64,000 nt of DNA from an uncultured bacterium (GTDB lineage: Bacteria; Bacillota; Clostridia; Oscillospirales; Oscillospiraceae). Below the pieces are notes generated by a model. The model did no database searches, was not told the origin of the DNA, and saw only the letters and a list, made by a program, of their open reading frames with translations. A program made the position numbers and the translations under genes. Shown here piece by piece: positions 1-64,000 of this stretch; positions within the stretch are counted from its first letter, which is position 1; every line of letters begins with the position of its first letter. The stretch covers positions 1-64,000 of the forward strand of contig CAOKLO010000003.1 of NCBI GenBank assembly GCA_948469375.1, written 5' to 3'.

Positions 1-737
1 CACAGGGTCAGGCAGTTATAGGGGTCGTCCACCATGGACAGGAAGCGGTCGATGGATGGCCCGTCCACCAGCAGCCGGGGCAGGCCGAAGATGTCCCAGG
101 GGGGATCGTCCATGTGCACCGCCATCTTGATGTCGCACTCATGGCAGGTGGGCATGATGGCCTCCAGGAAGTACTTGAAGTTGTCCCACAGCTTCTCCTT
201 AGTGACGGGGCGGTACTTCTCAAACAGCTCGTCCAGCTTCGCCATCCGCGACCGCTCCCAGCCCGGGAACGTCATGTGGTACTTTTCCGTGAAGGACATG
301 ACGTAGTCTGCCATCTCCCGGGGATCCTGCTTGATTTTTGCCGCCTCGTAATAGAGGGCGGTGGAGCCGTCCCCCACGGGGTGGAACAGGTCGGTGCGGG
401 TCCAGTCGAACACCGGCATGAAGTTGTAGCAGATCACCTTCACCCCGAAGGGCGCCAGGTTGCGGATAGTCTGCTTGTAGTTCTCGATATACTGGTCCCG
501 GGTGGGAAGGCCGATCTTGATGTCGTCGTGGACGTTCACCGACTCCACCACGTCCATGTTGAAGCCGTACTCGTCCAGCTGCTTCTTGACGGCGGCGATC
601 TCGTCGGGCTGCCACACCTCCCCCGGCATCTTGTCGTGGAGCGCCCAGACGATGCCCTCCACCCCCGGGATCTGCTTGATGTCGGACAGCTTGATCTGAT
701 CGTTGCCCTCGCCGTACCAGCGCCAGGTCATTTTCAT
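1..737 (-). CDS. uxuA: Mannonate dehydratase, partial at window edge
   Basis: Encodes the N-terminal ~245 residues of a UxuA-type D-mannonate dehydratase, which converts D-mannonate to 2-keto-3-deoxygluconate in glucuronate catabolism. The start MKMTWRWYGEGND, the segment PGVEGIVWALHD and the later VICYNFMPVFDWTRTDL and MAVHMDDPPWDIFGLPR stretches are hallmark UxuA sequence. The ATG at 737 follows a GGAGGAG ribosome site. The reading frame is open to base 1, so the C-terminus lies outside the window. It is the last visible gene of a long pentose/uronate operon and suggests that uronic acid side chains (for example from glucuronoxylan or arabinogalactan) are part of the substrate. Confidence 0.93.
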   Translation of the reverse strand, partial: MKMTWRWYGEGNDQIKLSDIKQIPGVEGIVWALHDKMPGEVWQPDEIAAVKKQLDEYGFNMDVVESVNVHDDIKIGLPTRDQYIENYKQTIRNLAPFGVKVICYNFMPVFDWTRTDLFHPVGDGSTALYYEAAKIKQDPREMADYVMSFTEKYHMTFPGWERSRMAKLDELFEKYRPVTKEKLWDNFKYFLEAIMPTCHECDIKMAVHMDDPPWDIFGLPRLLVDGPSIDRFLSMVDDPYNCLTL

Positions 738-778
738 GCGATTTTCTCCTCCAATAAGGTCTTATGTAGTTAGCCAAA

Positions 779-1714
779 TCAGCCATGCGCCGCTTCCGCA
801 ATATGCCCCGCACACAACCCGAACTGCTCCAACAGTGCCCCGGCAGGGCCGGAGTGTCCGAACTCGTCGTTGACGCCGATGCGCTCCACAGGGCAGGGCA
901 AGCCGTGCTTTGCGATGACGGCGCACACCGCCTCGCCCAGTCCGCCGATGATGGAGTGCTCCTCACAGGTGACGAGCCTGCCGCACTCCTTTGCCGCTTT
1001 CAGTACCAGACCCTCGTCCAGCGGCTTGATGGTGGCCATGTCGATGACACGGGCGCTGATACCCTGCTGGGCCAGCAGCTCGGCAGCTTCCAGCGCCTCC
1101 GCCACCAGCAGGCCGTTGGCAATGAGGGCCACATCGGAACCCTCCCGCAGGACTTCACCTTTCCCAATCTCAAAAGTGAAACGGTCTGCGTCGTGGATGA
1201 CCGGCGCGCCGTACCGGCTGAACCGCATATAGACGGGGCCTTGGTGCTCATAGGCGGCCCACACCATGGCTTTGGTCTCCACGTCGTCTGCCGGTGACAT
1301 CACCACCATGCCGGGGATGGAGCGCATCAGCGCAAAGTCCTCACAGCACTGGTGGCTGGCCCCGTCCTCGCCTACGGAGATGCCGCCATGGGTGGCGCCG
1401 ATCTTCACGTTCAGGTGGGGGTAACCGATGGAGTTGCGCACCTGCTCAAAGGCCCGCCCCGCCGCGAACATGGCAAAGCTGCTGGCAAAGGGCACATACC
1501 CCGTGGTAGACAGCCCCGCCGCCACGCACATCATGTCGCTCTCCGCGATGCCGCAGTCAAAGTGGCGGTCTGGGAACGCCTTTTTGAAGATCTCCGTCTT
1601 GGTGGCGTTGGCCAGGTCGGCGTCCAGCACCACCACATCGGGATGGGCTGCCCCCAATTCCTTCAGCGTCTCGCCGTAGCTCTGCCGGGTGGCGACTTTT
1701 TTCACATCTGCCAT
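779..1714 (-). CDS. Transketolase, C-terminal subunit
   Basis: A 311-residue protein matching the pyrimidine-binding plus C-terminal domains of transketolase. It needs the N-terminal subunit encoded next door to form the thiamine-diphosphate enzyme. The CGIAESDMM segment carries the conserved glutamate (about E58) that activates the cofactor, followed by GATHGGISVGEDGASHQ, typical of the family. Its start lies 1 base after the stop of the upstream N-terminal subunit, indicating translational coupling. In this operon it would take D-xylulose 5-phosphate made by XylB or AraD into the pentose phosphate pathway. Split transketolases are common in Firmicutes. Confidence 0.95.
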   Translation of the reverse strand: MADVKKVATRQSYGETLKELGAAHPDVVVLDADLANATKTEIFKKAFPDRHFDCGIAESDMMCVAAGLSTTGYVPFASSFAMFAAGRAFEQVRNSIGYPHLNVKIGATHGGISVGEDGASHQCCEDFALMRSIPGMVVMSPADDVETKAMVWAAYEHQGPVYMRFSRYGAPVIHDADRFTFEIGKGEVLREGSDVALIANGLLVAEALEAAELLAQQGISARVIDMATIKPLDEGLVLKAAKECGRLVTCEEHSIIGGLGEAVCAVIAKHGLPCPVERIGVNDEFGHSGPAGALLEQFGLCAGHIAEAAHG

Positions 1715-1715
1715 T

Positions 1716-2561
1716 TCAAACCGCCTCCAGTTCCGCCAGCTGAGCGCTCAGCTCCGCCATGCCCCGGGCATACTCCTCGTCGTTGGGGGCCTTGCCGTGC
1801 CAGCCCACCTGACCCTCCATGTAGCTCACGCCCTTGCCCTTGGTCGTCTCCAGCACGATGGCGGAGGGCTTGCCCTTGATCTGCCGGGCAGCGTCAAAGG
1901 CCTTTTCCATAGCCTGGAAGTCGTGTCCGTCGATCTGGAACACATTCAGCCCAAAGGCCCGCAGTTTATCCGGGATGGAGCCCAGCCCCATCACTTTCTC
2001 GTTGGGGCCGTCGATTTGGAGGCCGTTGTGGTCGATAATGACTCCCAGGTTATCCAGCTTGTAGTGGGCCGCGAACATCAGCGCCTCCCAGACTTGGCCC
2101 TCCTGCATCTCGCCGTCGCCCAGCAGGGTGTACACCCGGGCGGGGCTGCCCTGCTTTTTCAGCCCCAAGGCCATGCCGCAGGCGCAGGACACGCCCTGCC
2201 CCAGCGACCCGGTAGACATATCCACGCCGGGGACGGTGTTCATGTTGGGGTGGCCCTGCAAGTAGCTGCCGATATGGCGCAGGGTGGGCAGGTCGTCCAC
2301 CGGGAAAAACCCCCGGTTGGCCAGTGCTGAATACAGCCCCGGCGCGGTGTGGCCCTTGGACAGCACAAAACGGTCACGCTCGGGTATTTTTGGCTGCTTG
2401 GGATCGATGTTCAATTCCTTGAAGTACAGGTAGGTGAACACGTCGGAGGCGGACAGGCTGCCGCCGGGGTGCCCCGCCTTGGCCCCATGGGTAGCGGTGA
2501 GCACGCCCATGCGCACTTTGCAGGCGGCGATTTGCAGCCGTTTTTCCTCATTCTTTGTCAT
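1716..2561 (-). CDS. Transketolase, N-terminal subunit
   Basis: A 281-residue thiamine-diphosphate-binding half of a split transketolase. The motif GDGEMQEGQVWEA (from about residue 148) is the cofactor/Mg-binding signature, and SKGHTAPGLY and GSLGQG are also conserved. An upstream in-frame extension exists, but the ATG at 2561 was chosen because AAGGAG sits 9 bases before it, overlapping the stop of araD, and because family members start at this point (MTKNEEKRLQIAACKVR). It works with the C-terminal subunit immediately downstream. Confidence 0.94.
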   Translation of the reverse strand: MTKNEEKRLQIAACKVRMGVLTATHGAKAGHPGGSLSASDVFTYLYFKELNIDPKQPKIPERDRFVLSKGHTAPGLYSALANRGFFPVDDLPTLRHIGSYLQGHPNMNTVPGVDMSTGSLGQGVSCACGMALGLKKQGSPARVYTLLGDGEMQEGQVWEALMFAAHYKLDNLGVIIDHNGLQIDGPNEKVMGLGSIPDKLRAFGLNVFQIDGHDFQAMEKAFDAARQIKGKPSAIVLETTKGKGVSYMEGQVGWHGKAPNDEEYARGMAELSAQLAELEAV

Positions 2562-2577
2562 AGTTAGGATCTCCTTT

Positions 2578-3276
2578 TCAGCCTTGACCATAGTAAGCTC
2601 CTGGGCCATGCTTTCGGAAGTAGTGTTTATCCTGGATGCGTTGGGGGGCGGGGGCGGCGGAGGGCCGCACCTGCCGGGTGAGCAGGGCCATCTTCGCCAC
2701 CTCCTCCAGCACCACCGCATGGTACACCGCTTGGGCCGGGTCTTTGCCCCAGGTGAAGGGCCCGTGGCTGGCACAGATCACGCCGGGGACGGCGGTGGGC
2801 TCGATGCACCGCTCCTGGAAAGTCTCGATGATAACTACGCCCGTGTTTTTCTCGTAATCCTCCTCCAGCTCCCCCTGGGTCAGGTGGCGGGCGCAGGGGA
2901 TGGAGCCGTAGAAGTAGTCAGCGTGGGTGGTGCCGAAGCAGGGGATGTCCTCCCCCGCCTGGGCCCAGGCCACCGCGTGGGGGCTGTGGGTGTGGACAAT
3001 GCCGCCGATGCCGGGGAACGCCTTGTAAAGTTCGATGTGGGTCTTGGTGTCGCTGGAGGGCTTCCATCTGCCCTCCACCCGTTCCCCGGTCTCCAGGCTT
3101 ACCACCACCATGTCGTCGGCGGTCATGCCGCCGTACTCCACCCCTGAGGGCTTGATGACCATCAGGCCCTTTTCGCGATCCACTCCGGACACATTGCCCC
3201 AGGTGAAGGTGACGAGACCGTGTTTGGGAAGCAATAAATTGGCCTCACAGACCGCTTTTTTCAGTTCTTCCTGCAT
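2578..3276 (-). CDS. araD: L-ribulose-5-phosphate 4-epimerase
   Basis: A class II aldolase-fold epimerase that converts L-ribulose 5-phosphate to D-xylulose 5-phosphate, the last step of L-arabinose catabolism. The length (232) equals E. coli AraD (231). Zinc ligands are visible as HTH (H95, H97) and the later SHGPF histidine (about H171). The substrate-binding segment GNVSG and the SSD at about 74-76 are present. It abuts the kinase gene upstream with no gap and feeds transketolase downstream, so its role in a pentose operon is secure. Confidence 0.95.
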
Positions 3277-4806
3277 TTACAGCACCTCCACCGCTTTACA
3301 CTCCACGTGGAGCAAAGCCTGATACCGCTCCATGTAGGCGTTGAAGCCGTCCACCGTCTCTCCGTCCGGCTCGACGGTGGAGCCGGACACGCCCGCGAAT
3401 ACGTGCTTGTTCAAGTAGTCCTCCAACGTCTCGCCGTCCGATTTCCACACCCGATAGGCGGCCAGCAGCGCCATACCGTAGGGGCCGCCCTCCCCGGCGG
3501 TGTCCATGCAGGTCACCGGGGCGCTGCAGGCGGCGGCCAGATACTTCTGGCCCACCAGCGGGGTTTTGAACAGCCCACCGTGGCCGGTCAGCGAGTCGAT
3601 AGCAACCCCCTCCGCCGCCAGGATGTCCATACCGATTTTCAGCGTGGCCAGGGTGGAGTAGAGCTGGGCGCGGAAGAAGTTGGCCAGGGTGAATCTGCTC
3701 TCCGGCATCCGCACTACCAGGGGCCGCCCCGCATCCATGTGGGTGACGCCCTCCCCCGCCAGATAGTTGCAGACGGTAACGCCGCCGCAGTCCGGATCGC
3801 CGTCCAGGCTCTTTTGGTACAGCCGGGTGAACAGCTCGCCGGCGGGGGGCGCGGCCCCGAACAGCTCCGCCGTCTCCCGCAGCACCCCAGCCCAGGCATT
3901 GGTATCGTTGGTACAGTTGTTGCAGTGCACCATGGCCACCGGAGCCCCGGTGGGGGTGGTGACCAGGTCGATCTCCTCATAGACCTTGGACAGCGGCCGT
4001 TCCAGCACCACCATGGAGAAGATGGAGGTGCCCGCCGACACGTTGCCCGTCCGGGGGGCCACGGCGTTGGTGGCGGCCATGCCGGTGCCCGCGTCGCCCT
4101 CGGCGGGGGCAAAGGGGATGCCAGGAGTAAGCAGGTTGTCCAGCAGGGCCGCGCCCCGTTCGGTGAGCGCGCCCGCGTCCGCGCCGGCAGAGAGAACCCG
4201 GGGCAGTACATTTGCCAGCGTCCAGGGCAAATCGCGGGACTTCACCAACCCGTTAAACTTCTCCATCATTTCCCCGTCGTAGTCCAGGGCCTTGCTGTTG
4301 ATGGGGAACATACCGCTGGCTTCGCCCACACCCACGGCGTTGACGCCGGTGAGCATATAATGGACGTACCCCGCCAGGGTGGTGATGTGGGCAATCTGGG
4401 GAACGTGGGGTTCCTCGTTCAGAATGGCCTGGTAGAGGTGGGCGATGGACCACCTCTGGGGAATGTTGAAGCCGAACAGGGCCGTCAATTCCGCCGCCGC
4501 TTGCCCCGTGATGGTGTTCTGCCAGGTGCGGAAGGGCGTCAGCAGGTTCCAGTCCACGTCAAAAGCCAGATAGCCGTGCATCATGCCGGATATGCCCATG
4601 GCGCAGACGGTCTCCCGGTGCTCTACCCCGGACAGGGTGGCCTTCAGGCCCTTCCACACCTCGTCCAGGGAGTAGGTCCACACGCCATTTTCGTAGCTGG
4701 ACGCCCAGATGTAGTCCCCGGAGGACACAGGGGTATGCTGTCCATCGACGGCCACTGCCTTGATGCGGGTGGAACCCAATTCGATGCCAAGACAAAGTTT
4801 TTCCAT
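3277..4806 (-). CDS. FGGY-family carbohydrate kinase, probable L-ribulokinase
   Basis: A sugar kinase of about 509 residues with the FGGY N-terminal phosphate loop (LGIELGSTRIKAVAVDG) and a catalytic aspartate segment (PAEGDAGTGMAATNAV). It is not a typical AraB. Its place between an arabinose-type isomerase and AraD argues that it phosphorylates L-ribulose, but this is from context. An in-frame TTG at 4815 would overlap the upstream stop. The ATG at 4806 is preferred because GGGG lies 9 bases ahead and because the family begins MEKLCLGIELGSTRIKA. An FGGY kinase for another ketose is possible. Confidence 0.85.
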   Translation of the reverse strand: MEKLCLGIELGSTRIKAVAVDGQHTPVSSGDYIWASSYENGVWTYSLDEVWKGLKATLSGVEHRETVCAMGISGMMHGYLAFDVDWNLLTPFRTWQNTITGQAAAELTALFGFNIPQRWSIAHLYQAILNEEPHVPQIAHITTLAGYVHYMLTGVNAVGVGEASGMFPINSKALDYDGEMMEKFNGLVKSRDLPWTLANVLPRVLSAGADAGALTERGAALLDNLLTPGIPFAPAEGDAGTGMAATNAVAPRTGNVSAGTSIFSMVVLERPLSKVYEEIDLVTTPTGAPVAMVHCNNCTNDTNAWAGVLRETAELFGAAPPAGELFTRLYQKSLDGDPDCGGVTVCNYLAGEGVTHMDAGRPLVVRMPESRFTLANFFRAQLYSTLATLKIGMDILAAEGVAIDSLTGHGGLFKTPLVGQKYLAAACSAPVTCMDTAGEGGPYGMALLAAYRVWKSDGETLEDYLNKHVFAGVSGSTVEPDGETVDGFNAYMERYQALLHVECKAVEVL

Positions 4807-4811
4807 GGCGC

Positions 4812-6287
4812 TCAACCCCAGGGGTTCTCGGTGGGATAGGGCAGGGATTTGGGCTGATTATAGGCGATATCCTGCACCCCCAGGAACTTGAACACCTCGA
4901 ACAGCGCCTTGCCGTAGTGGCCAAAGGCCACCGCCCCGTGGTGGGGGTAGCGCTTCTGGATCAGCACATGGCGGTAAAACCGGCCCATCTCGTGGATGGC
5001 AAACACGCCGATTCCGCCGAAGCTGCCGGTCTTGACGGGCAGCACCTCGCCCTGGGCGATGTAGGAGCGGAGATTTCCCTCGCTGTCGCACTGGAGGCGG
5101 TAGAAGGTGATGTCAGAGGGCGCAATGTCCGCCTCCAGGGTACCACGGGTGAAGTCGGGGTCGCTGTCCTGGGGCTCCAGCAGGCGGTGCTGGATGAGCT
5201 GGTACTTCACCGCCCGGTCTGCGCACAGCTTGCAGGCGGGGGTGTTGCCGCAGTGGAAGCCCATGAAGGTGTCGGTGAGCTGGTAGTCGTATCTGCCCTT
5301 GATCTGCTCCTCCCACATCTGGGCCGGGACGGAGTTGTTGATGTCCAGCAGGGTCACGGCGTCGCCGGACACACAAGCCCCGATGTACTCGCTGAGTGCG
5401 CCGTAGATGTCAACCTCGCAGGCCACGGGAATGCCACGGGCCGCCAGCCGGGAGTTGACGTAGCAGGGCTCAAACCCGAACTGGCTGGGGAATGCGGGCC
5501 AGCACTTGTCGGCGAAGGCCACGTACTTGCGGCTGCCCTTGTGGTTCTCCGCCCAATCGAGGAGGGTCAGCTCGAACTGGGCCATGCGCTCGCCCAAATC
5601 GGGATAGTAGCGGCCCTCGCCCATTTCCTCGGCCATTTCCGCACAGATGGCAGGGATCCGGGGGTCGCCTGCGTGCTCCTTGTAGCTCACCAGCAGATCC
5701 AACTCGGAGTTCTCCTCGATCTCCACGCCGATCTCGTACAGGCCCTTGATGGGGGCGTTGCAGGCGAAAAAATCCTGGGGACGGGGGCCGAAGGTGATGA
5801 TCTTCAGGTTTTTCACACCGATGACCGCCCTTGCGATGGGCACGAAGTCCGCAATCATTTTGGTGATGTCCTCCGCCGTGCCCACGGGGTACTCCGGGAT
5901 GTAGCCCTTCAGATGGCGCATCCCCAGGTTGTAGGAGCAGTTGAGCATACCGCAGTAGGCGTCGCCGCGCCCATTGATGAGGTCGCCGTCCCCCTCGGCG
6001 GCGGCCACGAACATACAGGGGCCGTCAAAGTTTTTGGCAATGAGGGTCTCGGGGGTCTCGGGGCCGAAATTGCCCAGGAACACCACCAGGGCGTTGCAGC
6101 CGTGCTCGTTCACATCGGCCAAGGCTTTCAGCATATCCAGCTCGTTCTCAACGGTGACAGGGCACTCGTAGAGGTCGCCCGCATAGGCGGCTTTGATGGC
6201 GGCGCGGCGCTTCTCGCTCAGGGCGATGGGGAAGCAGTCCCGGGAGACAGCGATGAGGCCAAGTTTTACGTCAGGGATGTTTTTCAT
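4812..6287 (-). CDS. L-arabinose/L-fucose isomerase family protein
   Basis: A 491-residue aldose-ketose isomerase of the fucose/arabinose isomerase superfamily. The middle segment ACEVDIYGALSEYIGA and the C-terminal PHHGAVAFGHYGKALFE are of FucI/AraA type, with metal-ligand candidates at the CEVD glutamate and the PHHG histidines. It diverges from classical AraA along most of its length and is shorter than E. coli FucI. Its genomic position upstream of a ribulokinase-like kinase and AraD suggests that it converts L-arabinose to L-ribulose. The start ATG has a GGAGGAAA ribosome site. Substrate is inferred from neighbours, and L-fucose or another aldose cannot be excluded. Confidence 0.85.
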   Translation of the reverse strand: MKNIPDVKLGLIAVSRDCFPIALSEKRRAAIKAAYAGDLYECPVTVENELDMLKALADVNEHGCNALVVFLGNFGPETPETLIAKNFDGPCMFVAAAEGDGDLINGRGDAYCGMLNCSYNLGMRHLKGYIPEYPVGTAEDITKMIADFVPIARAVIGVKNLKIITFGPRPQDFFACNAPIKGLYEIGVEIEENSELDLLVSYKEHAGDPRIPAICAEMAEEMGEGRYYPDLGERMAQFELTLLDWAENHKGSRKYVAFADKCWPAFPSQFGFEPCYVNSRLAARGIPVACEVDIYGALSEYIGACVSGDAVTLLDINNSVPAQMWEEQIKGRYDYQLTDTFMGFHCGNTPACKLCADRAVKYQLIQHRLLEPQDSDPDFTRGTLEADIAPSDITFYRLQCDSEGNLRSYIAQGEVLPVKTGSFGGIGVFAIHEMGRFYRHVLIQKRYPHHGAVAFGHYGKALFEVFKFLGVQDIAYNQPKSLPYPTENPWG

Positions 6288-6304
6288 GATGTTTTCCTCC
6301 TATA

Positions 6305-6940
6305 TCAAATATCGTTGGCAATGTCGTTGTTGTCGCCGGACAGCCGGACGGCGGCGCCTTGTCCGGCCTCGGCGCTGTCCTCATGGGCCAGCAGCCACTT
6401 GTTCCGGGCCCAGAGCAGTTGATCCTCCTCTGTTATGGCCTTGATGGCGGGTTTTGCCTCGTTGGTGCCCCGGGGCAGCGCCACCGCCACCCGGAAGCCC
6501 TCGGTCTCGTCGGTGTGGCAGGGGGCATAGTGCAAAGTGGTGGCGTACACCTCCACCAACACCCCGGCGGGGACGCGAAACGTCCGGACTTTTGCGGTGT
6601 CCAGCATACCGTCCACGATTTCGTCCTGCTTGGCCAGCAGGAGGATGAAGTCATGGGTGCCCACGTTAAACTCGCTGTCCCGGTGGTACTCCAGGCAGTT
6701 CAATTTGGTGTTGCGGCCCCAGCACATCCCCAGCTGGACGGGCATCCCGCCGTAGGCGTTGGCGCCAAACAGTTCAAAGATGGGCAGGGCCTCCAGCTCA
6801 GGAATGGCGGGCTGGTAGGTGGTGCCACTTTCCGGCAAGGGGATGGCTTTCATGGCCGCCAGCAGGCCATCCAGCTTATAGCCCTTATGCACCTGCCCAT
6901 AGGGGGAAAATTCTGCGTCAAATATGCTTTTGATCTCCAT
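6305..6940 (-). CDS. DUF4867-like protein in pentose operon
   Basis: A 211-residue protein resembling the DUF4867 family seen in Firmicute sugar operons. A cupin-like beta fold is likely (EYHRDSEFNVGTHDFILLL, VRTFRVPAGVLVEVYATTLHYAPC). The histidine in EYHRDSE and the later LHYAPCHTDE could bind metal as in cupins, but this is inference. The start at 6940 was chosen because GAGGAGG lies 6 bases upstream, while the in-frame ATG at 6955 lacks a site. It lies between the xylulokinase and isomerase genes, so it may be a sugar mutarotase, isomerase accessory or regulator. No function is assigned. Confidence 0.75.
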   Translation of the reverse strand: MEIKSIFDAEFSPYGQVHKGYKLDGLLAAMKAIPLPESGTTYQPAIPELEALPIFELFGANAYGGMPVQLGMCWGRNTKLNCLEYHRDSEFNVGTHDFILLLAKQDEIVDGMLDTAKVRTFRVPAGVLVEVYATTLHYAPCHTDETEGFRVAVALPRGTNEAKPAIKAITEEDQLLWARNKWLLAHEDSAEAGQGAAVRLSGDNNDIANDI

Positions 6941-6951
6941 GCTTGACCTCC

Positions 6952-8427
6952 TCATTTCAACGCTGGAAACACATTTTTTAGGGCCGGGTAGATTTGTTGG
7001 AACTTTCGATATCGCTCCTCGTACCGGGCGGTGAGTTCTGCGTCCGGCTCCACGGTCTGGGCCACGTGGATCAGCGTGTCACAGGCGGCCTGGACGCTTT
7101 CAAACGCCCCGCAGCCCACCATGGCCAGCACCGCGCCGCCGTAGCCGGGGCCCTGCTCGGTCTGTGGCAGGGTCAGCGGAATGCCCAGCACGTTGGCGAA
7201 GATGGTCCGCCACAGGGGCGATTTGGCTCCGCCGCCGCAGATCATGCTCTTGGGGATGGACACGCCCAGGGACTTGGCCACCTCGAAGCTGTCCCGGATG
7301 GCAAAAGCCACACCCTCCAGCACCGCCTGGGTGAGGTCGGCGCGGGTGGTGTCCATGCTCATGCCGATGAACGTGCCCCGGGCATTGGTATCGTTGATGG
7401 GGGAGCGCTCGCCCATGAGGTAGGGCAGGAAGAACACCCGGTTTCGGCCCAACTTATCCTTGCCGATGGGCTTTTGCTCGGTTTGGTAATCGCTGATACC
7501 CAAAATGTCCCCGCACCACCACTTGTTGCAGGAGGCAGCGGACAGCATACAGCCCATCAGGTGCCAGCCGCCGTCCGCGTGGGCGAAGGCATGGAGGGCG
7601 TTGTTTGGGTCAACCCCAAACTTGTCCGAGCTGATGAAGATGGTGCCGGACGTGCCCAGCGAAATATTGCACCCGCCCGCGCCCACGACGCCCGTTCCAA
7701 CAGCGGCGGCGGCGTTGTCCCCCGCCCCGGCGCAGACCTTGACTCTCTCGGGTAACCCCAGTTCTTTCGCCACATCGGCTTTCAGGGTTCCCACCGTCTC
7801 CCAGCTCTCGTACAGCTTGGGGAGCTGTTCCTCGGTGACGCCGCAAATTTGACATATTTCCCAACTCCACCGTTTGTCCTCCACGTCCAGCAGGAGCATA
7901 CCCGAGGCGTCGGAATAATCGGTGCAGTGGATACCTGTCAGCTTGTAATTGATGTAGTCCTTTGGAAGCATGATCTTGCGAATCTTGGCGAAGTTTGACC
8001 GCTCGTTCTCCCGCATCCACAGCAGTTTTGGCGCGGTGAAGCCCGCGAAGGCGATGTTGGCGGTATAACGGCTCAGCTTGCCCTTGCCAATCTCGTTGTT
8101 GAGATAGTCCACCTCTTTGGCCGTCCGCCCGTCATTCCACAGGATGGCGGGGCGGATGACCTCATTGTTCTCATCCAACGCCACCAGACCGTGCATCTGG
8201 CCGCCAGCGCCAATGCCAGCGACTTGGGTGGCATCGAAGCCGCGCAGCAGCTCGGGTATGCCCTCGGTCACCGCCCGCCACCAGTCGTCCGGGTTCTGCT
8301 CCGACCAGCCGGGGTGGGGGAAGGACAGGGGGTATTCCTTTGTGACCTCGCTGAGCACCGCGCCGCTCCCGTCCACCAGCAGCAGCTTGCAGGCGGAGGT
8401 GCCAAGATCAATGCCAATATAGAGCAT
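6952..8427 (-). CDS. xylB: Xylulokinase
   Basis: A 491-residue FGGY kinase phosphorylating D-xylulose to D-xylulose 5-phosphate. Typical XylB sequence is present: YIGIDLGTSACKLLLVD at the N-terminus, GIGAGGQMHGLVALD, AILWNDGRT, and GAGDNAAAAVGTG with the catalytic aspartate. A C-terminal glycine-rich ATP site follows (CGGGAKSPLWR). An AAGGAGG site precedes the ATG. It is a different subfamily from the second FGGY kinase at 3277-4806, so the operon can handle both xylulose and ribulose. No xylose isomerase gene is visible in the window. Confidence 0.95.
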   Translation of the reverse strand: MLYIGIDLGTSACKLLLVDGSGAVLSEVTKEYPLSFPHPGWSEQNPDDWWRAVTEGIPELLRGFDATQVAGIGAGGQMHGLVALDENNEVIRPAILWNDGRTAKEVDYLNNEIGKGKLSRYTANIAFAGFTAPKLLWMRENERSNFAKIRKIMLPKDYINYKLTGIHCTDYSDASGMLLLDVEDKRWSWEICQICGVTEEQLPKLYESWETVGTLKADVAKELGLPERVKVCAGAGDNAAAAVGTGVVGAGGCNISLGTSGTIFISSDKFGVDPNNALHAFAHADGGWHLMGCMLSAASCNKWWCGDILGISDYQTEQKPIGKDKLGRNRVFFLPYLMGERSPINDTNARGTFIGMSMDTTRADLTQAVLEGVAFAIRDSFEVAKSLGVSIPKSMICGGGAKSPLWRTIFANVLGIPLTLPQTEQGPGYGGAVLAMVGCGAFESVQAACDTLIHVAQTVEPDAELTARYEERYRKFQQIYPALKNVFPALK

Positions 8428-8441
8428 ATTGTCATCCTCCT

Positions 8442-10844
8442 TCAGCGGATCACAGGGATGGTAACACTCCCTGCGTATCTGCCGTCTGTAACAGCCAGGG
8501 TGAGTTCCGCACCTTCTCCCGCTTGTACGACAGCCAGAGCCTCACCGTAATAGGTGTCGGTACGGTCTGTGATGTAGCCGGTCTCATTGTAAGGGCACGC
8601 GCTGCCCAGGCCCAGCAGCCTGCCGCCTGTCACCTTCACGCTGAGGATACCCCGCTCCAGCGGCTTGACGACACCGCTTTCGTCGGTGTATTGCAGTCTG
8701 ATATGGCACAGGCGGCCCGGCTCCACGTCGCCCTCCTCGGGTACGGCCCGCAGCTGTGTTTCCGGAGATGCGGTGCGCAGGGAGCAGCGCCCCAACTCGT
8801 GCCCATGGCTGTCATAGCTTACCGCTTCCACCGTGCCGTCCTCATAGATGCAGCGGAATTTGGCCATACAGTCATTTTTCAGCTCCTTTTTGCCCACGCG
8901 TTTGCCGTTCACCAGCAGCTCCACGCTGTGGGCACGGGCGTAGACCTCCACGTTGGCGCGCTTGCCCGCGCAGCCCCGCCAGCTCCAGGAGGGGATGGCG
9001 TTGGACATTTTCCAGGCGGAGGGGGAGTGCTTGTCATCGGTGTGGTTCACCGGGCACACGGCGATGTATGGGCCCTTGTCCCGCTCCAGGGCCACCCGGG
9101 TGTACAGCGCCTCACCCAAGGGCAGGCCCGTCAGGTCGATCCGACCCGAGCCTGCGGACACCCAGCCCACGCCGTGGCCAAAGTCCGGCGCGTAGTCCTG
9201 GTACTCCCAGGAGCCGATGCCCACCTCGCCCAGGTAGTCCATACCTGCCCACACAAAGTCGCCCACGATGCGGGGCTCTTTTTTTGCCAGTTCCCGGAAC
9301 CGGTAGGCATCGGAACAGAAGGTCTCGCTGCCCAGGATCAGCCGGTTCGGGTACTTTTTCAGGTCGCCCTCATAGCGGAAGATGCCATAGTTGTATCCCG
9401 CCACGTCCATATTGGCGAAGGCGTCCCGGGTTCGCCAGTCACAGGGGGGGAGGGTGGCCCCCAGCTTCATGAAGTTGTCCCCAAACAGCCCCGCCATGTT
9501 GTTGAAAAACTCGCTGCCCACCGCCTTCTTTTTCTTGGGCGCCGCCCCGGCGGCTTTCAGCTTTTCCGCCTTTTCGGCCTCTTTTTTTGCCTTCTCGTCG
9601 CTGTAGACGCCAAAGCCGACAGAGGACAGGAAATTGAAAAAGATGTTCACGCCGCAGGTGACGGGCCTGGTATCGTCCAGCTGGTGAAGATAATTGGTCA
9701 AGTCGGCGGTGAGCTTGATGCCCTTTTTCTGGGCGGTCTCGGATACCTCGTTGCCGGTGGAATAGAGGATCACCGACGGGTGGTTGTAGTCCTTGTCCAC
9801 CATGTCCTTCAAATCCTGCTTCCACCACTCCATGAAGTAATCCACATAATCATGTTCCGTCTTATGGATGTACCAATGGTCGATGTACTCGTCCATCACC
9901 AGCACACCCAGGTGGTCACAGGCATCCAGCAGAAACTTGGAACAGGGGTTGTGGGCAGAGCGGATGGCGTTGTAGCCGTTTTCCTTCAAAATGCGGATCT
10001 TGCGCCACTCCGCGTCCTCGTAGCAGCAGGCTCCCAGCACACCGTTGTCGTGGTGGATGCAGGACCCCTGGACAATGACCCGCTCCCCGTTGAGCAGCAG
10101 ACCGCGGCGGCCCCACTCCAGGGTGCGCAGACCGAAGGTTTCCACCACCTCATCCGTCCCAAACCTTACCCGGCACGCATAGAGCTGAGGATTGTCCAAG
10201 CTCCAGGGCTTAGCCCCTTCCAGGGTCATGGTAAATGTAACCTGCCCCTTGGTCTCCCCGGAGGCGGCGGCCAGCTCCCGTCCGTTGTCCAGGACGGCCA
10301 CGGACACCGGCCCCGCACCCTCCGTCTCCACCCGCACCTCGATCTGGGCCGGATCCAGGGATAGCGTGCGGATCTTCACCCCGTTGAGCTTGATGTGCTC
10401 CCGATCCGCCGTCCACAAGACAACAGGCCGGTAAATGCCCGCGCCGGAGTACCAGCGGGAATTGGGCTGGTCGGCGTTGCGGGCGATGACCTCCAAGGTA
10501 TTTTCCGCCTCCACCCGCAGCTTCCCCGTCAGCTCCACATAAAAGTTGGTGTAGCCGTAGGGCCGGAAGGCCAGCTTCTCCCCGTTGAGCCACACCTCGG
10601 CGTTGTGGTACACGCCCTCAAACTCCAACACAGCGCATTGATCCGTCAGCGCTCTGTCCGGCGTAAAAGCCTTGGTGTAGAGATAGTCCCGTCCCTCATA
10701 CCAGCCGGTGTTGACGCCGCCGGCGGACAACTCCGTCCGGGGCTCAGACAGCATGGCGTCGTGAGGGAGACTGATGGGAACGCCAGGCGCCCGCTCCCCC
10801 AAGTGCTTTACCTGCCAGTGGTCATTAAATTGATTTGCTTTCAT
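8442..10844 (-). CDS. GH2 glycoside hydrolase (beta-galactosidase-like), cytoplasmic
   Basis: An 800-residue GH2 enzyme without a signal peptide, expected to act on imported oligosaccharides. Order: jelly-roll sugar-binding domain (1-150), Ig-like domain (155-245), TIM barrel (250-560), then extra C-terminal beta domains. The acid/base is E366 in STGNEVSE and the nucleophile about E507 in LGSETFC. A lysine-rich insert (about 416-441) interrupts the barrel. The N-terminal PHDAMLSEPR motif is shared with its paralogue at 13794-16193. The start overlaps the upstream GH43 gene by 20 bases and has GGGAGC 5 bases ahead. Substrate (beta-galactoside, glucuronide or xyloside) cannot be fixed from sequence. 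Confidence 0.9.
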   Translation of the reverse strand: MKANQFNDHWQVKHLGERAPGVPISLPHDAMLSEPRTELSAGGVNTGWYEGRDYLYTKAFTPDRALTDQCAVLEFEGVYHNAEVWLNGEKLAFRPYGYTNFYVELTGKLRVEAENTLEVIARNADQPNSRWYSGAGIYRPVVLWTADREHIKLNGVKIRTLSLDPAQIEVRVETEGAGPVSVAVLDNGRELAAASGETKGQVTFTMTLEGAKPWSLDNPQLYACRVRFGTDEVVETFGLRTLEWGRRGLLLNGERVIVQGSCIHHDNGVLGACCYEDAEWRKIRILKENGYNAIRSAHNPCSKFLLDACDHLGVLVMDEYIDHWYIHKTEHDYVDYFMEWWKQDLKDMVDKDYNHPSVILYSTGNEVSETAQKKGIKLTADLTNYLHQLDDTRPVTCGVNIFFNFLSSVGFGVYSDEKAKKEAEKAEKLKAAGAAPKKKKAVGSEFFNNMAGLFGDNFMKLGATLPPCDWRTRDAFANMDVAGYNYGIFRYEGDLKKYPNRLILGSETFCSDAYRFRELAKKEPRIVGDFVWAGMDYLGEVGIGSWEYQDYAPDFGHGVGWVSAGSGRIDLTGLPLGEALYTRVALERDKGPYIAVCPVNHTDDKHSPSAWKMSNAIPSWSWRGCAGKRANVEVYARAHSVELLVNGKRVGKKELKNDCMAKFRCIYEDGTVEAVSYDSHGHELGRCSLRTASPETQLRAVPEEGDVEPGRLCHIRLQYTDESGVVKPLERGILSVKVTGGRLLGLGSACPYNETGYITDRTDTYYGEALAVVQAGEGAELTLAVTDGRYAGSVTIPVIR

Positions 10845-12297
10845 CTTTTGCTCCCTTCAAGGAAAAGAAGTGGAAGTCAACACATCCCACTCCACAGAAT
10901 TTGAAATACAGCGCCCGCTCCCCGTCAGCCATGGCGCAGGGAGCGCGGAACTCCGCCCGTCCGCCGGTCAGCTTTAGCTGGATACGCGCTGATACCGTTT
11001 GAAAGTCCGGCCTGCCGGAAAGCAGGAATTCCCCTTCCGCCGCGCCGCTCAATTCCACCGATACAGTTTTGATCTCCCGGATGTCAAAATACTTGAAGCC
11101 TGCCACAGCGCCGTCCCGCATATTGGCGATGTACTGGCCGCCATCCCCCTCCCGGTCTTTTTCGGTCTGGGTGAAAAAGGGGTGGGTGGCAAATGCCCTC
11201 CGGGGGGTGGGGCAGTCGTACCGCCCCACCCCGTCCCTGCTCCACAGGTTGCAGGCAATATAGGCCGGGTAGCGCCCAATGCCTCGCAGCGGCCCGCCGT
11301 TCAGCCCGCAGGAGGTCACCTCCGCCTGCCGGAAGGAGCCGTCGGGGCTGCGAACCAGCTTTTCCGCGCAGGCCTGACGGGAATAGGAGTGGCGGTTGGT
11401 CTGCCGGTGGTAGAAGATATACCAGTCCTCCCCGATGTTCAGCAGCCCGCCGTGGGTATTGCCCAGGTAGTTCAGGCCCTTTCGCTCGTCCTCGTTGCCG
11501 TCCAGGAACAGGTCACCCTGGCTCACCAGTGTGCCGCCGAAAGAGAAACCGCCGTCGGGCCGATCGCTGACAGCATAGCACAGCTCGTGGTTGTGCCGGG
11601 AGGAGTAGACGAAGATGTACTTGTCCCCGTCCTTGCGGATGGAGCTGGCCTCGAAAAACTCGTGGTTGGGGAAGGAGCCGGGGCCCTCCTTGGGAAAAAT
11701 CACCTGGGGCTCCCCCTTGATGGTGAGCATATCCCGCTCCAGCTCCACCACCGTGCCACCGTCGTTTTTCAGCTTTTTGAAGCCGGTGACGGCGGCGGGG
11801 GTGGGGGTGTAAAACCCGGAGTACAGCCAGATCCGCCCGTCGTCGTCCGCCAGCACGCCGGGGTCGAAGGGGAACTGGTCGCCTTTTTTCCGGCCCCATA
11901 CCGTGCCGTCTGGGTAGCGGACATGGCCCAGGAATTGATAATGCCCCGCCGGAGTGTCGCAGACGGCCACCCCCATGATCCCCATAAAATCGAAGGCGTA
12001 GTAGAGATAATACCGCCCGTCCGCCCCCCGGCACACGTCAGGGGCGAACAGCAGCCGCAGGCCCAGCTTATTTTTCGGATCCTGGTTCTTGCGGTAGATC
12101 ACGCCCTCATACCGCCAGTCGGACAGGTCGTCCACCGGGGCGGACCAGCACACGTAGTCGTTGACGCAGAAGATGGGCGCGTTGAACCTGTCGTGGGAAC
12201 CGTAGACGTAGACCCGGTTTTCAAACACATGGGGCTCGCCGTCCGGGATATACTCCCAGCTGGGGAGATAGGGGTTGAGCGCCTGCTTTGTTTTCAC
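10825..12297 (-). CDS. GH43-like arabinosidase/xylosidase, cytoplasmic
   Basis: A 490-residue protein with a five-bladed propeller N-terminal part and a C-terminal beta-sandwich (about 370-490). GH43-like catalytic positions: D19 in EYIPDGEP as base, FAPDVCRG with the modulating aspartate, and FFEASSIRKDG with the general acid glutamate. It has no signal peptide. The start is a GTG at 12297 with GAGGGGG 6 bases ahead. The longer upstream frame would run into the symporter gene. It aligns from residue 1 with the second GH43 protein at 18091-19554. Likely releases arabinofuranose or xylose from imported oligosaccharides. Confidence 0.9.
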   Translation of the reverse strand: MKTKQALNPYLPSWEYIPDGEPHVFENRVYVYGSHDRFNAPIFCVNDYVCWSAPVDDLSDWRYEGVIYRKNQDPKNKLGLRLLFAPDVCRGADGRYYLYYAFDFMGIMGVAVCDTPAGHYQFLGHVRYPDGTVWGRKKGDQFPFDPGVLADDDGRIWLYSGFYTPTPAAVTGFKKLKNDGGTVVELERDMLTIKGEPQVIFPKEGPGSFPNHEFFEASSIRKDGDKYIFVYSSRHNHELCYAVSDRPDGGFSFGGTLVSQGDLFLDGNEDERKGLNYLGNTHGGLLNIGEDWYIFYHRQTNRHSYSRQACAEKLVRSPDGSFRQAEVTSCGLNGGPLRGIGRYPAYIACNLWSRDGVGRYDCPTPRRAFATHPFFTQTEKDREGDGGQYIANMRDGAVAGFKYFDIREIKTVSVELSGAAEGEFLLSGRPDFQTVSARIQLKLTGGRAEFRAPCAMADGERALYFKFCGVGCVDFHFFSLKGAKDESKSI

Positions 12298-12308
12298 GCC
12301 GCGCCCCC

Positions 12309-13772
12309 TCACTTTTTGCGCTCCGCGATGGCCTTTTGCTCCTCGGGGAGGTTTTTCTCCACCGTCCACAGCAGCATCAGCACCGCGCACAGGGCGTAGG
12401 CGATGGTCTCGATCCAGATATAGCTCACCGTGATGGCCCCCTGGGCCGCGGCGGTCTGCCCCGCGGTGCCCAGGGCCACGTCGGCCCCCTGGGCATAGCC
12501 GCTACCGTTCAGGATGGCGCTGAAAATCGCGTTGCAGATGGGGGTGGCGGCCACCATGATGGAGCTGTAGATGGACATGGTAAGCCCGTCTGTGCGGATG
12601 CCGCTCTTAAATTCGATGTGGTCGATCACGTCCGCCAGCATGGCCAAAATCAGGTAGCACGCCGGGGCGGAGCCCAGGCACTTGATCGCCACGCCTGCGG
12701 CCACCGGGACGATCTGGCCCTGCCCCAGCCCGGCAATAACGCCGCCGATGACGCCGACCACCATGCCGATGATGGTGACGGTGCGCTTGCCGAATTTGTT
12801 GGCCAACGGCACCACCAGCGCCGCCGCCACCGCCATGGGGATGGCCCCCAGCACCGCCAGCAGGGATTGGGACGCGCCCCAGGCGTCGGCGGAGCCAAAG
12901 AAGGTGTTGTCCAGCACCCATTTGCAGAAGAAAGCCATGGAGCCGTTCTTCATGGCCCCGCTCCACTGGAAGCCCATGTAAAAGATCATGGTGATCCACC
13001 ACCACTTCTCGCTGGCCACAGCCTTGAGCTGTTCCCCCAGGGTGGCCGTTTTGTCCTGGGCGTCGCTGCCGGCTGTGCCCATGCTCTCCTCCGTGACCCG
13101 CTCTCGGGTGAACTTGAACTGGAGGAAGATGGTCAGGGCGGTGAATATTGCCACAGCCAGCATGGTCATGAACCAAAGCCCCTGGTTCTCCTTCAGGGCA
13201 AAGGACACCAGCATGGGGAACACCATGGAGCCCACACCCATGACCCCCAGGCCCGCCACGTTGGTGAAGGAAGCCAGGGTGGCCCGCTGTTTGCTGTCCC
13301 GGGTGGACACAGGGATCAGGGTGGAGTTGGCGGTGTTGTAGATGGGATAGGCCACCGCGTAGTAGAGATTATAGGCGATGGCGATCCACACCATTTTTGC
13401 CGTGGGGCTCTGGAAGGGGACGATGAACATGAGCACGCTGGCCGCGCTCAGCGTCAGCGCAGACAGCAGCACCCAGGGCCGGGCCTTGCCCGCCAGGGCC
13501 TTTGTGCGCTCAATAAGCTGGCCCACCACAAGGTTGGCCGCCACGATCAGGATGGTGGAAAACAGCTGTAACCCGGTGAGGAAGCTCAAATCCAGCTTGA
13601 GCACATCGGTGAAGTAGTTTTGCAGGATGCTGGTGAAGATGCCGGAGGACAGCAGCGCCCCGAAGGGGCCGATGAAGTAGCCCAGCAGCATTTCCGGCAG
13701 CTTTACGCTCTGGGATCCCACCAGCGAGCTGGTGAGGGGGGTGTTCCAGAAGCCAGTTTCTTTTTTGTCCAT
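12309..13772 (-). CDS. GPH-family sugar:cation symporter
   Basis: A 487-residue membrane protein of the glycoside-pentoside-hexuronide (MelB-like) family with about 12 hydrophobic segments. The first cytoplasmic loop region NLVVGQLIERTKALAGKARPW corresponds to the conserved loop 2-3 motif of these symporters. It lies between the two glycosidase blocks of the operon and is the obvious importer for the oligosaccharides or glycosides the neighbouring intracellular enzymes cleave. AAGGGA precedes the ATG. Substrate is inferred from context. Confidence 0.92.
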   Translation of the reverse strand: MDKKETGFWNTPLTSSLVGSQSVKLPEMLLGYFIGPFGALLSSGIFTSILQNYFTDVLKLDLSFLTGLQLFSTILIVAANLVVGQLIERTKALAGKARPWVLLSALTLSAASVLMFIVPFQSPTAKMVWIAIAYNLYYAVAYPIYNTANSTLIPVSTRDSKQRATLASFTNVAGLGVMGVGSMVFPMLVSFALKENQGLWFMTMLAVAIFTALTIFLQFKFTRERVTEESMGTAGSDAQDKTATLGEQLKAVASEKWWWITMIFYMGFQWSGAMKNGSMAFFCKWVLDNTFFGSADAWGASQSLLAVLGAIPMAVAAALVVPLANKFGKRTVTIIGMVVGVIGGVIAGLGQGQIVPVAAGVAIKCLGSAPACYLILAMLADVIDHIEFKSGIRTDGLTMSIYSSIMVAATPICNAIFSAILNGSGYAQGADVALGTAGQTAAAQGAITVSYIWIETIAYALCAVLMLLWTVEKNLPEEQKAIAERKK

Positions 13773-13793
13773 AACGTCCCTTCTTTGCTCCGC

Positions 13794-16193
13794 TTAGATC
13801 GCGTTCAGTTCGACCGTCCTGGCCTGCATCCCATCTGCCCGCACAGTCACCGTGATCCCGCCGGGGGCGTCTCCGGCGCGGACAACGGCCAGCGCTTTCC
13901 CATAATAGGTGGTATGGGTATTGGAGAAGAAGTTCTCCCCCATATTGGGCTTTGCAGAGCCAAGGGCCAGCAGCTCGCCGGCGCCGCTGACCTCCACCGT
14001 AACTGCGGTGTCCTCGGAAGACTTTGTGATCCCGTCCGCGCCGGTCAGGTCGATGCTCAAATAAGCCAGATCCTGCGTCCCCGCCTTCAAGGCGCTCCGA
14101 TCAGCAGCCACGCGCAGTTCGCTGGCGCCCTCGGCAGTCTTCATGGAGGTGCGGGACAGCTCTTTCCCGGCACTGTCATAGCTGATCGCGGTGATCGTTC
14201 CGGGCTCATAGGCAATGTGTTTGAAGACGGCCTTATACTCCTTTGTCTTTTTCTTCCCATAGGAACGCCCATTTATGATGAGTTCCGCCGTGTCACCGTC
14301 GGAATACACGGTGATCTTGTTCCGCTTCCCCTCGCAGCCGGCCCAAGACCAGCTTGCCACCGCGTCTGTGTCACGCCACATGGATACAGAGCCCGTCTCC
14401 CCGGCGTGGGTATACGGTTCCACACCGATACCGGGGGTGTGATCCAGTCCCCAAGTCAGCCGGTTCCACTGCACCTCGGGGCGGAGCTTTCCGCAGATGT
14501 CGATCACGCCGCAGCCGCCGGAAATGATAGGCGCGTCCTGGCCGGGATTCTTGAAGCTTTTGTAGCGGACGGTGCCAATGCCGGACTCCCCCAGGTAGTC
14601 CCAGCCGGTCCACATGAAATCGCCGATGACATAGGGGAGCTTTTTCACCAGCTGCCAGTTGTGATAGAGGTTTTTGGGCAAGGTCTCGGAGCCGACGATA
14701 ACCCGGTCCGGATGAAGTGTGCCGTCCTTCTCATACCGGGAGGCGGCGTAGTTATATCCGCCGATATCCAGGTAGGAGAAGCACACCTTTGTGGCATTAT
14801 CCGCGGCGGGCTTGGCGGCCATTTTTTCAATCATCCCCCCAGCCATGTTCATCAGCATATTGAAAAACGCGCTGGTAGGGACATTATCCATGGTCTGGCT
14901 GCCGTTTTTGTTCTCCTTCCCGTCCTTTTTGTCGCCGTATATGCCGCCGCCCTTGGCCGACATACTGCACAGCATCAGGTTGACGCCCAGGGTCACGGCC
15001 TTCCCCGGATCCAGCTTCCGGGCCAGGACGGCCAGCTTTTTGCAGTACTCCTGTCCCTCGGGGATGGCCAGCTCGGAGATCTCGTTCCCGATGGAATTCA
15101 TGACTACGCTGGGGTGGTTGTAGTTTTTGATCACCATGGCAGTGAGATCCTGTTCCCACCACGCACGGAAATCCTTGTCCGCATAGTCGTAGGGGTTTTT
15201 ATGCACCAGCCAGTTGTCGCAGAATTCATCCATGACATACATACCCAGCTGGTCACAGGCATCCAGCAAGGCTTTGGACGCCGGGTTATGGGAGGAACGT
15301 ATCGCGTTGAAGCCGGCCTCCTTGAGCAGCCGGACGCGGCGGAGTTCAGCAGCTTCAAAGGAGCACGCGCCCAAAATACCGTTGTCGTGGTGGATGCAGG
15401 CGCCGCGAAGCAGCGTCTCCTGCCCATTCACGAAGAAGCCCTTGACGTTCCAGCTGAGGGTGCGGAAACCAAACCGCTCCTTCGCCGTGTCCACCACCTC
15501 GCCGTCCTTCAGCAGCTCCGTCCGGCACAGATACAGCTCGGGGTGGTCTGCGTCCCAAAGCCGGGGCTGGGAAACGGGGATGTCCACGGAAGCTGCCCCG
15601 TCCTTTACCGGCGCCTCGGCCTGCGCCGCGACGCTTCCGCCGTCCAGGATGGAAACCCGAACCGTGTCGCCGCCGGTGACCGACGCCTTCACATGGGCCG
15701 TGTCGTTCCCAGAGGTGGAGATCAACAGGCCGTCGGGGATGATATGGCTCCGATCCCCAAGGAAAAGGTTTACGTTCCGATAGATCCCGCTCCCGGAATA
15801 CCAGCGGGAATTGGGCACCGCTGAGTTGTCGGCGATCACCTTGATCTCATTTTCCTCGCCGTATTTCAGATACCGATCCAGCGCCACAAAGAAGTTGGTA
15901 TAGCCGTACCGCTGCTCGGCGGCGAGGGTGCCGTTCACGAACACCTGGGCGTTTTGATAGACCGCCTCAAATTCCAGGACAGCGGACTGCTCCCGCCACT
16001 CCTCGGGCACGGGAAACCGTTTGATATAGACATAGGCGCCGCCGGGAAAATATCCGCAGGCCCCCGCTGTAGCGGCATTCTTCGAGCGTTTCTCGTACAG
16101 CATTGCGTCATGGGGAAGCGTAACGGGCTTCATAGCCTGCTCCCCGCCCACGGCACTGAACAGCCAGCCCGTGTTAAAGTTTTGTTTTTTCAT
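13794..16193 (-). CDS. GH2 glycoside hydrolase, paralogue of 8442-10844
   Basis: A 799-residue cytoplasmic GH2 enzyme, nearly the same length and layout as the paralogue in the same operon. PHDAMLYEKR at the N-terminus, NSRWYSGSGIYR in the first domain, acid/base glutamate in SIGNEISE and nucleophile in VGSETLPK are visible. The barrel insert is also lysine-rich but unrelated in sequence (DKKDGKENKNG). The two copies have clearly diverged, so they probably cleave different linkages of one polysaccharide. It begins 15 bases after the upstream deacetylase gene. Confidence 0.9.
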   Translation of the reverse strand: MKKQNFNTGWLFSAVGGEQAMKPVTLPHDAMLYEKRSKNAATAGACGYFPGGAYVYIKRFPVPEEWREQSAVLEFEAVYQNAQVFVNGTLAAEQRYGYTNFFVALDRYLKYGEENEIKVIADNSAVPNSRWYSGSGIYRNVNLFLGDRSHIIPDGLLISTSGNDTAHVKASVTGGDTVRVSILDGGSVAAQAEAPVKDGAASVDIPVSQPRLWDADHPELYLCRTELLKDGEVVDTAKERFGFRTLSWNVKGFFVNGQETLLRGACIHHDNGILGACSFEAAELRRVRLLKEAGFNAIRSSHNPASKALLDACDQLGMYVMDEFCDNWLVHKNPYDYADKDFRAWWEQDLTAMVIKNYNHPSVVMNSIGNEISELAIPEGQEYCKKLAVLARKLDPGKAVTLGVNLMLCSMSAKGGGIYGDKKDGKENKNGSQTMDNVPTSAFFNMLMNMAGGMIEKMAAKPAADNATKVCFSYLDIGGYNYAASRYEKDGTLHPDRVIVGSETLPKNLYHNWQLVKKLPYVIGDFMWTGWDYLGESGIGTVRYKSFKNPGQDAPIISGGCGVIDICGKLRPEVQWNRLTWGLDHTPGIGVEPYTHAGETGSVSMWRDTDAVASWSWAGCEGKRNKITVYSDGDTAELIINGRSYGKKKTKEYKAVFKHIAYEPGTITAISYDSAGKELSRTSMKTAEGASELRVAADRSALKAGTQDLAYLSIDLTGADGITKSSEDTAVTVEVSGAGELLALGSAKPNMGENFFSNTHTTYYGKALAVVRAGDAPGGITVTVRADGMQARTVELNAI

Positions 16194-16207
16194 CTATCTG
16201 CGCCCCC

Positions 16208-16948
16208 TCAAATATGTGAGAATGCCTCGCTGTTGGTGCAGTATACGATATCGCTGCGCCCCGCGATGGCCTCAAAAAGCCGTTCCAGGGCATCCCAGCT
16301 GGCATTGCCCTTTCCGTAGTCCATTTCATAGCTGTGCGCCCAGAGGTATAGCAGCAAGTCCCGATCCTGGGCCTCCTCGCGCTTGAAGCGCTCCACCAGC
16401 TTCATGGCGTCCTTCAAAATGATGGAGGTGGAGGGGCGAAAGTTCAGCGGGTTTTCGGGGAACTCATAGCCGCCGGAGGGGAACACTGCCCTGGCATACC
16501 GGTAGCCCCGTTCCTTCAAATACGCCTGCACCGCCGGTGAGGTGGAGCCCTGCGCATAAGCATGGCCCACGATGGGGACGCCAAAGAGCCCCTCCAGGGC
16601 GGCCTTGTCCGCGTCCACCGACGCGCGCATTTCGTCCTCGCTGACAGCGCCCAGGGATTCATGCCGGAAGCCATGGGTGGCAATTTCCATCCCCTCATAG
16701 ACCTGGAGCACCTCGTCCTGCGGGATTCGGTTGTGCCGCACATAGGAGAAGGGCCACTTGTGCTTTACCCCCTCGGGGCAGTCCTGGAAGGAGAAGGTTC
16801 CGATCCCCTTCACCTCGCCGCGGACGCCGAACAGGCCGGCATTGAGGTTGAAGGTTCCTTTAAGCCCGTATTGCTTCATCAGCCGGATGACCCGCTTGTC
16901 CTGCTCCAGCCCATCATCGAAGCTGAGTGTAAAATACTTCTTGCCCAT
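16208..16948 (-). CDS. Polysaccharide deacetylase-like protein (NodB fold)
   Basis: A 246-residue NodB-homology protein. LSFDDGLEQD near residue 8 holds the catalytic/metal aspartates, and ATHGFRHE holds the HxxxH-type metal histidines. No signal peptide is present, so it should act in the cytoplasm on an imported acetylated oligosaccharide or metabolite. Its stop is 15 bases from the next gene and its start is 2 bases from the esterase stop, fitting a coupled esterase/deacetylase pair. A catalytically different role for this short, cytosolic family member is possible. Confidence 0.82.
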   Translation of the reverse strand: MGKKYFTLSFDDGLEQDKRVIRLMKQYGLKGTFNLNAGLFGVRGEVKGIGTFSFQDCPEGVKHKWPFSYVRHNRIPQDEVLQVYEGMEIATHGFRHESLGAVSEDEMRASVDADKAALEGLFGVPIVGHAYAQGSTSPAVQAYLKERGYRYARAVFPSGGYEFPENPLNFRPSTSIILKDAMKLVERFKREEAQDRDLLLYLWAHSYEMDYGKGNASWDALERLFEAIAGRSDIVYCTNSEAFSHI

Positions 16949-16950
16949 GC

Positions 16951-18075
16951 CTACGCCTCCCCGGTCAGCTGTTTCAAATCGTATGCCTGTGCCAGCAGCA
17001 TACCGCCGGCCTGGTTCGGGTGCAGGTGATCGCCCTGATGGTAGCGCTCGTCGGTGACCGAGGGATTGTTCTGGTCCCGCAGCAGGGCATCCGCGTCAAA
17101 TATGTAGTCGAACATCGTGCTTTCCCTGATCCATCCGTTGATACTGACCCGCAGGGCCTCCATCTCCGGGGTATAGCCCTTTTTCACAAACCCGATGCGG
17201 GGCGGGAGGGTCTGGGCAATCACCCGGACGCCCATCTTGTGGAGCCGCTCCACGATGTCTGTTACGGCAGACGCGTATTTTTCCAGGGAGATAAGCGCCT
17301 CTGTCTTTTTGGAGTAATAAGCCGCGTCATTGACGCCCAGCGCGAGGATCACCCCGTGGAGGCCGTCAAAGCGGAGCACATCGCGTTCAAAACGGGATAC
17401 CCCCTTTTCCCCGTAGGAAGCCCCCATCAGCCCCGGAATATCATAGAGCAGGCAGTTCCCGCTGATACCTGCGTTCATCAGCGCGTACCTGCCGCCGTAG
17501 GCGTCGGACAGGCGCTTTTGCAGCGGCTTCACCCAGCGGTTCATGGCCGTTATGCTGTCCCCGAAGGCTGCGATGATCTTCGACGGCTGGCCGGTGAGCA
17601 CATCAATCTGATCCATCCCAGGAATGGCTTCATAGAGGTTGTACTGCTCCTTATAGCCCTCCCTGCGAACCGGGGGAAGCTCCTTGTCCCCGGTGTGATC
17701 GCCCGGGTAGACCACGGCGGCCTCCTCGGTCATATTGCTGTCCATAACCTTTGACGCGTAATAGAGCCTGATCTCCAGCTCCTCACCCTGGGCCGCCGGG
17801 AACGAAATCTCGTCAGAATAGCAGCTTTCTCCCACGGGAACAGAGAAAGAGCCATTGCCGCTGCTCGTAACGGGGTGCATCTTCCCCTGCGCCCATATCG
17901 TCAGTCCGCCGATGGCATAGGGTTTCTTCCCATAGTGATTTGAGAAACGAACCCGAAGCTTCTCACCGGAAACCTGGGGCGTTACATGAAACACCACCGT
18001 TTTCCTTTTCCCTGCCAACAGGCCCATAGCGAATGCGGGGGCGGCGGCTTGATGCCAAATTGGTGTCCAGTCCAT
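16951..18075 (-). CDS. SGNH/GDSL esterase
   Basis: A 374-residue hydrolase with an N-terminal beta-sandwich (about 1-150) followed by an SGNH domain. AAFGDSITAMNRW carries the nucleophile serine (block I), LGVNDAAYYS is block III, and DHLHPNQAG provides the Asp-His pair of block V. It has no signal peptide. Such two-domain SGNH enzymes in CAZyme operons are often acetyl- or feruloyl-type esterases, so deacylation of imported xylan- or arabinan-derived oligosaccharides is likely. GGAGG lies 6 bases before the ATG. Confidence 0.85.
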   Translation of the reverse strand: MDWTPIWHQAAAPAFAMGLLAGKRKTVVFHVTPQVSGEKLRVRFSNHYGKKPYAIGGLTIWAQGKMHPVTSSGNGSFSVPVGESCYSDEISFPAAQGEELEIRLYYASKVMDSNMTEEAAVVYPGDHTGDKELPPVRREGYKEQYNLYEAIPGMDQIDVLTGQPSKIIAAFGDSITAMNRWVKPLQKRLSDAYGGRYALMNAGISGNCLLYDIPGLMGASYGEKGVSRFERDVLRFDGLHGVILALGVNDAAYYSKKTEALISLEKYASAVTDIVERLHKMGVRVIAQTLPPRIGFVKKGYTPEMEALRVSINGWIRESTMFDYIFDADALLRDQNNPSVTDERYHQGDHLHPNQAGGMLLAQAYDLKQLTGEA

Positions 18076-18090
18076 GGTTATCCTCCTTCG

Positions 18091-19554
18091 TTATGCGAGC
18101 GTAAAGTTCAAAATATCAAGGGCGCCTTTGCCCTTATACCGAAAATACAGGGGGCAGGAGCCGATGGGCCGGCGGCTCTCCAGCGCCAGCCGCTTGGCGT
18201 TGAATTTCGTGCCGGCAGCCGTCCATTTGTCCGCGGCGGCAATGGAAATGGAAGCTATGACGACACCCTTTTCCCCGGGCAAAAGCTCCAGTACGCCGCC
18301 TCCGCCGCGAACCGTCACGTCGATGCGCGTGGTTTCTTCCAGGTCAAAATATCGGAACCCGGCGACGCTGCCATTCTTCATTTTGGAAATATAGGCCGTT
18401 GGCGCGGTAAGCTCCGTGTCCATCGTCACTTCGCCGTCCTCTGGCTCCGGCGGTTCATAGTCCGGGCCGTCCTGGGTGATCTCAGGTCCGCCCATAGGGT
18501 TGCGGATGCCAAACACCCCGGCGTGATGAAGGACGCAGGCAATGTAGGCCGGATAGGTCCCGATCCCCTTCAGGGGGCCGCCGTTCAATCCACAGCTTGT
18601 GGCCTCCACCATTTGAATCGTGCCGTCCTCCTGGATCTCAATGGGCTCGGCCACGGCCTGCCGGTTCTTTTTCACTCCGTTGGTGGTGCGGTGGTCAAAT
18701 ATGTACCATTGGCCGTTGACGCACACCATGCCGCCGTGGCTGTTGCCCATGGGATAGGCGGCGTTCATGAGCTTTCTGCCGTTCAAACCGATATCGCTGG
18801 AGGAGTGGATCGGCCCCTTGTGGACAAAACCCTTGTCGGGAAACAGGCTCATGGCGTAATTGAGGCCGGTGATATTAGTGGCCGGATAGACCAGATAATA
18901 CCACTCACCGATGTGGCGGATGGAGGGGCCCTCCCAATAGTTTGGCTTCTTGGGGTCAAAATCCGCCGGCATGATAATCGTCGGCTCGCTGATGATGGTC
19001 AGCATATCAGGCGCGAGTTCCATCACAAACAGGCCTTTGATCTCGTGTCCAAAGTTCCCGTTTGACGCCTGACCGCTCCCCACATAGAGGAAAACACGTC
19101 CATCGTCGTCCACCAGTACGGCGGGGTCAAACACGAACCAGTCTTCCGGCTTTGAGCCATAAACCCGCCCGTCCGGGAAATGGACGTCGCCCAAATACTG
19201 ATATTTCCCCGCGGGGGTGTCGCACACGGCAACGGAGGTGATGGACGTATTGGCCACGGAGTAGTAGAGATAATACCGCCCATCCGTGCCGCGCACCACA
19301 TCCGGGGCATAGTAGGACAGCTTTTCCTGATTCCACGGGGTATCCTCTTTTTTGAAGATCACGCCCTCGTACCGCCAGTCGGAAAGGTCGCCCACCGGGG
19401 CCGACCAGGAGACGTAATTGCCCTCGCAGTATTCCTTGGCTCCAAACAGGTCATGGCTCCCATAGATGTACAGCCGCTCGCCGAACACCCTCGGTTCAGC
19501 GTCGGGGATGTATTCCCAGCTGGGGAGATAGGGATTGTAGCATTGCCGTTTCAA
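18091..19554 (-). CDS. GH43-like arabinosidase/xylosidase, first gene of operon
   Basis: A 487-residue GH43-like protein paralogous to 10825-12297. Catalytic positions are D18 in EYIPDAEP, YAPDVVRG and WEGPSIRH. The C-terminal sandwich resembles a CBM6-type module. The start was set to TTG at 19554 because AAGGAGG lies 8 bases ahead, and because this aligns its N-terminus (NPYLPSWEYIPD) exactly with the paralogue, which also uses a non-ATG start. It is the first gene of the ~19.5-kb minus-strand operon, facing the AraC-type regulator. Confidence 0.9.
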   Translation of the reverse strand: MKRQCYNPYLPSWEYIPDAEPRVFGERLYIYGSHDLFGAKEYCEGNYVSWSAPVGDLSDWRYEGVIFKKEDTPWNQEKLSYYAPDVVRGTDGRYYLYYSVANTSITSVAVCDTPAGKYQYLGDVHFPDGRVYGSKPEDWFVFDPAVLVDDDGRVFLYVGSGQASNGNFGHEIKGLFVMELAPDMLTIISEPTIIMPADFDPKKPNYWEGPSIRHIGEWYYLVYPATNITGLNYAMSLFPDKGFVHKGPIHSSSDIGLNGRKLMNAAYPMGNSHGGMVCVNGQWYIFDHRTTNGVKKNRQAVAEPIEIQEDGTIQMVEATSCGLNGGPLKGIGTYPAYIACVLHHAGVFGIRNPMGGPEITQDGPDYEPPEPEDGEVTMDTELTAPTAYISKMKNGSVAGFRYFDLEETTRIDVTVRGGGGVLELLPGEKGVVIASISIAAADKWTAAGTKFNAKRLALESRRPIGSCPLYFRYKGKGALDILNFTLA

Positions 19555-19567
19555 TGGTGATTCCTCC

Positions 19568-19596
19568 TTCAAAAACGCGCGTTTTTATGGTATACT
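19568..19596 (+). promoter_or_regulatory. Promoter of the AraC-type regulator
   Basis: TTCAAA (19568-19573), 17 bases, extended -10 TGGTATACT (TATACT at 19591-19596). The palindrome at 19571-19586 fills the spacer, so any protein bound there would control this promoter. Confidence 0.6.
19571..19586. promoter_or_regulatory. Perfect 16-bp palindrome between divergent genes
   Basis: AAAAACGCGCGTTTTT is fully self-complementary. It lies within the 62 bases separating the regulator and GH43 starts, 17 bases before the GH43 TTG and next to its ribosome site. Candidate operator, though AraC proteins normally bind direct repeats. Confidence 0.5.
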
Positions 19597-19616
19597 GCCC
19601 TCAGGGGGGCGTTCAC

Positions 19617-20648
19617 ATGGAAAACATGACACATCTGTATTTTGACAGCATTGATGAGATGCGGGATCAAACCGACAGCCATGGCCCGAACTATCTTCGC
19701 AACCATACAGCCGAGCGGGACTATTTTTCTCCGTTGTCGGTGGTGACCAGCATCCGTACGCCCCAAGAGTATCTGTTTTCCAACTATATGGATATGTGGT
19801 CCTTTTGCGTCCACACTCCGGCAAGAAGCGAGTTTTTTCACGAAACCTATATGCACAAGCATAACTTCTTCGAGCTGATGTATGTGCAGCGGGGCGATGT
19901 CCGGGTCATGATCGAGGAGGCAGAGACCGCCTACACTCAGGGGAACCTCTGCCTCCTCAACCGAAATACCATGCACCGGGAAACAGATATGTCAAACGCG
20001 GATATCGTTTACATCGGCATCGACCCCGCGCTGCTGACGCAGTGGCCCAAATCATTTCCGCCGCCGTTCCAGTACAAAAGCATCCTCAATCAGTTTTTCA
20101 GTGATAACCTCTCGGAGCGCGCCGCCTATAAAAAGGACTACCTGGACTTTACCCTTCTGGGGACGGACACGATCCCGCAGCTGACCCAGGAGCTGATCCG
20201 CGCATTTTCCGTGAAGCGGATCGGCTATCAGTTCGACATCTATTCCTCTTTACTCCGGCTGTTTGCGGCGCTGGAAAGCCCTGACACCTATAAGGCGACC
20301 CACGTTTCGCTGGGGCACAGCCGGGAACTGATGGCCGTGGAGCAGGCCAAGAGACTGATTGAGGCACAACACGGGGTCATCCGCCGGACTGAGCTTGCGG
20401 AGACGCTCAACTACTCCTGTGAGCATATCTCCCGCATCATCAAGAGGCACACCGGGTACACCCTCAAAGCGTATTGTCAGAAGGTTCAGCTGGCTGAGGC
20501 GGCGCGGCTGCTGAGAAGCACGGAACTCCCGGTCAGCCAAATCGCGGCGTCGCTGGGTTATGAAAACAGGACACAGTTTTACAAAGTGTTTCAGCGGGAA
20601 TATCATCTCACACCGTTGGAGTACCGCAGGCACGCTTCGGAGGACTGA
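19617..20648 (+). CDS. AraC-family transcriptional regulator
   Basis: A 343-residue regulator with an N-terminal cupin sensor (HKHNFFELMYVQRGDV, about residues 79-94) and a C-terminal double helix-turn-helix. HTH elements are RTELAETLNYSCEHISRIIKRHTG and ISQ-type second helix VSQIAASLGYENRTQFYKVFQREY, ending in the typical TPLEYR. The ATG at 19617 was chosen because a GGGGGG tract lies 7 bases ahead and it falls just after a good promoter. It is divergent from the GH43-to-UxuA operon, which it most likely controls in response to a sugar. It ends 3 bases from the stop of the convergent symporter gene. Confidence 0.93.
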   Translation: MENMTHLYFDSIDEMRDQTDSHGPNYLRNHTAERDYFSPLSVVTSIRTPQEYLFSNYMDMWSFCVHTPARSEFFHETYMHKHNFFELMYVQRGDVRVMIEEAETAYTQGNLCLLNRNTMHRETDMSNADIVYIGIDPALLTQWPKSFPPPFQYKSILNQFFSDNLSERAAYKKDYLDFTLLGTDTIPQLTQELIRAFSVKRIGYQFDIYSSLLRLFAALESPDTYKATHVSLGHSRELMAVEQAKRLIEAQHGVIRRTELAETLNYSCEHISRIIKRHTGYTLKAYCQKVQLAEAARLLRSTELPVSQIAASLGYENRTQFYKVFQREYHLTPLEYRRHASED

Positions 20649-20651
20649 GCC

Positions 20652-22124
20652 TTATCCTGCGTTGCGCTGATCGAGACATTCGCGGATTTTCCTGCGCTCG
20701 TCTTCCTTAATGGGGTATTTACGCAGGATCAGGGTGGATATCACGCCGAGGATCGCGGGGACCAGGCCCATGATAACGATGAACCAGTTGAGCATGGTGG
20801 GGATCTGCGACAGCTCGCCCAGGTAATCGGAGGTGACAGGATCCACGTTGTAACCGATTGCCATAAGCACAGAGCCGATAATCGCCGCAGAAAGCGCCGC
20901 CTGTGCCTTGACGATGAAGCCGCCGGCCACCATGGTCAGGGCGGAGCGATCCTTGCCGGTTTTGTAAATGTTGTAGTCCATGATTTCCATCTCCACCATG
21001 GACTGGGGGACAAAGTCGGTTCCCACACCCACCGCCATGATGAACATGGTGATGAAGAACAGCGCGGGAGTTTTCGCCAGAAGCCCCGTCATTTGGGCAA
21101 TGAACAGGATCAGGCCGCCCACCGACTGCATGACCAGCAGGGAGCAGGTCATTTTGATCGGGTTATTCTTAAAGAGCTTCAGGATCGGGCGGCCAATGAC
21201 CGCGCCAAACAGCAGCGGGATGAGCATCATCATGGAGGAAATGCCGTTGAGGACACCATACTGCTCCATGTTGGTGACGCCGGTGGCAAGGTCAGTACAG
21301 AAGCCCCATTTGATGTAGTACGCAGGGGTGGCGAAAATGAGGGACCAGATAAAGCCGGCAAAGATGCCCTTTAAATAATAGATCACCATGGGCTTGTTCT
21401 CTTTGAACAGAAGGAAGAAGTCCTTAAATTTTACCGGTTCTGCCTCATTTCCCTGCGCGCTGTGCTTTTCCTTGACCAAGAACCAGCCGATCAGGGCAAT
21501 CACCATCGCCGCGCCAACAATAACGGTGATCAGGATGGCAAACGAGTCGTGATAGTTCCCAACCGTTTCGTTCACCGTAACCAGCACGGCCGTAAAGGCG
21601 GAGGTAACAACACCCAGCATCATGGTCCACACCCGGGGGCCGATGACCAGCTTGGAGCGTTCATTGGGGTCATTGGTCATCGTCCGAAACAGGAGGTTAT
21701 CCTTGTAGAAAGACGTGCCAACGTCGAACATGAGGTAGAAGAAGATGACCCACACGACAATCAGCACCGGCTTTGTCGCAAAGGCAGACGGGAGCGAGTA
21801 GAGGAGGATGCAGCCAATGCCGGTCAGCAGGATGCTGAGGAGGAAGAAGGGCTTGTATTTTCCGATCTTGGTCCGCTTCCCGCGATCCATCACAAATCCC
21901 TGAATCGGATCGTCCACCGCATCAAAGATGCGGGCGAACAGGAGCAGCGATGTGGCCAGCGTGGCTCCCATGGCGCCCAGCCCCGCATAGTCGGTCATAT
22001 ACTGCATGAATAGACTGGACATGAACACGGTGCAAAGCCCATTTACAGTGGACAGCGCGGTGGTGCCGAAACAGTCTCGCAGCGTAACGGCATCCGGGTT
22101 TTTAACTCTGGTGCGTTTTACCAT
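20652..22124 (-). CDS. GPH-family sugar:cation symporter
   Basis: A 490-residue MelB-like symporter with about 12 membrane spans. IFDAVDDPIQGFVMDRGKR and NDPNERSK are the family's conserved loops. The ATG at 22124 has GGGAGAG 6 bases ahead, better than the in-frame start at 22145. It has its own promoter and palindromic operator upstream, so it seems to be controlled separately from the neighbouring symporter. Substrate unknown; probably a plant-derived glycoside. Confidence 0.92.
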   Translation of the reverse strand: MVKRTRVKNPDAVTLRDCFGTTALSTVNGLCTVFMSSLFMQYMTDYAGLGAMGATLATSLLLFARIFDAVDDPIQGFVMDRGKRTKIGKYKPFFLLSILLTGIGCILLYSLPSAFATKPVLIVVWVIFFYLMFDVGTSFYKDNLLFRTMTNDPNERSKLVIGPRVWTMMLGVVTSAFTAVLVTVNETVGNYHDSFAILITVIVGAAMVIALIGWFLVKEKHSAQGNEAEPVKFKDFFLLFKENKPMVIYYLKGIFAGFIWSLIFATPAYYIKWGFCTDLATGVTNMEQYGVLNGISSMMMLIPLLFGAVIGRPILKLFKNNPIKMTCSLLVMQSVGGLILFIAQMTGLLAKTPALFFITMFIMAVGVGTDFVPQSMVEMEIMDYNIYKTGKDRSALTMVAGGFIVKAQAALSAAIIGSVLMAIGYNVDPVTSDYLGELSQIPTMLNWFIVIMGLVPAILGVISTLILRKYPIKEDERRKIRECLDQRNAG

Positions 22125-22176
22125 AACAATCTCTCCCTCTGTCATTTTACTTGACGGTCACAATCAATCAGAGCCT

Positions 22177-22192
22177 GGATTTGTACAAATCC
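22177..22192. promoter_or_regulatory. Perfect 16-bp palindromic operator candidate
   Basis: GGATTTGTACAAATCC is fully self-complementary. It lies 8-9 bases downstream of the -10 of the symporter promoter, where a bound repressor would block transcription. LacI/GntR-type operators look like this, but no such regulator is encoded in the window. Confidence 0.55.
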
Positions 22193-22200
22193 TACAATAA

Positions 22201-22229
22201 ATAATAGGGGATTCGGGTGTGTTCCACAA
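22201..22229 (-). promoter_or_regulatory. Promoter of GPH symporter gene
   Basis: Minus strand: -35 TTGTGG (22229-22224), 17-base spacer, -10 TATTAT (22206-22201). It sits in the 248-base gap between the two symporter genes and serves the 20652-22124 gene. Confidence 0.55.
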
Positions 22230-22372
22230 TGACAAAAAGCCACCCTTTTTCAACATACTGTATCATTTTATTTCGTGTTTTCAGAGGCGAATGATTGAGA
22301 AATATTTTGTTACAGCATTGCGCGTAAGCACCTCAAAAAATGTGGAGCTGTTGATTTATCCAAGTGATCTCA

Positions 22373-23953
22373 TCATTTTTTGCCCACTGTTTCGTCTGTG
22401 ATAGATTCCATGGCCTGCCCCAGGCTCATGCCGCCTGCAACAGCCTCCTTCCGGGCGGCATTCACCGCCTGGATGGTCTTCATCTTCTCGCCAGTCAGGG
22501 AGTAGCCCTTCATGGCCAGCAGGGTGGCCGCCCAGGCCAGCATGGGGATGATACAGAACATCACGATCACCGCCACCTTGATGCCGCCGGAGTAAGGCGT
22601 ACCGTCGTCCGGCAGTTCGTGCAGGCCCGCGCAGATGAGGAAAATAAACGCCACCAGCGTCTGGGCCAGGGAGGACACCAGCTTGTCCACCAGGGAGAAC
22701 AGGGTACCCATGATGCCCGGTATGTACTTGCCGGAGCGGTAGGTCTCGTAGTCGGAGCAGTCCGCCACCATGGGAATGGGCATATCCGCTGTGGCGTAGT
22801 ACGCGCCGTAGCCGATACCGAAGAAAATGATAAACAGGATGGTGTACAGGTTGATGGCACCGCCGCCCTGGAAGGGGAAGGACAGCATACGGGCCGGAGT
22901 GCCGTGGTCGCTGAACAGCAGCAGCGCCAGCACGCCCACGTAGCAGCCCAGGGCTACGGAGACGTAGCGCACCAGGGACGCCCGCTGTCCCAGCTTCTGA
23001 GAGGTGCGCATACTGAGCAGGAAGAAGGGCACCGCGCACACGTAGCCCAGCACCATCATGGGCAGGTAGAGGGAGTTGTAGTTGCCCATCAGGATGCCGT
23101 ACAGCGCCAGCAGGACAGTGGTGTTGGTAGCGATGGCCAGGGCCAGCTTGCACCCCGCGCCCGCCACCATCAGCCGCTGCATGGGCTTGTTGTTCTTGAT
23201 GATTTCCACGTACTCGGAGAGCTTCACCTTCTCCTGCTTTTCGCCGCCGATACCATAGTACTTGGGGTTATCCTTCTCGGCAATGCCGATGATGGCCAGG
23301 ATAGTCAGGAACACGGAAATGGCGATGCCGATGGGGGTGATGATGCGGTACACCATGGGATCAGCGTAGCCGGAGGTGATGACGTTGCCCGCCGCGTCCT
23401 TCACGTCGTACATCCCCTTCACCAGCGGGATCATGAATTGCATGACCCCCATGCCCAGCAGGGAGCCCACCGTATTGAAGATGGTGAACATGGGCCGCTG
23501 GTTGGGGTCGTTGGTGAGCACGGTCTGGCCCGCCCGGGTACAGGAGGTCTGGAAGGTGTAGCCGATGACCCAGACGAAATACACTACCACGAAAGCCACG
23601 TAGCGCAGCCACATCATGCTCTCAGGAATGAACGGCAGCAGCACATAAAGCGCGATAACGCTCACCGCCATGACGGCGCTGCCCAGGATCATGAAGGGGC
23701 GGAATTTGCCGATCCTGGTGCTGGTGCGGTCCATCATGGCGCCGATGATGGGGTCGGTGACGGCGTCGCACACCCGCATCACGGTGACCATGATGGAGGC
23801 AAACATACCCAGCTTCAAAATGCTAGAGCCGAACTGGGCCACATAGGACAGGATCAGGACAAAATAGACGTTGGTTGCGCCGTTGTTCAGTGGGAACAGC
23901 ATTAACTGATACGGCTTTGCACGGTTCAGCGTAGTATTGGGCTCTTGGCTCAT
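22373..23953 (-). CDS. GPH-family sugar:cation symporter
   Basis: A 526-residue membrane transporter of the MelB-like family. DAVTDPIIGAMMDRTSTRIGK (about 64-84) and LTNDPNQRPMF are diagnostic loops. It has a long cytosolic C-terminal tail after the last span (from about residue 485). It lies 12 bases downstream of a GH3 gene, suggesting that it imports the GH3/GH2 substrates or products. It is the third GPH symporter in the window. Confidence 0.92.
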   Translation of the reverse strand: MSQEPNTTLNRAKPYQLMLFPLNNGATNVYFVLILSYVAQFGSSILKLGMFASIMVTVMRVCDAVTDPIIGAMMDRTSTRIGKFRPFMILGSAVMAVSVIALYVLLPFIPESMMWLRYVAFVVVYFVWVIGYTFQTSCTRAGQTVLTNDPNQRPMFTIFNTVGSLLGMGVMQFMIPLVKGMYDVKDAAGNVITSGYADPMVYRIITPIGIAISVFLTILAIIGIAEKDNPKYYGIGGEKQEKVKLSEYVEIIKNNKPMQRLMVAGAGCKLALAIATNTTVLLALYGILMGNYNSLYLPMMVLGYVCAVPFFLLSMRTSQKLGQRASLVRYVSVALGCYVGVLALLLFSDHGTPARMLSFPFQGGGAINLYTILFIIFFGIGYGAYYATADMPIPMVADCSDYETYRSGKYIPGIMGTLFSLVDKLVSSLAQTLVAFIFLICAGLHELPDDGTPYSGGIKVAVIVMFCIIPMLAWAATLLAMKGYSLTGEKMKTIQAVNAARKEAVAGGMSLGQAMESITDETVGKK

Positions 23954-23965
23954 AAAGATTCCTCC

Positions 23966-26383
23966 TTAATGAATGGCGTTTGCCGCCTTGCGCTTCTTGC
24001 CGGCGCGGAAGAACCCGCCGATGACGGCCCCCAGGCCCTTGAAGAAGTGGCCGTTGACGATGGTGAGGATGCCCTGGGCCATCTCCATGGTGCAGATGCC
24101 GCCGGTCATCTTGGCGATGGCCCGGAAGGGCATATTGTAGTTGAACAGCAGGTTCAGGTTGGGCTGGCCCTTCTCGATGCTCTTGTTGATGAAGTGGGTG
24201 AGGATCTTGTAGGCCAGCCGCCCCGCGGCGCCTTTGGCGTAGTACATCTGGCACAACGCGTCGTTCATGTCCAGCATCCCGCTCCAGTGGCCGTCGGGGA
24301 TGGGGCGGCCCAATAGCGCCTCGAACTCCCCATCGGAGATATTCTTGATATCCCCGGAGAAATACTTGGCGAATTTCTGCCTGTCATAGGGGCTGGCGGC
24401 GTTGGTGCCCTGCACCTCCACCGTGCCGGACAGCTTGATGTCCGCGCAGGACGCGCCGATCAAGATAGTCCACTGGCCGCCCTCCACCTCGAACCGGTTG
24501 GAGTCCACGTTGAAGTAACGGAACGCCTTGTCGTCCAGGGGGATGGTCACTTTTTTGCTCTCCCCCGCTTTCAGAAACACCTTGGCGAAGCCCTTCAGCT
24601 CCTTGGCCGGGCGGAACACCTCGCCGTCCGTCTTGGAGACGTATAGCTGGACTACCTCCGCACCGTCCATGCCGCCCGTGTTTTTGAGGGTGAAGGTGGC
24701 CTCCTTGCCGGTGACGGACAGGTCGGAGTACTCAAAGGTGGTGTAGCTCAGCCCGAAGCCGAAGGGGAACAGCACGGGCACCTTGGCGGTCTCGAAATAG
24801 CGGTAGCTCACGTACAGGCCCTCCCGGTACTCGGCAGTGCGCTCCTTGGCGGGGAAGTAGGGGGCGGAGGACACGTCCTCGTATTTGATAGGGTAGCTCT
24901 CCGCCAGCTTGCCGGAGGGGTTCACCTGGCCCATAATCACCTTGAGGACGGAGGACGCCCCCGCCTGGCCGCACAAGTAGCCGTGGACCAGCGCCTTGCA
25001 CTTGTCCAGCCAGGGCATCTCCACGGCGGAGCCCGCCGACATGACGGCCACCACGTTGGGGTTGGCCGCCGCCACCGCTTCCAACAGGTCGATCTGGCTC
25101 TGGGGCAGCTTCATGTGGGAGCGGTCTAACCCTTCGCTTTCGCTGATCTCGTCCAAGCCGACATACAGCAGAACGATGTCTGCCTTCTTCGCCAGCTCCA
25201 CGGCCCTGGCCTGCATGGCCGGGTCGCCCTTGCCGGAGCGGGGGTAGCCCGCCTCAAAGCCTGCCACGTCCAAATCGAAGTTCTTGATCACGTCCATGGT
25301 GTGATCCAACTTAGTGGGGTTGACTACCGAAGAACCCGCACCCTGATACCGGGCTTTCTGGGCAAACTCGCCGATAACGGCCACCTTCGTGCCCTTTTTC
25401 AGCGGCAGGATGCCTTCCTCGTTTTTCAGCAGGACAATGGACTGCTCCGACGCTCTCGCTGCTATAGCGTGGTGAGCATCCTTGAAAAACTCTTTGCCCT
25501 TCCACTGATCTACAGCTTTTCGTGTAGATAAAACAACGTCCAGCAACTCATCAACTCGCTGATCCAGCAGTTCCTCACTGAGCTTGCCGGACTTTACGGC
25601 TTCCACCAGCTCCAAATCGGAGTCGCCGCCGGTGGTGGGCATCTCCAGGTGGGAGCCCGCCGCCACCCCCGCCGTGTGGTCATTGGAGCCGCCCCAGTCG
25701 GACACCACGAAGCCCTCGAAGCCCCACTGATCCCGGAGGATCTCCTGGAGCAGATGCGGATTCTCGTTAGCATACACGCCGTTGACCCGGTTGTAGGAGG
25801 ACATGATGGACTTGGCGCCACCCTCCTTCACCGCGATCTCAAACCCGGTGAGATAGATCTCCCGCAGCGTCCGCTCGTCCATGACGGAATCGGAGGCCAT
25901 GCGGCGCAGCTCCTGGGAGTTGGCGGCGAAGTGCTTGGGGCAGGCGGCCACGCCATTTTTCTGGATGCCCCGGATATAGCTGGCCGCCATCTTGCCCGCC
26001 AGATACGGATCTTCGGAGAAATACTCGAAGTTCCGCCCGCAGAGGGGGGAGCGCTTGATGTTCAGCCCCGGCCCCAGCAGGACGCATACGCCTTGGGATG
26101 CGGCTTCAATTCCTAAATACTCACCAATCTCCTCGCCCAGCGCCGGGTCCCAGCTGTTGGCAATCGTCGCGGCGGTAGGGTAACAGGTGGCCGGGAGCGA
26201 ACCGTTCAGGCCCAGCTGGTCGCCCTCGCCCTCCTGCTTGCGGATGCCGTGAGGGCCGTCGGACAGGGTCATGCTGGGCACCCCCAGCCGCTCCACGCTC
26301 CGCGTCTGCCAGAAGTCCTTGCCGGAAAGCAGGTAACACTTCTCTTCTAAGGTCATTTGCCGGATCAAATCCTCATGCTTCAA
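23966..26383 (-). CDS. GH3 beta-glycosidase, cytoplasmic
   Basis: An 805-residue GH3 enzyme with the usual order: barrel (about 1-290), alpha/beta sandwich (310-540), FnIII-like domain (580-650). D229 in FVVSDWGG is the nucleophile; PKHFAANSQE is the conserved KH-loop. After the FnIII domain an extra ~130 residues follow, ending in basic helices, which standard GH3 enzymes lack. The start is a TTG with AGGAGG 11 bases ahead; it gives the usual MKHEDLIRQMTLEEK N-terminus. No signal peptide. Probable beta-glucosidase or xylosidase acting on imported glycosides. Confidence 0.9.
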   Translation of the reverse strand: MKHEDLIRQMTLEEKCYLLSGKDFWQTRSVERLGVPSMTLSDGPHGIRKQEGEGDQLGLNGSLPATCYPTAATIANSWDPALGEEIGEYLGIEAASQGVCVLLGPGLNIKRSPLCGRNFEYFSEDPYLAGKMAASYIRGIQKNGVAACPKHFAANSQELRRMASDSVMDERTLREIYLTGFEIAVKEGGAKSIMSSYNRVNGVYANENPHLLQEILRDQWGFEGFVVSDWGGSNDHTAGVAAGSHLEMPTTGGDSDLELVEAVKSGKLSEELLDQRVDELLDVVLSTRKAVDQWKGKEFFKDAHHAIAARASEQSIVLLKNEEGILPLKKGTKVAVIGEFAQKARYQGAGSSVVNPTKLDHTMDVIKNFDLDVAGFEAGYPRSGKGDPAMQARAVELAKKADIVLLYVGLDEISESEGLDRSHMKLPQSQIDLLEAVAAANPNVVAVMSAGSAVEMPWLDKCKALVHGYLCGQAGASSVLKVIMGQVNPSGKLAESYPIKYEDVSSAPYFPAKERTAEYREGLYVSYRYFETAKVPVLFPFGFGLSYTTFEYSDLSVTGKEATFTLKNTGGMDGAEVVQLYVSKTDGEVFRPAKELKGFAKVFLKAGESKKVTIPLDDKAFRYFNVDSNRFEVEGGQWTILIGASCADIKLSGTVEVQGTNAASPYDRQKFAKYFSGDIKNISDGEFEALLGRPIPDGHWSGMLDMNDALCQMYYAKGAAGRLAYKILTHFINKSIEKGQPNLNLLFNYNMPFRAIAKMTGGICTMEMAQGILTIVNGHFFKGLGAVIGGFFRAGKKRKAANAIH

Positions 26384-26405
26384 TAAAATCCCAACCTCCT
26401 TTTTC

Positions 26406-28337
26406 TCACACCCAGTTGGCGCTGTTGGAACTTTTCCCGTGGAGCTGATAGTCCGGGTTGGGTGCGCTGACCCGGCGGATGGCGCACTGGTCGGTGCAGT
26501 TGCCGGCCACGGCCTTTAGCTCCGCATTGCCCTCCAGGGGGACTTTGAATTCAAACACCCTTTTCCCGGTCTTTTCCTCCACCAGCTTGCCGTTGACGTA
26601 CAGCGCCACTTTGCTCTGATTGGAATACACTTTGACCTTGGCGACTGCCTCGGGCCGGTCGACATACCGGCTGCCGCAGATGTGGACGAAGGGTTCATCG
26701 CTCCACCAGGCTTTGTAGAGGTAGAAGCTGTCTTTTTTCGTCTTGCGGTCAAAGGTCACCAGGCCCTTGTGGTTCATCCCCGGCTCGCCTCCCTGGTCCC
26801 GGGCGTCGGCGGCAAAGTCGAACATATTCCAGACGTGGGTTGCCCAGAGGAAGGGACGGTGCTCAAAGCAGCGCAGCATATACTCGTGGTAGACGCACTG
26901 GTATTCCTCAGTATGGTCGCCCCGGCGGGGCTTGGAGGAATGCAGGTTGGGCATTGCCTCACAGCCGTACTCGGAGTAGCCCAGCGGCCTGTCCGGGTAG
27001 CATTTGTGGAAGAAGTCGATCCACAGGTCGTTGAGGAACAGCCCCGGTACATACCACCCCAGGTACAGGTTCCAGCTCACCACATCGGTGATGTGGGCGG
27101 TCTTGTTGAACGGCCCGCACATGGCGTAGCAGGCCAGGGTGGTGAGCCGGGTGGGATCCAGCTGGTGGTACAGGTCGTTGAGCACCCGGTGGTTATCCAG
27201 CATATCCACCTTATCCTTGGTGGAAATGGTGATCTCGTTGGACACCCCCCAGACGACGATAGACGGGTGGTTGTAGTTCTGGATGACCAATTCTTTGGCT
27301 TGGCTGATGGTATTGTCCCGGCCGCTGGCCATATGCTCCGAGATATAGGGGATCTCCGCCCACACCACCATGCCATACCGGTCGCACAGGTCGTAAAAAT
27401 ACTGGTCATGCTGGTAGTGGGCCAGGCGGATGGTGTTGGCCCCCATCTCCCGGATCAGCGCCATGTCGGCATCATGGTGCTGCTTTGTGATGGCGTTGCC
27501 GATTCCCCTCCAGTCCTGGTGGCGGCTGACGCCCCGCAGGGGATAGCTGCGCCCGTTGAGGAAGAACCCCTCTCTGGGATCTACCCGAAAGTCCCGCACA
27601 CCAAAACGGGCGCTGACCTGATCTACCGTTTTATCCCCTATGGTGAGGGTTGCCACTGCAGTGTAAAGATAAGGATCCCTTATCCCATCCCATAGATGTA
27701 CATCAGGCAAATCCAGCTTGCCGCTGTCCGCATCAATAGCAGCGGCCTCTTTTCCCGCCCCATCCAGAATGGAGATATGCACCTGGCCGTCTTCGCAGTT
27801 CCTCCAGGTTTTTACCTGCACCTCGCCCTTGCTGTAGTTTTCGACGGGCTTGGCCGTGACCATGATGCCCAGCCCACCCAGGTAATCCAAGTCGAAGTGA
27901 CATTTGTTGGCCACAATTAACGAGACATCCCGGTAAATGCCGCCGTAGAAGGTGAAATCCGCTTTCTGGGGGTACACCCGATCGTTGATGCCGTTATCCA
28001 CGTGGACCATCAGGACATTGCTGTCTGAGATCAATTCTGTGACATCCCATCGAAAGGTAGAATAACCGCCGTTGTGTATCCCAACAAACGTCCCGTTCAG
28101 TTCTACCTTGGCCGACGCGTTTACCCCCTGGAATTCCAGGTATACCCGCTGCTCCGCGGTGAACTCCGGCTTGGAAAAGGTTCTGCAATAGATGCACGTT
28201 CCTCGCCAATAGTCGTTCCCGCCATCCTGGCCGTCGATGCTGTTCCAGGTATGGGGCAGATTCACACGCTGTGTCCCGCCGCTTGGCCCGGTGAAGCTCC
28301 AGCCTTCATTGATATTGATCCGTGTTCGCAGTTTCAT
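26406..28337 (-). CDS. GH2 beta-galactosidase/glucuronidase-type hydrolase
   Basis: A 643-residue GH2 enzyme with a sugar-binding domain (1-165), Ig-like domain (170-270) and barrel (275-560), plus a short C-terminal domain. The acid/base is in VWGVSNEI and the nucleophile in GYSEYGCE. THVWNMFDFAADARDQGG matches small bacterial beta-galactosidases. No signal peptide. The ATG at 28337 is preferred to an upstream GTG at 28346, though both have a weak ribosome site. Its stop is 22 bases from the GH3 gene start. Confidence 0.9.
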   Translation of the reverse strand: MKLRTRININEGWSFTGPSGGTQRVNLPHTWNSIDGQDGGNDYWRGTCIYCRTFSKPEFTAEQRVYLEFQGVNASAKVELNGTFVGIHNGGYSTFRWDVTELISDSNVLMVHVDNGINDRVYPQKADFTFYGGIYRDVSLIVANKCHFDLDYLGGLGIMVTAKPVENYSKGEVQVKTWRNCEDGQVHISILDGAGKEAAAIDADSGKLDLPDVHLWDGIRDPYLYTAVATLTIGDKTVDQVSARFGVRDFRVDPREGFFLNGRSYPLRGVSRHQDWRGIGNAITKQHHDADMALIREMGANTIRLAHYQHDQYFYDLCDRYGMVVWAEIPYISEHMASGRDNTISQAKELVIQNYNHPSIVVWGVSNEITISTKDKVDMLDNHRVLNDLYHQLDPTRLTTLACYAMCGPFNKTAHITDVVSWNLYLGWYVPGLFLNDLWIDFFHKCYPDRPLGYSEYGCEAMPNLHSSKPRRGDHTEEYQCVYHEYMLRCFEHRPFLWATHVWNMFDFAADARDQGGEPGMNHKGLVTFDRKTKKDSFYLYKAWWSDEPFVHICGSRYVDRPEAVAKVKVYSNQSKVALYVNGKLVEEKTGKRVFEFKVPLEGNAELKAVAGNCTDQCAIRRVSAPNPDYQLHGKSSNSANWV

Positions 28338-28350
28338 TTGCCTCACCTAC

Positions 28351-29199
28351 TCAAATGTATTTCTCCAAAAAGCCAGCGCTGCGCTGAAAGCTTTTGACCG
28401 GCGATTTGTCCACCCAGTTGCGGTGGCTCTCCAGAATCACAGCCTCCACAGGCACAGACTTGGCCTGCTCTACCAGGGGCAGCAAATCCATATTTCCATA
28501 GCCCAGCTCCATGCTGTCGCTTTTCAGGATAGGGGTCATGGCTGGCCCGGACAGCCGCGTCCCTCGGTCGTTAATGTGCCATAGCTTCATGCGTCCCCCC
28601 AGTTGCTTCATCCAGAACAGGGCGTTGGCACCCCCTTCCGTGAACCAGTAGCTGTCGAATTCAAAACCTACCGTCGCCGGATCTGTCTCGGACAGCAGGA
28701 TGTCATAGGCCCGTTGTCCCCGGTTCACCCACTGCAATTCGCAGTTGTGGTTATGATACAGCAGGCTGACGCCCTCCCGGGCCAGCGCTTCCCCGGCCCG
28801 GTTCAGGCGGGCGGCCAGCTCCCTGACCGCCCTTTCGTCGCCGTAGGGGAAGCGGTACATCCCTGTGATCACCGCGTACTTCGCCCCCAGTGCCTTGACC
28901 TCGGCGGCGGTGGCGGGGATGTCCTTTTCCACGCTGTCCAAGTCGGTGTGCAGGCTGACCACCCGGAGCCCGGATCCCTTTACCAGTCGGGGCCAGTCCA
29001 GCCTGCCGCCCCCGCCCACGGGCATACCGGCAGCTTTAGTGATGAGGCGGACTAAAAGGCCACTGGGGTGGATCATAAAGCTGCACAGCTCGATCCCATC
29101 GTACCCGGCATCCTTCATTTTTTGCAGCGTATCCCGGGCCTGGGCCTCATTATTCAGCACCGTGCCCAGCATGAACTGCTGGACTGCTTTGATCGGCAT
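28351..29199 (-). CDS. Sugar phosphate isomerase/epimerase (AP-endonuclease-2 TIM barrel)
   Basis: A 282-residue TIM-barrel protein of the xylose-isomerase-like family. LLYHNHNCELQ, EFDSYWFTEGG and KLWHINDRG contain the metal-binding His/Asp/Glu set, and the final ILESHRN supplies the last glutamate. GGGAGGG precedes the ATG. In glycosidase clusters such proteins act as epimerases, isomerases or keto-sugar lyases. The exact reaction cannot be read from the sequence. It sits between an SGNH lipoprotein and GH2/GH3 enzymes. Confidence 0.85.
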   Translation of the reverse strand: MPIKAVQQFMLGTVLNNEAQARDTLQKMKDAGYDGIELCSFMIHPSGLLVRLITKAAGMPVGGGGRLDWPRLVKGSGLRVVSLHTDLDSVEKDIPATAAEVKALGAKYAVITGMYRFPYGDERAVRELAARLNRAGEALAREGVSLLYHNHNCELQWVNRGQRAYDILLSETDPATVGFEFDSYWFTEGGANALFWMKQLGGRMKLWHINDRGTRLSGPAMTPILKSDSMELGYGNMDLLPLVEQAKSVPVEAVILESHRNWVDKSPVKSFQRSAGFLEKYI

Positions 29200-29225
29200 G
29201 GATGTTTCCCTCCCTTTTTACATTT

Positions 29226-30257
29226 TTAAATCCCCGACAGCGCTTCTTCAAATTTTGGCAGCCACCACTCCCGATAGCCGGCCTTTGTCGGATGGATGTT
29301 GTCTGCCATATAGAGCGCCCGTTCTTCCTCGCTGATGTCGTTGAACGCCTGGTCACGATATAGGTCAATGATGGTCACGCCCCATTTTTCCGCGAGCTCC
29401 TCCAGCGCCTGCACCATCGTTTCATAGTTTTCGTCATCCATGGGCGGGTTGGTGTAGAAATACACGGGGCAGTCCCATGTGCCTTTGGCCGTGGCGATGA
29501 TGTACTCCATTGCCCCAAAGGTGGTGGCGGTGTCAAAGGCGGCGGCATCGCGCACATCCGCCGGCGTCACAGCGCCAAAACCATCAGGGAAACCCTTATC
29601 GTTTGTGGACAGCTGGCAGATGAACGCGTCCACATGGCCTGCCCTTTCATCAGAGGCCAGATACTGATCCAGACGGCTTACGTAGCTGCTGTTGGCCCGG
29701 TCCGCCAGCGTGGTGCCGGACACAGCCTCCTTGATACACTGGGCTCCATGCTTTTTTGCCAGGAAGTCGGCCATAGATTCCTGACCGGAACTGGCCCCTT
29801 CTGTGACAGAGGAGCCCAGCCAGAAGATGACCTTTCCCGCCAGGGGGCTACCGGCGGTTTCCCGTGTGCCTGCGACAGAGTATTCCTCCCGGTTTCCCTT
29901 CAGCGTGACCTTGATGTTCTGCTCCACGGTTTCCCCTCCATAGACAAATTTAGCAAACAGGGACGTCCGCGTCAGCGGTTGGTCTACGATGATCCCCTCA
30001 TAGGCCACGTTTTCCAGCATTGAGCCGTCTTTCAACTTGGCGTTGATGACAACCCCGGCCGGATCAAAGGTCTCGCCCTCCTCATACTCCAGCTTCTCCG
30101 GCGGTTGCACGATGGTGAGCTTCCAGACCTGAGCGACACTCGCCTCGCTCCCGCCAGCAGGCGCGTCTGAGCTTTTACCGGCCCCTGCTCCACAGGCACT
30201 CAAAAAGAGTGCCGCCATCAGTAGCAGTGTTCCAAGCCGCATCGTTTTCTTGTTCAT
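29226..30257 (-). CDS. Lipoprotein with Ig-like domain and SGNH esterase
   Basis: A 343-residue secreted lipoprotein. The signal peptide ends in the lipobox LSAC (about residue 21). Residues ~45-120 resemble a bacterial Ig-like domain (KLEYEEGETFDPAGVVI). The rest is an SGNH hydrolase: FWLGSSVTEG with the serine, LSTNDKG as block III and DNIHPTKAG as the Asp-His pair. The ATG at 30257 follows GGAGGG by 10 bases. It should work at the cell surface, removing acyl groups from glycans or glycosides before uptake. It is the first gene of the 22373-30257 gene run. Confidence 0.88.
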   Translation of the reverse strand: MNKKTMRLGTLLLMAALFLSACGAGAGKSSDAPAGGSEASVAQVWKLTIVQPPEKLEYEEGETFDPAGVVINAKLKDGSMLENVAYEGIIVDQPLTRTSLFAKFVYGGETVEQNIKVTLKGNREEYSVAGTRETAGSPLAGKVIFWLGSSVTEGASSGQESMADFLAKKHGAQCIKEAVSGTTLADRANSSYVSRLDQYLASDERAGHVDAFICQLSTNDKGFPDGFGAVTPADVRDAAAFDTATTFGAMEYIIATAKGTWDCPVYFYTNPPMDDENYETMVQALEELAEKWGVTIIDLYRDQAFNDISEEERALYMADNIHPTKAGYREWWLPKFEEALSGI

Positions 30258-30300
30258 CTGAGATCTACCCTCCTGTTTTGAGCTACCGGACAAACCGATC

Positions 30301-30326
30301 AAAAGTCGGCTCACCGACAGCTTTTT
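30301..30326 (-). terminator. Weak hairpin terminator downstream of GH3 copy 1
   Basis: On the minus strand AAAAAGCTGTCGG-TGAG-CCGACTTTT forms a 5-bp GC stem with A/T flanks. It lies in the 88 bases between the membrane GH3 gene and the SGNH lipoprotein gene and may partly separate the two transcripts. Confidence 0.5.
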
Positions 30327-30345
30327 GCGTTTTGTGCACAGGTGG

Positions 30346-33306
30346 TCACTTTTCCTGCTTCTGCTTTTTCTTCGTCCGCACCACTATGAACGCACTTCCC
30401 ACAGCCAGCAGGGCGCACACGCCGGTGGCGGCGTACAGCGCAATCCGCCACAAGGGAGTCACACTGACAACGGTAGCGTTGCCCATGTTCATAGCGTTAG
30501 TCCGGGTGATGCTGAACACCACGTTCTTGGCCGCGTTGTGGACCGCCGCAGCGATGGCCGGATCGTTGTCGGTCCCGTCCAGGGTACCCATGCCGCCCTT
30601 CTGTCCACACCAATAGTCCTGGCCAGCCAGCACGCCCAGACGATAGTCCATCCACTTGGCGTTGATGGCCATGTCGGTGATGGCGGAGCCCTCCATGCCC
30701 CACTCGTTTCGGAGGATGCCGGTCATCAGGCCGTGGTGGGCACCGGACCACACCACGCCAATGCGGTTGAAAGAGCTCATGACGTTGGAAGCGCCACCCC
30801 GGATCGCACCCTCAAAGCTCTCCAGATACAGTTCCCGGATGGACTGCTCGTTGGCCCAAACGGAGATCCCATACCGGCCCTGCTCCTGGTCGTTGAGGGC
30901 GAAATGCTTCACAAAGGCCAGCATCCCCCGGTCGTGGAGGCCCTGGACCTGGGCGGCGGCAATCTCGCCGGACAGCCAGCCGTCCTCGGAGTAATACTCA
31001 TTGTGCCGGCCCAGATAGGGGCTCCGGTGGATATTCACGCCGGGGGCATAAATACCGGCTACGGCGGCGGCGTTGTCCCCGGACTGGGCGTGGAGCATAT
31101 CCTCGCCCATGCACTTGCCCACCTCCTGGATCAGCTCTCGGTTATAGGTGGCCGCCATCACATCCTCGGAGGTAAAGGCCATGCCGTTGGCCCCGCCCAC
31201 GATGCTCTTGGTGAAGCCGGTGGGGCCGTCAAATTCCTGGGTGGCGGGCAGATTGATGGCCGGGAGCACCTGGGTCTGGTAGGAGCCGTTATAGATCAGG
31301 TTCAGCATATCTTCGTAGGAGAGCTGGCCGATCAGCTCATCCCAGGCGGGATCGTCATAGCCCTTGTCCACAAAGTCGATGGCGTTGAGGGAGCCGCCCG
31401 TCCCGGCGGCGAGAGCCTGGCTCACGTCGGACCAATAGAGCTGCTTGTACTGCTCCACCAGGGCGTCCCTGCCGGCGTCCTCATGGGTCAGGCCGTCGTC
31501 CCACATGGCGTCTGTAGCCCGCAGGCTCACAGCGGCCTGGGGGAAGGTTCCGGTCCAGTTGCTGCGGGTGAGGTAGACCACCTGCTGATCCTCCGCGCCC
31601 TCGTACTTGTTCAGATCGGCGTTGTCGAACAGGTTGGTGATGGGCTTCCCTGTGGCGGAGGAGACCGCATAGGTGGTGGTATCCAGGGCGGGGTTGTTCC
31701 ATTTGGCCGTGAGGGCCGCGTCGCCGGTACCGATCATGCGGGAGGCGTCCGCCCCCTTGGCCATCAGGATGTTGTTGACGGCGTTGTGGGCGTCAGTGCC
31801 CACGGTGAAGTAGTAGTCCCCGGCGTCCAGGATGTAGGTCTTGGCGGCGTTGGCGTCATAGCTGGTCAGATCCTCTTTCAGGACGCGGATATCAAAGTGC
31901 TCGGTCTCGCCGGCCTTGATCTCCTTTTTGTCAAAGCCGCACAGCTCCACGGCGGCCTTCTCGATCCCGTTCTCCCGGTCATAGTCGGTATAGGGGGACT
32001 GGAAGTAAATCTGCACGGTGTGCTTGCCGTCCATACTGCCGGTGTTGGCCACATCCACCCCCACCTGGAAAGCTTCGCCCTGGTCCTCCACGGTGAAGTT
32101 GGAGTACTCGAAGGTGGTGTAGCTCAGGCCGGAGCCGAAGGGGAAGGCCACATCGGCGTTGTAGTCGTACTCCCCGGCGCTGCCCTGTCCCAGCACGTAG
32201 TCCTCATACCGGGTCTCGTAGTAGCGGTAGCCCACGTAGATGCCCTCCTGGTACACCACGTAGTTCATATTGCACTTTTCAATGCCGGGGGCGGTGTTGT
32301 TCTGGGCAAAGGCCAGGTCCAGCTGGGCGGCGTTGGTATAGGGGAACGCGTCGTAGTTCACCATGGCGGGGGAGGAGTGGTTGTCCTTCAGGAAGGTGTC
32401 CACGATCCGCCCGGAGGGGTTCACCTTGCCCGCCAGGATGTCCGTCACGGCGGGCAGGCCATTGATGCCCAGGTTGCCCGTCCACACCACGGCGTCGATG
32501 TCATACTCGTCGATGAAGTCCAGCTGAAGGGTGCTGGAGGAGTTGAGCAGGACGATGATCTTTTTGAACACACCCTGATCCTTCAAATCTTTCAGGTTTT
32601 GGAGCAGCTCCATCTCCTCCTTGCACAGCCGGAGATAGTCGCCGCCGGTCATGTAGGGCTCCAGCGCCTCCAGCCCGCTGGGCAGGTCGGCGCCCTCGCC
32701 GGAGGAACGGGACAGGGTGACCAGGGCGGCGTCGCCATAGTCGGCAAAGGTGGATTTCAGCGCGTCGGTGTACTTCTCCCAGGGCACCTCGTTGATGCGG
32801 TATTGGGAGGGGTCGCCGCCGGACAGGGCCGCGTTTTCCCGCTTATAGCCGCTGGTGACATAGAACTTCCACAGATCGGTGTTTACACACCCCGGCTGGA
32901 AGCTGTCCTCCAGCGCGGAGTACAGGCTGGCGCCCTCGCCGGTGGAGACAAAGGCAGAGCCGGTTCCCACCTTCACCGGGTCCACAGAGGACTGGGAGAA
33001 GCAGGAGAACCTGGTGTCGGCGGCCAGGGGGAGGGTATTGTCCCGGTTGAGCAGCACCGAGGCCCCCTCCGCCATCACCTGGCGGCACACGTTCCAGTCG
33101 TTGGCCACCAGCTCCTCCTCGGAGTCGTAACGGGTCCAGTAGAAGATCTGGGCGTCCGGGTCGGGGATGATGCGCTGGGTCTCGGCGTTCAGCGCCACGT
33201 TGATCATGGGCGCGAAATAGTTGGTGATGGGGATCGCGGCCACGCAGATCGCCGTGAACACGGCGAAAACCGCCATGGGGATCTTCCAAAAGTTCCTCTT
33301 TTTCAT
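30346..33306 (-). CDS. Membrane-anchored GH3 with reversed domain order (copy 1)
   Basis: A 986-residue GH3 protein whose domains are circularly permuted. A signal-anchor helix (about 7-28) is followed by the GH3 C-terminal-type sandwich (LNRDNTLPL), an FnIII-like domain after AFPFGSGLSYTTFEYS, a linker, and then the catalytic barrel. Barrel landmarks are IYAPGVNIHRSPYLGRHNEYYSEDGW, VKHFALNDQE and the nucleophile D878 in SAITDMA. A second hydrophobic helix and a basic tail (KKKQKQEK) end the protein. Both termini should be cytosolic and the enzyme outside. GGAGGG precedes the ATG. Very similar to the next gene. Confidence 0.9.
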   Translation of the reverse strand: MKKRNFWKIPMAVFAVFTAICVAAIPITNYFAPMINVALNAETQRIIPDPDAQIFYWTRYDSEEELVANDWNVCRQVMAEGASVLLNRDNTLPLAADTRFSCFSQSSVDPVKVGTGSAFVSTGEGASLYSALEDSFQPGCVNTDLWKFYVTSGYKRENAALSGGDPSQYRINEVPWEKYTDALKSTFADYGDAALVTLSRSSGEGADLPSGLEALEPYMTGGDYLRLCKEEMELLQNLKDLKDQGVFKKIIVLLNSSSTLQLDFIDEYDIDAVVWTGNLGINGLPAVTDILAGKVNPSGRIVDTFLKDNHSSPAMVNYDAFPYTNAAQLDLAFAQNNTAPGIEKCNMNYVVYQEGIYVGYRYYETRYEDYVLGQGSAGEYDYNADVAFPFGSGLSYTTFEYSNFTVEDQGEAFQVGVDVANTGSMDGKHTVQIYFQSPYTDYDRENGIEKAAVELCGFDKKEIKAGETEHFDIRVLKEDLTSYDANAAKTYILDAGDYYFTVGTDAHNAVNNILMAKGADASRMIGTGDAALTAKWNNPALDTTTYAVSSATGKPITNLFDNADLNKYEGAEDQQVVYLTRSNWTGTFPQAAVSLRATDAMWDDGLTHEDAGRDALVEQYKQLYWSDVSQALAAGTGGSLNAIDFVDKGYDDPAWDELIGQLSYEDMLNLIYNGSYQTQVLPAINLPATQEFDGPTGFTKSIVGGANGMAFTSEDVMAATYNRELIQEVGKCMGEDMLHAQSGDNAAAVAGIYAPGVNIHRSPYLGRHNEYYSEDGWLSGEIAAAQVQGLHDRGMLAFVKHFALNDQEQGRYGISVWANEQSIRELYLESFEGAIRGGASNVMSSFNRIGVVWSGAHHGLMTGILRNEWGMEGSAITDMAINAKWMDYRLGVLAGQDYWCGQKGGMGTLDGTDNDPAIAAAVHNAAKNVVFSITRTNAMNMGNATVVSVTPLWRIALYAATGVCALLAVGSAFIVVRTKKKQKQEK

Positions 33307-33332
33307 AGCTGCCCTCCTGAATAAAAGAAATA

Positions 33333-33370
33333 GGCGGGCCGCGGGCACAGGTCTCAGCCCTCGGCCCGCC
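33333..33370 (-). terminator. Hairpin terminator/attenuator between GH3 copies 1 and 2
   Basis: Arms GGCGGGCCGCGGGC and GCCCTCGGCCCGCC pair with one mismatch around a 10-base loop. On the minus strand the stem is followed by TATTTCTTTTATT. It would lower expression of copy 1 relative to copy 2. Confidence 0.7.
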
Positions 33371-33383
33371 GGATTGCGGTAGA

Positions 33384-36341
33384 TCAGCCGTTCTTTGCTT
33401 TCTTTTTGCTGCGGATCAGCATGAACACACTGCCCGCGGTGAGCACTGCCATCACGCCGGTGGCGGCATAGATGGCCACCTGCCACCAGGGGGTGATGGC
33501 CCGCACGGTGGCGTTGCCCACGTTCATGGCGTGGCTGTGGGTGATGGAGTAGGCGATGTGCTTGACGGCGGTCTGCACGGCGGAGACGATGGCGGGGTCC
33601 TTATCCAGCCCGTCCAGGGTCTCCATGCCCATGCTGTAGCCGTCCCACAGATCCTGGCCCGCCAGCACGCCCAGGCGGTAGTCCATGTAGGCCGCCATGA
33701 CGGAGCAGTCGGTGATGGCAGCGCCCTTCATGCCCCACTCGTCCCGGAGGACGCCGGTCATCAGGCCGTGGTGGGCCCCGCTCCAGGTAACGCCCAGGCG
33801 GTTGAAGGAGCTCATCACGCCCATGCCGCCGCCCCGGGCCACGCTGCCCTCAAAGCCCTCCAGGTACAGCTCGCGGATGGCCTGCTCGTTGGACCAGGTG
33901 GAGATGCCGTAGCGCCCCTCCTCCTGGTCGTTGAGGGCAAAGTGCTTGGTGAACACGTACACACCCCGATCCTGGATGGCGGCCACCTCCACGGCGGCTA
34001 CCCGGCCAGACAGCCAGCCGTCCTCGGAGTAGTACTCGAAATTGCGCCCGCAGTATGGGGTGCGGTGGATATTGGCCCCGGGGCCGTAGATGCCGGAGAA
34101 CACGGTGCCGGATTCGTCGGTGGCGTGGAGGAAGTCCTCGCCGATGCACTTGCCCATGTTCTCAATGAGCTCCAGGTTGAAGGTGGCGGCCATCACATCC
34201 TCAGAGGTGTAGGCCATGGCGGAGGAGCCGCCCATCAGGCTCTTGGTAAAGCCCTGGGGGCCGTTCTCATCGTTGGTGCCGGGCAGGCTGATGGAGGGCA
34301 CCGGCTGGGTGAGGTGGAAGCCGTTGTAGATCAGGTTGGTCATCTCGCTGTAGGGGATCTGGCTGACCAGGTCGTTCCAGGAGGGGTCGTCCGCCTCGGT
34401 CTCGGCAAACATACTGGCGCTGAGTGTACCGGACACACCTATCTTGGGCATCGTGGCATCAGACCAATAGCGATTCTTGGCGGTTTCCACCATGGCCGCG
34501 CGGTCCGCCTCGTTGTGGGACAGGCCGTCCTTCCACATCTGGTCGGTGATCTTCAGCGAGACGGTGGAGGGCCAGGTGCCCGTCCAGTCGCTTCGGCTCA
34601 GGTAGGTGATATCCTGGCCGTCGTCGCCCTCGTACTTGTTCAGGTCGGCATCCTCAAACAGGTTGGTGATGGGCTTGCCGGTGACGGAGGACACGGCGTA
34701 GGTGGTCTTGTCAAAGGTGGGGTTGTTCCACTTGGACGCCAGCCCGGCGTCCCCGGCGGCGGTCATGCGGCCCTGATCCGCGCCCTTGGCGGCCAGGATG
34801 TTGTTGACGGCGTCATGGGCGTCCTTGCCCACGGTGAAGTAGTAGTCGCCGTCCTCCAGGATGTAGGTCTTGGCGTTCATGTGGTCGTAGGAGGTCAGAT
34901 CCTCCTTCTCCACGGTAATGGTGAAGTGCTCGGTGTCCCCGGCGGCGATGAACTTCTTGTCGAAGCCGCACAGCTCCACCGCGGCCTTCTCCACCTGGTT
35001 GTCGATATCATACTGGGTATAGGGGGACTGGAAGTAGATCTGCACGGTGTGCTTGCCGTCCACCGCGCCGGTGTTCTTCACGTCCACCTCCACCTGGAAG
35101 GTATTGCCCTGCTCCTGAACGGAGAAGTTGGAGTACTCGAAGGTTGTGTAGCTCAGGCCGTAGCCGAAGGGGAAGGCCACGTCGGCGCTGTAGTCATACT
35201 CCCCGGCGTTGCCCTGGCCCAGCACATAGTCCTCATACCGGGTCTCATAGTAGCGGTAACCCACGTAGATGCCCTCCTGGTACACCACGTAGTCCCGGTT
35301 GCACTTGCCGATGCCAGGGTCGGTGTTGTTCTGGGCGGTAGCCACGTCGTAATCCGCGCCGTTAGTATAGGGGTACGCGCCAAAGTTCTGCATGGCGGGG
35401 GAGGAGTGGTTGTCCTTGAGGAAGGTGTCCACGATGCGGCCGGAGGGGTTCACCGTACCAGCCAGGATATCGGCCACGGCGGTGATGCCGGTCATGCCCA
35501 CATCGCCGATCCACAGCACCGCGTCAATGCCGTAGTCGTCCACAAAGTCCAGCTGGAGGGTGTTGGAGGAGTTGAGCAGCACCACGATCTTCTTGAAGGT
35601 ACCCTGCTCCTTGAGCTGCTCCAGGTTCTCCAGCATCTCAATCTCCTCTTTGCACAGGCGCAGGTAATCGCCGTCGGTCATATAGGCTTCCAGCTCGGGC
35701 AGGCCACTGGGCAGGTCGGCGCCCTCGCCGCCGGAGCGGGCCAGCACCACCAGGGCCACGTCACCGTACTGGGACCAGGTGCCCTTCAGGGCATCGGAAT
35801 ACTCGCTCCAGGGCACCTCGTTGATGCGGTACTGGCCCTGGTTGCCGCCGGTGGTGTCGGCGTTCACCCGCTTGTACCCCGCCCCGGCGTAGAATTTCCA
35901 CTGTTCCGGGTTGACGGAGTTTTCACCGAATGCCCCATCCAGCGCCGCCTTGAGGGAGATGGCATCGTCCGCGGACACCTGGCCGGAGCCGGTACCGCCG
36001 TACAGCAGGTTGAAGCTGGACTGGGAGAAGGGGGTAAACTTGGTGCCCGCGGCCAGGGGCAGGGTGTTGTCCCGGTTGACCAGCAGGGCCGCGCCCTCCG
36101 CCTCGATGTCATGGCACAGCTGCTTTTCAAAGGCCACAAGGTCGTCTTCGTTCTCGTAATCGCTCCAGAAATAGATCTTGGCATCGGGGTCAGGGATGAC
36201 TTCCTGGGTCTTAGCCCCCAGGGCCACGTTGATGGCAGTGGCAAATGCGTTGGTGACAGGGATGGCCACGATGCACACCACCAGTAGCAGGGCGGTGATT
36301 ACTGTGAGGATGGTCCACAGCAGGCTGCCTTTTTTCTTCAT
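33384..36341 (-). CDS. Membrane-anchored GH3 with reversed domain order (copy 2)
   Basis: A 985-residue tandem paralogue of copy 1 with the same permuted layout: signal-anchor helix, sandwich domain, FnIII, barrel, C-terminal helix, basic tail. The nucleophile is D878 in AAITDCS; the barrel shows IYGPGANIHRTPYCGRNFEYYSED and TKHFALNDQEEGRYG. Near-identity of some segments (VYQEGIYVGYRYYETRYEDYVLGQG) with copy 1 indicates a recent duplication. The ATG at 36341 has GGAG 8 bases ahead; an adjacent TTG is an alternative. A hairpin terminator lies between it and copy 1. Confidence 0.9.
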   Translation of the reverse strand: MKKKGSLLWTILTVITALLLVVCIVAIPVTNAFATAINVALGAKTQEVIPDPDAKIYFWSDYENEDDLVAFEKQLCHDIEAEGAALLVNRDNTLPLAAGTKFTPFSQSSFNLLYGGTGSGQVSADDAISLKAALDGAFGENSVNPEQWKFYAGAGYKRVNADTTGGNQGQYRINEVPWSEYSDALKGTWSQYGDVALVVLARSGGEGADLPSGLPELEAYMTDGDYLRLCKEEIEMLENLEQLKEQGTFKKIVVLLNSSNTLQLDFVDDYGIDAVLWIGDVGMTGITAVADILAGTVNPSGRIVDTFLKDNHSSPAMQNFGAYPYTNGADYDVATAQNNTDPGIGKCNRDYVVYQEGIYVGYRYYETRYEDYVLGQGNAGEYDYSADVAFPFGYGLSYTTFEYSNFSVQEQGNTFQVEVDVKNTGAVDGKHTVQIYFQSPYTQYDIDNQVEKAAVELCGFDKKFIAAGDTEHFTITVEKEDLTSYDHMNAKTYILEDGDYYFTVGKDAHDAVNNILAAKGADQGRMTAAGDAGLASKWNNPTFDKTTYAVSSVTGKPITNLFEDADLNKYEGDDGQDITYLSRSDWTGTWPSTVSLKITDQMWKDGLSHNEADRAAMVETAKNRYWSDATMPKIGVSGTLSASMFAETEADDPSWNDLVSQIPYSEMTNLIYNGFHLTQPVPSISLPGTNDENGPQGFTKSLMGGSSAMAYTSEDVMAATFNLELIENMGKCIGEDFLHATDESGTVFSGIYGPGANIHRTPYCGRNFEYYSEDGWLSGRVAAVEVAAIQDRGVYVFTKHFALNDQEEGRYGISTWSNEQAIRELYLEGFEGSVARGGGMGVMSSFNRLGVTWSGAHHGLMTGVLRDEWGMKGAAITDCSVMAAYMDYRLGVLAGQDLWDGYSMGMETLDGLDKDPAIVSAVQTAVKHIAYSITHSHAMNVGNATVRAITPWWQVAIYAATGVMAVLTAGSVFMLIRSKKKAKNG

Positions 36342-36360
36342 CAATAACGCTCCTTTTCTA

Positions 36361-36402
36361 AAAAAGGCCCCAGGCGAGCGAGCTGGCCTGGAGCCTTTTT
36401 TG
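36361..36402. terminator. Strong hairpin terminator between lipoprotein and GH3 copy 2
   Basis: AAAAAAGGCCCCAGGC and GCCTGGAGCCTTTTTT pair over 16 bases with one mismatch, with T tracts on both strands. It lies 31 bases past the lipoprotein stop and before the GH3 ribosome site, so GH3 copies 1 and 2 are reached only by read-through or an internal promoter. Confidence 0.82.
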
Positions 36403-36433
36403 CGTTGGGTTTCGGCTTTCTTCTATGCGCCGC

Positions 36434-37564
36434 TTACCCGGCCTTGGTGGCGGTGCTGCCGTCGATGGTCCAGGTTTCGCCGCCCATGGCGGTCCAGATC
36501 TGGCCAAACGCGCCCAGCACGTCCTCTCCGGGGGCGGTAACGGTCAGAGTGTCGCCGTCCAGCACGTAGGTGAAGCCGTCCCGCTCCATGCCGTACTCGG
36601 GGTACTTGACCTTCATGTTGGTGTCGTCCAGCAGCACCAGCACCAGGCCGCCGGCCTCGTAGGAGGCGATACCCTCCTCAGCGGGTTCCTCGCCGCCGTT
36701 GGCGGGAGCCTCGGGGGCGGACAGGGCGGAGATGTCCTCGCAGACGAAGGTGTAGGTAACCGCGTTGCCGTCGCCCAGATTGCGCTCGGCGGTGAAAGTG
36801 GCCTTATTGCCGTCCATGGTCACATCCACGGCCTCGCCGCCCAGGGTGATGGCGATGGCCCCGTCGGCCAGGGTCCAGGTGCCGTCGGCAAACTTGTCGT
36901 AGCCGGCGTAAACCAGCAGGGTGCCGTCGGCCTGGAGGTAGGCGGTGCCGTTGTTGTCCGCGTCGGTGAAGGCGCCCACGTGCTCGGGGGCGGTGAAGTC
37001 CTGCTTATAGGCCTGGATAAAGGCGTTGGCGTCGGCGTAGGTCTGGCCCTCCTTGCCCTCCATGGGGGCCACGCGGGTGTAGGACATACCGGGCACCACG
37101 GGGAAGGTCAGATCGAAGGAGTACACACCGGCCACGTCATAGGCGTAAGCGGTCTGGGCGTTGGACTCAGTGCCCGCCTCGTCCACATAGGCCAGCTTGA
37201 TCTGCAGGCAGGCCACGCCGTCCTTTTCAACTTCCTTCCAGGTGCCGGACATATAGCTGGCGGTGAAGGTGGGGTTGGTGGCGGCGTCGGAGGCGTCGAA
37301 GTTGGCGAACATATACTTGTCCGCAACGGCGGTGCCGTCCTCGTTCAGGTTCAGCAGGAAGGCGGCGTTCAGCATGGAAGCGTTCTCGCCGGACTCCTCA
37401 TAGGTGCCCCAGAACTGGTAGGTTTTGCTGCCGCCCTCGGTGGGCTGGGAGGGCTCCTCGGAGGGGGCCTGGGAATTGCTGCTGGGGCTGCCGCCGCAGG
37501 CGGCCAGCAGGGAGACCAGCATCAGCGCCGACAGGACGGCGGCCAAGAGTTTCTTCATTTTCAT
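36434..37564 (-). CDS. Lipoprotein of unknown function with beta-rich repeats
   Basis: A 376-residue lipoprotein. The signal peptide ends at LLAAC, followed by a Ser/Pro/Glu linker. The mature part has repeated short beta modules of the form 'DG-T-L-V' with tryptophan (GTWTLADGAIAI, DGDTLTVTAPGED, GGETWTIDG), separated by an acidic Pro/Glu linker near residue 290. GGAGG precedes the ATG. No catalytic motif is seen. Its place among surface GH3 enzymes suggests glycan binding or scaffolding, but this is inference. It is followed by a strong terminator. Confidence 0.75.
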   Translation of the reverse strand: MKMKKLLAAVLSALMLVSLLAACGGSPSSNSQAPSEEPSQPTEGGSKTYQFWGTYEESGENASMLNAAFLLNLNEDGTAVADKYMFANFDASDAATNPTFTASYMSGTWKEVEKDGVACLQIKLAYVDEAGTESNAQTAYAYDVAGVYSFDLTFPVVPGMSYTRVAPMEGKEGQTYADANAFIQAYKQDFTAPEHVGAFTDADNNGTAYLQADGTLLVYAGYDKFADGTWTLADGAIAITLGGEAVDVTMDGNKATFTAERNLGDGNAVTYTFVCEDISALSAPEAPANGGEEPAEEGIASYEAGGLVLVLLDDTNMKVKYPEYGMERDGFTYVLDGDTLTVTAPGEDVLGAFGQIWTAMGGETWTIDGSTATKAG

Positions 37565-37598
37565 AACGTTTTCCTCCAATAGTCTTTGTGTATTTCCC

Positions 37599-37627
37599 GT
37601 ATCCCCAGGCAACCTGCCCAGGGATAC
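37599..37627. other. Intercistronic hairpin
   Basis: GTATCCC-ca-GGCA-acc-TGCC-ca-GGGATAC pairs as a 7+4 bp stem with a symmetric internal loop, between the 4-TM protein and lipoprotein genes. There is no T tract, so it may be an mRNA-stability element and not a terminator. Confidence 0.5.
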
Positions 37628-37640
37628 GCAGAAACCTGAG

Positions 37641-38048
37641 TTAGTTGCGGTGGGCCATAAAGGCGGCGATTACATTGAGAACCGCGGCCGCGCCGAACAC
37701 CACGGAAAAGGCAATGGCCAAGGTGGGGTTGCCCCCGAAGAAGGGCACGCCGGTGAGTACATCGGCCAGGGGGTAAGCGGTTTCCACCAGATGGTTGGCC
37801 AGGGCCACAGAGAAGCAGGCCCCGCCCAGGATGGGGGTGAAGGGGAGCCGCAACGTCTCACCCGCCAGGGTAATGACCGCACCGCCCAGCGCCAGTCCAA
37901 AGGTAAGCCAGGAGAACACCCGGTCCACCGTTTCGGCGGCGGTGGCCATGTAGATGATCACATAAGCTGCAGCCCCTACCAGGGCAATAACTGCGGCAGC
38001 CGCGCTCAACCAAAAGCCCGGTTTCGCGTCTTGGAACAAGCGCTTCAT
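37641..38048 (-). CDS. Small four-helix membrane protein
   Basis: A 135-residue protein with four hydrophobic stretches (about 12-34, 42-60, 68-88 and 108-130). No recognised domain. The start MKRLFQDAKPGFW at 38048 is preceded by AAGGGGGG and overlaps the end of the GH3 gene region by design of the operon (GH3 stop at 38050). It sits between a membrane-anchored GH3 and a lipoprotein gene, so it may be a membrane partner of this island. Function unknown. Confidence 0.75.
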   Translation of the reverse strand: MKRLFQDAKPGFWLSAAAAVIALVGAAAYVIIYMATAAETVDRVFSWLTFGLALGGAVITLAGETLRLPFTPILGGACFSVALANHLVETAYPLADVLTGVPFFGGNPTLAIAFSVVFGAAAVLNVIAAFMAHRN

Positions 38049-38049
38049 C

Positions 38050-40932
38050 TTATTTGCCCCCCTTCCTGGACTTGATCTCGGACAGGACATACAGCGCCGC
38101 GGTGCCTGCGGTCAGCACGCCGATGGCGACGTTCAGCCCGGTGAGGGCGGGCTTCCACCAGGGGGTGTAGTTCTGGACGGTCTCCGTCTTGCTCAAACCG
38201 TTTACCAGGTTGGAGCGGCTCATGGTATACAGGTAGTACTTGGCCACCTCCCGGAGCTTGCCGCAGATGAAGCCGTCCTTGTCCTTCACCAGCAGGTTGG
38301 ATGCCTCAGGCACGCGGCCGGGGTCGTTGTTGAACTGGCAGGTGCCCGCCCGGATGGCGTCGGCGGTGCCCATGTAGCTGGCGGAGTCCTTGGAGCTGTC
38401 GGTCATGTTGATGCCGGTGAAGCCCCACTCATCCCGCAGCACGGTGGTCATGGTCTCGTAGTCGCTGGCGGTGGGCACGCAGCCGATGCGGTTGTAGGCG
38501 GTCATGGTGGCCATGCTGTGCCCGGCCTGGAGCCCGCCCTCGAAGCCCCGCAGGGGGCCCTCGCGGTAGGTCTGCTCGGTCATGAAGGTGGCTACGCCGT
38601 GTCGGTTGGTCTCCTGGTCGTTGCCGCAGAAGTGCTTAAAGGTGCCCACACAGCCGCCCTCCGCCATAGCCTTGGTCTGAACCTCGCTGCAGATGTAGCT
38701 CAGGTTGGCATCCTCGGAGTAGTACTCAAAGTTACGGCCGGAATAGGGGGTGCGGTGGATGTTGCCGCCGGGGGAGTAGATCTGGCGGAAGCCGATCCAG
38801 TAGCTCTCCTCCGCGAAGAACTGGCCGCGCTGCTCCAGCATCTCCTTGCTGAAGGTAGAGGCGGCCGCCATCTCCGCGTTGAACAGCACGCCGCCCTGGT
38901 GCCCGTCCGGGCCGTCGCCGCCGGCATAGGCGGGGAGGTCAATGCTTTCGATCATATCCAGGCCCATCTTGTCGCCGGTGATCTGGGCCAGCTCGGTGGG
39001 GGTGAGCTGGTCGATGAACTCCTCCCACTTGGGGTCGTCGAAGGCCGTGTCCTTCATCTCAATGAAGGAGATGCCGTTGTCCTGCTTGTACTGGTAGGTG
39101 GAGATGTCCGGGGCGTCGGAGGGCTTTTCGTACTGGAAGTTCTCCATCAGGTCCTGGATCTCCGGGGTGGCGGTGAGGCTTGCCACCGTGTCGGGGAAGG
39201 TGTTCCAGTCGGAACGGGTCAGGTAGGTCACGGATCCGGGGATGAAGTAGTTGATATCCCGGTCCTCGAAGTGGTTGGACACCACCTCGCCGGTATAGGG
39301 GGAGACGGCGTAGGTCGTGTTGTCCAGGCTGGCCAGCTCGTCCTTGTGGGCCTTGGCGGCATCGCCCTCCACAGGATTGCCCTCGGCGTCGAACATCCCA
39401 GTGACGCCCCGGGCGGCCAGCACGTTGTTCAGCGCGTCGTGGGCGTCGCTGCCGATGGCAAAGAAGTACTCGCCGGGGTCGAACACGTAGCAGCCTGTCT
39501 TGGAGCTGTCCGCCCCGTTGGCGGCATTGCTGTCATAGGTGGCGAAGATGTAGTCAGAGAACTCCAGGGTCACGGTCTCGCTCTCCCCCGCCGCCAGGGC
39601 GGAGGTCTTGGCGAAGTCGGCCAGCTGGATGGCGCTCTTTTCCGCCTGCCCCGCCTCGTAGGGGAGCTGGACGTAGAGCTGCACCACGTCCTTGCTCTTG
39701 CCGGAGTAATTGTCCGCGCCGTTGTTGGTCACCTTCACCTGGGCGGTGACGGTGTGGGTGGACTTGTCCCAGTCCACGCTCAGCAGCTCCTGGGTGAAAC
39801 CGGCGTAGGACTGCCCCGCGCCGAAGGTGAACACCATCTCGTCGGCATAGTTCCACGCGCCGCCCTTGCTGGCGTATACGCCTTTGGGGCCGTTGGCGTT
39901 GTTGACGCCCAGCACCTGGTCCTGGTAGCGGGTCTCATAGTACTTGTAGCCCACATAGATACCCTCGGCGTACACCAGGTACTTGTTCTTATACTGGCCG
40001 GTGAGGTTGTCGAAGGTGAAGTCGCCGGCGTTCTGCATGGCGGCGGAGCTGAGGGAGTCGGCGGCGTAGGTGATGACGTTGCGGCCGGAGGGGTCGGCCT
40101 GGCCGCCCAGCACCCGGGCCACGCCGGTCATGCCGTAGTTGCCGGGGTAGCCGATCCACAAACAGGCGTCCACGCCGTAGTCCGCCAGCCAGCCCAGATC
40201 CATGGCGTAGCCGGAGTTGAGCACCACGATGATCTTGCCGAACTTGCCGGAGTTTTTTATCATGTTGAGGGTGTCGATCTCCTCCTGGTGGAGGGACAGC
40301 TCGGGCACGCCCGCGGGGCCCTCCTGCCAGTCGCCCTGGAGGCCGTGGTTCAGGTCGCCCTCCTCGCCGCCGAAGCGGCTCATGACGTAGATGGCGGCGT
40401 CGTTGTAGCCGGACGCGTAGGAGCCCTCCGTCCCGGCGTAGGCGCTGGCGGGGATCTCGCCGATGAGACCGGTCTTGGTGCGGGCGCCGTTGGCGGCCAC
40501 GATGGCGTTGTACACCGTCTCGTTGACCTGGAATCCCTCCTCCTTCATGGCGTCATAGAGGTTGATGCCCTCGTTGGGGGGGCCGCCGGATCCGCCGTGA
40601 TACACCGGGGTGGCGGCGGCAAAGCCGAACAGTGTCACGCTGGCGTTGGGGGCCAGGGGCAGCGCCCCGTTCTCATTACGCAGCAGCACGCTGCCCTCCT
40701 CCTGGCTCTCGATGAGGTGATCCTTCAGGGCGGCGCGCATCTCGTCCATGGAGGCATAGCTGGAGGGGTAGTAATTGGTGTCGCCGGTGACCTGGACGGC
40801 AGGGGGAAGGGTTCCCAGGAACAGGTTCACGTCCCCTTCCCGGGTGAAGGCCAAGCTCTGGCCAAACATGGTCAGGGAGAACACCAGCACCAGAAGGGTG
40901 CACAGTCCCCGCCATATGTATGTTTTCTTCAT
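38050..40932 (-). CDS. Membrane-anchored GH3 with reversed domain order (copy 3)
   Basis: A 960-residue, more divergent member of the same permuted GH3 group. It has a signal-anchor segment (about 5-27), a sandwich domain with VLLRNENGALPLAP, an FnIII-like domain after TFGAGQSYAGFTQ, then the barrel with IYSPGGNIHRTPYSGRNFEYYSED and FKHFCGNDQE. The nucleophile is about D845 in INMTDSS. The C-terminal helix is followed by KSRKGGK. GGGAGG lies 7 bases before the ATG. It probably cleaves a different linkage from copies 1 and 2. Confidence 0.9.
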   Translation of the reverse strand: MKKTYIWRGLCTLLVLVFSLTMFGQSLAFTREGDVNLFLGTLPPAVQVTGDTNYYPSSYASMDEMRAALKDHLIESQEEGSVLLRNENGALPLAPNASVTLFGFAAATPVYHGGSGGPPNEGINLYDAMKEEGFQVNETVYNAIVAANGARTKTGLIGEIPASAYAGTEGSYASGYNDAAIYVMSRFGGEEGDLNHGLQGDWQEGPAGVPELSLHQEEIDTLNMIKNSGKFGKIIVVLNSGYAMDLGWLADYGVDACLWIGYPGNYGMTGVARVLGGQADPSGRNVITYAADSLSSAAMQNAGDFTFDNLTGQYKNKYLVYAEGIYVGYKYYETRYQDQVLGVNNANGPKGVYASKGGAWNYADEMVFTFGAGQSYAGFTQELLSVDWDKSTHTVTAQVKVTNNGADNYSGKSKDVVQLYVQLPYEAGQAEKSAIQLADFAKTSALAAGESETVTLEFSDYIFATYDSNAANGADSSKTGCYVFDPGEYFFAIGSDAHDALNNVLAARGVTGMFDAEGNPVEGDAAKAHKDELASLDNTTYAVSPYTGEVVSNHFEDRDINYFIPGSVTYLTRSDWNTFPDTVASLTATPEIQDLMENFQYEKPSDAPDISTYQYKQDNGISFIEMKDTAFDDPKWEEFIDQLTPTELAQITGDKMGLDMIESIDLPAYAGGDGPDGHQGGVLFNAEMAAASTFSKEMLEQRGQFFAEESYWIGFRQIYSPGGNIHRTPYSGRNFEYYSEDANLSYICSEVQTKAMAEGGCVGTFKHFCGNDQETNRHGVATFMTEQTYREGPLRGFEGGLQAGHSMATMTAYNRIGCVPTASDYETMTTVLRDEWGFTGINMTDSSKDSASYMGTADAIRAGTCQFNNDPGRVPEASNLLVKDKDGFICGKLREVAKYYLYTMSRSNLVNGLSKTETVQNYTPWWKPALTGLNVAIGVLTAGTAALYVLSEIKSRKGGK

Positions 40933-40975
40933 AAGCGTTCCTCCCAATCAGGTTTTGGTCTGTGGGAAAGGGGAT

Positions 40976-41614
40976 TTAGCCGGCGAAGTCAGCGGTATAG
41001 TCGAAGGAGCTGGTCTTGACGTTGACCTGCACGGAGGTCTCGGGGAACGCCACGCTCTCCAGGAACTGCTGGGCGGTCCAGGGCTCGGCGTTCTCATCCA
41101 CGATGGGGGCGCCTGTGTTGGGGTCAGTCTGGGCGGGGATCACGGCCTTGCCCATGGCGTCGCTCCAGTTGTCGGTGTCCACCCAGTAGAGCTGGTCGAA
41201 GCTGCGCACCACGCGGGTGGGGGCAGCCAGGGTCACGTCCAGCAGATCCTCGTCCAGATCGTTCACCTGGGAGGTGTAGGTGCCGTAGAACTTGGTGATG
41301 GAGTTCTCCCGCTCGTTGCCCTTGGCGTCGTTGGTGCTCTCGGCCAGCTCCAGGGCGGAGAAGGTGGAGGAGGAGAGCACCAGGCAGTAGGTGTTGTTAT
41401 CCATCAGGGTGATCTCCTGCTGGGTGAAGGTGGTGAGGTAATAGTTGTACTGGGGGCGCATATTCTGATAGCTCAGGTTGGCGGGGCTGAGGTAGACGCC
41501 GGTGACCTTACCGCTGGCGCTGCTCCCGCCGCCACCTCCGCCGTTGCAGGCGGCCAGAGACAGGGCCATCGCCCCGGCCAGGAACAGGGTAACCAGTTTC
41601 ATGTGCTTTTTCAT
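40976..41614 (-). CDS. Lipoprotein of unknown function, first gene of surface GH3 cluster
   Basis: A 212-residue lipoprotein. The lipobox LAAC (about residue 23) is followed by a polyglycine linker. The mature domain (about 35-212) has no recognised motif; the segment FYGTYTSQVNDLD and the C-terminal TSSFDYTADF are beta-rich. GAGGAGG precedes the ATG. It is the first gene after the LytTR-type direct repeats, divergent from the response regulator. It might be a substrate- or signal-binding partner of the sensor kinase, but that is speculation. Confidence 0.78.
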   Translation of the reverse strand: MKKHMKLVTLFLAGAMALSLAACNGGGGGGSSASGKVTGVYLSPANLSYQNMRPQYNYYLTTFTQQEITLMDNNTYCLVLSSSTFSALELAESTNDAKGNERENSITKFYGTYTSQVNDLDEDLLDVTLAAPTRVVRSFDQLYWVDTDNWSDAMGKAVIPAQTDPNTGAPIVDENAEPWTAQQFLESVAFPETSVQVNVKTSSFDYTADFAG

Positions 41615-41667
41615 TGAGATATCCTCCTCTTATATTTGTCAGGGGCCTTCCCCCTTTTCGCACCCCC

Positions 41668-41696
41668 AATTTATTCGATGTGCCCAAAGTTTTCAA
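41668..41696 (-). promoter_or_regulatory. Promoter of the surface GH3 cluster
   Basis: On the minus strand a -35 TTGAAA (41696-41691), a 17-base spacer and a -10 TAAATT (41673-41668) precede the lipoprotein gene. The proximal LytTR-type repeat ends 9 bases upstream of the -35, as expected for an activator. Confidence 0.6.
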
Positions 41697-41705
41697 TGGG
41701 AACCG

Positions 41706-41758
41706 CGTAACCTTTGTCTCTGGCCGCATAACCTTACAAATGCCGGCGGCCCAACCTT
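41706..41758 (-). promoter_or_regulatory. LytTR-type direct repeats (three half-sites)
   Basis: Read on the minus strand, three related 9-mers occur: AAGGTTGGG (41758-41750), AAGGTTATG (41735-41727) and AAGGTTACG (41714-41706). The last two have 12 bases between them (21-bp period), the classic spacing of LytTR-domain binding sites. The outer one overlaps the -35 of the response-regulator promoter, suggesting autoregulation. The same pair occurs upstream of the rhamnosidase gene. Confidence 0.65.
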
Positions 41759-41785
41759 GACTTTCCTTGTTAAAATTGCTATATT
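41757..41785 (+). promoter_or_regulatory. Promoter of the LytTR response regulator
   Basis: TTGACT (41757-41762), 17 bases, TATATT (41780-41785): a near-consensus vegetative promoter reading into the response regulator, whose start is 26 bases further on after GGAGG. Confidence 0.7.
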
Positions 41786-41811
41786 AAATAGGCGAAAGGA
41801 GGCGGGCAGAC

Positions 41812-42522
41812 ATGATTAACATCGCTATCGTAGAGGACAACCGGGAGCAGGCCGCGGCGCTGGAAAACCATATCAAAACCTACGCCTCCGAGCACAAATT
41901 GTCTGTCTCCGTCTCGATCTTCTATGAACCTATCACGTTTTTGGAGAAATACTCCCCGTTCCACATCGTGTATATGGACATCATGATGCCCATGCTCAAC
42001 GGCATGGACGCGGCCAAGCTTCTGCGGGAGAAGGACGAAAAGGTGATCCTCATTTTCGTCACCACCATGCGCCAGTACGCCATCCAGGGCTATGAGGTGG
42101 CCGCCTCCGATTTCATTGTCAAGCCGGTGGCCTATCCGGAGTTCGCGCTGAAATTCACCAAGGTGCTGGCCAGGCTGGAGCACGTGATGCCCCCCGACGT
42201 GCTCATCCGCACCGACACCAGCTTTGTGCGTCTCTCGCCCCGTGATATCCGCTATGTGGAGGTCAAGGGACACCACTGCGTCTATCACACCACCAGCGGG
42301 GAATACCGCCAGTACCAGACCATGAAAAGCGCCGAGTCCGCCCTGATAGAGCAGGGCTTTGTCCGCTGCAACAGCTTCCTGCTGGTCAACCTGGCCCATG
42401 TGGACCGCATCGACGGCATGAATGTGATCGTGGGCGGGCAACCGCTCCAGATCAGCCATCCAAAACGGAAAGCATTTACCGACGCTTTTGTCCGTTTTAT
42501 GGAGACACAACGCTATGAATGA
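41812..42522 (+). CDS. LytTR-family response regulator
   Basis: A 236-residue regulator: CheY-like receiver (1-120) with phospho-acceptor D56 in YMDIMMPML and the KPV lysine segment, then a LytTR DNA-binding domain (about 135-235; YVEVKGHHCVYHTTSG, FVRCNSFLLVNLAHVDRI). GGAGG precedes the ATG. It overlaps its partner kinase gene by 8 bases. LytTR proteins bind pairs of 9-bp direct repeats about 21 bp apart; such pairs lie upstream of this gene and the rhamnosidase gene. Confidence 0.95.
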   Translation: MINIAIVEDNREQAAALENHIKTYASEHKLSVSVSIFYEPITFLEKYSPFHIVYMDIMMPMLNGMDAAKLLREKDEKVILIFVTTMRQYAIQGYEVAASDFIVKPVAYPEFALKFTKVLARLEHVMPPDVLIRTDTSFVRLSPRDIRYVEVKGHHCVYHTTSGEYRQYQTMKSAESALIEQGFVRCNSFLLVNLAHVDRIDGMNVIVGGQPLQISHPKRKAFTDAFVRFMETQRYE

Positions 42523-43873
42523 ATTGATTGCGGCCTTTACCACGCCCTACACCATGCAGAGCGTCAACCTGATGCTGACCTACTGGGAGTGTTATATCTG
42601 CATTGCCCTGTTTGCCCGCAGGTTTGAACGGCGGGATTTTTTCTTCGTCCGAATCGCCCTCACCCTGCTGGAGGGGATGGTAGTCTGCTACCTCTTGGCC
42701 ATCTGGTATACGGAGACGGGTTCCCTCCTGGTACGGGTGCTGTGCTACTCTGCCATCACCGTGCTGAACTTTACCGCCCTCGTGTTCTGTTGGAAGTACG
42801 ATATTCAAGAAATGCTGCTGGCCTTCTGCTCCGGCATAGCGGCCTATCAATTTACCAATAAGCTCTATCCCCTGCTGCAAAACCTGCGGGGGATCAACGA
42901 CCGGGAGACGCTGGCATTGCTCCACTCCGATCCAGAGATATCGAATCTGGACTGGGCCATCTTTTTTGGCTTCCATCTGCTGTCCATTGTGTTGCTGGCC
43001 GCGCTGTTTACGCCAAAAAATCGGTTGGTTCACAACCGGCGCACCACACGCAATGTCATTGTCCTGTCCATTGCCACGGTGACGATGGTAAATATCCTGA
43101 TTTGTGTCTCCCGGGTGTACGAAGGGGAAAGCCCCATGCTCAATGTTGTGACAAAGATCCTCTATGTAGGCCTCAGCTTCACCATCCTGACGATCTGCGC
43201 GGGCATCTTTTCCCAAAGTGAGCAGGAGGAGCAGATCGGTATCCTCCACCAGCTTTGGCGGCAGGATCGGGCGCAGTTTGAATCCGTCAAGGCCAACATG
43301 GATGTCATCAACATGAAGTGCCATGACCTCAAGCACATTCTGGACAAGATCGAGGACAAGCTCACCGAAGAGGAGGCCGCCTCCCTGCGGGAGGCCATCC
43401 AGTTCTACGACGCCAACATCAAGACCGGCAACGAGGTGCTGGATGTGGTCCTGTGCGAAAAGGCAATGACCTGTCAAAAAAACGGCATTTCCTTTTCCTG
43501 CATGGCTGACGGCGGCAAGCTGGATTTTCTCACACCAGTGCAGACCTACTCCCTGTTTGGTAACATCATTGATAACGCAGTCGAGGCCGTGAAACCGCTT
43601 CCTTTGGAAGACCGGGTGATCTCCCTCTCCTGCCGCGAGGAGGAGGACGTGCTGGTTATTGAGGAGTCCAACTACTTCCAGGGCGACTTGGAACTGGCCC
43701 ATGGCCTGCCCGTCACCAGCAAGGGAGACAGCTCCCATCACGGCTTCGGCACGAAAAGCATCCAATATATCGCGGCGCAGTACGGCGGTGCGATGGATAT
43801 CAAAGTGGTGGACAATATGTTCTTCCTCACGGTTCGCTTCCCCCTTGGCCGAAACAGGGATAAAACCGCATAA
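42515..43873 (+). CDS. GHKL sensor histidine kinase (AgrC/LytS-like)
   Basis: A 452-residue kinase with about six membrane spans in residues 20-235 and no obvious extracytoplasmic sensor domain. The dimerisation helix has CHDLKH (H270 or H274 as phospho-site). The GHKL ATPase follows: NIIDNAVEAV (N box) and HHGFGTKSI (G box). The ATG at 42515 overlaps the regulator stop. Members of this type usually sense peptides, but here the neighbours are glycosidases and lipoproteins, so the signal may be a sugar or membrane partner. Confidence 0.93.
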   Translation: MNELIAAFTTPYTMQSVNLMLTYWECYICIALFARRFERRDFFFVRIALTLLEGMVVCYLLAIWYTETGSLLVRVLCYSAITVLNFTALVFCWKYDIQEMLLAFCSGIAAYQFTNKLYPLLQNLRGINDRETLALLHSDPEISNLDWAIFFGFHLLSIVLLAALFTPKNRLVHNRRTTRNVIVLSIATVTMVNILICVSRVYEGESPMLNVVTKILYVGLSFTILTICAGIFSQSEQEEQIGILHQLWRQDRAQFESVKANMDVINMKCHDLKHILDKIEDKLTEEEAASLREAIQFYDANIKTGNEVLDVVLCEKAMTCQKNGISFSCMADGGKLDFLTPVQTYSLFGNIIDNAVEAVKPLPLEDRVISLSCREEEDVLVIEESNYFQGDLELAHGLPVTSKGDSSHHGFGTKSIQYIAAQYGGAMDIKVVDNMFFLTVRFPLGRNRDKTA

Positions 43874-43877
43874 TAGG

Positions 43878-43911
43878 AAAGCCGGAACCACTCAGCGGTC
43901 CCGGCTTTTTT
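43878..43911. terminator. Bidirectional rho-independent terminator
   Basis: AAAGCCGGaACC-actcagc-GGTcCCGGCTTTTTT forms a GC-rich stem flanked by A and T tracts, so it can end transcription from both the kinase gene (plus) and the rhamnosidase gene (minus), which converge here. Confidence 0.85.
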
Positions 43912-43917
43912 GTGCTC

Positions 43918-46335
43918 CTATCGGATGGTGATGACATACTCCCCGGCCCGGGCGATGGTTACCCTCCCGCCGTCCACAGAGCAGTCCCCGCCAGTAACGG
44001 TGATGTCCATGCCCATACTCTCTGGCACAATCACCGTCCCCACGGCGTCGATGGCATTCACGGTGATCGTCCGGCCTTCCGCTGTAGTTTCCAGCTTGAC
44101 ACCGATCTCCCCCTTGGGAGTCCAGACGGTGCAGTCAAAGCTGCCCAGCGTACCGCAGGGAGCAATCTCATATTTCTCAAACCCCGCCTCGGTGGGGCGG
44201 ATCCCGGCCGCGTACTTGGACAGGATGTACAGCGGCGCGGCAGTCCAGCCGTGGTTGACGGTGCCGGTCTCCCCGTCGAAGGTCTCCCACAGAGTGTCAT
44301 ACTCATCACTGAGCATAGGGGCATAGCGGTCTCGCATCCGCTGGAGGGCCAAGTCGGTTCGGCCCATCACGCACAGGGCCTCCAGCACGTACTTCTCGAT
44401 AAAGGGGCTGGCCTGGTAGGTACTCATAATGACATCAGAGATCAGAGCATAGTCTTCCTCCCCCGCCAAACCGGACAGAGCCAGCATGGCGTTGGCGCGG
44501 TCATCCACGTACTTGCTGTCCGAACTCTTGAAGCCCTCCTCCGTGTAGTAGGCGGCCCGCCAGTTTTCCTTCATGGAGTCCATCCGCTCGGTGAGGAACT
44601 CCGTCCCCTCGGTGATGCCCAGGTCGTCGGCTATGGACTTAGTGACGGTGAGGGCGTAGTAGTAGATGCCCGCCTGAAGCAGCCTGGTGTCGATGCAGTC
44701 CCCCCAGTCGTTCCACGTCCAGGAGCCGTCCCGGTACACCGGCAGGCCGTTTTCCATCTCCACCATCTTCAGGTAGTTGAGGAAAGCTGTGCAATAGGCC
44801 GCCGCCGTTTCCCTATCCCCGGAGTGGAGCCAGTAGTGGTACACGCTGGTCATAAAGATAAGGCTCTGGTTGGGGATCTCCTGGGGCTTCGCACTGGGGG
44901 CGCGGCTGGGGATGGCCCCGTCCGTCCGCGTCCAGGCCACGCAGGCCAGGATGGCCTTTTTCGTCATGTCCAGCCCCGCCTGGTCATAGCTGTACAGCGC
45001 CGCGTCGATTTGGTTGGAGGCATCCCCCATGTAGGGACCCCGTTCCCGCTCGGGGCAGTCCATGTATGTATCCCGCATACAGATTGCCAGGGTGTTGAGT
45101 GACTCCTGCCACAGCTGGTCCAGCCCGGCATCCGAGGAGACGAAGGCCCCCGCCCACTCCCCGTTGAAGCCGCTGGCGCGGTAGCCCAGCCGGGTAAAGG
45201 TCACCCCGGCCTCCGCCTCGATGATGAGCTTGGAACCGCTACGCCAGGGATAATTCTCATAGTGCTGGATCCCCTCGGCGGTGACATAGGTGTCCTTGAA
45301 GTTGGGCATATCCTGCTTGTCGGTGTAGGTGTCGGTGTAGAAGGTCAACTTTTTGCCCGCCGGAGCCTCCAACTCAAAATAGGGAGTGAATTGGATGTTG
45401 CCCGGCAGTTCCAGCACCAGGGTTGTATCTTGGGCCAACGCCTTGCCTACATAGTCCGTGGAGTTGGCAAAGTCAGTAATTTCTTCAAATTTGACGGGTG
45501 CGATCATGGCGGAGTAGAGGTCGCCGAAGGGCAAGTCTCCGGCCTTGGAGATCGGCGTGGCGTTCTCCCACTGGCTGTCATCATAGCCCTCGCTCATAAA
45601 CTCACCCAGGTCGTCCCGTGCATCAAAGTAGACGTTACGTTCCGCCAGCATGGAGGACTGGGTATAGCCTGGGTAATCCGCCCCGGCGGTGACCCGGTTC
45701 TTGTAGCCGTTATGCCGGGCGGCTTTCCAGGAGCTATCCGAGCAGACGGCCACGCCCCCGGCATCCAGTTCAAAGATCAGCCCCGCCTGGGTGTACTCGT
45801 CCCCCTCCTCGTCCAGAAGGACGGGGACAATGGAACCGTCCCCGGAGCGGCCGTTGAAAGCCACCAGCAGTGCGATGGTGTTCTCCCCCTGCTTCAGATT
45901 GGTGAGCTCCACTGTATCATAGTAGCTGTCGTAAGGAGTGGGGCCCCGCTTCAGCGAACCGTCCAGCACGGCCAGCTCCCCGTTGACCCACAGCACGTAC
46001 TTGTCTACAGCAGAAATAAACGCGGTAGCAGAGGGGACGGCCTGATCCAGGTTGAAGGTCTTGCGGAAAGCCACATAGCTGTCCTCTGCGCAGCCCTCAG
46101 TCCAGATCCAATTGGCGGTCCAGTCTGTCTTTTTATACCTTTCAATGCTATCCAAATACATAAGATCCGAACGGTCTGCCATGCCCCGATCCGGGACAAC
46201 GTTTTCTACCTCCACTGAGGCAGAAGGAGCGGGTATAATGTTATCCTCACTGTTACATCCGGCCAGCAACGAGAACATAGAGGCAGCGCAGATCAGCAAC
46301 GCAGTACCTCGTGTAAGCCATTCCCTTTTTATCAT
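43918..46335 (-). CDS. GH78-like alpha-L-rhamnosidase lipoprotein
   Basis: An 805-residue surface lipoprotein (lipobox LLAGC near residue 27). Two beta-sandwich domains (about 60-320) precede an (alpha/alpha)6 barrel. The GH78 signature CPERERGPYMGDASNQ (about 425-440) contains the acidic residues used for catalysis, and WTWNDWGD and NHGWTAAPLY follow. A C-terminal beta domain ends the protein. GAGGAGG precedes the ATG. It should remove terminal L-rhamnose from rhamnosides outside the cell, complementing the membrane GH3 enzymes. LytTR-type repeats upstream put it under the neighbouring two-component system. Confidence 0.88.
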   Translation of the reverse strand: MIKREWLTRGTALLICAASMFSLLAGCNSEDNIIPAPSASVEVENVVPDRGMADRSDLMYLDSIERYKKTDWTANWIWTEGCAEDSYVAFRKTFNLDQAVPSATAFISAVDKYVLWVNGELAVLDGSLKRGPTPYDSYYDTVELTNLKQGENTIALLVAFNGRSGDGSIVPVLLDEEGDEYTQAGLIFELDAGGVAVCSDSSWKAARHNGYKNRVTAGADYPGYTQSSMLAERNVYFDARDDLGEFMSEGYDDSQWENATPISKAGDLPFGDLYSAMIAPVKFEEITDFANSTDYVGKALAQDTTLVLELPGNIQFTPYFELEAPAGKKLTFYTDTYTDKQDMPNFKDTYVTAEGIQHYENYPWRSGSKLIIEAEAGVTFTRLGYRASGFNGEWAGAFVSSDAGLDQLWQESLNTLAICMRDTYMDCPERERGPYMGDASNQIDAALYSYDQAGLDMTKKAILACVAWTRTDGAIPSRAPSAKPQEIPNQSLIFMTSVYHYWLHSGDRETAAAYCTAFLNYLKMVEMENGLPVYRDGSWTWNDWGDCIDTRLLQAGIYYYALTVTKSIADDLGITEGTEFLTERMDSMKENWRAAYYTEEGFKSSDSKYVDDRANAMLALSGLAGEEDYALISDVIMSTYQASPFIEKYVLEALCVMGRTDLALQRMRDRYAPMLSDEYDTLWETFDGETGTVNHGWTAAPLYILSKYAAGIRPTEAGFEKYEIAPCGTLGSFDCTVWTPKGEIGVKLETTAEGRTITVNAIDAVGTVIVPESMGMDITVTGGDCSVDGGRVTIARAGEYVITIR

Positions 46336-46399
46336 ATACTCTCCTCCTCAAACCGGCCTGCGCTATTTTGCAGAAATATTCGCAGCCTATTCTGCAACA

Positions 46400-46428
46400 A
46401 TTATACATATTGTCATATGATAAGAAAG
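46400..46428 (-). promoter_or_regulatory. Rhamnosidase promoter
   Basis: A perfect -10 TATAAT (46405-46400, minus strand) with only a weak -35 (CTTTCT at 46428-46423, 17-base spacer; TTTCTT with 16) points to an activator-dependent promoter. The 5' leader to the ATG is about 58 bases. Confidence 0.6.
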
Positions 46429-46436
46429 GGCAACCG

Positions 46437-46466
46437 CACAGCCTTGCCATTTTACGGCATAACCTT
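46437..46466 (-). promoter_or_regulatory. LytTR-type direct repeat pair upstream of rhamnosidase
   Basis: Minus strand: AAGGTTATG (46466-46458), 12 bases, AAGGCTGTG (46445-46437), then CGGTTGCC and the -35 region. This copies the layout in front of the GH3 cluster (AAGGTTATG, 12 bases, AAGGTTACG, CGGTTCCC, -35), including the downstream CGGTTsCC. Confidence 0.65.
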
Positions 46467-46531
46467 TTGTGTTGGAGAATCAAAATATTCTATAGGGACA
46501 AATTAAACTTCACAACACTACAACAGCAAAA

Positions 46532-46560
46532 GAGGCAAATGGTATGAAGCCATTTGTCTC
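46532..46560 (-). terminator. Rho-independent terminator, minus strand
   Basis: On the minus strand an 11-bp stem GAGACAAATGG/CCATTTGCCTC (one G-T pair, 7-base loop) is followed by TTTTGCTGTTG. It would stop transcripts coming from the DUF6273 gene before the rhamnosidase promoter. Confidence 0.65.
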
Positions 46561-46633
46561 GTTTAATCGCTTAAATTCGGTGCTTTGGGGGGAGCTCATC
46601 ATATTACTTCATAGGGAGATTTTTTCTTCATGC

Positions 46634-46665
46634 AACTACCGGCACCCCAACAGGTGCCGGTAGTT
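46634..46665. other. Perfect 13-bp hairpin in intergenic region
   Basis: AACTACCGGCACC and its exact complement flank a 6-base loop CCAACA. There is no T tract on either side. It lies 60 bases past the DUF6273 stop. The rest of 46336-46724 holds only the minus-strand terminator, the LytTR-type repeats and the rhamnosidase promoter; no gene is seen. Confidence 0.6.
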
Positions 46666-46724
46666 GAAAATTCTTTAATTATTCACTGTCCACCTGACTG
46701 TGCAGTTCTCAATACAATTCCCAG

Positions 46725-47867
46725 TTATTCTCCACCGATCGATCCTTCCTCCTGTTTTTTCTCTGCCATCCGTTTCGCTCGCCGTTTACGAAGCACTTTC
46801 CGAATTACCACCACTATGACAACGATCAGAAGGATCAACACGCAGGCGGTAATCACCAGCGCCTTTTTCAGTAGCGCCGTCAAATCCATAACCTCGCCGA
46901 TAATCGGAAGGCTGGTATCATACTCCCGGTCGTTGTGCTCGCCATCTTGGAAGCTCAGCCGCCAGATCGTTTTTTCGCCGCACACTGCCAAAACTTCCGC
47001 ATCCGTGATTTTACTGCTGTCCAGATTGCAGGCCGGACGGGCATAGGAATTCATTTCAAATGCAAAATTTCCGTTCACGGGGAAATCCATCACCGCTCCA
47101 AAGCTGAATACAAATCCTACATCCAACGGAAATGTAGGGATATGGGGGGAACGGAGCCAGTAGCCTTCCTCCGTTCCCTTATACTGGGCAACACGGGAAC
47201 GGGCATCCACAAAACCATACTGCGGATTCGTGATTTCCTCAGCGGAAAGCAGGAATAACCTGTCGCCGTTCAGGATTTCATCAACCGGGTCAAAATCCAC
47301 CGTGCCGGTAGAAACCCCGGGAATTGGGATTCCAAAGCCCGGAATCGCAACGCCTGCATCTGATTTCAGCGTAGGGAGGAGCGCACCGTATTCCGCTTGG
47401 GTCAGGTGGGATTGTGCAAAGTCTTCACACCAGATCTGAATATCGCTGTTCCGATAGTCAGTCGATCCGGGGTGTTCCGCCGCAAAGGTGTCTCCTCTGT
47501 CCGCAAAAGAGACAGATACATCCCCACCAATGTCGCGAAACAGAAGGCTGTCTCCCTTTTCATCCGAAATGAGATTCAGCGCCATAAGGAATATGCCCGG
47601 CTCGCCGGTATTGGTATGCTCCGTATCCAAAACCAGCCATTTCCCGTCAAAGCCGCAGGCATCATCGCATATGCCAAAGCACACCACATCTCCCGCATGA
47701 ATTTCCGCTTTTCCCGTTTCAGTGGCAAGAGGATCTGCGCAGCCTACGGCATAGGCCGGAGCAAGGAACAATATCAGCACCGCACACAGCAGTGCGCCGG
47801 CAATCCCCCGAACAGCGATCCTCTTTGCCGTATATACAGCATTTTTCCAAAATGAGCAGTTCAACAT
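46725..47867 (-). CDS. Membrane-anchored DUF6273-like protein
   Basis: A 380-residue protein with an N-terminal membrane/signal segment (about 18-41), a large extracytoplasmic domain and a C-terminal helix (about 333-357) followed by a very basic tail (RKVLRKRRAKR). The extracellular part ends in YWLRSPHIP, a feature of the DUF6273 family, and contains GKWLVLDTEHT. AGGAGGG precedes the ATG. It directly follows the ABC permease gene by 11 bases, so it is likely an accessory of that transporter. Function unknown. The region seems more AT-rich than the CAZyme genes around it. Confidence 0.75.
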   Translation of the reverse strand: MLNCSFWKNAVYTAKRIAVRGIAGALLCAVLILFLAPAYAVGCADPLATETGKAEIHAGDVVCFGICDDACGFDGKWLVLDTEHTNTGEPGIFLMALNLISDEKGDSLLFRDIGGDVSVSFADRGDTFAAEHPGSTDYRNSDIQIWCEDFAQSHLTQAEYGALLPTLKSDAGVAIPGFGIPIPGVSTGTVDFDPVDEILNGDRLFLLSAEEITNPQYGFVDARSRVAQYKGTEEGYWLRSPHIPTFPLDVGFVFSFGAVMDFPVNGNFAFEMNSYARPACNLDSSKITDAEVLAVCGEKTIWRLSFQDGEHNDREYDTSLPIIGEVMDLTALLKKALVITACVLILLIVVIVVVIRKVLRKRRAKRMAEKKQEEGSIGGE

Positions 47868-47878
47868 GACAATCCCTC

Positions 47879-49942
47879 CTATTCTGTACGCAGCGCAATG
47901 ACAGCGTCCTGTTTTGCCGCCCTTTTCGCAGGCAGCAGCCCGCCTATCATGGTGATGACCACGCTCAACGCGACCAAAACTACTGCATATACGGCGGGCA
48001 GGGCTACCGTAAGCGCTCCAATGCCCAGCAGACTTTCCAGTACGGCATTAATGGGAATTGTCAGCAACGCGGACACCCCTACACCCAGCAAGCCTGCACA
48101 GATGCCAACGATAAATGTCTCGGCATTAAATACCTGGGAAACATTGTGCTTGGATGCTCCCAACGCCCGGAGGATGCCGATCTCTTTCGTCCGCTCCATC
48201 ACGGAGATGTGCGTGATGATGCCGATCATAATACAGGAGACAACCAGGGACACCGCCACAAAGGCAATCAAGACATACGAGATCACGTCGACCATTGATG
48301 TAATGGAACTGGTCAATAGGGCCACATAGTCGGTATAGGTAATCTTGCCAGCCTCGTCAGCGCTGTCATTATAGCGCTCAATGCAGGCGGAAACCGCGTT
48401 CTTATCCTCAAAGCTGTCGGTATAAATGCTGATGGATGCGGGCGCATCATAGCTGACTTTGCCGAACTTTTTCATGTTGTCTGCATATGAGGCCCCGTCG
48501 ATATACTCGTTGTAAACGGACAGCAAGATCTCATTGTCCGGCGTTTCCGCCAGCCAGACGTCCAACGCCTGCGCCATAGCGGCTTCATCCATATTTGCAC
48601 TGCCCATATTTGCAGTACCTGTCTGGCCTGCCCCCTGCATGGGCTGAAGCTCGCTTTGCTGCTCTACGGGAGCGGTTCCCTGTGCATCTGCGGAGCTGTA
48701 ATACAAAATCATAGAATAAAGGGATGCCTTATCCGATATGCCCATCGCCGAGATATAGGTGGAGGCTTCCACAATTTTTTCAGCATCATCCAGCGTCTCA
48801 AATTTTATCCCTGTGAGGACATTGGTTTCCTGATTTGCTTCTTGGGCAAGGACCACAGCGCTTCCATCTGTCTGTTGGATCACATAGTCTGTCAGCTGGG
48901 AGGTATAGGCCACAGCAGTGGAAATAACGGCGTTTGCAGCATCCTCCCGCGGCTTGACGATACCGCAGATTTTCAGTTCCAGAGCATCCTCCAAAAGCTG
49001 CTCTGCATTCAAAGCCTTATCGCCAATATAGGAAAACGTGCCGTTCTCATGTTCGGCATAATAACTGCTGGGCAAAACAAGATAAAAACGATGGCCGCTG
49101 ATTTCCTCATAGCTCCAGTCCTTTGCGGTCACTTCTTCTCCCATTTTGATTTGCTCGGAGGCTTCCTCATAGTCCTCCGCTGTCAGCAGACCCAGTTGAT
49201 AGAGAGTGCCGGCAGAAAGGGATCGGTTCTCATCCAGAACCAACACCACCTCGTCAAAATGCTCTGGCCAGGCCCCGTAAAGCATTTCATAGCTGTCGGT
49301 GACGATATGACTGACCATATTGCCGTCAGGACTTGCCATCAGCTCGGAGAAATTCTCGGCCCCAGCAGATCCGCCCATCATCATTGACATATCTCCGATT
49401 CCGCCTGGCATGGAACTGAATCCCCCGCCGGAACTGATTAAGGTCCCAACATCTGCGCCGCTATTAATCAACACTCCGTTCGCGTCATAAGAATAAACAT
49501 CAAAGCACACATCATAGGTGTAGACAAATCCATTTTCCCCCAGATACTGATGGATTTCGCTGTTTGGGTCGTCCAAATAGCTCTTGAACGTTGTCAGGTT
49601 ATTTTCTATGATACTGGCGAATACAGTTTCGCTCAGTTCAATATCCCGGTAATCCGCGTGTACGCCATCCCGCAGTTCGGATCGCGTGTTTGGCCCGCCG
49701 ATCCGCTGCCCGCCAGCCATCATGCCAGACATATCAAAGGTTTCCGCACTGATTGTGATGGGATAAGAGGTCATTGTGTCCTTCTGCATATCTGCGATAT
49801 AGCGGTTTACACTGGAGGAAAGGGCCAGGATCAATGCAATGCCGATGATGCCAATGGAGCCAGCAATAGATGTTAGCAGCGTCCGCCCTTTTTTTGTGCG
49901 CAAATTATTAAAGCTGAGCGACAATGCTGTGAGGAGCGACAT
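47879..49942 (-). CDS. FtsX-type ABC transporter permease (MacB-like)
   Basis: A 687-residue permease. One N-terminal span (about 18-40, SIAGSIGIIGIALILAL) is followed by a large extracytoplasmic region (about 45-550) and three C-terminal spans, the last in the typical EIGILRALGASKHNVSQVFNAET context. The ATG at 49942 (MSLLTALSLSFNNLRTKKGRTLLTS) is the family start, although its ribosome site is weak; a TTG 27 bases upstream is unlikely. It pairs with the ATPase at 50217-50948. Such transporters export peptides or lipids or confer antimicrobial-peptide resistance; the neighbouring two-component system fits that. Confidence 0.88.
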   Translation of the reverse strand: MSLLTALSLSFNNLRTKKGRTLLTSIAGSIGIIGIALILALSSSVNRYIADMQKDTMTSYPITISAETFDMSGMMAGGQRIGGPNTRSELRDGVHADYRDIELSETVFASIIENNLTTFKSYLDDPNSEIHQYLGENGFVYTYDVCFDVYSYDANGVLINSGADVGTLISSGGGFSSMPGGIGDMSMMMGGSAGAENFSELMASPDGNMVSHIVTDSYEMLYGAWPEHFDEVVLVLDENRSLSAGTLYQLGLLTAEDYEEASEQIKMGEEVTAKDWSYEEISGHRFYLVLPSSYYAEHENGTFSYIGDKALNAEQLLEDALELKICGIVKPREDAANAVISTAVAYTSQLTDYVIQQTDGSAVVLAQEANQETNVLTGIKFETLDDAEKIVEASTYISAMGISDKASLYSMILYYSSADAQGTAPVEQQSELQPMQGAGQTGTANMGSANMDEAAMAQALDVWLAETPDNEILLSVYNEYIDGASYADNMKKFGKVSYDAPASISIYTDSFEDKNAVSACIERYNDSADEAGKITYTDYVALLTSSITSMVDVISYVLIAFVAVSLVVSCIMIGIITHISVMERTKEIGILRALGASKHNVSQVFNAETFIVGICAGLLGVGVSALLTIPINAVLESLLGIGALTVALPAVYAVVLVALSVVITMIGGLLPAKRAAKQDAVIALRTE

Positions 49943-50019
49943 TTTAGCCCGGTGTAAGCAGACACGCAAAAGGGGCCAAAATCCGCCACAGAGTATACCA
50001 GCCCTCTAGTAAGGGAATA

Positions 50020-50039
50020 CACAGCGCTGCGGCGCTGTG
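50020..50039. other. Hairpin (8-bp stem) between permease and ATPase genes
   Basis: CACAGCGC-TGCG-GCGCTGTG is a perfect inverted repeat. It is immediately followed by a larger hairpin. Together they occupy most of the 274-base gap, where no gene is seen. Confidence 0.6.
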
Positions 50040-50041
50040 AC

Positions 50042-50091
50042 ACCTCGCAAAAGCGGTCAAATATAGGGATATTCAACCGCTTTTGCGAGGT
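50042..50091. repeat. Long inverted repeat (16-bp arms)
   Basis: ACCTCGCAAAAGCGGT (50042-50057) and its exact complement (50076-50091) enclose an 18-base loop that can itself pair AATAT with ATATT. The plus-strand side continues into TTTTATTG. It may be a terminator-like structure, an RNA-processing site or a mobile-repeat unit. Confidence 0.65.
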
Positions 50092-50141
50092 TTTATTGAC
50101 TATCTTGCAAAATTGCGGTTTCTTTAACTGGTACCCTTAAC

Positions 50142-50198
50142 TGGCGAAAATTGGCTCAGTTTGGCGGAAAATGGTCCAGTAGGCATGGCGGAATTTGG
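50142..50198. repeat. Three short direct repeats, possible insertion-sequence end relic
   Basis: TGGCGAAAATTGG (50142-50154), TGGCGGAAAATGG (50162-50174) and TGGCGGAATTTGG (50186-50198) recur at 20 and 24 bases, interspersed with TGGCTCAG/TGGTCCAG. Multiple GGCGGAA repeats with TGGCTCA are reminiscent of IS21-type element ends. No transposase gene is present, so this would be a remnant. Confidence 0.4.
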
Positions 50199-50216
50199 TA
50201 TACTTTTATTGTCTGT

Positions 50217-50948
50217 TTACACCCGGCCCATGCTTTGATACTTTGGTGTCGGGAGCTCCCCCACTTCCGGGGTATAAGGCGCGGAATCGTCCGTAATCCT
50301 ACCGTCCTGCAGTTTGACAATACGAGTGGAATACCGCTCCGCCAACTCAGAATTGTGAGTCACCATGACAACCAGACGTTCTTTAGAAACCTCCCGCAGC
50401 AGCTCCATGATCTGGAGGCTGGTGGCGGTGTCCAGTGCTCCGGTGGGCTCGTCGGCCAGAAGGATGCTTGGATTGTTGACCAACGCCCTTGCAATGGCCA
50501 CTCGCTGCATCTGTCCCCCAGACATTTGATTGGGACGCTTATGGAGCTGATCCCCCAGCCCCACCTGAGTCAGCACCTGCTCTGCCCTTTGGCGGCGCTC
50601 CCTGCGAGAGATGCCGGAGATAGTCAGCGCCAACTCCACATTCGCGAGGATGGACTGGTGAGGAATCAAATTGTAGCTTTGGAAAACGAAGCCAACGGTG
50701 TGGTTTCGGTAGGAATCCCAGTCCTTATCCCTATATTTTTTGGTGGAGATGCCGTTGATCATTAATTCGCCACTATCATATTGATCCAGTCCGCCGATGA
50801 TATTCAGCAACGTGGTTTTACCAGAACCGCTGGGGCCAAGGATTGAAACAAATTCGCTGTCCCGAAAGCTCAAGCTGACATTGTCTAGGGCCTGCTGGAT
50901 CAGATAGCCTGTTTTATATTGCTTCTTTATGTTTTGAATTTGCAGCAT
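50217..50948 (-). CDS. ABC transporter ATP-binding protein (MacB/LolD type)
   Basis: A 243-residue ATPase with Walker A GPSGSGKT (about 39-46), Q-loop VFQSYNL, signature MSGGQMQR (about 143-150), Walker B ILLADEPTGALD and H-loop MVTHNSE. The DEPTGALD extension marks the MacB/FtsE/LolD group. AGGAGGG precedes the ATG. It energises the permease encoded downstream, from which it is separated by 274 bases of repeats. Its promoter faces that of an OmpR-type two-component system that most likely controls it. Confidence 0.95.
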   Translation of the reverse strand: MLQIQNIKKQYKTGYLIQQALDNVSLSFRDSEFVSILGPSGSGKTTLLNIIGGLDQYDSGELMINGISTKKYRDKDWDSYRNHTVGFVFQSYNLIPHQSILANVELALTISGISRRERRQRAEQVLTQVGLGDQLHKRPNQMSGGQMQRVAIARALVNNPSILLADEPTGALDTATSLQIMELLREVSKERLVVMVTHNSELAERYSTRIVKLQDGRITDDSAPYTPEVGELPTPKYQSMGRV

Positions 50949-50980
50949 AGGTTTCCCTCCTGTTGCCGTTTAGTAACGAG

Positions 50981-51009
50981 ATCATACGCTGTTTTTCTCA
51001 ACTAAAACT
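50981..51009 (-). promoter_or_regulatory. Probable ABC operon promoter
   Basis: TATGAT (50986-50981, minus strand) is a good -10. The matching -35 position (51009-51004) reads AGTTTT, poor, and lies inside the CTCAAC repeats, as expected for an activated promoter. Confidence 0.45.
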
Positions 51010-51070
51010 CAACCAAATCTCAACTGAACCTCAATTTGATGTCGTTGAGGTTCAGTTGAGATTTTTGGTT
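50997..51070. promoter_or_regulatory. Operator with 11-bp direct repeats in a 20-bp-arm inverted repeat
   Basis: Four head-to-tail 11-mers begin CTCAA: CTCAACTAAAA (50997), CTCAACCAAAT (51008), CTCAACTGAAC (51019), CTCAATTTGAT (51030). On the other strand CTCAAC recurs, also 11 bp apart (51044-51049 and 51055-51060 as GTTGAG). The centre forms an inverted repeat with perfect 20-base arms (51015-51034 and 51045-51064). The 11-bp period on one helix face is typical for OmpR/PhoB-class regulators, and that class is encoded next door. Confidence 0.75.
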
Positions 51071-51101
51071 TAAAATGCTTCCACAATATTGATATCTTTG
51101 C

Positions 51102-51107
51102 TATACT
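51102..51107 (+). promoter_or_regulatory. -10 element of the OmpR-type regulator promoter
   Basis: TATACT lies 20 bases before the start codon. No -35 match is seen at the expected place (51079-51084); the CTCAAC-type operator ends just upstream, so activation by the regulator itself is likely. Confidence 0.45.
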
Positions 51108-51127
51108 GTGAAAAAGAGGTGGTAGAA

Positions 51128-51799
51128 ATGTTTCAAATCCTGGTGGTAGAGGACGATAATGAGCTGAGGGATCTTTTCTGTGCGGTTCTGACGGAAAATG
51201 GATACACTGCGGTTCCGGCTGTAGACGGAATTGAGGCCTTTGATATTTTGGACGAGACGTATGTCGATTTGATTATTTCGGATATTATGATGCCGCGTAT
51301 GGACGGGTTTGAGCTGATTAAAGCGTTGCGGGAAGCACATTACAACACGCCTGTTCTGATGATTACAGCAAGATCCGGTGCGGCGGATAAACGAGAAGGT
51401 TTCCGCATCGGCACAGATGATTATATGGTCAAGCCAATTGATGTCAATGAGATGGTATGGCGAGTGGAGGCCCTGCTGCGCCGATCCCAAATCGCCAGTC
51501 AGCGCAGGACAAAGCTGGGCGATACAATTCTTGACTGCGACACGTTGACCGTCCATACTGGCGGCGAGGAAACAGAGCTCCCTCAGAAGGAGTTCCTCCT
51601 CCTGTTCAAGCTGGCGGCCTCTCCCAACCACATATTTACGAGGCGTCAGCTCATGGACGATATATGGGGAGTGGACAGCGAAACGGACCCCCATACTCTA
51701 GACGTACATATTAGCAGACTTAGAGAGCGTTTCCGTGGAAATCCAGACTTTGATATTATCACTATCCGAGGACTGGGTTATAAGGTGGTGAAGAAATGA
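51128..51799 (+). CDS. OmpR-family response regulator
   Basis: A 223-residue regulator. The receiver has D52 in IISDIMMPRMDG and the conserved KP of MVKPID. The winged-helix DNA-binding domain (about 128-223) ends in LDVHISRLRERF and TIRGLGYKV. The ATG at 51128 has GAGGTGG 5 bases ahead and is preferred to upstream in-frame codons. Its gene overlaps the kinase by 4 bases. It likely binds the 11-bp repeats between it and the ABC ATPase gene. Confidence 0.95.
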   Translation: MFQILVVEDDNELRDLFCAVLTENGYTAVPAVDGIEAFDILDETYVDLIISDIMMPRMDGFELIKALREAHYNTPVLMITARSGAADKREGFRIGTDDYMVKPIDVNEMVWRVEALLRRSQIASQRRTKLGDTILDCDTLTVHTGGEETELPQKEFLLLFKLAASPNHIFTRRQLMDDIWGVDSETDPHTLDVHISRLRERFRGNPDFDIITIRGLGYKVVKK

Positions 51800-52851
51800 A
51801 ACTGCATCAGCGGACTATAAAAACAGCCGCAATGTTTTCCATTCTACTCTTCTTGGTTTTGAGCATAACCATGACCCTTTCCACCGCCTTTGCTGTGTTG
51901 CTGTTTCGTATCGGTTTTTTGGATTCTCAGCATCTTCTGCGGGGGCTGTTCGTTACCCCAACGGTCAGCATCGTCATTGGAACAATTTTGTTTAGGCTGA
52001 TTGGAAAACGCCCGCTAGAGCTGATCCTTGAAATCAGCAAAGCCACTCAAGAGGTGGCAAAAGGAAATTTCAATATCGAATTGAATGAGGATATACCAGC
52101 TTCTGAGATCCGGGAGATGGCCCACAATTTCAACGTAATGACCCGAGAGTTAGCTGGGACTGAAATTCTCCGAAATGATTTTATTGAAAACGTGTCCCAT
52201 GAATTCAAGACACCTTTATCGGCGATTGAGGGATACGCCACACTGCTGCAGCGCAAAGAGCTTTCCGAAGAAAAACGGACTGAATATACTCGGCGCATCC
52301 TGTTTAACACACGGCGGCTTTCCACACTGATCGGTAATATTCTACTTTTGTCGCGGCTGGAACACCAAGAGATTGAAATTCAGAGGGAGTGGTTCTCCCT
52401 GGATGAGCAACTGCGGGAGGCTATCCTAATGTTGGAACCGCAGTGGAACGGAAAACATCTTGAGTTGGATATTGACCTAGATCCAGTGGACTGTTATGCC
52501 AACCGTGATCTACTCCTACAGATTTGGCAAAACCTGCTTGGAAACGCAATTAAATTTGTCAAGCAAGCCGGAAAAATCCGTGTACTGCTCAGGAAGATAG
52601 GAACTGACATTCAAGTTGTAATCCAAGACGACGGGATTGGCATGGATCAAGCGGTACTCCAACGAATATACGAAAAATTTTATCAAGGTGATACATCCCA
52701 TAAAACAGCTGGGAATGGGCTGGGCCTTTCACTCACAAAAAGAATTGTTGACCTTCATGGCGGAAAAATTGAAGCGTCCAGCCAGGTGGGCGTGGGAACT
52801 ACGTTTGTGGTCACGCTGTCAGCACTTCCAGCTTCTGAGGAAGCACATTGA
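51796..52851 (+). CDS. HisKA sensor histidine kinase
   Basis: A 351-residue kinase with two membrane helices (about 12-38 and 53-70) and only a ~12-residue extracytoplasmic loop, then HAMP (70-122), HisKA with H135 in NVSHEFKTPLSAIEGYA, and HATPase with NLLGNAIKF, DDGIGMD and GNGLGLSLTKRIVDLHGG. Kinases with such a small loop usually sense within the membrane or through a partner ABC transporter, as in antimicrobial-peptide modules; the adjacent ABC system fits. The start overlaps the regulator stop (ATGA). Confidence 0.95.
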   Translation: MKLHQRTIKTAAMFSILLFLVLSITMTLSTAFAVLLFRIGFLDSQHLLRGLFVTPTVSIVIGTILFRLIGKRPLELILEISKATQEVAKGNFNIELNEDIPASEIREMAHNFNVMTRELAGTEILRNDFIENVSHEFKTPLSAIEGYATLLQRKELSEEKRTEYTRRILFNTRRLSTLIGNILLLSRLEHQEIEIQREWFSLDEQLREAILMLEPQWNGKHLELDIDLDPVDCYANRDLLLQIWQNLLGNAIKFVKQAGKIRVLLRKIGTDIQVVIQDDGIGMDQAVLQRIYEKFYQGDTSHKTAGNGLGLSLTKRIVDLHGGKIEASSQVGVGTTFVVTLSALPASEEAH

Positions 52852-53079
52852 GCTGTCAGCCGTTCTTGTGCCAGAGCACAGCCTGCCAGTTGCATACAAA
52901 CCATTATTTTTATTATAGTCTGGCAGTCCACTGCTGCTTGCCAGAGAAGCTGGAGCAGAACGATACCCAATATTAGGAGACGGAACGGCCAGCTAACAGA
53001 CCACATCTCGTTAAGAGACAGGCTCCAGGCTCATGCTATGGGAAAGGCTTTCTATTTAATTGCATAAGAGGCATCGCAA

Positions 53080-53124
53080 CAAATAAAGAAAACAATGCGG
53101 GGGAAGGCTGAACCTTCCCCCGCA
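53080..53124 (-). terminator. Rho-independent terminator of the mobile-element operon
   Basis: On the minus strand a perfect 12-bp stem TGCGGGGGAAGG/CCTTCCCCCGCA with a 5-base loop is followed by TTGTTTTCTTTATTTG. It lies 14 bases past the last gene. Upstream of it (52852-53079) no gene, tRNA or attachment-site repeat could be seen. Confidence 0.88.
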
Positions 53125-53137
53125 CGCTTATTCCCGT

Positions 53138-54115
53138 TTATGCCGCCTTTTGAAAGCGAATACTCTGTGCCCTCATTTGGAGCTCCTGCCCCAGGAACTT
53201 CAGCGTGGAAAATTCATCGTCCAGCCCGTCCAGCTCCCGGCGGAGCACATCCTCATAGTGCTTCTTTTTCTCCTCCAACGCCTGGATTTTCAACACCCAG
53301 CGATCCATCACCGCCGGGCTCTGACTGCCGGACTTAATGAGATAGTCCGCCCGCTCCTGGTAGGTGGCGATCTCCTTTTTCACCGCCGCATAGAATTCCT
53401 CGGTCATTTTAGACCGCTGTTTTTCATCGTCGATGATGTAAAAGCTGTTCACCATCAGCGGTGTCTCCCTGCGGTTGAGCCCGCCCAACAGCCCGATGAA
53501 CTCCTCGAACACGTCCACCTTGTCCATGTGGGTGCGGGGCACGAAGTACATATGCCCCGTGATGCTCAGCTTGGTGGCCTCCAGCCCCCGCAAATAGTTG
53601 ACACAGATGGTTTCGATCTGTTTCCGGTTGGCGCACTTCTGATAGAGCTCGAACAGCTCCTCCGCCTTGCGGCAGCAGGCCGGCACGTCGATGGCGTCAT
53701 CCGGCGCCAGGTTTTCCGCCCGGAACACGCCGTCTTTCTTATCATAGCTGATGTTCGCCAGCTTTTCGTAGTTGTTGGTACGCTGGTTCAGCGTCTCCTT
53801 CACCAGCTCCCGGGATAAAATATCGGCGCTGGTGCGCTTGTTGTCCCGGCAGTAGGCCAGGTAGATGTTGGTTTCCCCCATCGCCGTCACCGGGACGCGC
53901 TCCCGGATGTCTCCGGTGGCGGAGCGGAACGCGTCGCCCACGGACAGCCGGGTGCCGCCGGCGTAGGGGATTCCCATGTCCTCACACAGCTTGGACAGCT
54001 CCACCTTGTCCACCAGCAGGTTTGCCAGGGAGAAATAGAGGAATTTACCCAACATATGGGCTTTATCGCCTTGGGACGTTCCGATGAAATCGTGCATATC
54101 AAATACGTTATCCAT
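53138..54115 (-). CDS. Conserved mobile-element protein of unknown function
   Basis: A 325-residue protein, last gene of the element operon. The N-terminal half has NIYLAYCRDNKRTSADILSRELVKETL, and the C-terminal ~90 residues are a predicted coiled coil (about 235-315, rich in E, K, L). It resembles proteins of unknown function found next to primase and ATPase genes in clostridial elements, possibly the DUF6744 group, but this is from memory. GGAGGG precedes the ATG. No enzyme motif is seen. Confidence 0.7.
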   Translation of the reverse strand: MDNVFDMHDFIGTSQGDKAHMLGKFLYFSLANLLVDKVELSKLCEDMGIPYAGGTRLSVGDAFRSATGDIRERVPVTAMGETNIYLAYCRDNKRTSADILSRELVKETLNQRTNNYEKLANISYDKKDGVFRAENLAPDDAIDVPACCRKAEELFELYQKCANRKQIETICVNYLRGLEATKLSITGHMYFVPRTHMDKVDVFEEFIGLLGGLNRRETPLMVNSFYIIDDEKQRSKMTEEFYAAVKKEIATYQERADYLIKSGSQSPAVMDRWVLKIQALEEKKKHYEDVLRRELDGLDDEFSTLKFLGQELQMRAQSIRFQKAA

Positions 54116-54136
54116 TACTTTGCCCTCCTTATCTTT

Positions 54137-55201
54137 TTACATGACCGCCGCCCGGCTGAGAAGGTAGTCATCCACTCCCTTGTACGCCGGATCCCATGTG
54201 TATTTCGTGTATTTTAGGCCCTTGATGGCCTGTACTTCCCTCCGCATCGCCAGCACGGCGTTGCGGACATCGGGGTTCGTCATCTGATCCATGTCCATGG
54301 CCTCCACCACCTGGGTGACGCCCAAATCCTTCAGCGTGCCCTTGAGCCCGCGGATGGCGTTCACGCCGCCCACGCACACAAACAGCGTGTCATGGGCCAG
54401 GTAGCTGGCCACGTCCCCCTTCAGCGGGCCCTCCGTCAGGAAGGCTCGCTTTTGGGTGGTGTCGCCGGTGACGTGAACCCAGGAATAGCTCCGGGTGCCG
54501 TTGGGCCTATCCCGGCTGGACAGCCAGCGGTATTTCCTGCTGGGCTTATCCGCATCGTCCAGTCGGATCTTCATGCCCTGGATCAGCCCGTCCTTGCTGC
54601 GGACAGGGATCAGGAAGCCCTTCGGCCCACAAATCGTCCAGTCGCCGTAGTAGGTGCGGAACCCCGGCAGCCCCAGCAGCTCATGGCCGCTGGAACGGAG
54701 CAGGGCGGCCAAAAGCCGCCGCCCCGCGTCCGTCTCCGGCATACTGCGGTACTGATTCCGCGCGATACGCTCCTCGGACAGCCCCCGCTCCAGCAGGTTT
54801 TCCCGGTGCCGGGGCAGCAGCGTGAGATGCTCCAGCATAGAGGTATAGGCTTCGTGCCGCCGCTCCAGGGGCATGGGCTGGCGCTCTGTCTCTGTCCGGG
54901 CCTTTGCCTGCCGGGGCATGGGATAGACCTTACCCTCCCGGGTCAGCGCCTGGTATGCCTCCCGGTTGGTCACGCCCATCAGCCGGGCATACAGCGTCAC
55001 GCTGTTGCCGTGGGCGCCGCACAGGTTGCAGCGGTACAGATCCGTGCTGGTGTTCAGGCTGAGGTGATACTTTCCCGGCCCGTGGTCGTGGCAGAAGGGG
55101 CAGGTGGCCTCCACCTCCCGGTGCTTCAGCGTCCGGGAGGCGAGGGCCACACCACACCGTCTGGCCGCGTCCACGATGGGAATTTTGTCATACTGCTTCA
55201 C
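54137..55201 (-). CDS. CHC2 zinc-finger primase-like protein
   Basis: A 354-residue DnaG-related protein. The zinc finger is visible as C34-x2-C37-H38 ... C58-x2-C61. A linker follows, and a TOPRIM-like part from about 230 (AFLTEGPLKGDVASYLA; VVEAMDMDQMTNPDVRNAV) holds the acidic Mg-binding positions. The start is a GTG; AGGAGG lies 15 bases ahead, a long spacing. It probably makes primers for replication or conjugal transfer of the element and sits downstream of a Rad50-like ATPase and Rad52-like protein. Confidence 0.88.
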   Translation of the reverse strand: MKQYDKIPIVDAARRCGVALASRTLKHREVEATCPFCHDHGPGKYHLSLNTSTDLYRCNLCGAHGNSVTLYARLMGVTNREAYQALTREGKVYPMPRQAKARTETERQPMPLERRHEAYTSMLEHLTLLPRHRENLLERGLSEERIARNQYRSMPETDAGRRLLAALLRSSGHELLGLPGFRTYYGDWTICGPKGFLIPVRSKDGLIQGMKIRLDDADKPSRKYRWLSSRDRPNGTRSYSWVHVTGDTTQKRAFLTEGPLKGDVASYLAHDTLFVCVGGVNAIRGLKGTLKDLGVTQVVEAMDMDQMTNPDVRNAVLAMRREVQAIKGLKYTKYTWDPAYKGVDDYLLSRAAVM

Positions 55202-55220
55202 GGCCAGACGGGATCACCTC

Positions 55221-57029
55221 CTATGCAGCCTGCCGCTCCGCCAGGGTGATGGGCCGCACCGGCCGCACCGCCAGCGGCGTACCGCCGACGCACTTTGCCA
55301 TGATGACCTGCCCGGTGGGCCGCACGTTGTTGAGGTCGTCCACGGACTCCATGTTGTCCACGAATACCGGGTAATTGCGCCCGGTGAGCCGCTTCATCAG
55401 CTCGGACACCTCCATCCCCGCCCGGATCTTCTCGGACAGGGAGAGCCGGTCATAGCGCCGCCCGCCGTAGGTGAATTTGAACACGTCCTTCCGCTCCCCA
55501 GTAGTTTTCACCACATCGTAGAGGGAAATCTCCACCCGGTTCATCTTCAGCGCGGAGAAGGTTAGCTTCGCCCGTTCGCTCACATAGATGGCAACGTCGG
55601 CGATCAGCTTTTTCAGCGCCGTGATCTTGTCCTGGGCGGCTTTGATCTTTCCGTCAAAGTCCTCCGGCTTCTGATCCGCCGCGGCCTGGGCCGCTTTCAA
55701 ATCGGCAGCGCACTCCCGCAGTTCCTCCCGGCACTCCTTCAGCCGGGCGTACTCCACCTCAGAGAGGTTGCCGTACTCCAAGTCGGCGGTGAGCTGCTGG
55801 ATCTGGGCCCGCAGATCATTCGCCGGGCTGTCCTCGGACTTTTTTGCCTTGAGGCCGGCCAACTGCCCTTCCAGCTCGGCCACATCATCGGCCTGGAACT
55901 GGTCAAAGACCGCCCTGGCCTTCGCGTCATTTTCGTTCAGTTCATTGAGCTGGGCCCGCTGCTCCTGGCCGGCGGCAATGGTCGCCTTGCTGGACGTTTC
56001 CAGTGCCGAGCGCACCTCCACCAGCGTCTCCGCGGTGATGAGGCGGCGGCAGGTGGGGCAGGGTTCGCCAGGGATACAGGCATGGAACGCCTGCTTGTCC
56101 TGGTTGAACCGCGCGGCAAGCTCCGCCAGCCGGGCGTTGGCCTCGGCAATGGCCTGGGTGTAGGGGGACTGGTACTGCTCCGCCTTTCGGGCGGCCAGCT
56201 TCCGCTCCAGCGCCAAAATCTCAGCGTCCAGGGGAGAGTCATCCTGAGCCGCCTCATGGTAGCGGGCGCTGAGCTCCACCAGCTGCTGCTCCATGGCCTT
56301 TGTGTCCAGGCCGTCGAACCGCTTGGCCTCCAGCTCCTCCACCTCCTTGGCAAGGGCCGTGTGGCGGGCGGTCAGGGCGGCAATGCTTTGTTCCCGGTTT
56401 TCCCCCTGGGTTTCGCTCAGATCCTTCTGCCCCTGGAAGTAGATGATGGTTTCCTCCAGCTCCCGGATATCCGCCCGCTTTTTCTTCAGGTAGGTGTCCG
56501 GGGAGAGAAGCGGTTCGTTTTCCAGGGCTGCCCGGGTGGCGTCGGAGAGCTGTGCCAGCACCGCCTCATGGGAAATCAGGGGCAGGTGCCGCTCCAGCAG
56601 GTTTTTGCCGTCCTCCCCCAGCTCCTCAATGAAATAGAGAGGATTGAAGATGGACAGGAACACGTCTTTCTCGCCAAACAGCTCGGTGAGATCCATCTGG
56701 CGGATCGTGTAGCCGTCATAGAGGATGGACATGGTGCTTTTGTGCCGGGTACGGGTGAGCACATGGGCCGTGCCCGCCTCATCCACAAAGTTCATGGTGA
56801 TGGACACGTCGGGCTGGGCCTCGTTGTGCAGCCGGTCAATGCCCCGCTCCCCGAAAAAGGGGAGGCCGGTGACAGCAAAGGCGATGGCGTCGGCGATACT
56901 GGTCTTGCCCCGGCCGTTGCCGCCGGTGATGACGGTGGGATTTCCGAACACCAGGTTTGTGGGTTCCCCATAGGACTTGAACCCGGCGATGGTCATGCCG
57001 GTGATCTGAAAACTTTTGATTTTTTCCAT
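55221..57029 (-). CDS. Rad50/SbcC-like ATPase with CxxC zinc hook
   Basis: A 602-residue SMC-class ATPase. Walker A GGNGRGKTS (36-44) is near the N-terminus. Two coiled-coil arms (about 180-310 and 340-480) flank a CPTC zinc-hook motif (324-327). The C-terminal head has a signature-like LSLSEKIRAGMEVS and Walker B VFVDNMES. It is shorter than SbcC (~1000) and Rad50 (~1300). No Mre11/SbcD nuclease gene is in the window. GAGGAG precedes the ATG. Likely role: DNA tethering or end processing with the Rad52-like protein upstream. Confidence 0.88.
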   Translation of the reverse strand: MEKIKSFQITGMTIAGFKSYGEPTNLVFGNPTVITGGNGRGKTSIADAIAFAVTGLPFFGERGIDRLHNEAQPDVSITMNFVDEAGTAHVLTRTRHKSTMSILYDGYTIRQMDLTELFGEKDVFLSIFNPLYFIEELGEDGKNLLERHLPLISHEAVLAQLSDATRAALENEPLLSPDTYLKKKRADIRELEETIIYFQGQKDLSETQGENREQSIAALTARHTALAKEVEELEAKRFDGLDTKAMEQQLVELSARYHEAAQDDSPLDAEILALERKLAARKAEQYQSPYTQAIAEANARLAELAARFNQDKQAFHACIPGEPCPTCRRLITAETLVEVRSALETSSKATIAAGQEQRAQLNELNENDAKARAVFDQFQADDVAELEGQLAGLKAKKSEDSPANDLRAQIQQLTADLEYGNLSEVEYARLKECREELRECAADLKAAQAAADQKPEDFDGKIKAAQDKITALKKLIADVAIYVSERAKLTFSALKMNRVEISLYDVVKTTGERKDVFKFTYGGRRYDRLSLSEKIRAGMEVSELMKRLTGRNYPVFVDNMESVDDLNNVRPTGQVIMAKCVGGTPLAVRPVRPITLAERQAA

Positions 57030-57042
57030 GATTTGCTCCTCA

Positions 57043-57924
57043 CTATGCCGCCTGGGGCTGGATGTCCGCCACTTTGAACTTTTCCAGCATATAGTAGACG
57101 ACGGTATCCTGCTGCCTCTTTTCCAGCTTCACATCCACCAAAACGATGCCCGCGGCCAGCTCCGGGTGCTCTCCCCGGACAAAGGCGTCCAGCCTGTCCC
57201 CCTTGGAGGATTCCAGCCGCAGCTGGGTGCTGCTGGAGTTGATGCCTTTGTTGATCCTGGCTTTGCGGACAATATACGAGATGCTGTCCTTTCCCGGCTT
57301 GCCGGCGGATTTGTCCGCCGCCTTCCCGGAGGAGGTATCCCCGGGTTTTTCCTGCCCAGCGTCCGGCCTTTGGCCGTCCGGCGCGGACTCCGGCTGGGGC
57401 CGCAGGCCGCCTGCGGGGGCTGGGGTCAGGCCCAGCTTGCCCAGCATTTTTCGGTAGGCGCAGTCCATCTGTTCCTGCTGGTCTTTTTTGATGATCCAGG
57501 TCTTGCCCCGCTTTTCCACTTCTACAAACACCACGTCCATGTTATACAGCACCCGGCCGATGCCCCACTGGACGGCGGCCCGCTTCATGCTGTCGGACAG
57601 GCCGCCCTTCACGGGCTCGATGTCCGAATCCTCGGCGCCGTCCCACTTGGTGATGAAGCCTTCCCCGTAGCGGATGGAAATACCGCACAGTTGGGCTTCC
57701 TTGCCGTTGGCCCCGTGCCAGGGCTTGAAGTCGTTGTACCAGTTCTCCGGGCCCACCACATCATCCAGCCGGCCCATGATGGCCCGGTTGGTGACATAGG
57801 GGACGGCGATGCCCTTGGTTTCACCCTGGTACTCAAACGTCCTTTGCAGCCGCCATTCCAGATCCTCCGGCGCGAAGGGCATGGCCAGCTCGGCCTGAAT
57901 CTGTCTCGGGTCTTTCCGTTCCAT
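57043..57924 (-). CDS. Rad52-family single-strand annealing protein
   Basis: A 293-residue protein. Residues 15-130 match the Rad52/Sak-type fold: PFAPEDLEWRLQ, VPYVTNRAIMGRLDDVVGPENW, ISIRYGEGFITKWDGAED and VKGGLSDSMKRAAVQWGIGRVLY. A low-complexity Pro/Lys/Gly linker (about 160-205) leads to a separate C-terminal domain (about 210-293), possibly for ssDNA or partner binding. The ATG at 57924 has GGGAGG 7 bases ahead. Such proteins anneal complementary strands for phage/plasmid recombination. Confidence 0.88.
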   Translation of the reverse strand: MERKDPRQIQAELAMPFAPEDLEWRLQRTFEYQGETKGIAVPYVTNRAIMGRLDDVVGPENWYNDFKPWHGANGKEAQLCGISIRYGEGFITKWDGAEDSDIEPVKGGLSDSMKRAAVQWGIGRVLYNMDVVFVEVEKRGKTWIIKKDQQEQMDCAYRKMLGKLGLTPAPAGGLRPQPESAPDGQRPDAGQEKPGDTSSGKAADKSAGKPGKDSISYIVRKARINKGINSSSTQLRLESSKGDRLDAFVRGEHPELAAGIVLVDVKLEKRQQDTVVYYMLEKFKVADIQPQAA

Positions 57925-57928
57925 GCCA

Positions 57929-58606
57929 TTACCTCCCATTCATAAAGGCGTTCAGCGTTTTGCCGTCCTCCACCAAAATATCAGAGTAGTAGAAGCCGGG
58001 GGATTTGTCCTTCATCAGCTCCAGCAGATCCCGGTACCCGGCGTGGGGCCGGTTATGCGCGGCCATGAAGTAGTCGTTGTTGTTGGGCAGCCGAAGGATG
58101 TACCCCATCAGCGTGTGGAGCCTGAACGGGTCTGGGTAGGCAGGCAGGGCGTTGTTCCCGGTGCAGATCTGCCCGTTCTCACAGTTGACGTTGGAAAATG
58201 GGTAGTGATATGTGGGTGTGTCCGGGGTCAGCAGCTCATCCTTCACCACGCACAGCCGGCACTTGCCCACCTTGCCCGTTTTGGCCAGATGCTGGAAGGC
58301 AAACACCAGCCGGGGAAGGGGAAAATGGAGATATTCCGTGCCGTAATAGCTGATGTCGGCGTACAATTCCGGGTATCGGATGAAGTAGGTGGTATTTACC
58401 TCCTCCAGAATGGCCGCGACGCAGCCCTCCGGCAGCAGGCCGGTGGCCCGGGCCTTTTCGTCATACCGGCTGCCCAGGATACAGGCGGCCAGGGCTTCCG
58501 GCGAAATGTTCTTGCGGGCGACTACGCCGCCCTCCTTTTGCTGTTCCAGCGCGATCTCCAGCCGCTCGGGCGAAATGCGCAGGACGATATCGCCATTGCA
58601 TCCCAT
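57929..58606 (-). CDS. E2-like protein (Prok-E2_D / PRTRC protein B family)
   Basis: A 225-residue protein whose second half matches the prokaryotic E2 family D, known from the PRTRC (ParB-related, ThiF-related) cassette as protein B. FPLPRLVFAF (about 95-104), LTPDTPTYHYPFSNV and GQICTGNNALP are the key pieces; C148 in ICTGN is the presumed thioester cysteine. GGAGG precedes the ATG. A ThiF/E1-like C-terminus is encoded at the upstream end of the same gene run. Assignment rests on motif recognition; no ubiquitin-like protein or JAB peptidase is visible in the window. Confidence 0.75.
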   Translation of the reverse strand: MGCNGDIVLRISPERLEIALEQQKEGGVVARKNISPEALAACILGSRYDEKARATGLLPEGCVAAILEEVNTTYFIRYPELYADISYYGTEYLHFPLPRLVFAFQHLAKTGKVGKCRLCVVKDELLTPDTPTYHYPFSNVNCENGQICTGNNALPAYPDPFRLHTLMGYILRLPNNNDYFMAAHNRPHAGYRDLLELMKDKSPGFYYSDILVEDGKTLNAFMNGR

Positions 58607-59170
58607 TCAAGCCGCCTCCTTTGTCTCAGTTTCCTGTTCCATGCCCAGCGCGCGGCGGAGCCGCCGAACCTGGTATTCCAGCGTGCAGCGGACATCCGCC
58701 ATGGCTCCGGGCAGTCCCTGGATCCCGCAGAACTCTATCCCGGACAGGAACACCAGCCGCTTGCGGCCATGCCCGGTGTCACAAATGCGAAAATCATAGT
58801 CGTAAATGTAGTAGCCATCCAAACAGCCCTCCAGGTCGAACGCGCGCAAGACGTCTGTGACGGCCTCATGCCGCAAATCGCTCTCACCTGGCGCAGCGCC
58901 GCACGCCGTCTCGTACTGTGCCAGCAGGCGGCAGAATTCATCCATTAGGGGGTCAAAGATAACGATGGTGTCTATTTCATTTTCCTGATTCCAGTATCCC
59001 GTGTAATCAGGAAAAACACAGCCGACCGCTTCCCACGCAAAATCGTAGAACTCCTCCCGGCCCAGATCGTAACTGCCGCACCGTTCGAGAAACGGTTCCA
59101 GAAAACCATTGTCCGCCAGACGCTTGGCGGTGCACAGAATCTGGAATACATTGTCGTCCAATATATCCAT
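58607..59170 (-). CDS. Unknown mobile-element protein
   Basis: A 187-residue acidic protein (YYIYDYDFRICDTGHGRKRLVFLSGIEF; later EYQVRRLRRALGMEQE) with no recognised family. The ATG at 59170 is preceded by GAGGTG with a short 4-base spacer and overlaps nothing but the end of the previous gene's ribosome region. It is directly followed by the E2-like gene with no gap, suggesting coupling. Function unknown. Confidence 0.7.
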   Translation of the reverse strand: MDILDDNVFQILCTAKRLADNGFLEPFLERCGSYDLGREEFYDFAWEAVGCVFPDYTGYWNQENEIDTIVIFDPLMDEFCRLLAQYETACGAAPGESDLRHEAVTDVLRAFDLEGCLDGYYIYDYDFRICDTGHGRKRLVFLSGIEFCGIQGLPGAMADVRCTLEYQVRRLRRALGMEQETETKEAA

Positions 59171-59178
59171 GGCGCACC

Positions 59179-59472
59179 TCAACAAAATTGCCGGGCAGAG
59201 CGAGCGACAGGCGCGATGGCGCCGATGCGCTCCGCCGTCTGCCCCAAAGCCTGGGCAATCCGATATACGGCGTCGTTGTATTCAGCCAGCGCCGAAATGT
59301 CGTCTTCGTCAAAGGCGCCGTAGTCGATGGCGCGCAAGGGTACTGGCTCCCCCCGCAAAAGGGGGAGAAGCACCTGGCTTATCAAATACTCGTTGCAGCT
59401 GGCCTGGGGCAAAACCGTCCCCTCCTGTTCCAGTATCAGCCGCATGACCAGCAGATCCAAGTCCAGCTTCAT
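59179..59472 (-). CDS. Small unknown mobile-element protein
   Basis: A 97-residue mainly helical protein (MKLDLDLLVMRLILEQEG). No known domain. GAGGGGGTGG precedes the ATG. It lies in the tight element operon between two other small genes; lack of a toxin- or antitoxin-like partner argues against a simple toxin-antitoxin pair. Confidence 0.65.
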   Translation of the reverse strand: MKLDLDLLVMRLILEQEGTVLPQASCNEYLISQVLLPLLRGEPVPLRAIDYGAFDEDDISALAEYNDAVYRIAQALGQTAERIGAIAPVARSARQFC

Positions 59473-59484
59473 GCCGCCACCCCC

Positions 59485-59769
59485 TCAGTAGTCGCTGGGG
59501 AGCAGGACGGTGGTGGCGGAGCGGTCGGATTCCGTGATGATCCAGAACTTTACGTTGTCCTGGGTATGGTAGACAGAGAACAGCCTGTCGCCATTGAGCA
59601 GAGCTTCCTCGTTGAGCTCCCCGTCCGACTGGCACACATCGCCCCAGTCGCCCTGCAGGTGCCGCTTGATGGCGGCGTCTACCTCCATGTGGGGAAGCAC
59701 ATCCTTCGCGTTGCGGGTGATCATCAATCTGCCCGGATGGAACCGGGGGTTTACAGCAATTACACTCAT
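59485..59769 (-). CDS. Small protein widespread on plasmids and integrative elements
   Basis: A 94-residue protein of a family common on bacterial plasmids and integrative elements. HLQGDWGDVCQSDGELNEEAL, DRLFSVYHTQDNVKFWIITESDRS and the end TTVLLPSDY are its hallmark segments. AGGAGG precedes the ATG. Function is unknown; its presence supports the plasmid/ICE nature of this region. Confidence 0.8.
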   Translation of the reverse strand: MSVIAVNPRFHPGRLMITRNAKDVLPHMEVDAAIKRHLQGDWGDVCQSDGELNEEALLNGDRLFSVYHTQDNVKFWIITESDRSATTVLLPSDY

Positions 59770-59780
59770 AAAGAATCCTC

Positions 59781-61196
59781 CTACGTCAGCGCCTTGAAGC
59801 CGTTTGGCGTCAAGATGTTGAAAATCATTTTGTTGGTAATGGTTTCGTGCAGTTCGGTGCCGGTGTGCCGGCCCTTGGGGTCAAACTGTTCCTCGGTCTC
59901 CTTGCGGGTCACCTTCACGATCCGGCCCTTGATGATGTGGGGCGTGTCGCATTCAATCAGGCCGTTGATCATCCCGGAGCCGCCGATCAGCCCGATTTGG
60001 CTGATGGACAGGGGCAGCGGCGGGCGCTTCACCCCGCTGTCCAGCTCGCTGCGGGCCATCATCCGCTGGAAGCTGTCCGAATGGCTCAACTGCCGCTCCA
60101 GCTCCTTCTCGTTGAACTTCTCCCCCCGGAAGGTCTTTACCTCCAGCAGTCTGGCCGGGAGGGGGTAGCGCCCCTCGGGCAGTTCGGTCAGGCAGGGGAT
60201 CGAGTCAGGGTGCGCGGCAAACCATTCCAGCCAGCGGGTGTCCTGGGGCTCCGTGTCGCGCTGCTTCCGCGTGCCCAAAATGGCCACCTGCTTGAATTTT
60301 TTGAACTCGGCGTCGGTAAACCGCCACAGGCCCAGGTTTTCAAAATTGTCCGCCAGCACCCGGCAGATATCCGGGGTGAGCCGGTAGTAAGGGACGACGT
60401 ATACCAGCAGGCCGCCCATAGCCAGCGCGCCCAGGCTCTCAATGAGGAACCGCTTCTCATGCCGCGCCCTGCCGCCGCTCTCATTGAGCACGGACAGGTA
60501 GGGCGGGTTGAGGAACAGCAGATGGAAAGCGTTGGCGCTGACCTGGCTGAAAAAGAAGCTGCCGAAGCCCACCCGATGTAAACGGGTCTGGGCCTCATCG
60601 GCCCGGGCGTTGTCCAGTTCCACGCCGTAGGTGTAGCAGTTGTTCCCGTCGGCGATCTGCCGCAGGGCCTTGCCGCAGCCGCAGCAGGGGTCCAGCAGAT
60701 TGGTGGTGACCCCCTCCGGGAACTGAATGCCCTTCAAAATCAGCGCGATGTTGTCCGGGTCGGTGGGGTAGTACCCCAGCTTGATGTTGTTCATCAGCCG
60801 CCCCACCACCCTGGCGTTGGTGGTTCCATCCACGGGAAGCTGGGCGGCGAAGCCGTTCAGCGCGTCATACACCGGGCGGTAGGTATTGCTCAGCAGGTTA
60901 AACCCCAGCAGGCCCTCCTTCAGCTGGCCCGCGTTGGCGGCCAGTTGGTATTCTTCCGTCTCCATCAGCAGGAGCTGGGCCTCGCCCAATGCCTCCGCCA
61001 GCCGTTGCCTTGTATTTTGCAGATCGTTGTAATCGTCCCGCGCAGCGGCAAGATCGGTATTTCGGTGCCGCTCCACCCTGGCCCGGCACAGCACCATGGT
61101 CTGGGTGAGCCGGGGGACTTCGCTTTGAAGTCCCCGCAGCCCCTCCAGGGCATAGCTGCGCGGTTCGGTTTGGGGCGCGTTAGGCTGCCCGCCCAT
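59781..61196 (-). CDS. Class I SAM-dependent N6-type DNA methyltransferase (DUF6094-like)
   Basis: A 471-residue protein. A helical N-terminal region (about 20-125, predicted coiled coil 35-85) precedes the methyltransferase fold: LLDPCCGCGKAL (168-177) binds SAM, YGVELDN is motif II, and FLNPPYL (228-234) is the amino-methyltransferase catalytic motif. A C-terminal ~180 residues may recognise the target. The ATG at 61196 has GGGAGGAGG 6 bases ahead. No restriction enzyme gene is next to it, so it is likely a solitary protective or regulatory methylase of the element. Confidence 0.85.
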   Translation of the reverse strand: MGGQPNAPQTEPRSYALEGLRGLQSEVPRLTQTMVLCRARVERHRNTDLAAARDDYNDLQNTRQRLAEALGEAQLLLMETEEYQLAANAGQLKEGLLGFNLLSNTYRPVYDALNGFAAQLPVDGTTNARVVGRLMNNIKLGYYPTDPDNIALILKGIQFPEGVTTNLLDPCCGCGKALRQIADGNNCYTYGVELDNARADEAQTRLHRVGFGSFFFSQVSANAFHLLFLNPPYLSVLNESGGRARHEKRFLIESLGALAMGGLLVYVVPYYRLTPDICRVLADNFENLGLWRFTDAEFKKFKQVAILGTRKQRDTEPQDTRWLEWFAAHPDSIPCLTELPEGRYPLPARLLEVKTFRGEKFNEKELERQLSHSDSFQRMMARSELDSGVKRPPLPLSISQIGLIGGSGMINGLIECDTPHIIKGRIVKVTRKETEEQFDPKGRHTGTELHETITNKMIFNILTPNGFKALT

Positions 61197-61629
61197 AGCC
61201 ACCCTCCTCCCGCACCGCCGCCAACAGGAACAGCAGGTCGGGATAGCTCATCTCCGCCAAATCCCGGCGGGTGAGATACAGGTTGCGCCCGCCGGTGTAA
61301 TCCTTGCTGTGGCGGACGGTGCGGTAGAGCAGCACCCGCTCCCGGTCACAGCAGGGCTGGGACAGCTGAACATACAGCCCATTGGTCTGCCACATCCCGA
61401 TCAGGGAGCAGTCCCCGGACACGGCGATGCCGCCGGGGTTGGATCGCGCCTCGGCGTCCCTCAGACCCAGGTCCTTGCCCAGTGCCCGGAGAAACGTCCG
61501 GCCCATGTTCAAAAATTGCTTCTTCGCGCCGTTGGGGCCGCTCTCGTTTTCGCCCCAGATGTAGGACAGATCCTGAGAAAACAGCTTGGCCAGCCTGCGC
61601 ATATTCTTTTCCTGTGATTTGTGGGACAT
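61180..61629 (-). CDS. Unknown mobile-element protein
   Basis: A 149-residue protein (MSHKSQEKNMRRLAKLFSQDLSYIWGE). The ATG at 61629 was chosen because AAGGAGG lies 8 bases ahead; an in-frame ATG at 61635 is too close to it. Its end overlaps the methyltransferase start by 17 bases, implying coupling. The C-terminal LYLTRRDLAEMSYPDLLFLLAAVRE is helical. No known domain. Confidence 0.7.
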   Translation of the reverse strand: MSHKSQEKNMRRLAKLFSQDLSYIWGENESGPNGAKKQFLNMGRTFLRALGKDLGLRDAEARSNPGGIAVSGDCSLIGMWQTNGLYVQLSQPCCDRERVLLYRTVRHSKDYTGGRNLYLTRRDLAEMSYPDLLFLLAAVREEGGYGRAA

Positions 61630-61695
61630 TTTCATGACCTCCTTAAAATTGAGAGGACAGGAAACGGCCGCTTCCTGCCTCCGGTTCGCCCGCAG

Positions 61696-62226
61696 TTAAG
61701 CGGCGGGCTTGTTTTCCTTCTCAGTTTCCAGGTGGACAACCGGCGTGGGGTTCTTGACCTCGTACTCCGCGTCCACCACGTCCTCAGCGGGAGCGGTGAA
61801 GCGCAGCCACCAGGCACGCAGGCTGGACGCCAGCAGAAAGCGGAACAGGCTCCGTTTTTTCTGCTTAAGGTTGATGATCTCGTCAGCGTCCACGTCATGG
61901 ACGTAGCTGAGCACTACCGACAGCTGGCTTGCCTGCACATAGTCCGCGGACAACAGGCACGACACGGCGGCGCTTTCCGACGCAAACAGCTCAGAGGTCT
62001 CTACGCGCTTGGCAATCAAACGCCGGCAGGACACTCTTACCGAACTCAGCTCATCCGCGCGAATGTCGTCCGCCGAAATACTGCTGGCCGTAACAGAGCC
62101 GCTTCCAATAATTTTTTTTGCCCTGAGGTCATAGGTCACCTTCAGGCACCCCTCTACCACCAGGCACTCGGTGGTAAGGTTATCATAGGACATGGTTTCA
62201 CCGCGGGGGATGTACACAATTTTCAT
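61696..62226 (-). CDS. Bactofilin-like (polymer-forming beta-helix) protein
   Basis: A 176-residue protein. Residues ~20-115 form short repeating units rich in Ser/Ala/Val (YDLRAKKIIGSGSVTASS, ADDIRADELSSVRVSC, FASESAAVSCLLSADYV), as in right-handed beta-helices of bactofilin-like proteins. The C-terminal ~60 residues are basic then acidic. GGAGG precedes the ATG by 9 bases. Assignment is by pattern only. A filament-forming or scaffold role in the element is a guess. Confidence 0.6.
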   Translation of the reverse strand: MKIVYIPRGETMSYDNLTTECLVVEGCLKVTYDLRAKKIIGSGSVTASSISADDIRADELSSVRVSCRRLIAKRVETSELFASESAAVSCLLSADYVQASQLSVVLSYVHDVDADEIINLKQKKRSLFRFLLASSLRAWWLRFTAPAEDVVDAEYEVKNPTPVVHLETEKENKPAA

Positions 62227-62239
62227 GTTCAGCTTCCTC

Positions 62240-62713
62240 CTATTTCTGATAGTTTCGGAGAATGGGATCCCCGTTCTTCTCGTGCAGGTTATAGTGGGCG
62301 TCAAACACCAAATGATGGTTTTCCTCGCCGGTAGCGCCGCAGTCCAGACAGTGCCAGGTCAGGATGAAGTTCCACTCCGAGGAACCCTCGTGGTCGTACT
62401 TGATCCTGCCGCCGCACACCGGGCAGACGCCGGGTTCGTCCGAGCTGCTGGCCCCGGCGCGGATGCCGCACTGGGAGATGTACGGGATCAAATCGTTGGG
62501 ATCCATCTCGGCCAGCTTCCGCGCTGTTTCGATGATGTGATCCCGCTTTTCCGCCGCGAACAGCCCGGATATCTCAAGGGCCGCAGCGCCGGAAAGATCC
62601 TCCTTGGAGCCTGCGCTGAGCACGGTGGCCCCGTAGCCCAGATACAGATTCAAGGCGATCAAAAACGAAATGGTATCCTTGCGGTAGAGCCTGCTAAATT
62701 CCTTGAAATCCAT
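62240..62713 (-). CDS. Zinc-ribbon protein of unknown function
   Basis: A 157-residue protein. The N-terminal ~80 residues are helical. A zinc ribbon follows: C97-x2-C100 (VCPVCGG) and C122-x2-C125 (WHCLDCGATG). GGAGG precedes the ATG. Similar zinc-ribbon proteins occur in clostridial elements; a nucleic-acid-binding role is possible but unproven. Confidence 0.7.
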   Translation of the reverse strand: MDFKEFSRLYRKDTISFLIALNLYLGYGATVLSAGSKEDLSGAAALEISGLFAAEKRDHIIETARKLAEMDPNDLIPYISQCGIRAGASSSDEPGVCPVCGGRIKYDHEGSSEWNFILTWHCLDCGATGEENHHLVFDAHYNLHEKNGDPILRNYQK

Positions 62714-62722
62714 TGTTTCCTC

Positions 62723-63826
62723 CTATGCCGCCCTGCTGGCTTCTCCCAGCCGGACGGGCATGACCAGGGCCCGGTCGCCGCGTCCCTGGGCCTCAATGAT
62801 GATGGGGCCCAGGGAGCCGGCGCTGACCTTCATGTTCACTGACGGCTCCTTTTCAAACTGCTTCAGGGCGTCCGTCATGTAATCCAGGCTGAACCCAAAT
62901 TCCACGCCTTCGCAGCCGATGGCGGAGATTTTCGTGGCGTACCGCTCCCCCATGCTCTCGGCCAGCAGCGCGCCGCCGCTGAAGCGCACCAGGTGGGCGC
63001 GGTTTCCCCGCAGGGACTGCTTCAGATACTTCAGCTCCGCCAGGAACTCCTTCGGGGACACCTGGAACTCCGCCCGGAACTTGTCCGTGAGGGCACTGTC
63101 CAGCTTATACAGCTCGCCCTCGGGCAGACAGAACACCAGCGACGTCATGCCGTCGGTCACCCTGGCGAACCGCTCCCCCAGCTGGACGGAGACCTCCTGA
63201 TCCCCGAACAGCTTCAAATGCTCCAGCGCGTCCGGGGCCGCCATGAAGGGCGCGGGTACCTCCAGCTCCGGGTCGGTGTCCCAGGCCATACGGCAGCCGT
63301 CCAGGGTGTAGACACGGTTCCCGCTGAACTGCACGCTGATCAGGCAGGCCCTGGCCTCCTCTTTGCGAGGAATCCCCACAGCGTACTTCACCCGCTCCAC
63401 ACGGGCGTACAGCCTGGCGGCGTTGACGTTGAAGCTGTGCATAGGCTCCCACGCCTGCTGCTCAGGAAAATCATCGGGTAGGAACGGGTGCAGCTCCGCA
63501 GACCGGGGCCCGCAGGACAGCGCCAGCTTGATCCGCCGCCGGTCGCCTTCCCCCGTTTCCGTCTGCTCCATGGCCAATTCGCCCTCAAACTGCCGGAAGG
63601 CCCGGGCGCTCTCGCGGGGCCGATCCAGCAAAAAGGCAAAGCTGTCGCCCTGGGCCGGCATCCCTACGGACAGCCAGGTGTTCAGGTTGGTGGAGGCCAA
63701 GGTGCAGCGGCCCTCCTCGAACCGAACCAGCACCGCGTTCAGCACCGGGATAACCGATTTGTGGATCAGGCCGCTCACCTGATCCAATGCCTGGGCGAAG
63801 GTTTTTGCGTTTACCGTTGCTCTCAT
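62723..63826 (-). CDS. DNA polymerase III beta sliding clamp homologue
   Basis: A 367-residue protein with the layout of DnaN: three similar beta domains, with the start MRATVNAKTFAQALDQVSGLI, VIPVLNAVLVRFEEGR (compare IPIL..hl) and the typical end RALVMPVRLGE. It is divergent from chromosomal DnaN, implying an element-specific clamp. AGGAGG precedes the ATG, which overlaps the ThiF-like stop by ATGA. It would tether a polymerase to the element's DNA and fits with the primase and recombination genes downstream. Confidence 0.85.
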   Translation of the reverse strand: MRATVNAKTFAQALDQVSGLIHKSVIPVLNAVLVRFEEGRCTLASTNLNTWLSVGMPAQGDSFAFLLDRPRESARAFRQFEGELAMEQTETGEGDRRRIKLALSCGPRSAELHPFLPDDFPEQQAWEPMHSFNVNAARLYARVERVKYAVGIPRKEEARACLISVQFSGNRVYTLDGCRMAWDTDPELEVPAPFMAAPDALEHLKLFGDQEVSVQLGERFARVTDGMTSLVFCLPEGELYKLDSALTDKFRAEFQVSPKEFLAELKYLKQSLRGNRAHLVRFSGGALLAESMGERYATKISAIGCEGVEFGFSLDYMTDALKQFEKEPSVNMKVSAGSLGPIIIEAQGRGDRALVMPVRLGEASRAA

Positions 63827-64000
63827 GCCGCTTTCTTCCTCCTTGTACTTGTTTTTTGCAGCTCAGGCCGCACATTGACGGTCTGGGTGGAAAAGGTCAC
63901 CTGCCGCACGGTGCTGCTGCCCGTGGCCAGGATGTTGTAGATCATGTCCACCACCGCCATGGCCGCCGTGATGTTGGCCGCCATGCTCTGGGGGGCAGAC
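63823..64000 (-). CDS. C-terminus of a ThiF/E1-like protein, partial at window edge
   Basis: Only the last 58 codons are inside the window: PQSMAANITAAMAVVDMIYN, then TVNVRPELQK and a basic end. This resembles the C-terminal helix and strand of ThiF-family E1-like adenylyltransferases found with PRTRC protein B. The catalytic nucleotide-binding core is outside the window, so the call rests on a short stretch plus the E2-like gene in the same run. Its stop overlaps the clamp-homologue start (ATGA). Confidence 0.5.
   Translation of the reverse strand, partial: SAPQSMAANITAAMAVVDMIYNILATGSSTVRQVTFSTQTVNVRPELQKTSTRRKKAA

Follow-up and report, generated by a model that had tools for sequence, protein, structure and literature searches.

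The stretch of DNA analysed here (the window, 64,000 nucleotides) carries, on its plus strand, the genes of a response regulator and a sensor kinase, and on both sides of them, on the minus strand, genes for predicted surface glycosidases and lipoproteins (Table 1). The host bacterium is related to animal-gut species. Both domains of the regulator score above the cut-off (52 bits for the receiver domain and 54.4 bits for the LytTR domain), and the adjacent gene, which probably starts at 42515, encodes a GHKL membrane kinase with the conserved His and Asn residues, as in LytTR two-component systems. H270, N350 and N354 of the kinase are invariant in 14 sequences, and Asp 56 of the receiver is invariant too.

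Table 1. Coordinates of the genes, operators and promoters of the locus, numbered from the first letter of the window.
Feature	Position	Strand	Description
GH2, canonical-order GH3 and MFS transporter genes	22373..28346	-	gaps of 12-22 bp; may be the operon's distal part
Xylose-isomerase-like protein	28351..29199	-	TIM barrel
GDSL-type lipoprotein	29226..30314	-	
GH3 enzyme a	30346..33306	-	reversed order, helix at each end; start is an ATG chosen within a longer ORF
GH3 enzyme b	33384..36344	-	reversed order, helix at each end
Lipoprotein	36434..37612	-	about 376 aa from the first ATG; without Pfam/NCBIfam family
Small membrane protein	37641..38090	-	149 aa
GH3 enzyme c	38050..40947	-	reversed domain order (C-Fn3-N), hydrophobic helix at each end
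Lipoprotein	40976..41614	-	212 aa, no known family; first gene behind operator 1
Core promoter of operator 1	TTGAAA 41696-41691, TAAATT 41673-41668	-	17 nt between hexamers; promoter scoring
Operator 1	41702..41735	-	two 13-bp half-sites, AAGGTTATGCGGC-N8-AAGGTTACGCGGT, period 21 bp; faces the lipoprotein/GH3 operon
Promoter of regulator/kinase operon	41757..41785	+	near-consensus TTGACT-N17-TATATT; promoter scoring
LytTR response regulator	41812..42522	+	236 aa; receiver (PF00072) and LytTR (PF04397)
GHKL sensor kinase	42488..43873	+	about 5 hydrophobic helices; PF14501, 70.3 bits
Rhamnosidase lipoprotein	43918..46335	-	PF17389, PF08531; predicted target of operator 2
-10 of rhamnosidase promoter	46400..46405	-	perfect TATAAT, read directly from the sequence
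Operator 2	46433..46466	-	AAGGTTATGCCGT-N8-AAGGCTGTGCGGT; faces the rhamnosidase gene
Hairpin, 14 pairs	46633..46666	. (scored on +)	between gene 46725-47867 and operator 2; possible terminator

The 212-aa lipoprotein gene adjoins the regulator gene in all 14 close loci of related genomes, and the small membrane protein is encoded in 15 of the 17 loci checked, being absent from the short contigs L020 and L021. The reversed-order enzymes resemble the reversed-order GH3 beta-glucosidases of known structure 5k6l and 5wug in the order of the matched stretches and in the aligned MTD motif, whose Asp is the nucleophile, but differ from them in having hydrophobic helices at both ends. Beyond the rhamnosidase gene, the DUF6273 gene p46725 was considered as a regulon member in the window and dropped; there it stands behind ABC/FtsX genes (47879-50948), which occur in three of the 14 close loci (L014, L015 and L024). 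A 38-41% relative of p46725 does stand behind the operator in L012 and L013. An OmpR-type pair is encoded at 51089-52851.

The first-pass annotation had described two pairs of 9-bp direct repeats with 12-bp spacers, and both were found with exactly the letters and coordinates claimed: AAGGTTATG-N12-AAGGTTACG at 41735-41706, followed by CGGTTCCC, and AAGGTTATG-N12-AAGGCTGTG at 46466-46437, followed by CGGTTGCC, all on the minus strand. The CGGT of the CGGTTsCC that it reported after the repeats is present, but comparison of relatives indicated that it is no separate element; it is the tail of a half-site of about 13 bp, AAGGTTRYGCKGT, repeated with a period of 21 bp. A -35 position 8-9 bases further on was also proposed. 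This holds for operator 1, where a -35-like TTGAAA lies 9 bp past the 9-mer pair, followed by a -10-like TAAATT, in a core promoter scoring 9/12, but no recognisable -35 hexamer was seen at the matching place of operator 2. With this exception, both sites have the form expected of LytTR operators, namely paired direct repeats of about 9 bp, spaced by 11-13 bp and set closely ahead of the -35 region. Orthologues show a similar operator-promoter layout; the promoter scores in that comparison are the best of all positions and hence partly selected.

Since the regulator and kinase genes lie on the plus strand and the operators on the minus strand, operator 1 sits in a divergent gap. When pairs of period 21 were compared in 13 regions, the best enzyme-facing pair had 0-5 mismatches of 26 and the best regulator-facing pair 7-12. 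No operator-like pair facing the regulator was found in any of the 13 regions (11 mismatches of 26 in the window; the nearest, in L030, had 7).

A scan of the whole draft genome (3.68 Mb, 91.6% complete, 6.24% contamination) with the 9-mer pattern, proposed earlier as a check, returned only two exact matches, and these are the two operators. There were no matches at one mismatch and nine at two, and the reversed-pattern control gave 13 when up to two were allowed; sites with two mismatches belong to the background. With as many as three mismatches allowed, the refined 34-bp pattern found the two operators only, with no control match and no further site near the other LytTR genes of the genome. 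In the 64-kb window, four matches at up to three mismatches (two exact, and one other overlapping operator 1) compare with 0.95 expected, and four were reached in 4 of 100 shuffles, so that the window by itself is weak evidence at this threshold. Across 60 genomes, 27 pattern matches against 21 control matches at up to one mismatch mean that one-mismatch matches are background as well. Exact matches, unlike these, exceed the background: two were found per genome in each of the four genomes with a 95-100% identical regulator, all in this locus, and only one among the other 56 genomes (G038).

The operator is kept between the lipoprotein and regulator genes in 14 of the 14 loci in which regulator identity is at least 53%. 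Some of these are near-copies (L012-L015 with the window, and L017-L019), so the 14 represent perhaps nine lineages, and the 50 loci found in total are no census because the locus search catches only those that contain a member of a set of six short peptides. In nine diverged loci, 18 sites compare with 0.12 expected from first-order Markov sequences (60 per locus; L018 left out, overlapping pairs in L023 and L024 counted separately). Applied to ten genomes that carry related regulators, the refined pattern gave 20 sites, spread over eight of them, and none in the control; 17 are on the regulator's contig, two on possibly adjoining contigs and one is remote (G064:C45). Three sites had been taken as unlinked to the regulator, a number reduced to one after contig ends were compared. 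The rhamnosidase contig of G067 and the esterase contig of G065 end beside, and are oriented like, the missing locus genes; both may therefore be broken-off parts of the locus, and the truly remote support comes down to a single site with three mismatches.

The operators follow their target genes through different gene orders. L022 has a separate operator before each of the lipoprotein, GH3b, TIM-barrel and rhamnosidase genes, and the GH3b relative of L025 also has its own. Ten of 12 rhamnosidase copies stand behind an operator, in several gene orders; no upstream site is shown for those of L023 and L030. In L030 the resemblance is concentrated towards the 3' side of the half-site (5 mismatches of 26, no match at up to three). 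In the Paenibacillus loci L026 and L027 the motif is absent, though they share the lipoprotein, the GH3c and the small membrane protein with the window; these loci hold only an A-rich repeat, AACTAAAAA, with period 20. At paralogous LytTR loci (C74, C51, C5 and C30), seven of eight stretches before the regulator or GH3 genes lack a 10-mer repeat with at least nine matches at periods 18-25, the exception being L117, whose 2.1-kb stretch has one match of period 22. Of 18 distant loci, 14 are without any 8-of-9 repeat (periods 20-23) in the 400 bp that precede the regulator; L033, L039, L041 and L045 have some. Two-mismatch matches in L040 and L045 lie inside long open frames, not before the lipoprotein gene, and were taken as chance. 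In a midpoint-rooted tree the regulators with operators form one group, with a clade support of 93/96 that falls below the 95/80 mark; L051 (stop in range), L014, L018, L027, L043, L044, L049, L053, L054, L056 and L058-L061 were left out of it.

Taken together, the genome-wide specificity of the sites, their co-occurrence with the regulator, the conservation in 14 of 14 loci and the way operators accompany target genes back the earlier proposal that one LytTR/GHKL system governs the GH3 operon and the rhamnosidase. On these sequence grounds, we consider it probable (about 0.84) that the pair activates a small dedicated regulon consisting of the lipoprotein/membrane-GH3 operon and the rhamnosidase gene. 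For the genome at hand this means two promoters. The kinase and regulator would be made constitutively from their strong divergent promoter, which has no operator of its own, and the membrane kinase would respond to a cue from outside the cell. Once phosphorylated, the regulator would bind in pairs to the 13-bp half-sites, which are spaced by about two helical turns, and, positioned closely ahead of the -35 region, activate two weak promoters; activation is the direction suggested by the position of the operators relative to the promoters. Operator 1 would drive a long operon encoding the lipoprotein, the three membrane-anchored reversed-order GH3 enzymes, the small membrane protein, the second lipoprotein and the GDSL protein, and, judging from the short gaps, the transcript perhaps extends to the GH2, GH3 and transporter genes. 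Operator 2 would drive the surface rhamnosidase. The enzyme set looks made for work at the cell surface, where it would strip glycosides or oligosaccharides of their sugars, rhamnose included.

LytTR/GHKL systems are mostly interpreted as switches for peptide quorum sensing and virulence, and AgrA and ComE also combine a receiver-type regulator with a GHKL kinase; VirR acts on a sialidase gene. The kinase could sense a peptide pheromone, with the glycosidases as a density-controlled output. The shared agr/com architecture and full-length ComE (4cbv) as the third-best solved-structure match speak for this reading, which we nevertheless regard as unlikely. No AgrB match was found in the 91.6% complete draft genome at E ≤ 0.001, AgrB being just one route, and Pfam hints of peptide export or maturation around the pair are limited to the ABC/FtsX genes. 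The autoactivating repeats of agr-type systems were not found before the regulator operon in the 13 regions; with no operator facing the regulator, the usual positive feedback is missing. The predicted surface glycosidase targets and the half-site conserved over 13 bp further distinguish the locus from AgrA, ComE and the LytTR Regulatory Systems.

That the bound regulator instead keeps the promoters shut until a signal lifts the block is less likely still. In favour of it, AgrA represses at the bsaA promoter, from a site that lies downstream (PMC4227749). Against it, the sites here stop 9 bp upstream of the -35 without overlapping the core promoter, and the operator-2 promoter, lacking a -35, would need help. 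With 11 LytTR domains in the genome, one of the ten other LytTR proteins, or the OmpR-type pair, might read the repeats; this is improbable, as exact sites occur in genomes with this regulator, the motif stands beside its clade only, and no extra site lies near other LytTR genes at three mismatches. A non-protein reason for the repeats, such as a leader RNA or a chance duplication, can hardly be entertained given a 21-bp period that is fixed while spacer letters vary, a near-fixed distance to the -10 and repeats that precede several different genes.

The first-pass annotation considered LytTR control of glycan enzymes unusual. It is less unheard-of than that, since the neighbourhood of LytTR and GH3 genes is already published: the relevant section of PMC2914790 describes three LytTR response regulators in PUL7, 21 and 33 of Butyrivibrio proteoclasticus, each near a secreted GH3 with a C-terminal TMH. 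The present locus likewise has a LytTR response regulator near membrane-anchored GH3 enzymes; what that section reports is a neighbourhood, whereas here there is a defined motif with a lipoprotein/rhamnosidase set. LytTR Regulatory Systems, as outlined in PMC6193735, have 9-bp direct repeats that are spaced by 12 bp and placed some 10 bp ahead of the -35. The LytTR domain, the spacer and the distance from operator 1 to the -35 agree, but the repeats described there are autoregulatory and no operator precedes the regulator operon here. Gram-positive polysaccharide utilisation loci, which also unite enzymes, transporters and a regulator in one cluster, have mostly LacI and AraC regulators, with an RR[LytTR] in locus Ros-7 (PMC5320581), unlike the MFS transporters and LytTR pair found here. 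PMC5716241 lists a GH3 with a C-terminal TMH and has no LytT term, PMC12323615 contains none of the relevant terms, and where LytTR comes up in PMC5945754 and PMC10222030 the context is a different one. Against this background, the operator, the regulon and the one-way wiring seem to be new.

The sharply defined operator points to surface glycosidases here and, in relatives, also to esterases, a caution that domain content alone is a poor ground for labelling these regulators 'quorum sensing'. The same kind of GH3 stands next to dozens of related regulators in genomes of Bacillota; in ten genomes of the host's genus, at least 56 of 66 regulators of this kind have a GH3 within 8 kb (10 of 23 matching genomes, picked mostly for many regulators, and 150 of 155 GH3 matches). 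A readable operator makes regulons predictable from sequence, and the cue of the kinase is open to a reporter assay. We tentatively suggest that LytTR/GHKL pairs beside membrane-bound reversed-order GH3 enzymes may form a widespread, mostly unstudied glycoside-sensing class in Bacillota, in which the surface GH3 and the conserved lipoprotein help make or present the signal. If so, the enzyme set would be both output and sensor, and this locus would be the first of its class with a readable operator and regulon.

The first-pass annotation had claimed two minus-strand pairs of 9-bp direct repeats, 12 bp apart, one before the surface GH3 cluster and one before the rhamnosidase gene, and both are present letter for letter. 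This two-operator observation is confirmed, and in the whole 3.68-Mb assembly (143 contigs) the only exact matches to the pattern were the two pairs in the window. Allowing one mismatch gave 0 sites, and allowing two gave nine further matches elsewhere versus 13 for a reversed-pattern control, which is not above background. In aligned relatives, the conservation extends four bases beyond the 9-mer in both copies, to a half-site of approximately AAGGTTRYGCKGT with a period of 21 bp. The letters CGGTTsCC, described as following the repeats, are there, but they largely belong to the end of the second half-site. When the own genome was scanned with a refined 34-bp pattern and up to three mismatches, the two window sites were found and the control gave 0. 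The idea of one LytTR regulon is supported, although its motif had to be refined from the 9-mer to the longer half-site; with that motif, a single LytTR system would control both targets.

Features around the two operators in the window
Feature	Position	Strand	Remark
GH3a	30346-33306	-	membrane-anchored GH3
GH3b	33384-36344	-	membrane-anchored GH3
GH3c	38050-40947	-	membrane-anchored GH3
Operator 1	41702-41735	-	faces the lipoprotein/GH3 operon
LytTR response regulator	41812-42522	+	between the two operators
GHKL kinase	42488-43873	+	between the two operators
Rhamnosidase lipoprotein	43918-46335		behind operator 2
Operator 2	46433-46466	-	faces the rhamnosidase gene
Hairpin	46633-46666		separates operator 2 from the gene upstream

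Operator 1 lies in a divergent gap with the regulator and kinase on one side and a 212-aa lipoprotein on the other. The lipoprotein is followed on one strand by GH3c, a small membrane protein, a lipoprotein, GH3b, GH3a, a GDSL protein, a TIM-barrel protein, a GH2, a further GH3 and a transporter. For gene starts chosen by us, the spaces between these genes measure 1-92 bp. GH3a, GH3b and GH3c share a reversed domain order (C-Fn3-N), and both termini of each carry a hydrophobic helix; the solved structures 5k6l and 5wug match them in the same order, with the MTD motif aligned. Elsewhere in the window, a large glycan cluster (8442-26383) includes two GH2, two GH43, a polysaccharide deacetylase-like protein, a GDSL protein, three MFS_2 transporters and a GH3 of canonical order. 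The genes at 46725-52851 seem to be a module of their own and encode a DUF6273 membrane protein, an FtsX permease, an ABC ATPase and an OmpR-type two-component pair. The block at 53138-57939 resembles a phage or another mobile element; it encodes Rad52/22-like, AAA_23 and DUF6744 proteins and a CHC2 zinc-finger-like one that scored under the cut-off.

Fifty loci with a related regulator were taken from one scan over 84,980 species genomes. At regulator identities of at least 53%, the operator, with no more than 2 mismatches of 18, was found between lipoprotein and regulator in 14 of 14 loci, some of which are near-copies of each other. The remaining 36 loci gave two matches, both inside open frames and neither between lipoprotein and regulator. 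Nine diverged loci held 18 sites versus 0.12 in shuffles. Relatives of the ABC/FtsX genes were found in 3 of the 14 close loci. Loci L012, L013 and L014 are apparently contigs of genomes G002, G016 and G014. Three consecutive half-sites of period 21, making two overlapping pairs, lie upstream of the lipoprotein in two loci (L023:9884-9934 and L024:4901-4951). In two Paenibacillus loci (L026:9702-10000 and L027:9702-10000), an A-rich repeat, AACTAAAAA, of period 20 stands between lipoprotein and regulator in place of the motif, and may be an operator of its own or chance. Another pair of period 20, CTTTAGCTCA / CTTTAGTTCA, precedes a regulator of 41% identity that neighbours a GH3 cluster (L033:9600-10000).

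The genes read downstream of the operators at these loci all come from one set: the lipoprotein, GH3b, another membrane GH3, the TIM-barrel protein, the rhamnosidase and a DUF6273-like gene, which leads into the rhamnosidase. Ten of 12 rhamnosidase copies (the window, ten loci and one from another contig of the L025 genome) are behind an operator: five directly behind one in the locus, two after the DUF6273-like gene, one after a GH3, one after a GH3 and a GDSL gene, and one directly behind an operator on the other contig. The exceptions are L023, whose contig stops within the upstream gene, and L030.

The 34-bp pattern found 20 sites in eight of ten whole genomes with related regulators, 17 of them on the same contig as the regulator, and none in the control; the two genomes with no match were that of L030 and a Paenibacillus. 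A site with 3 mismatches on G067:C7 lies before a rhamnosidase with 68% identity over 777 residues, after which comes a GH3. It may belong to the regulator's locus, since C7 stops at this point, as does the contig carrying the regulator, and their orientation is the convergent one known from other loci. On G065:C168, the gene behind a site with 2 mismatches codes for a lipoprotein alpha/beta hydrolase, and the next is a GDSL gene truncated by the contig end. This contig may adjoin that of L023, which would place the L023 rhamnosidase behind an operator; an overlap of the contig ends was looked for and not found. The only remote candidate among the ten genomes is an operator-like site with 3 mismatches (G064:C45:131208-131241; L138, L141) upstream of a secreted esterase-like protein (PF00756), about 10 kb from the end of a 141-kb contig; the regulator locus lies tens of kb within a different contig.

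Promoters were compared in 13 intergenic regions between the regulator and the enzyme side. The best regulator-facing promoter matched the consensus at 10 or more of 12 bases in 13/13, while the enzyme-side promoter adjoining the operator had 8-9 in 11 regions and 11 in L030; consensus scoring listed none there in L025. The best period-21 half-site pair had 0-5 mismatches of 26 facing the enzymes versus 7-12 facing the regulator. A strong regulator-side promoter lacking an operator-like pair, opposite a weaker one with an operator, is the layout expected of a sensor that would be always on and an output that would be inducible. L030 (regulator 45%), with a variant repeat and TTGAAA-N17-TATAAT behind it, is the nearest case to a second, regulator-facing operator (7 mismatches of 26). 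The region L030:9482-9832 shows a lipoprotein-facing pair, CAAGCTACGCGGT / CAGTTTACGCGGT, and, towards the regulator, a weaker pair of period 21, possibly reflecting autoregulation in a sister lineage.

The association of LytTR regulators with GH3 enzymes is wider than the operator. Four of five regulators of this kind in the own genome are near a reversed-order GH3, and in ten genomes of the genus, picked mostly for many regulators, 56 of 66 have a GH3_C match no more than 8 kb away, versus at most 5.7 by chance. Of the 50 fetched stretches, a GH3 is present in 42 and a GHKL kinase in 46. In the regulator tree the operator is confined to one group, and it was not found at paralogous LytTR loci by a repeat search there or by the 34-bp scan of the own genome. 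Three more LytTR regulators of this genome (contigs C74, C51 and C5) lie beside reversed-order GH3 enzymes with two hydrophobic helices. They share the strand with their kinase, and comparison of upstream repeats found no operator common to the three loci.

By its sequence-testable features, the locus is of the LytTR two-component kind, but it differs in its output and in absent autoregulation. AgrB was not found in the draft genome at E<=0.001, which makes agr-type signalling less likely here, and the enzymes encoded point to a glycoside or oligosaccharide containing rhamnose as the cue. The 212-aa lipoprotein occurs in every one of the 14 close loci as well as in L030 and Paenibacillus, and had no match among Pfam, NCBIfam or PDB sequences; our guess is that it is a candidate binding partner.

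Published passages list a Roseburia locus with one LytTR regulator (PMC5320581), link a LytTR gene raised on xylan to cellulase genes (PMC5733062), and describe LytTR repeats spaced 12 bp apart that tend to lie 10 bp upstream of the -35 (PMC6193735). In Butyrivibrio, three LytTR response regulators are each noted near a secreted GH3 that has a C-terminal TMH (PMC2914790). Among the listings and passages that searches of open-licence PMC papers brought up, none described the operator or the regulon of a LytTR-GH3 system. The LytTR-GH3 neighbourhood had already been noticed earlier, and the operator here is clean enough for an immediate test.
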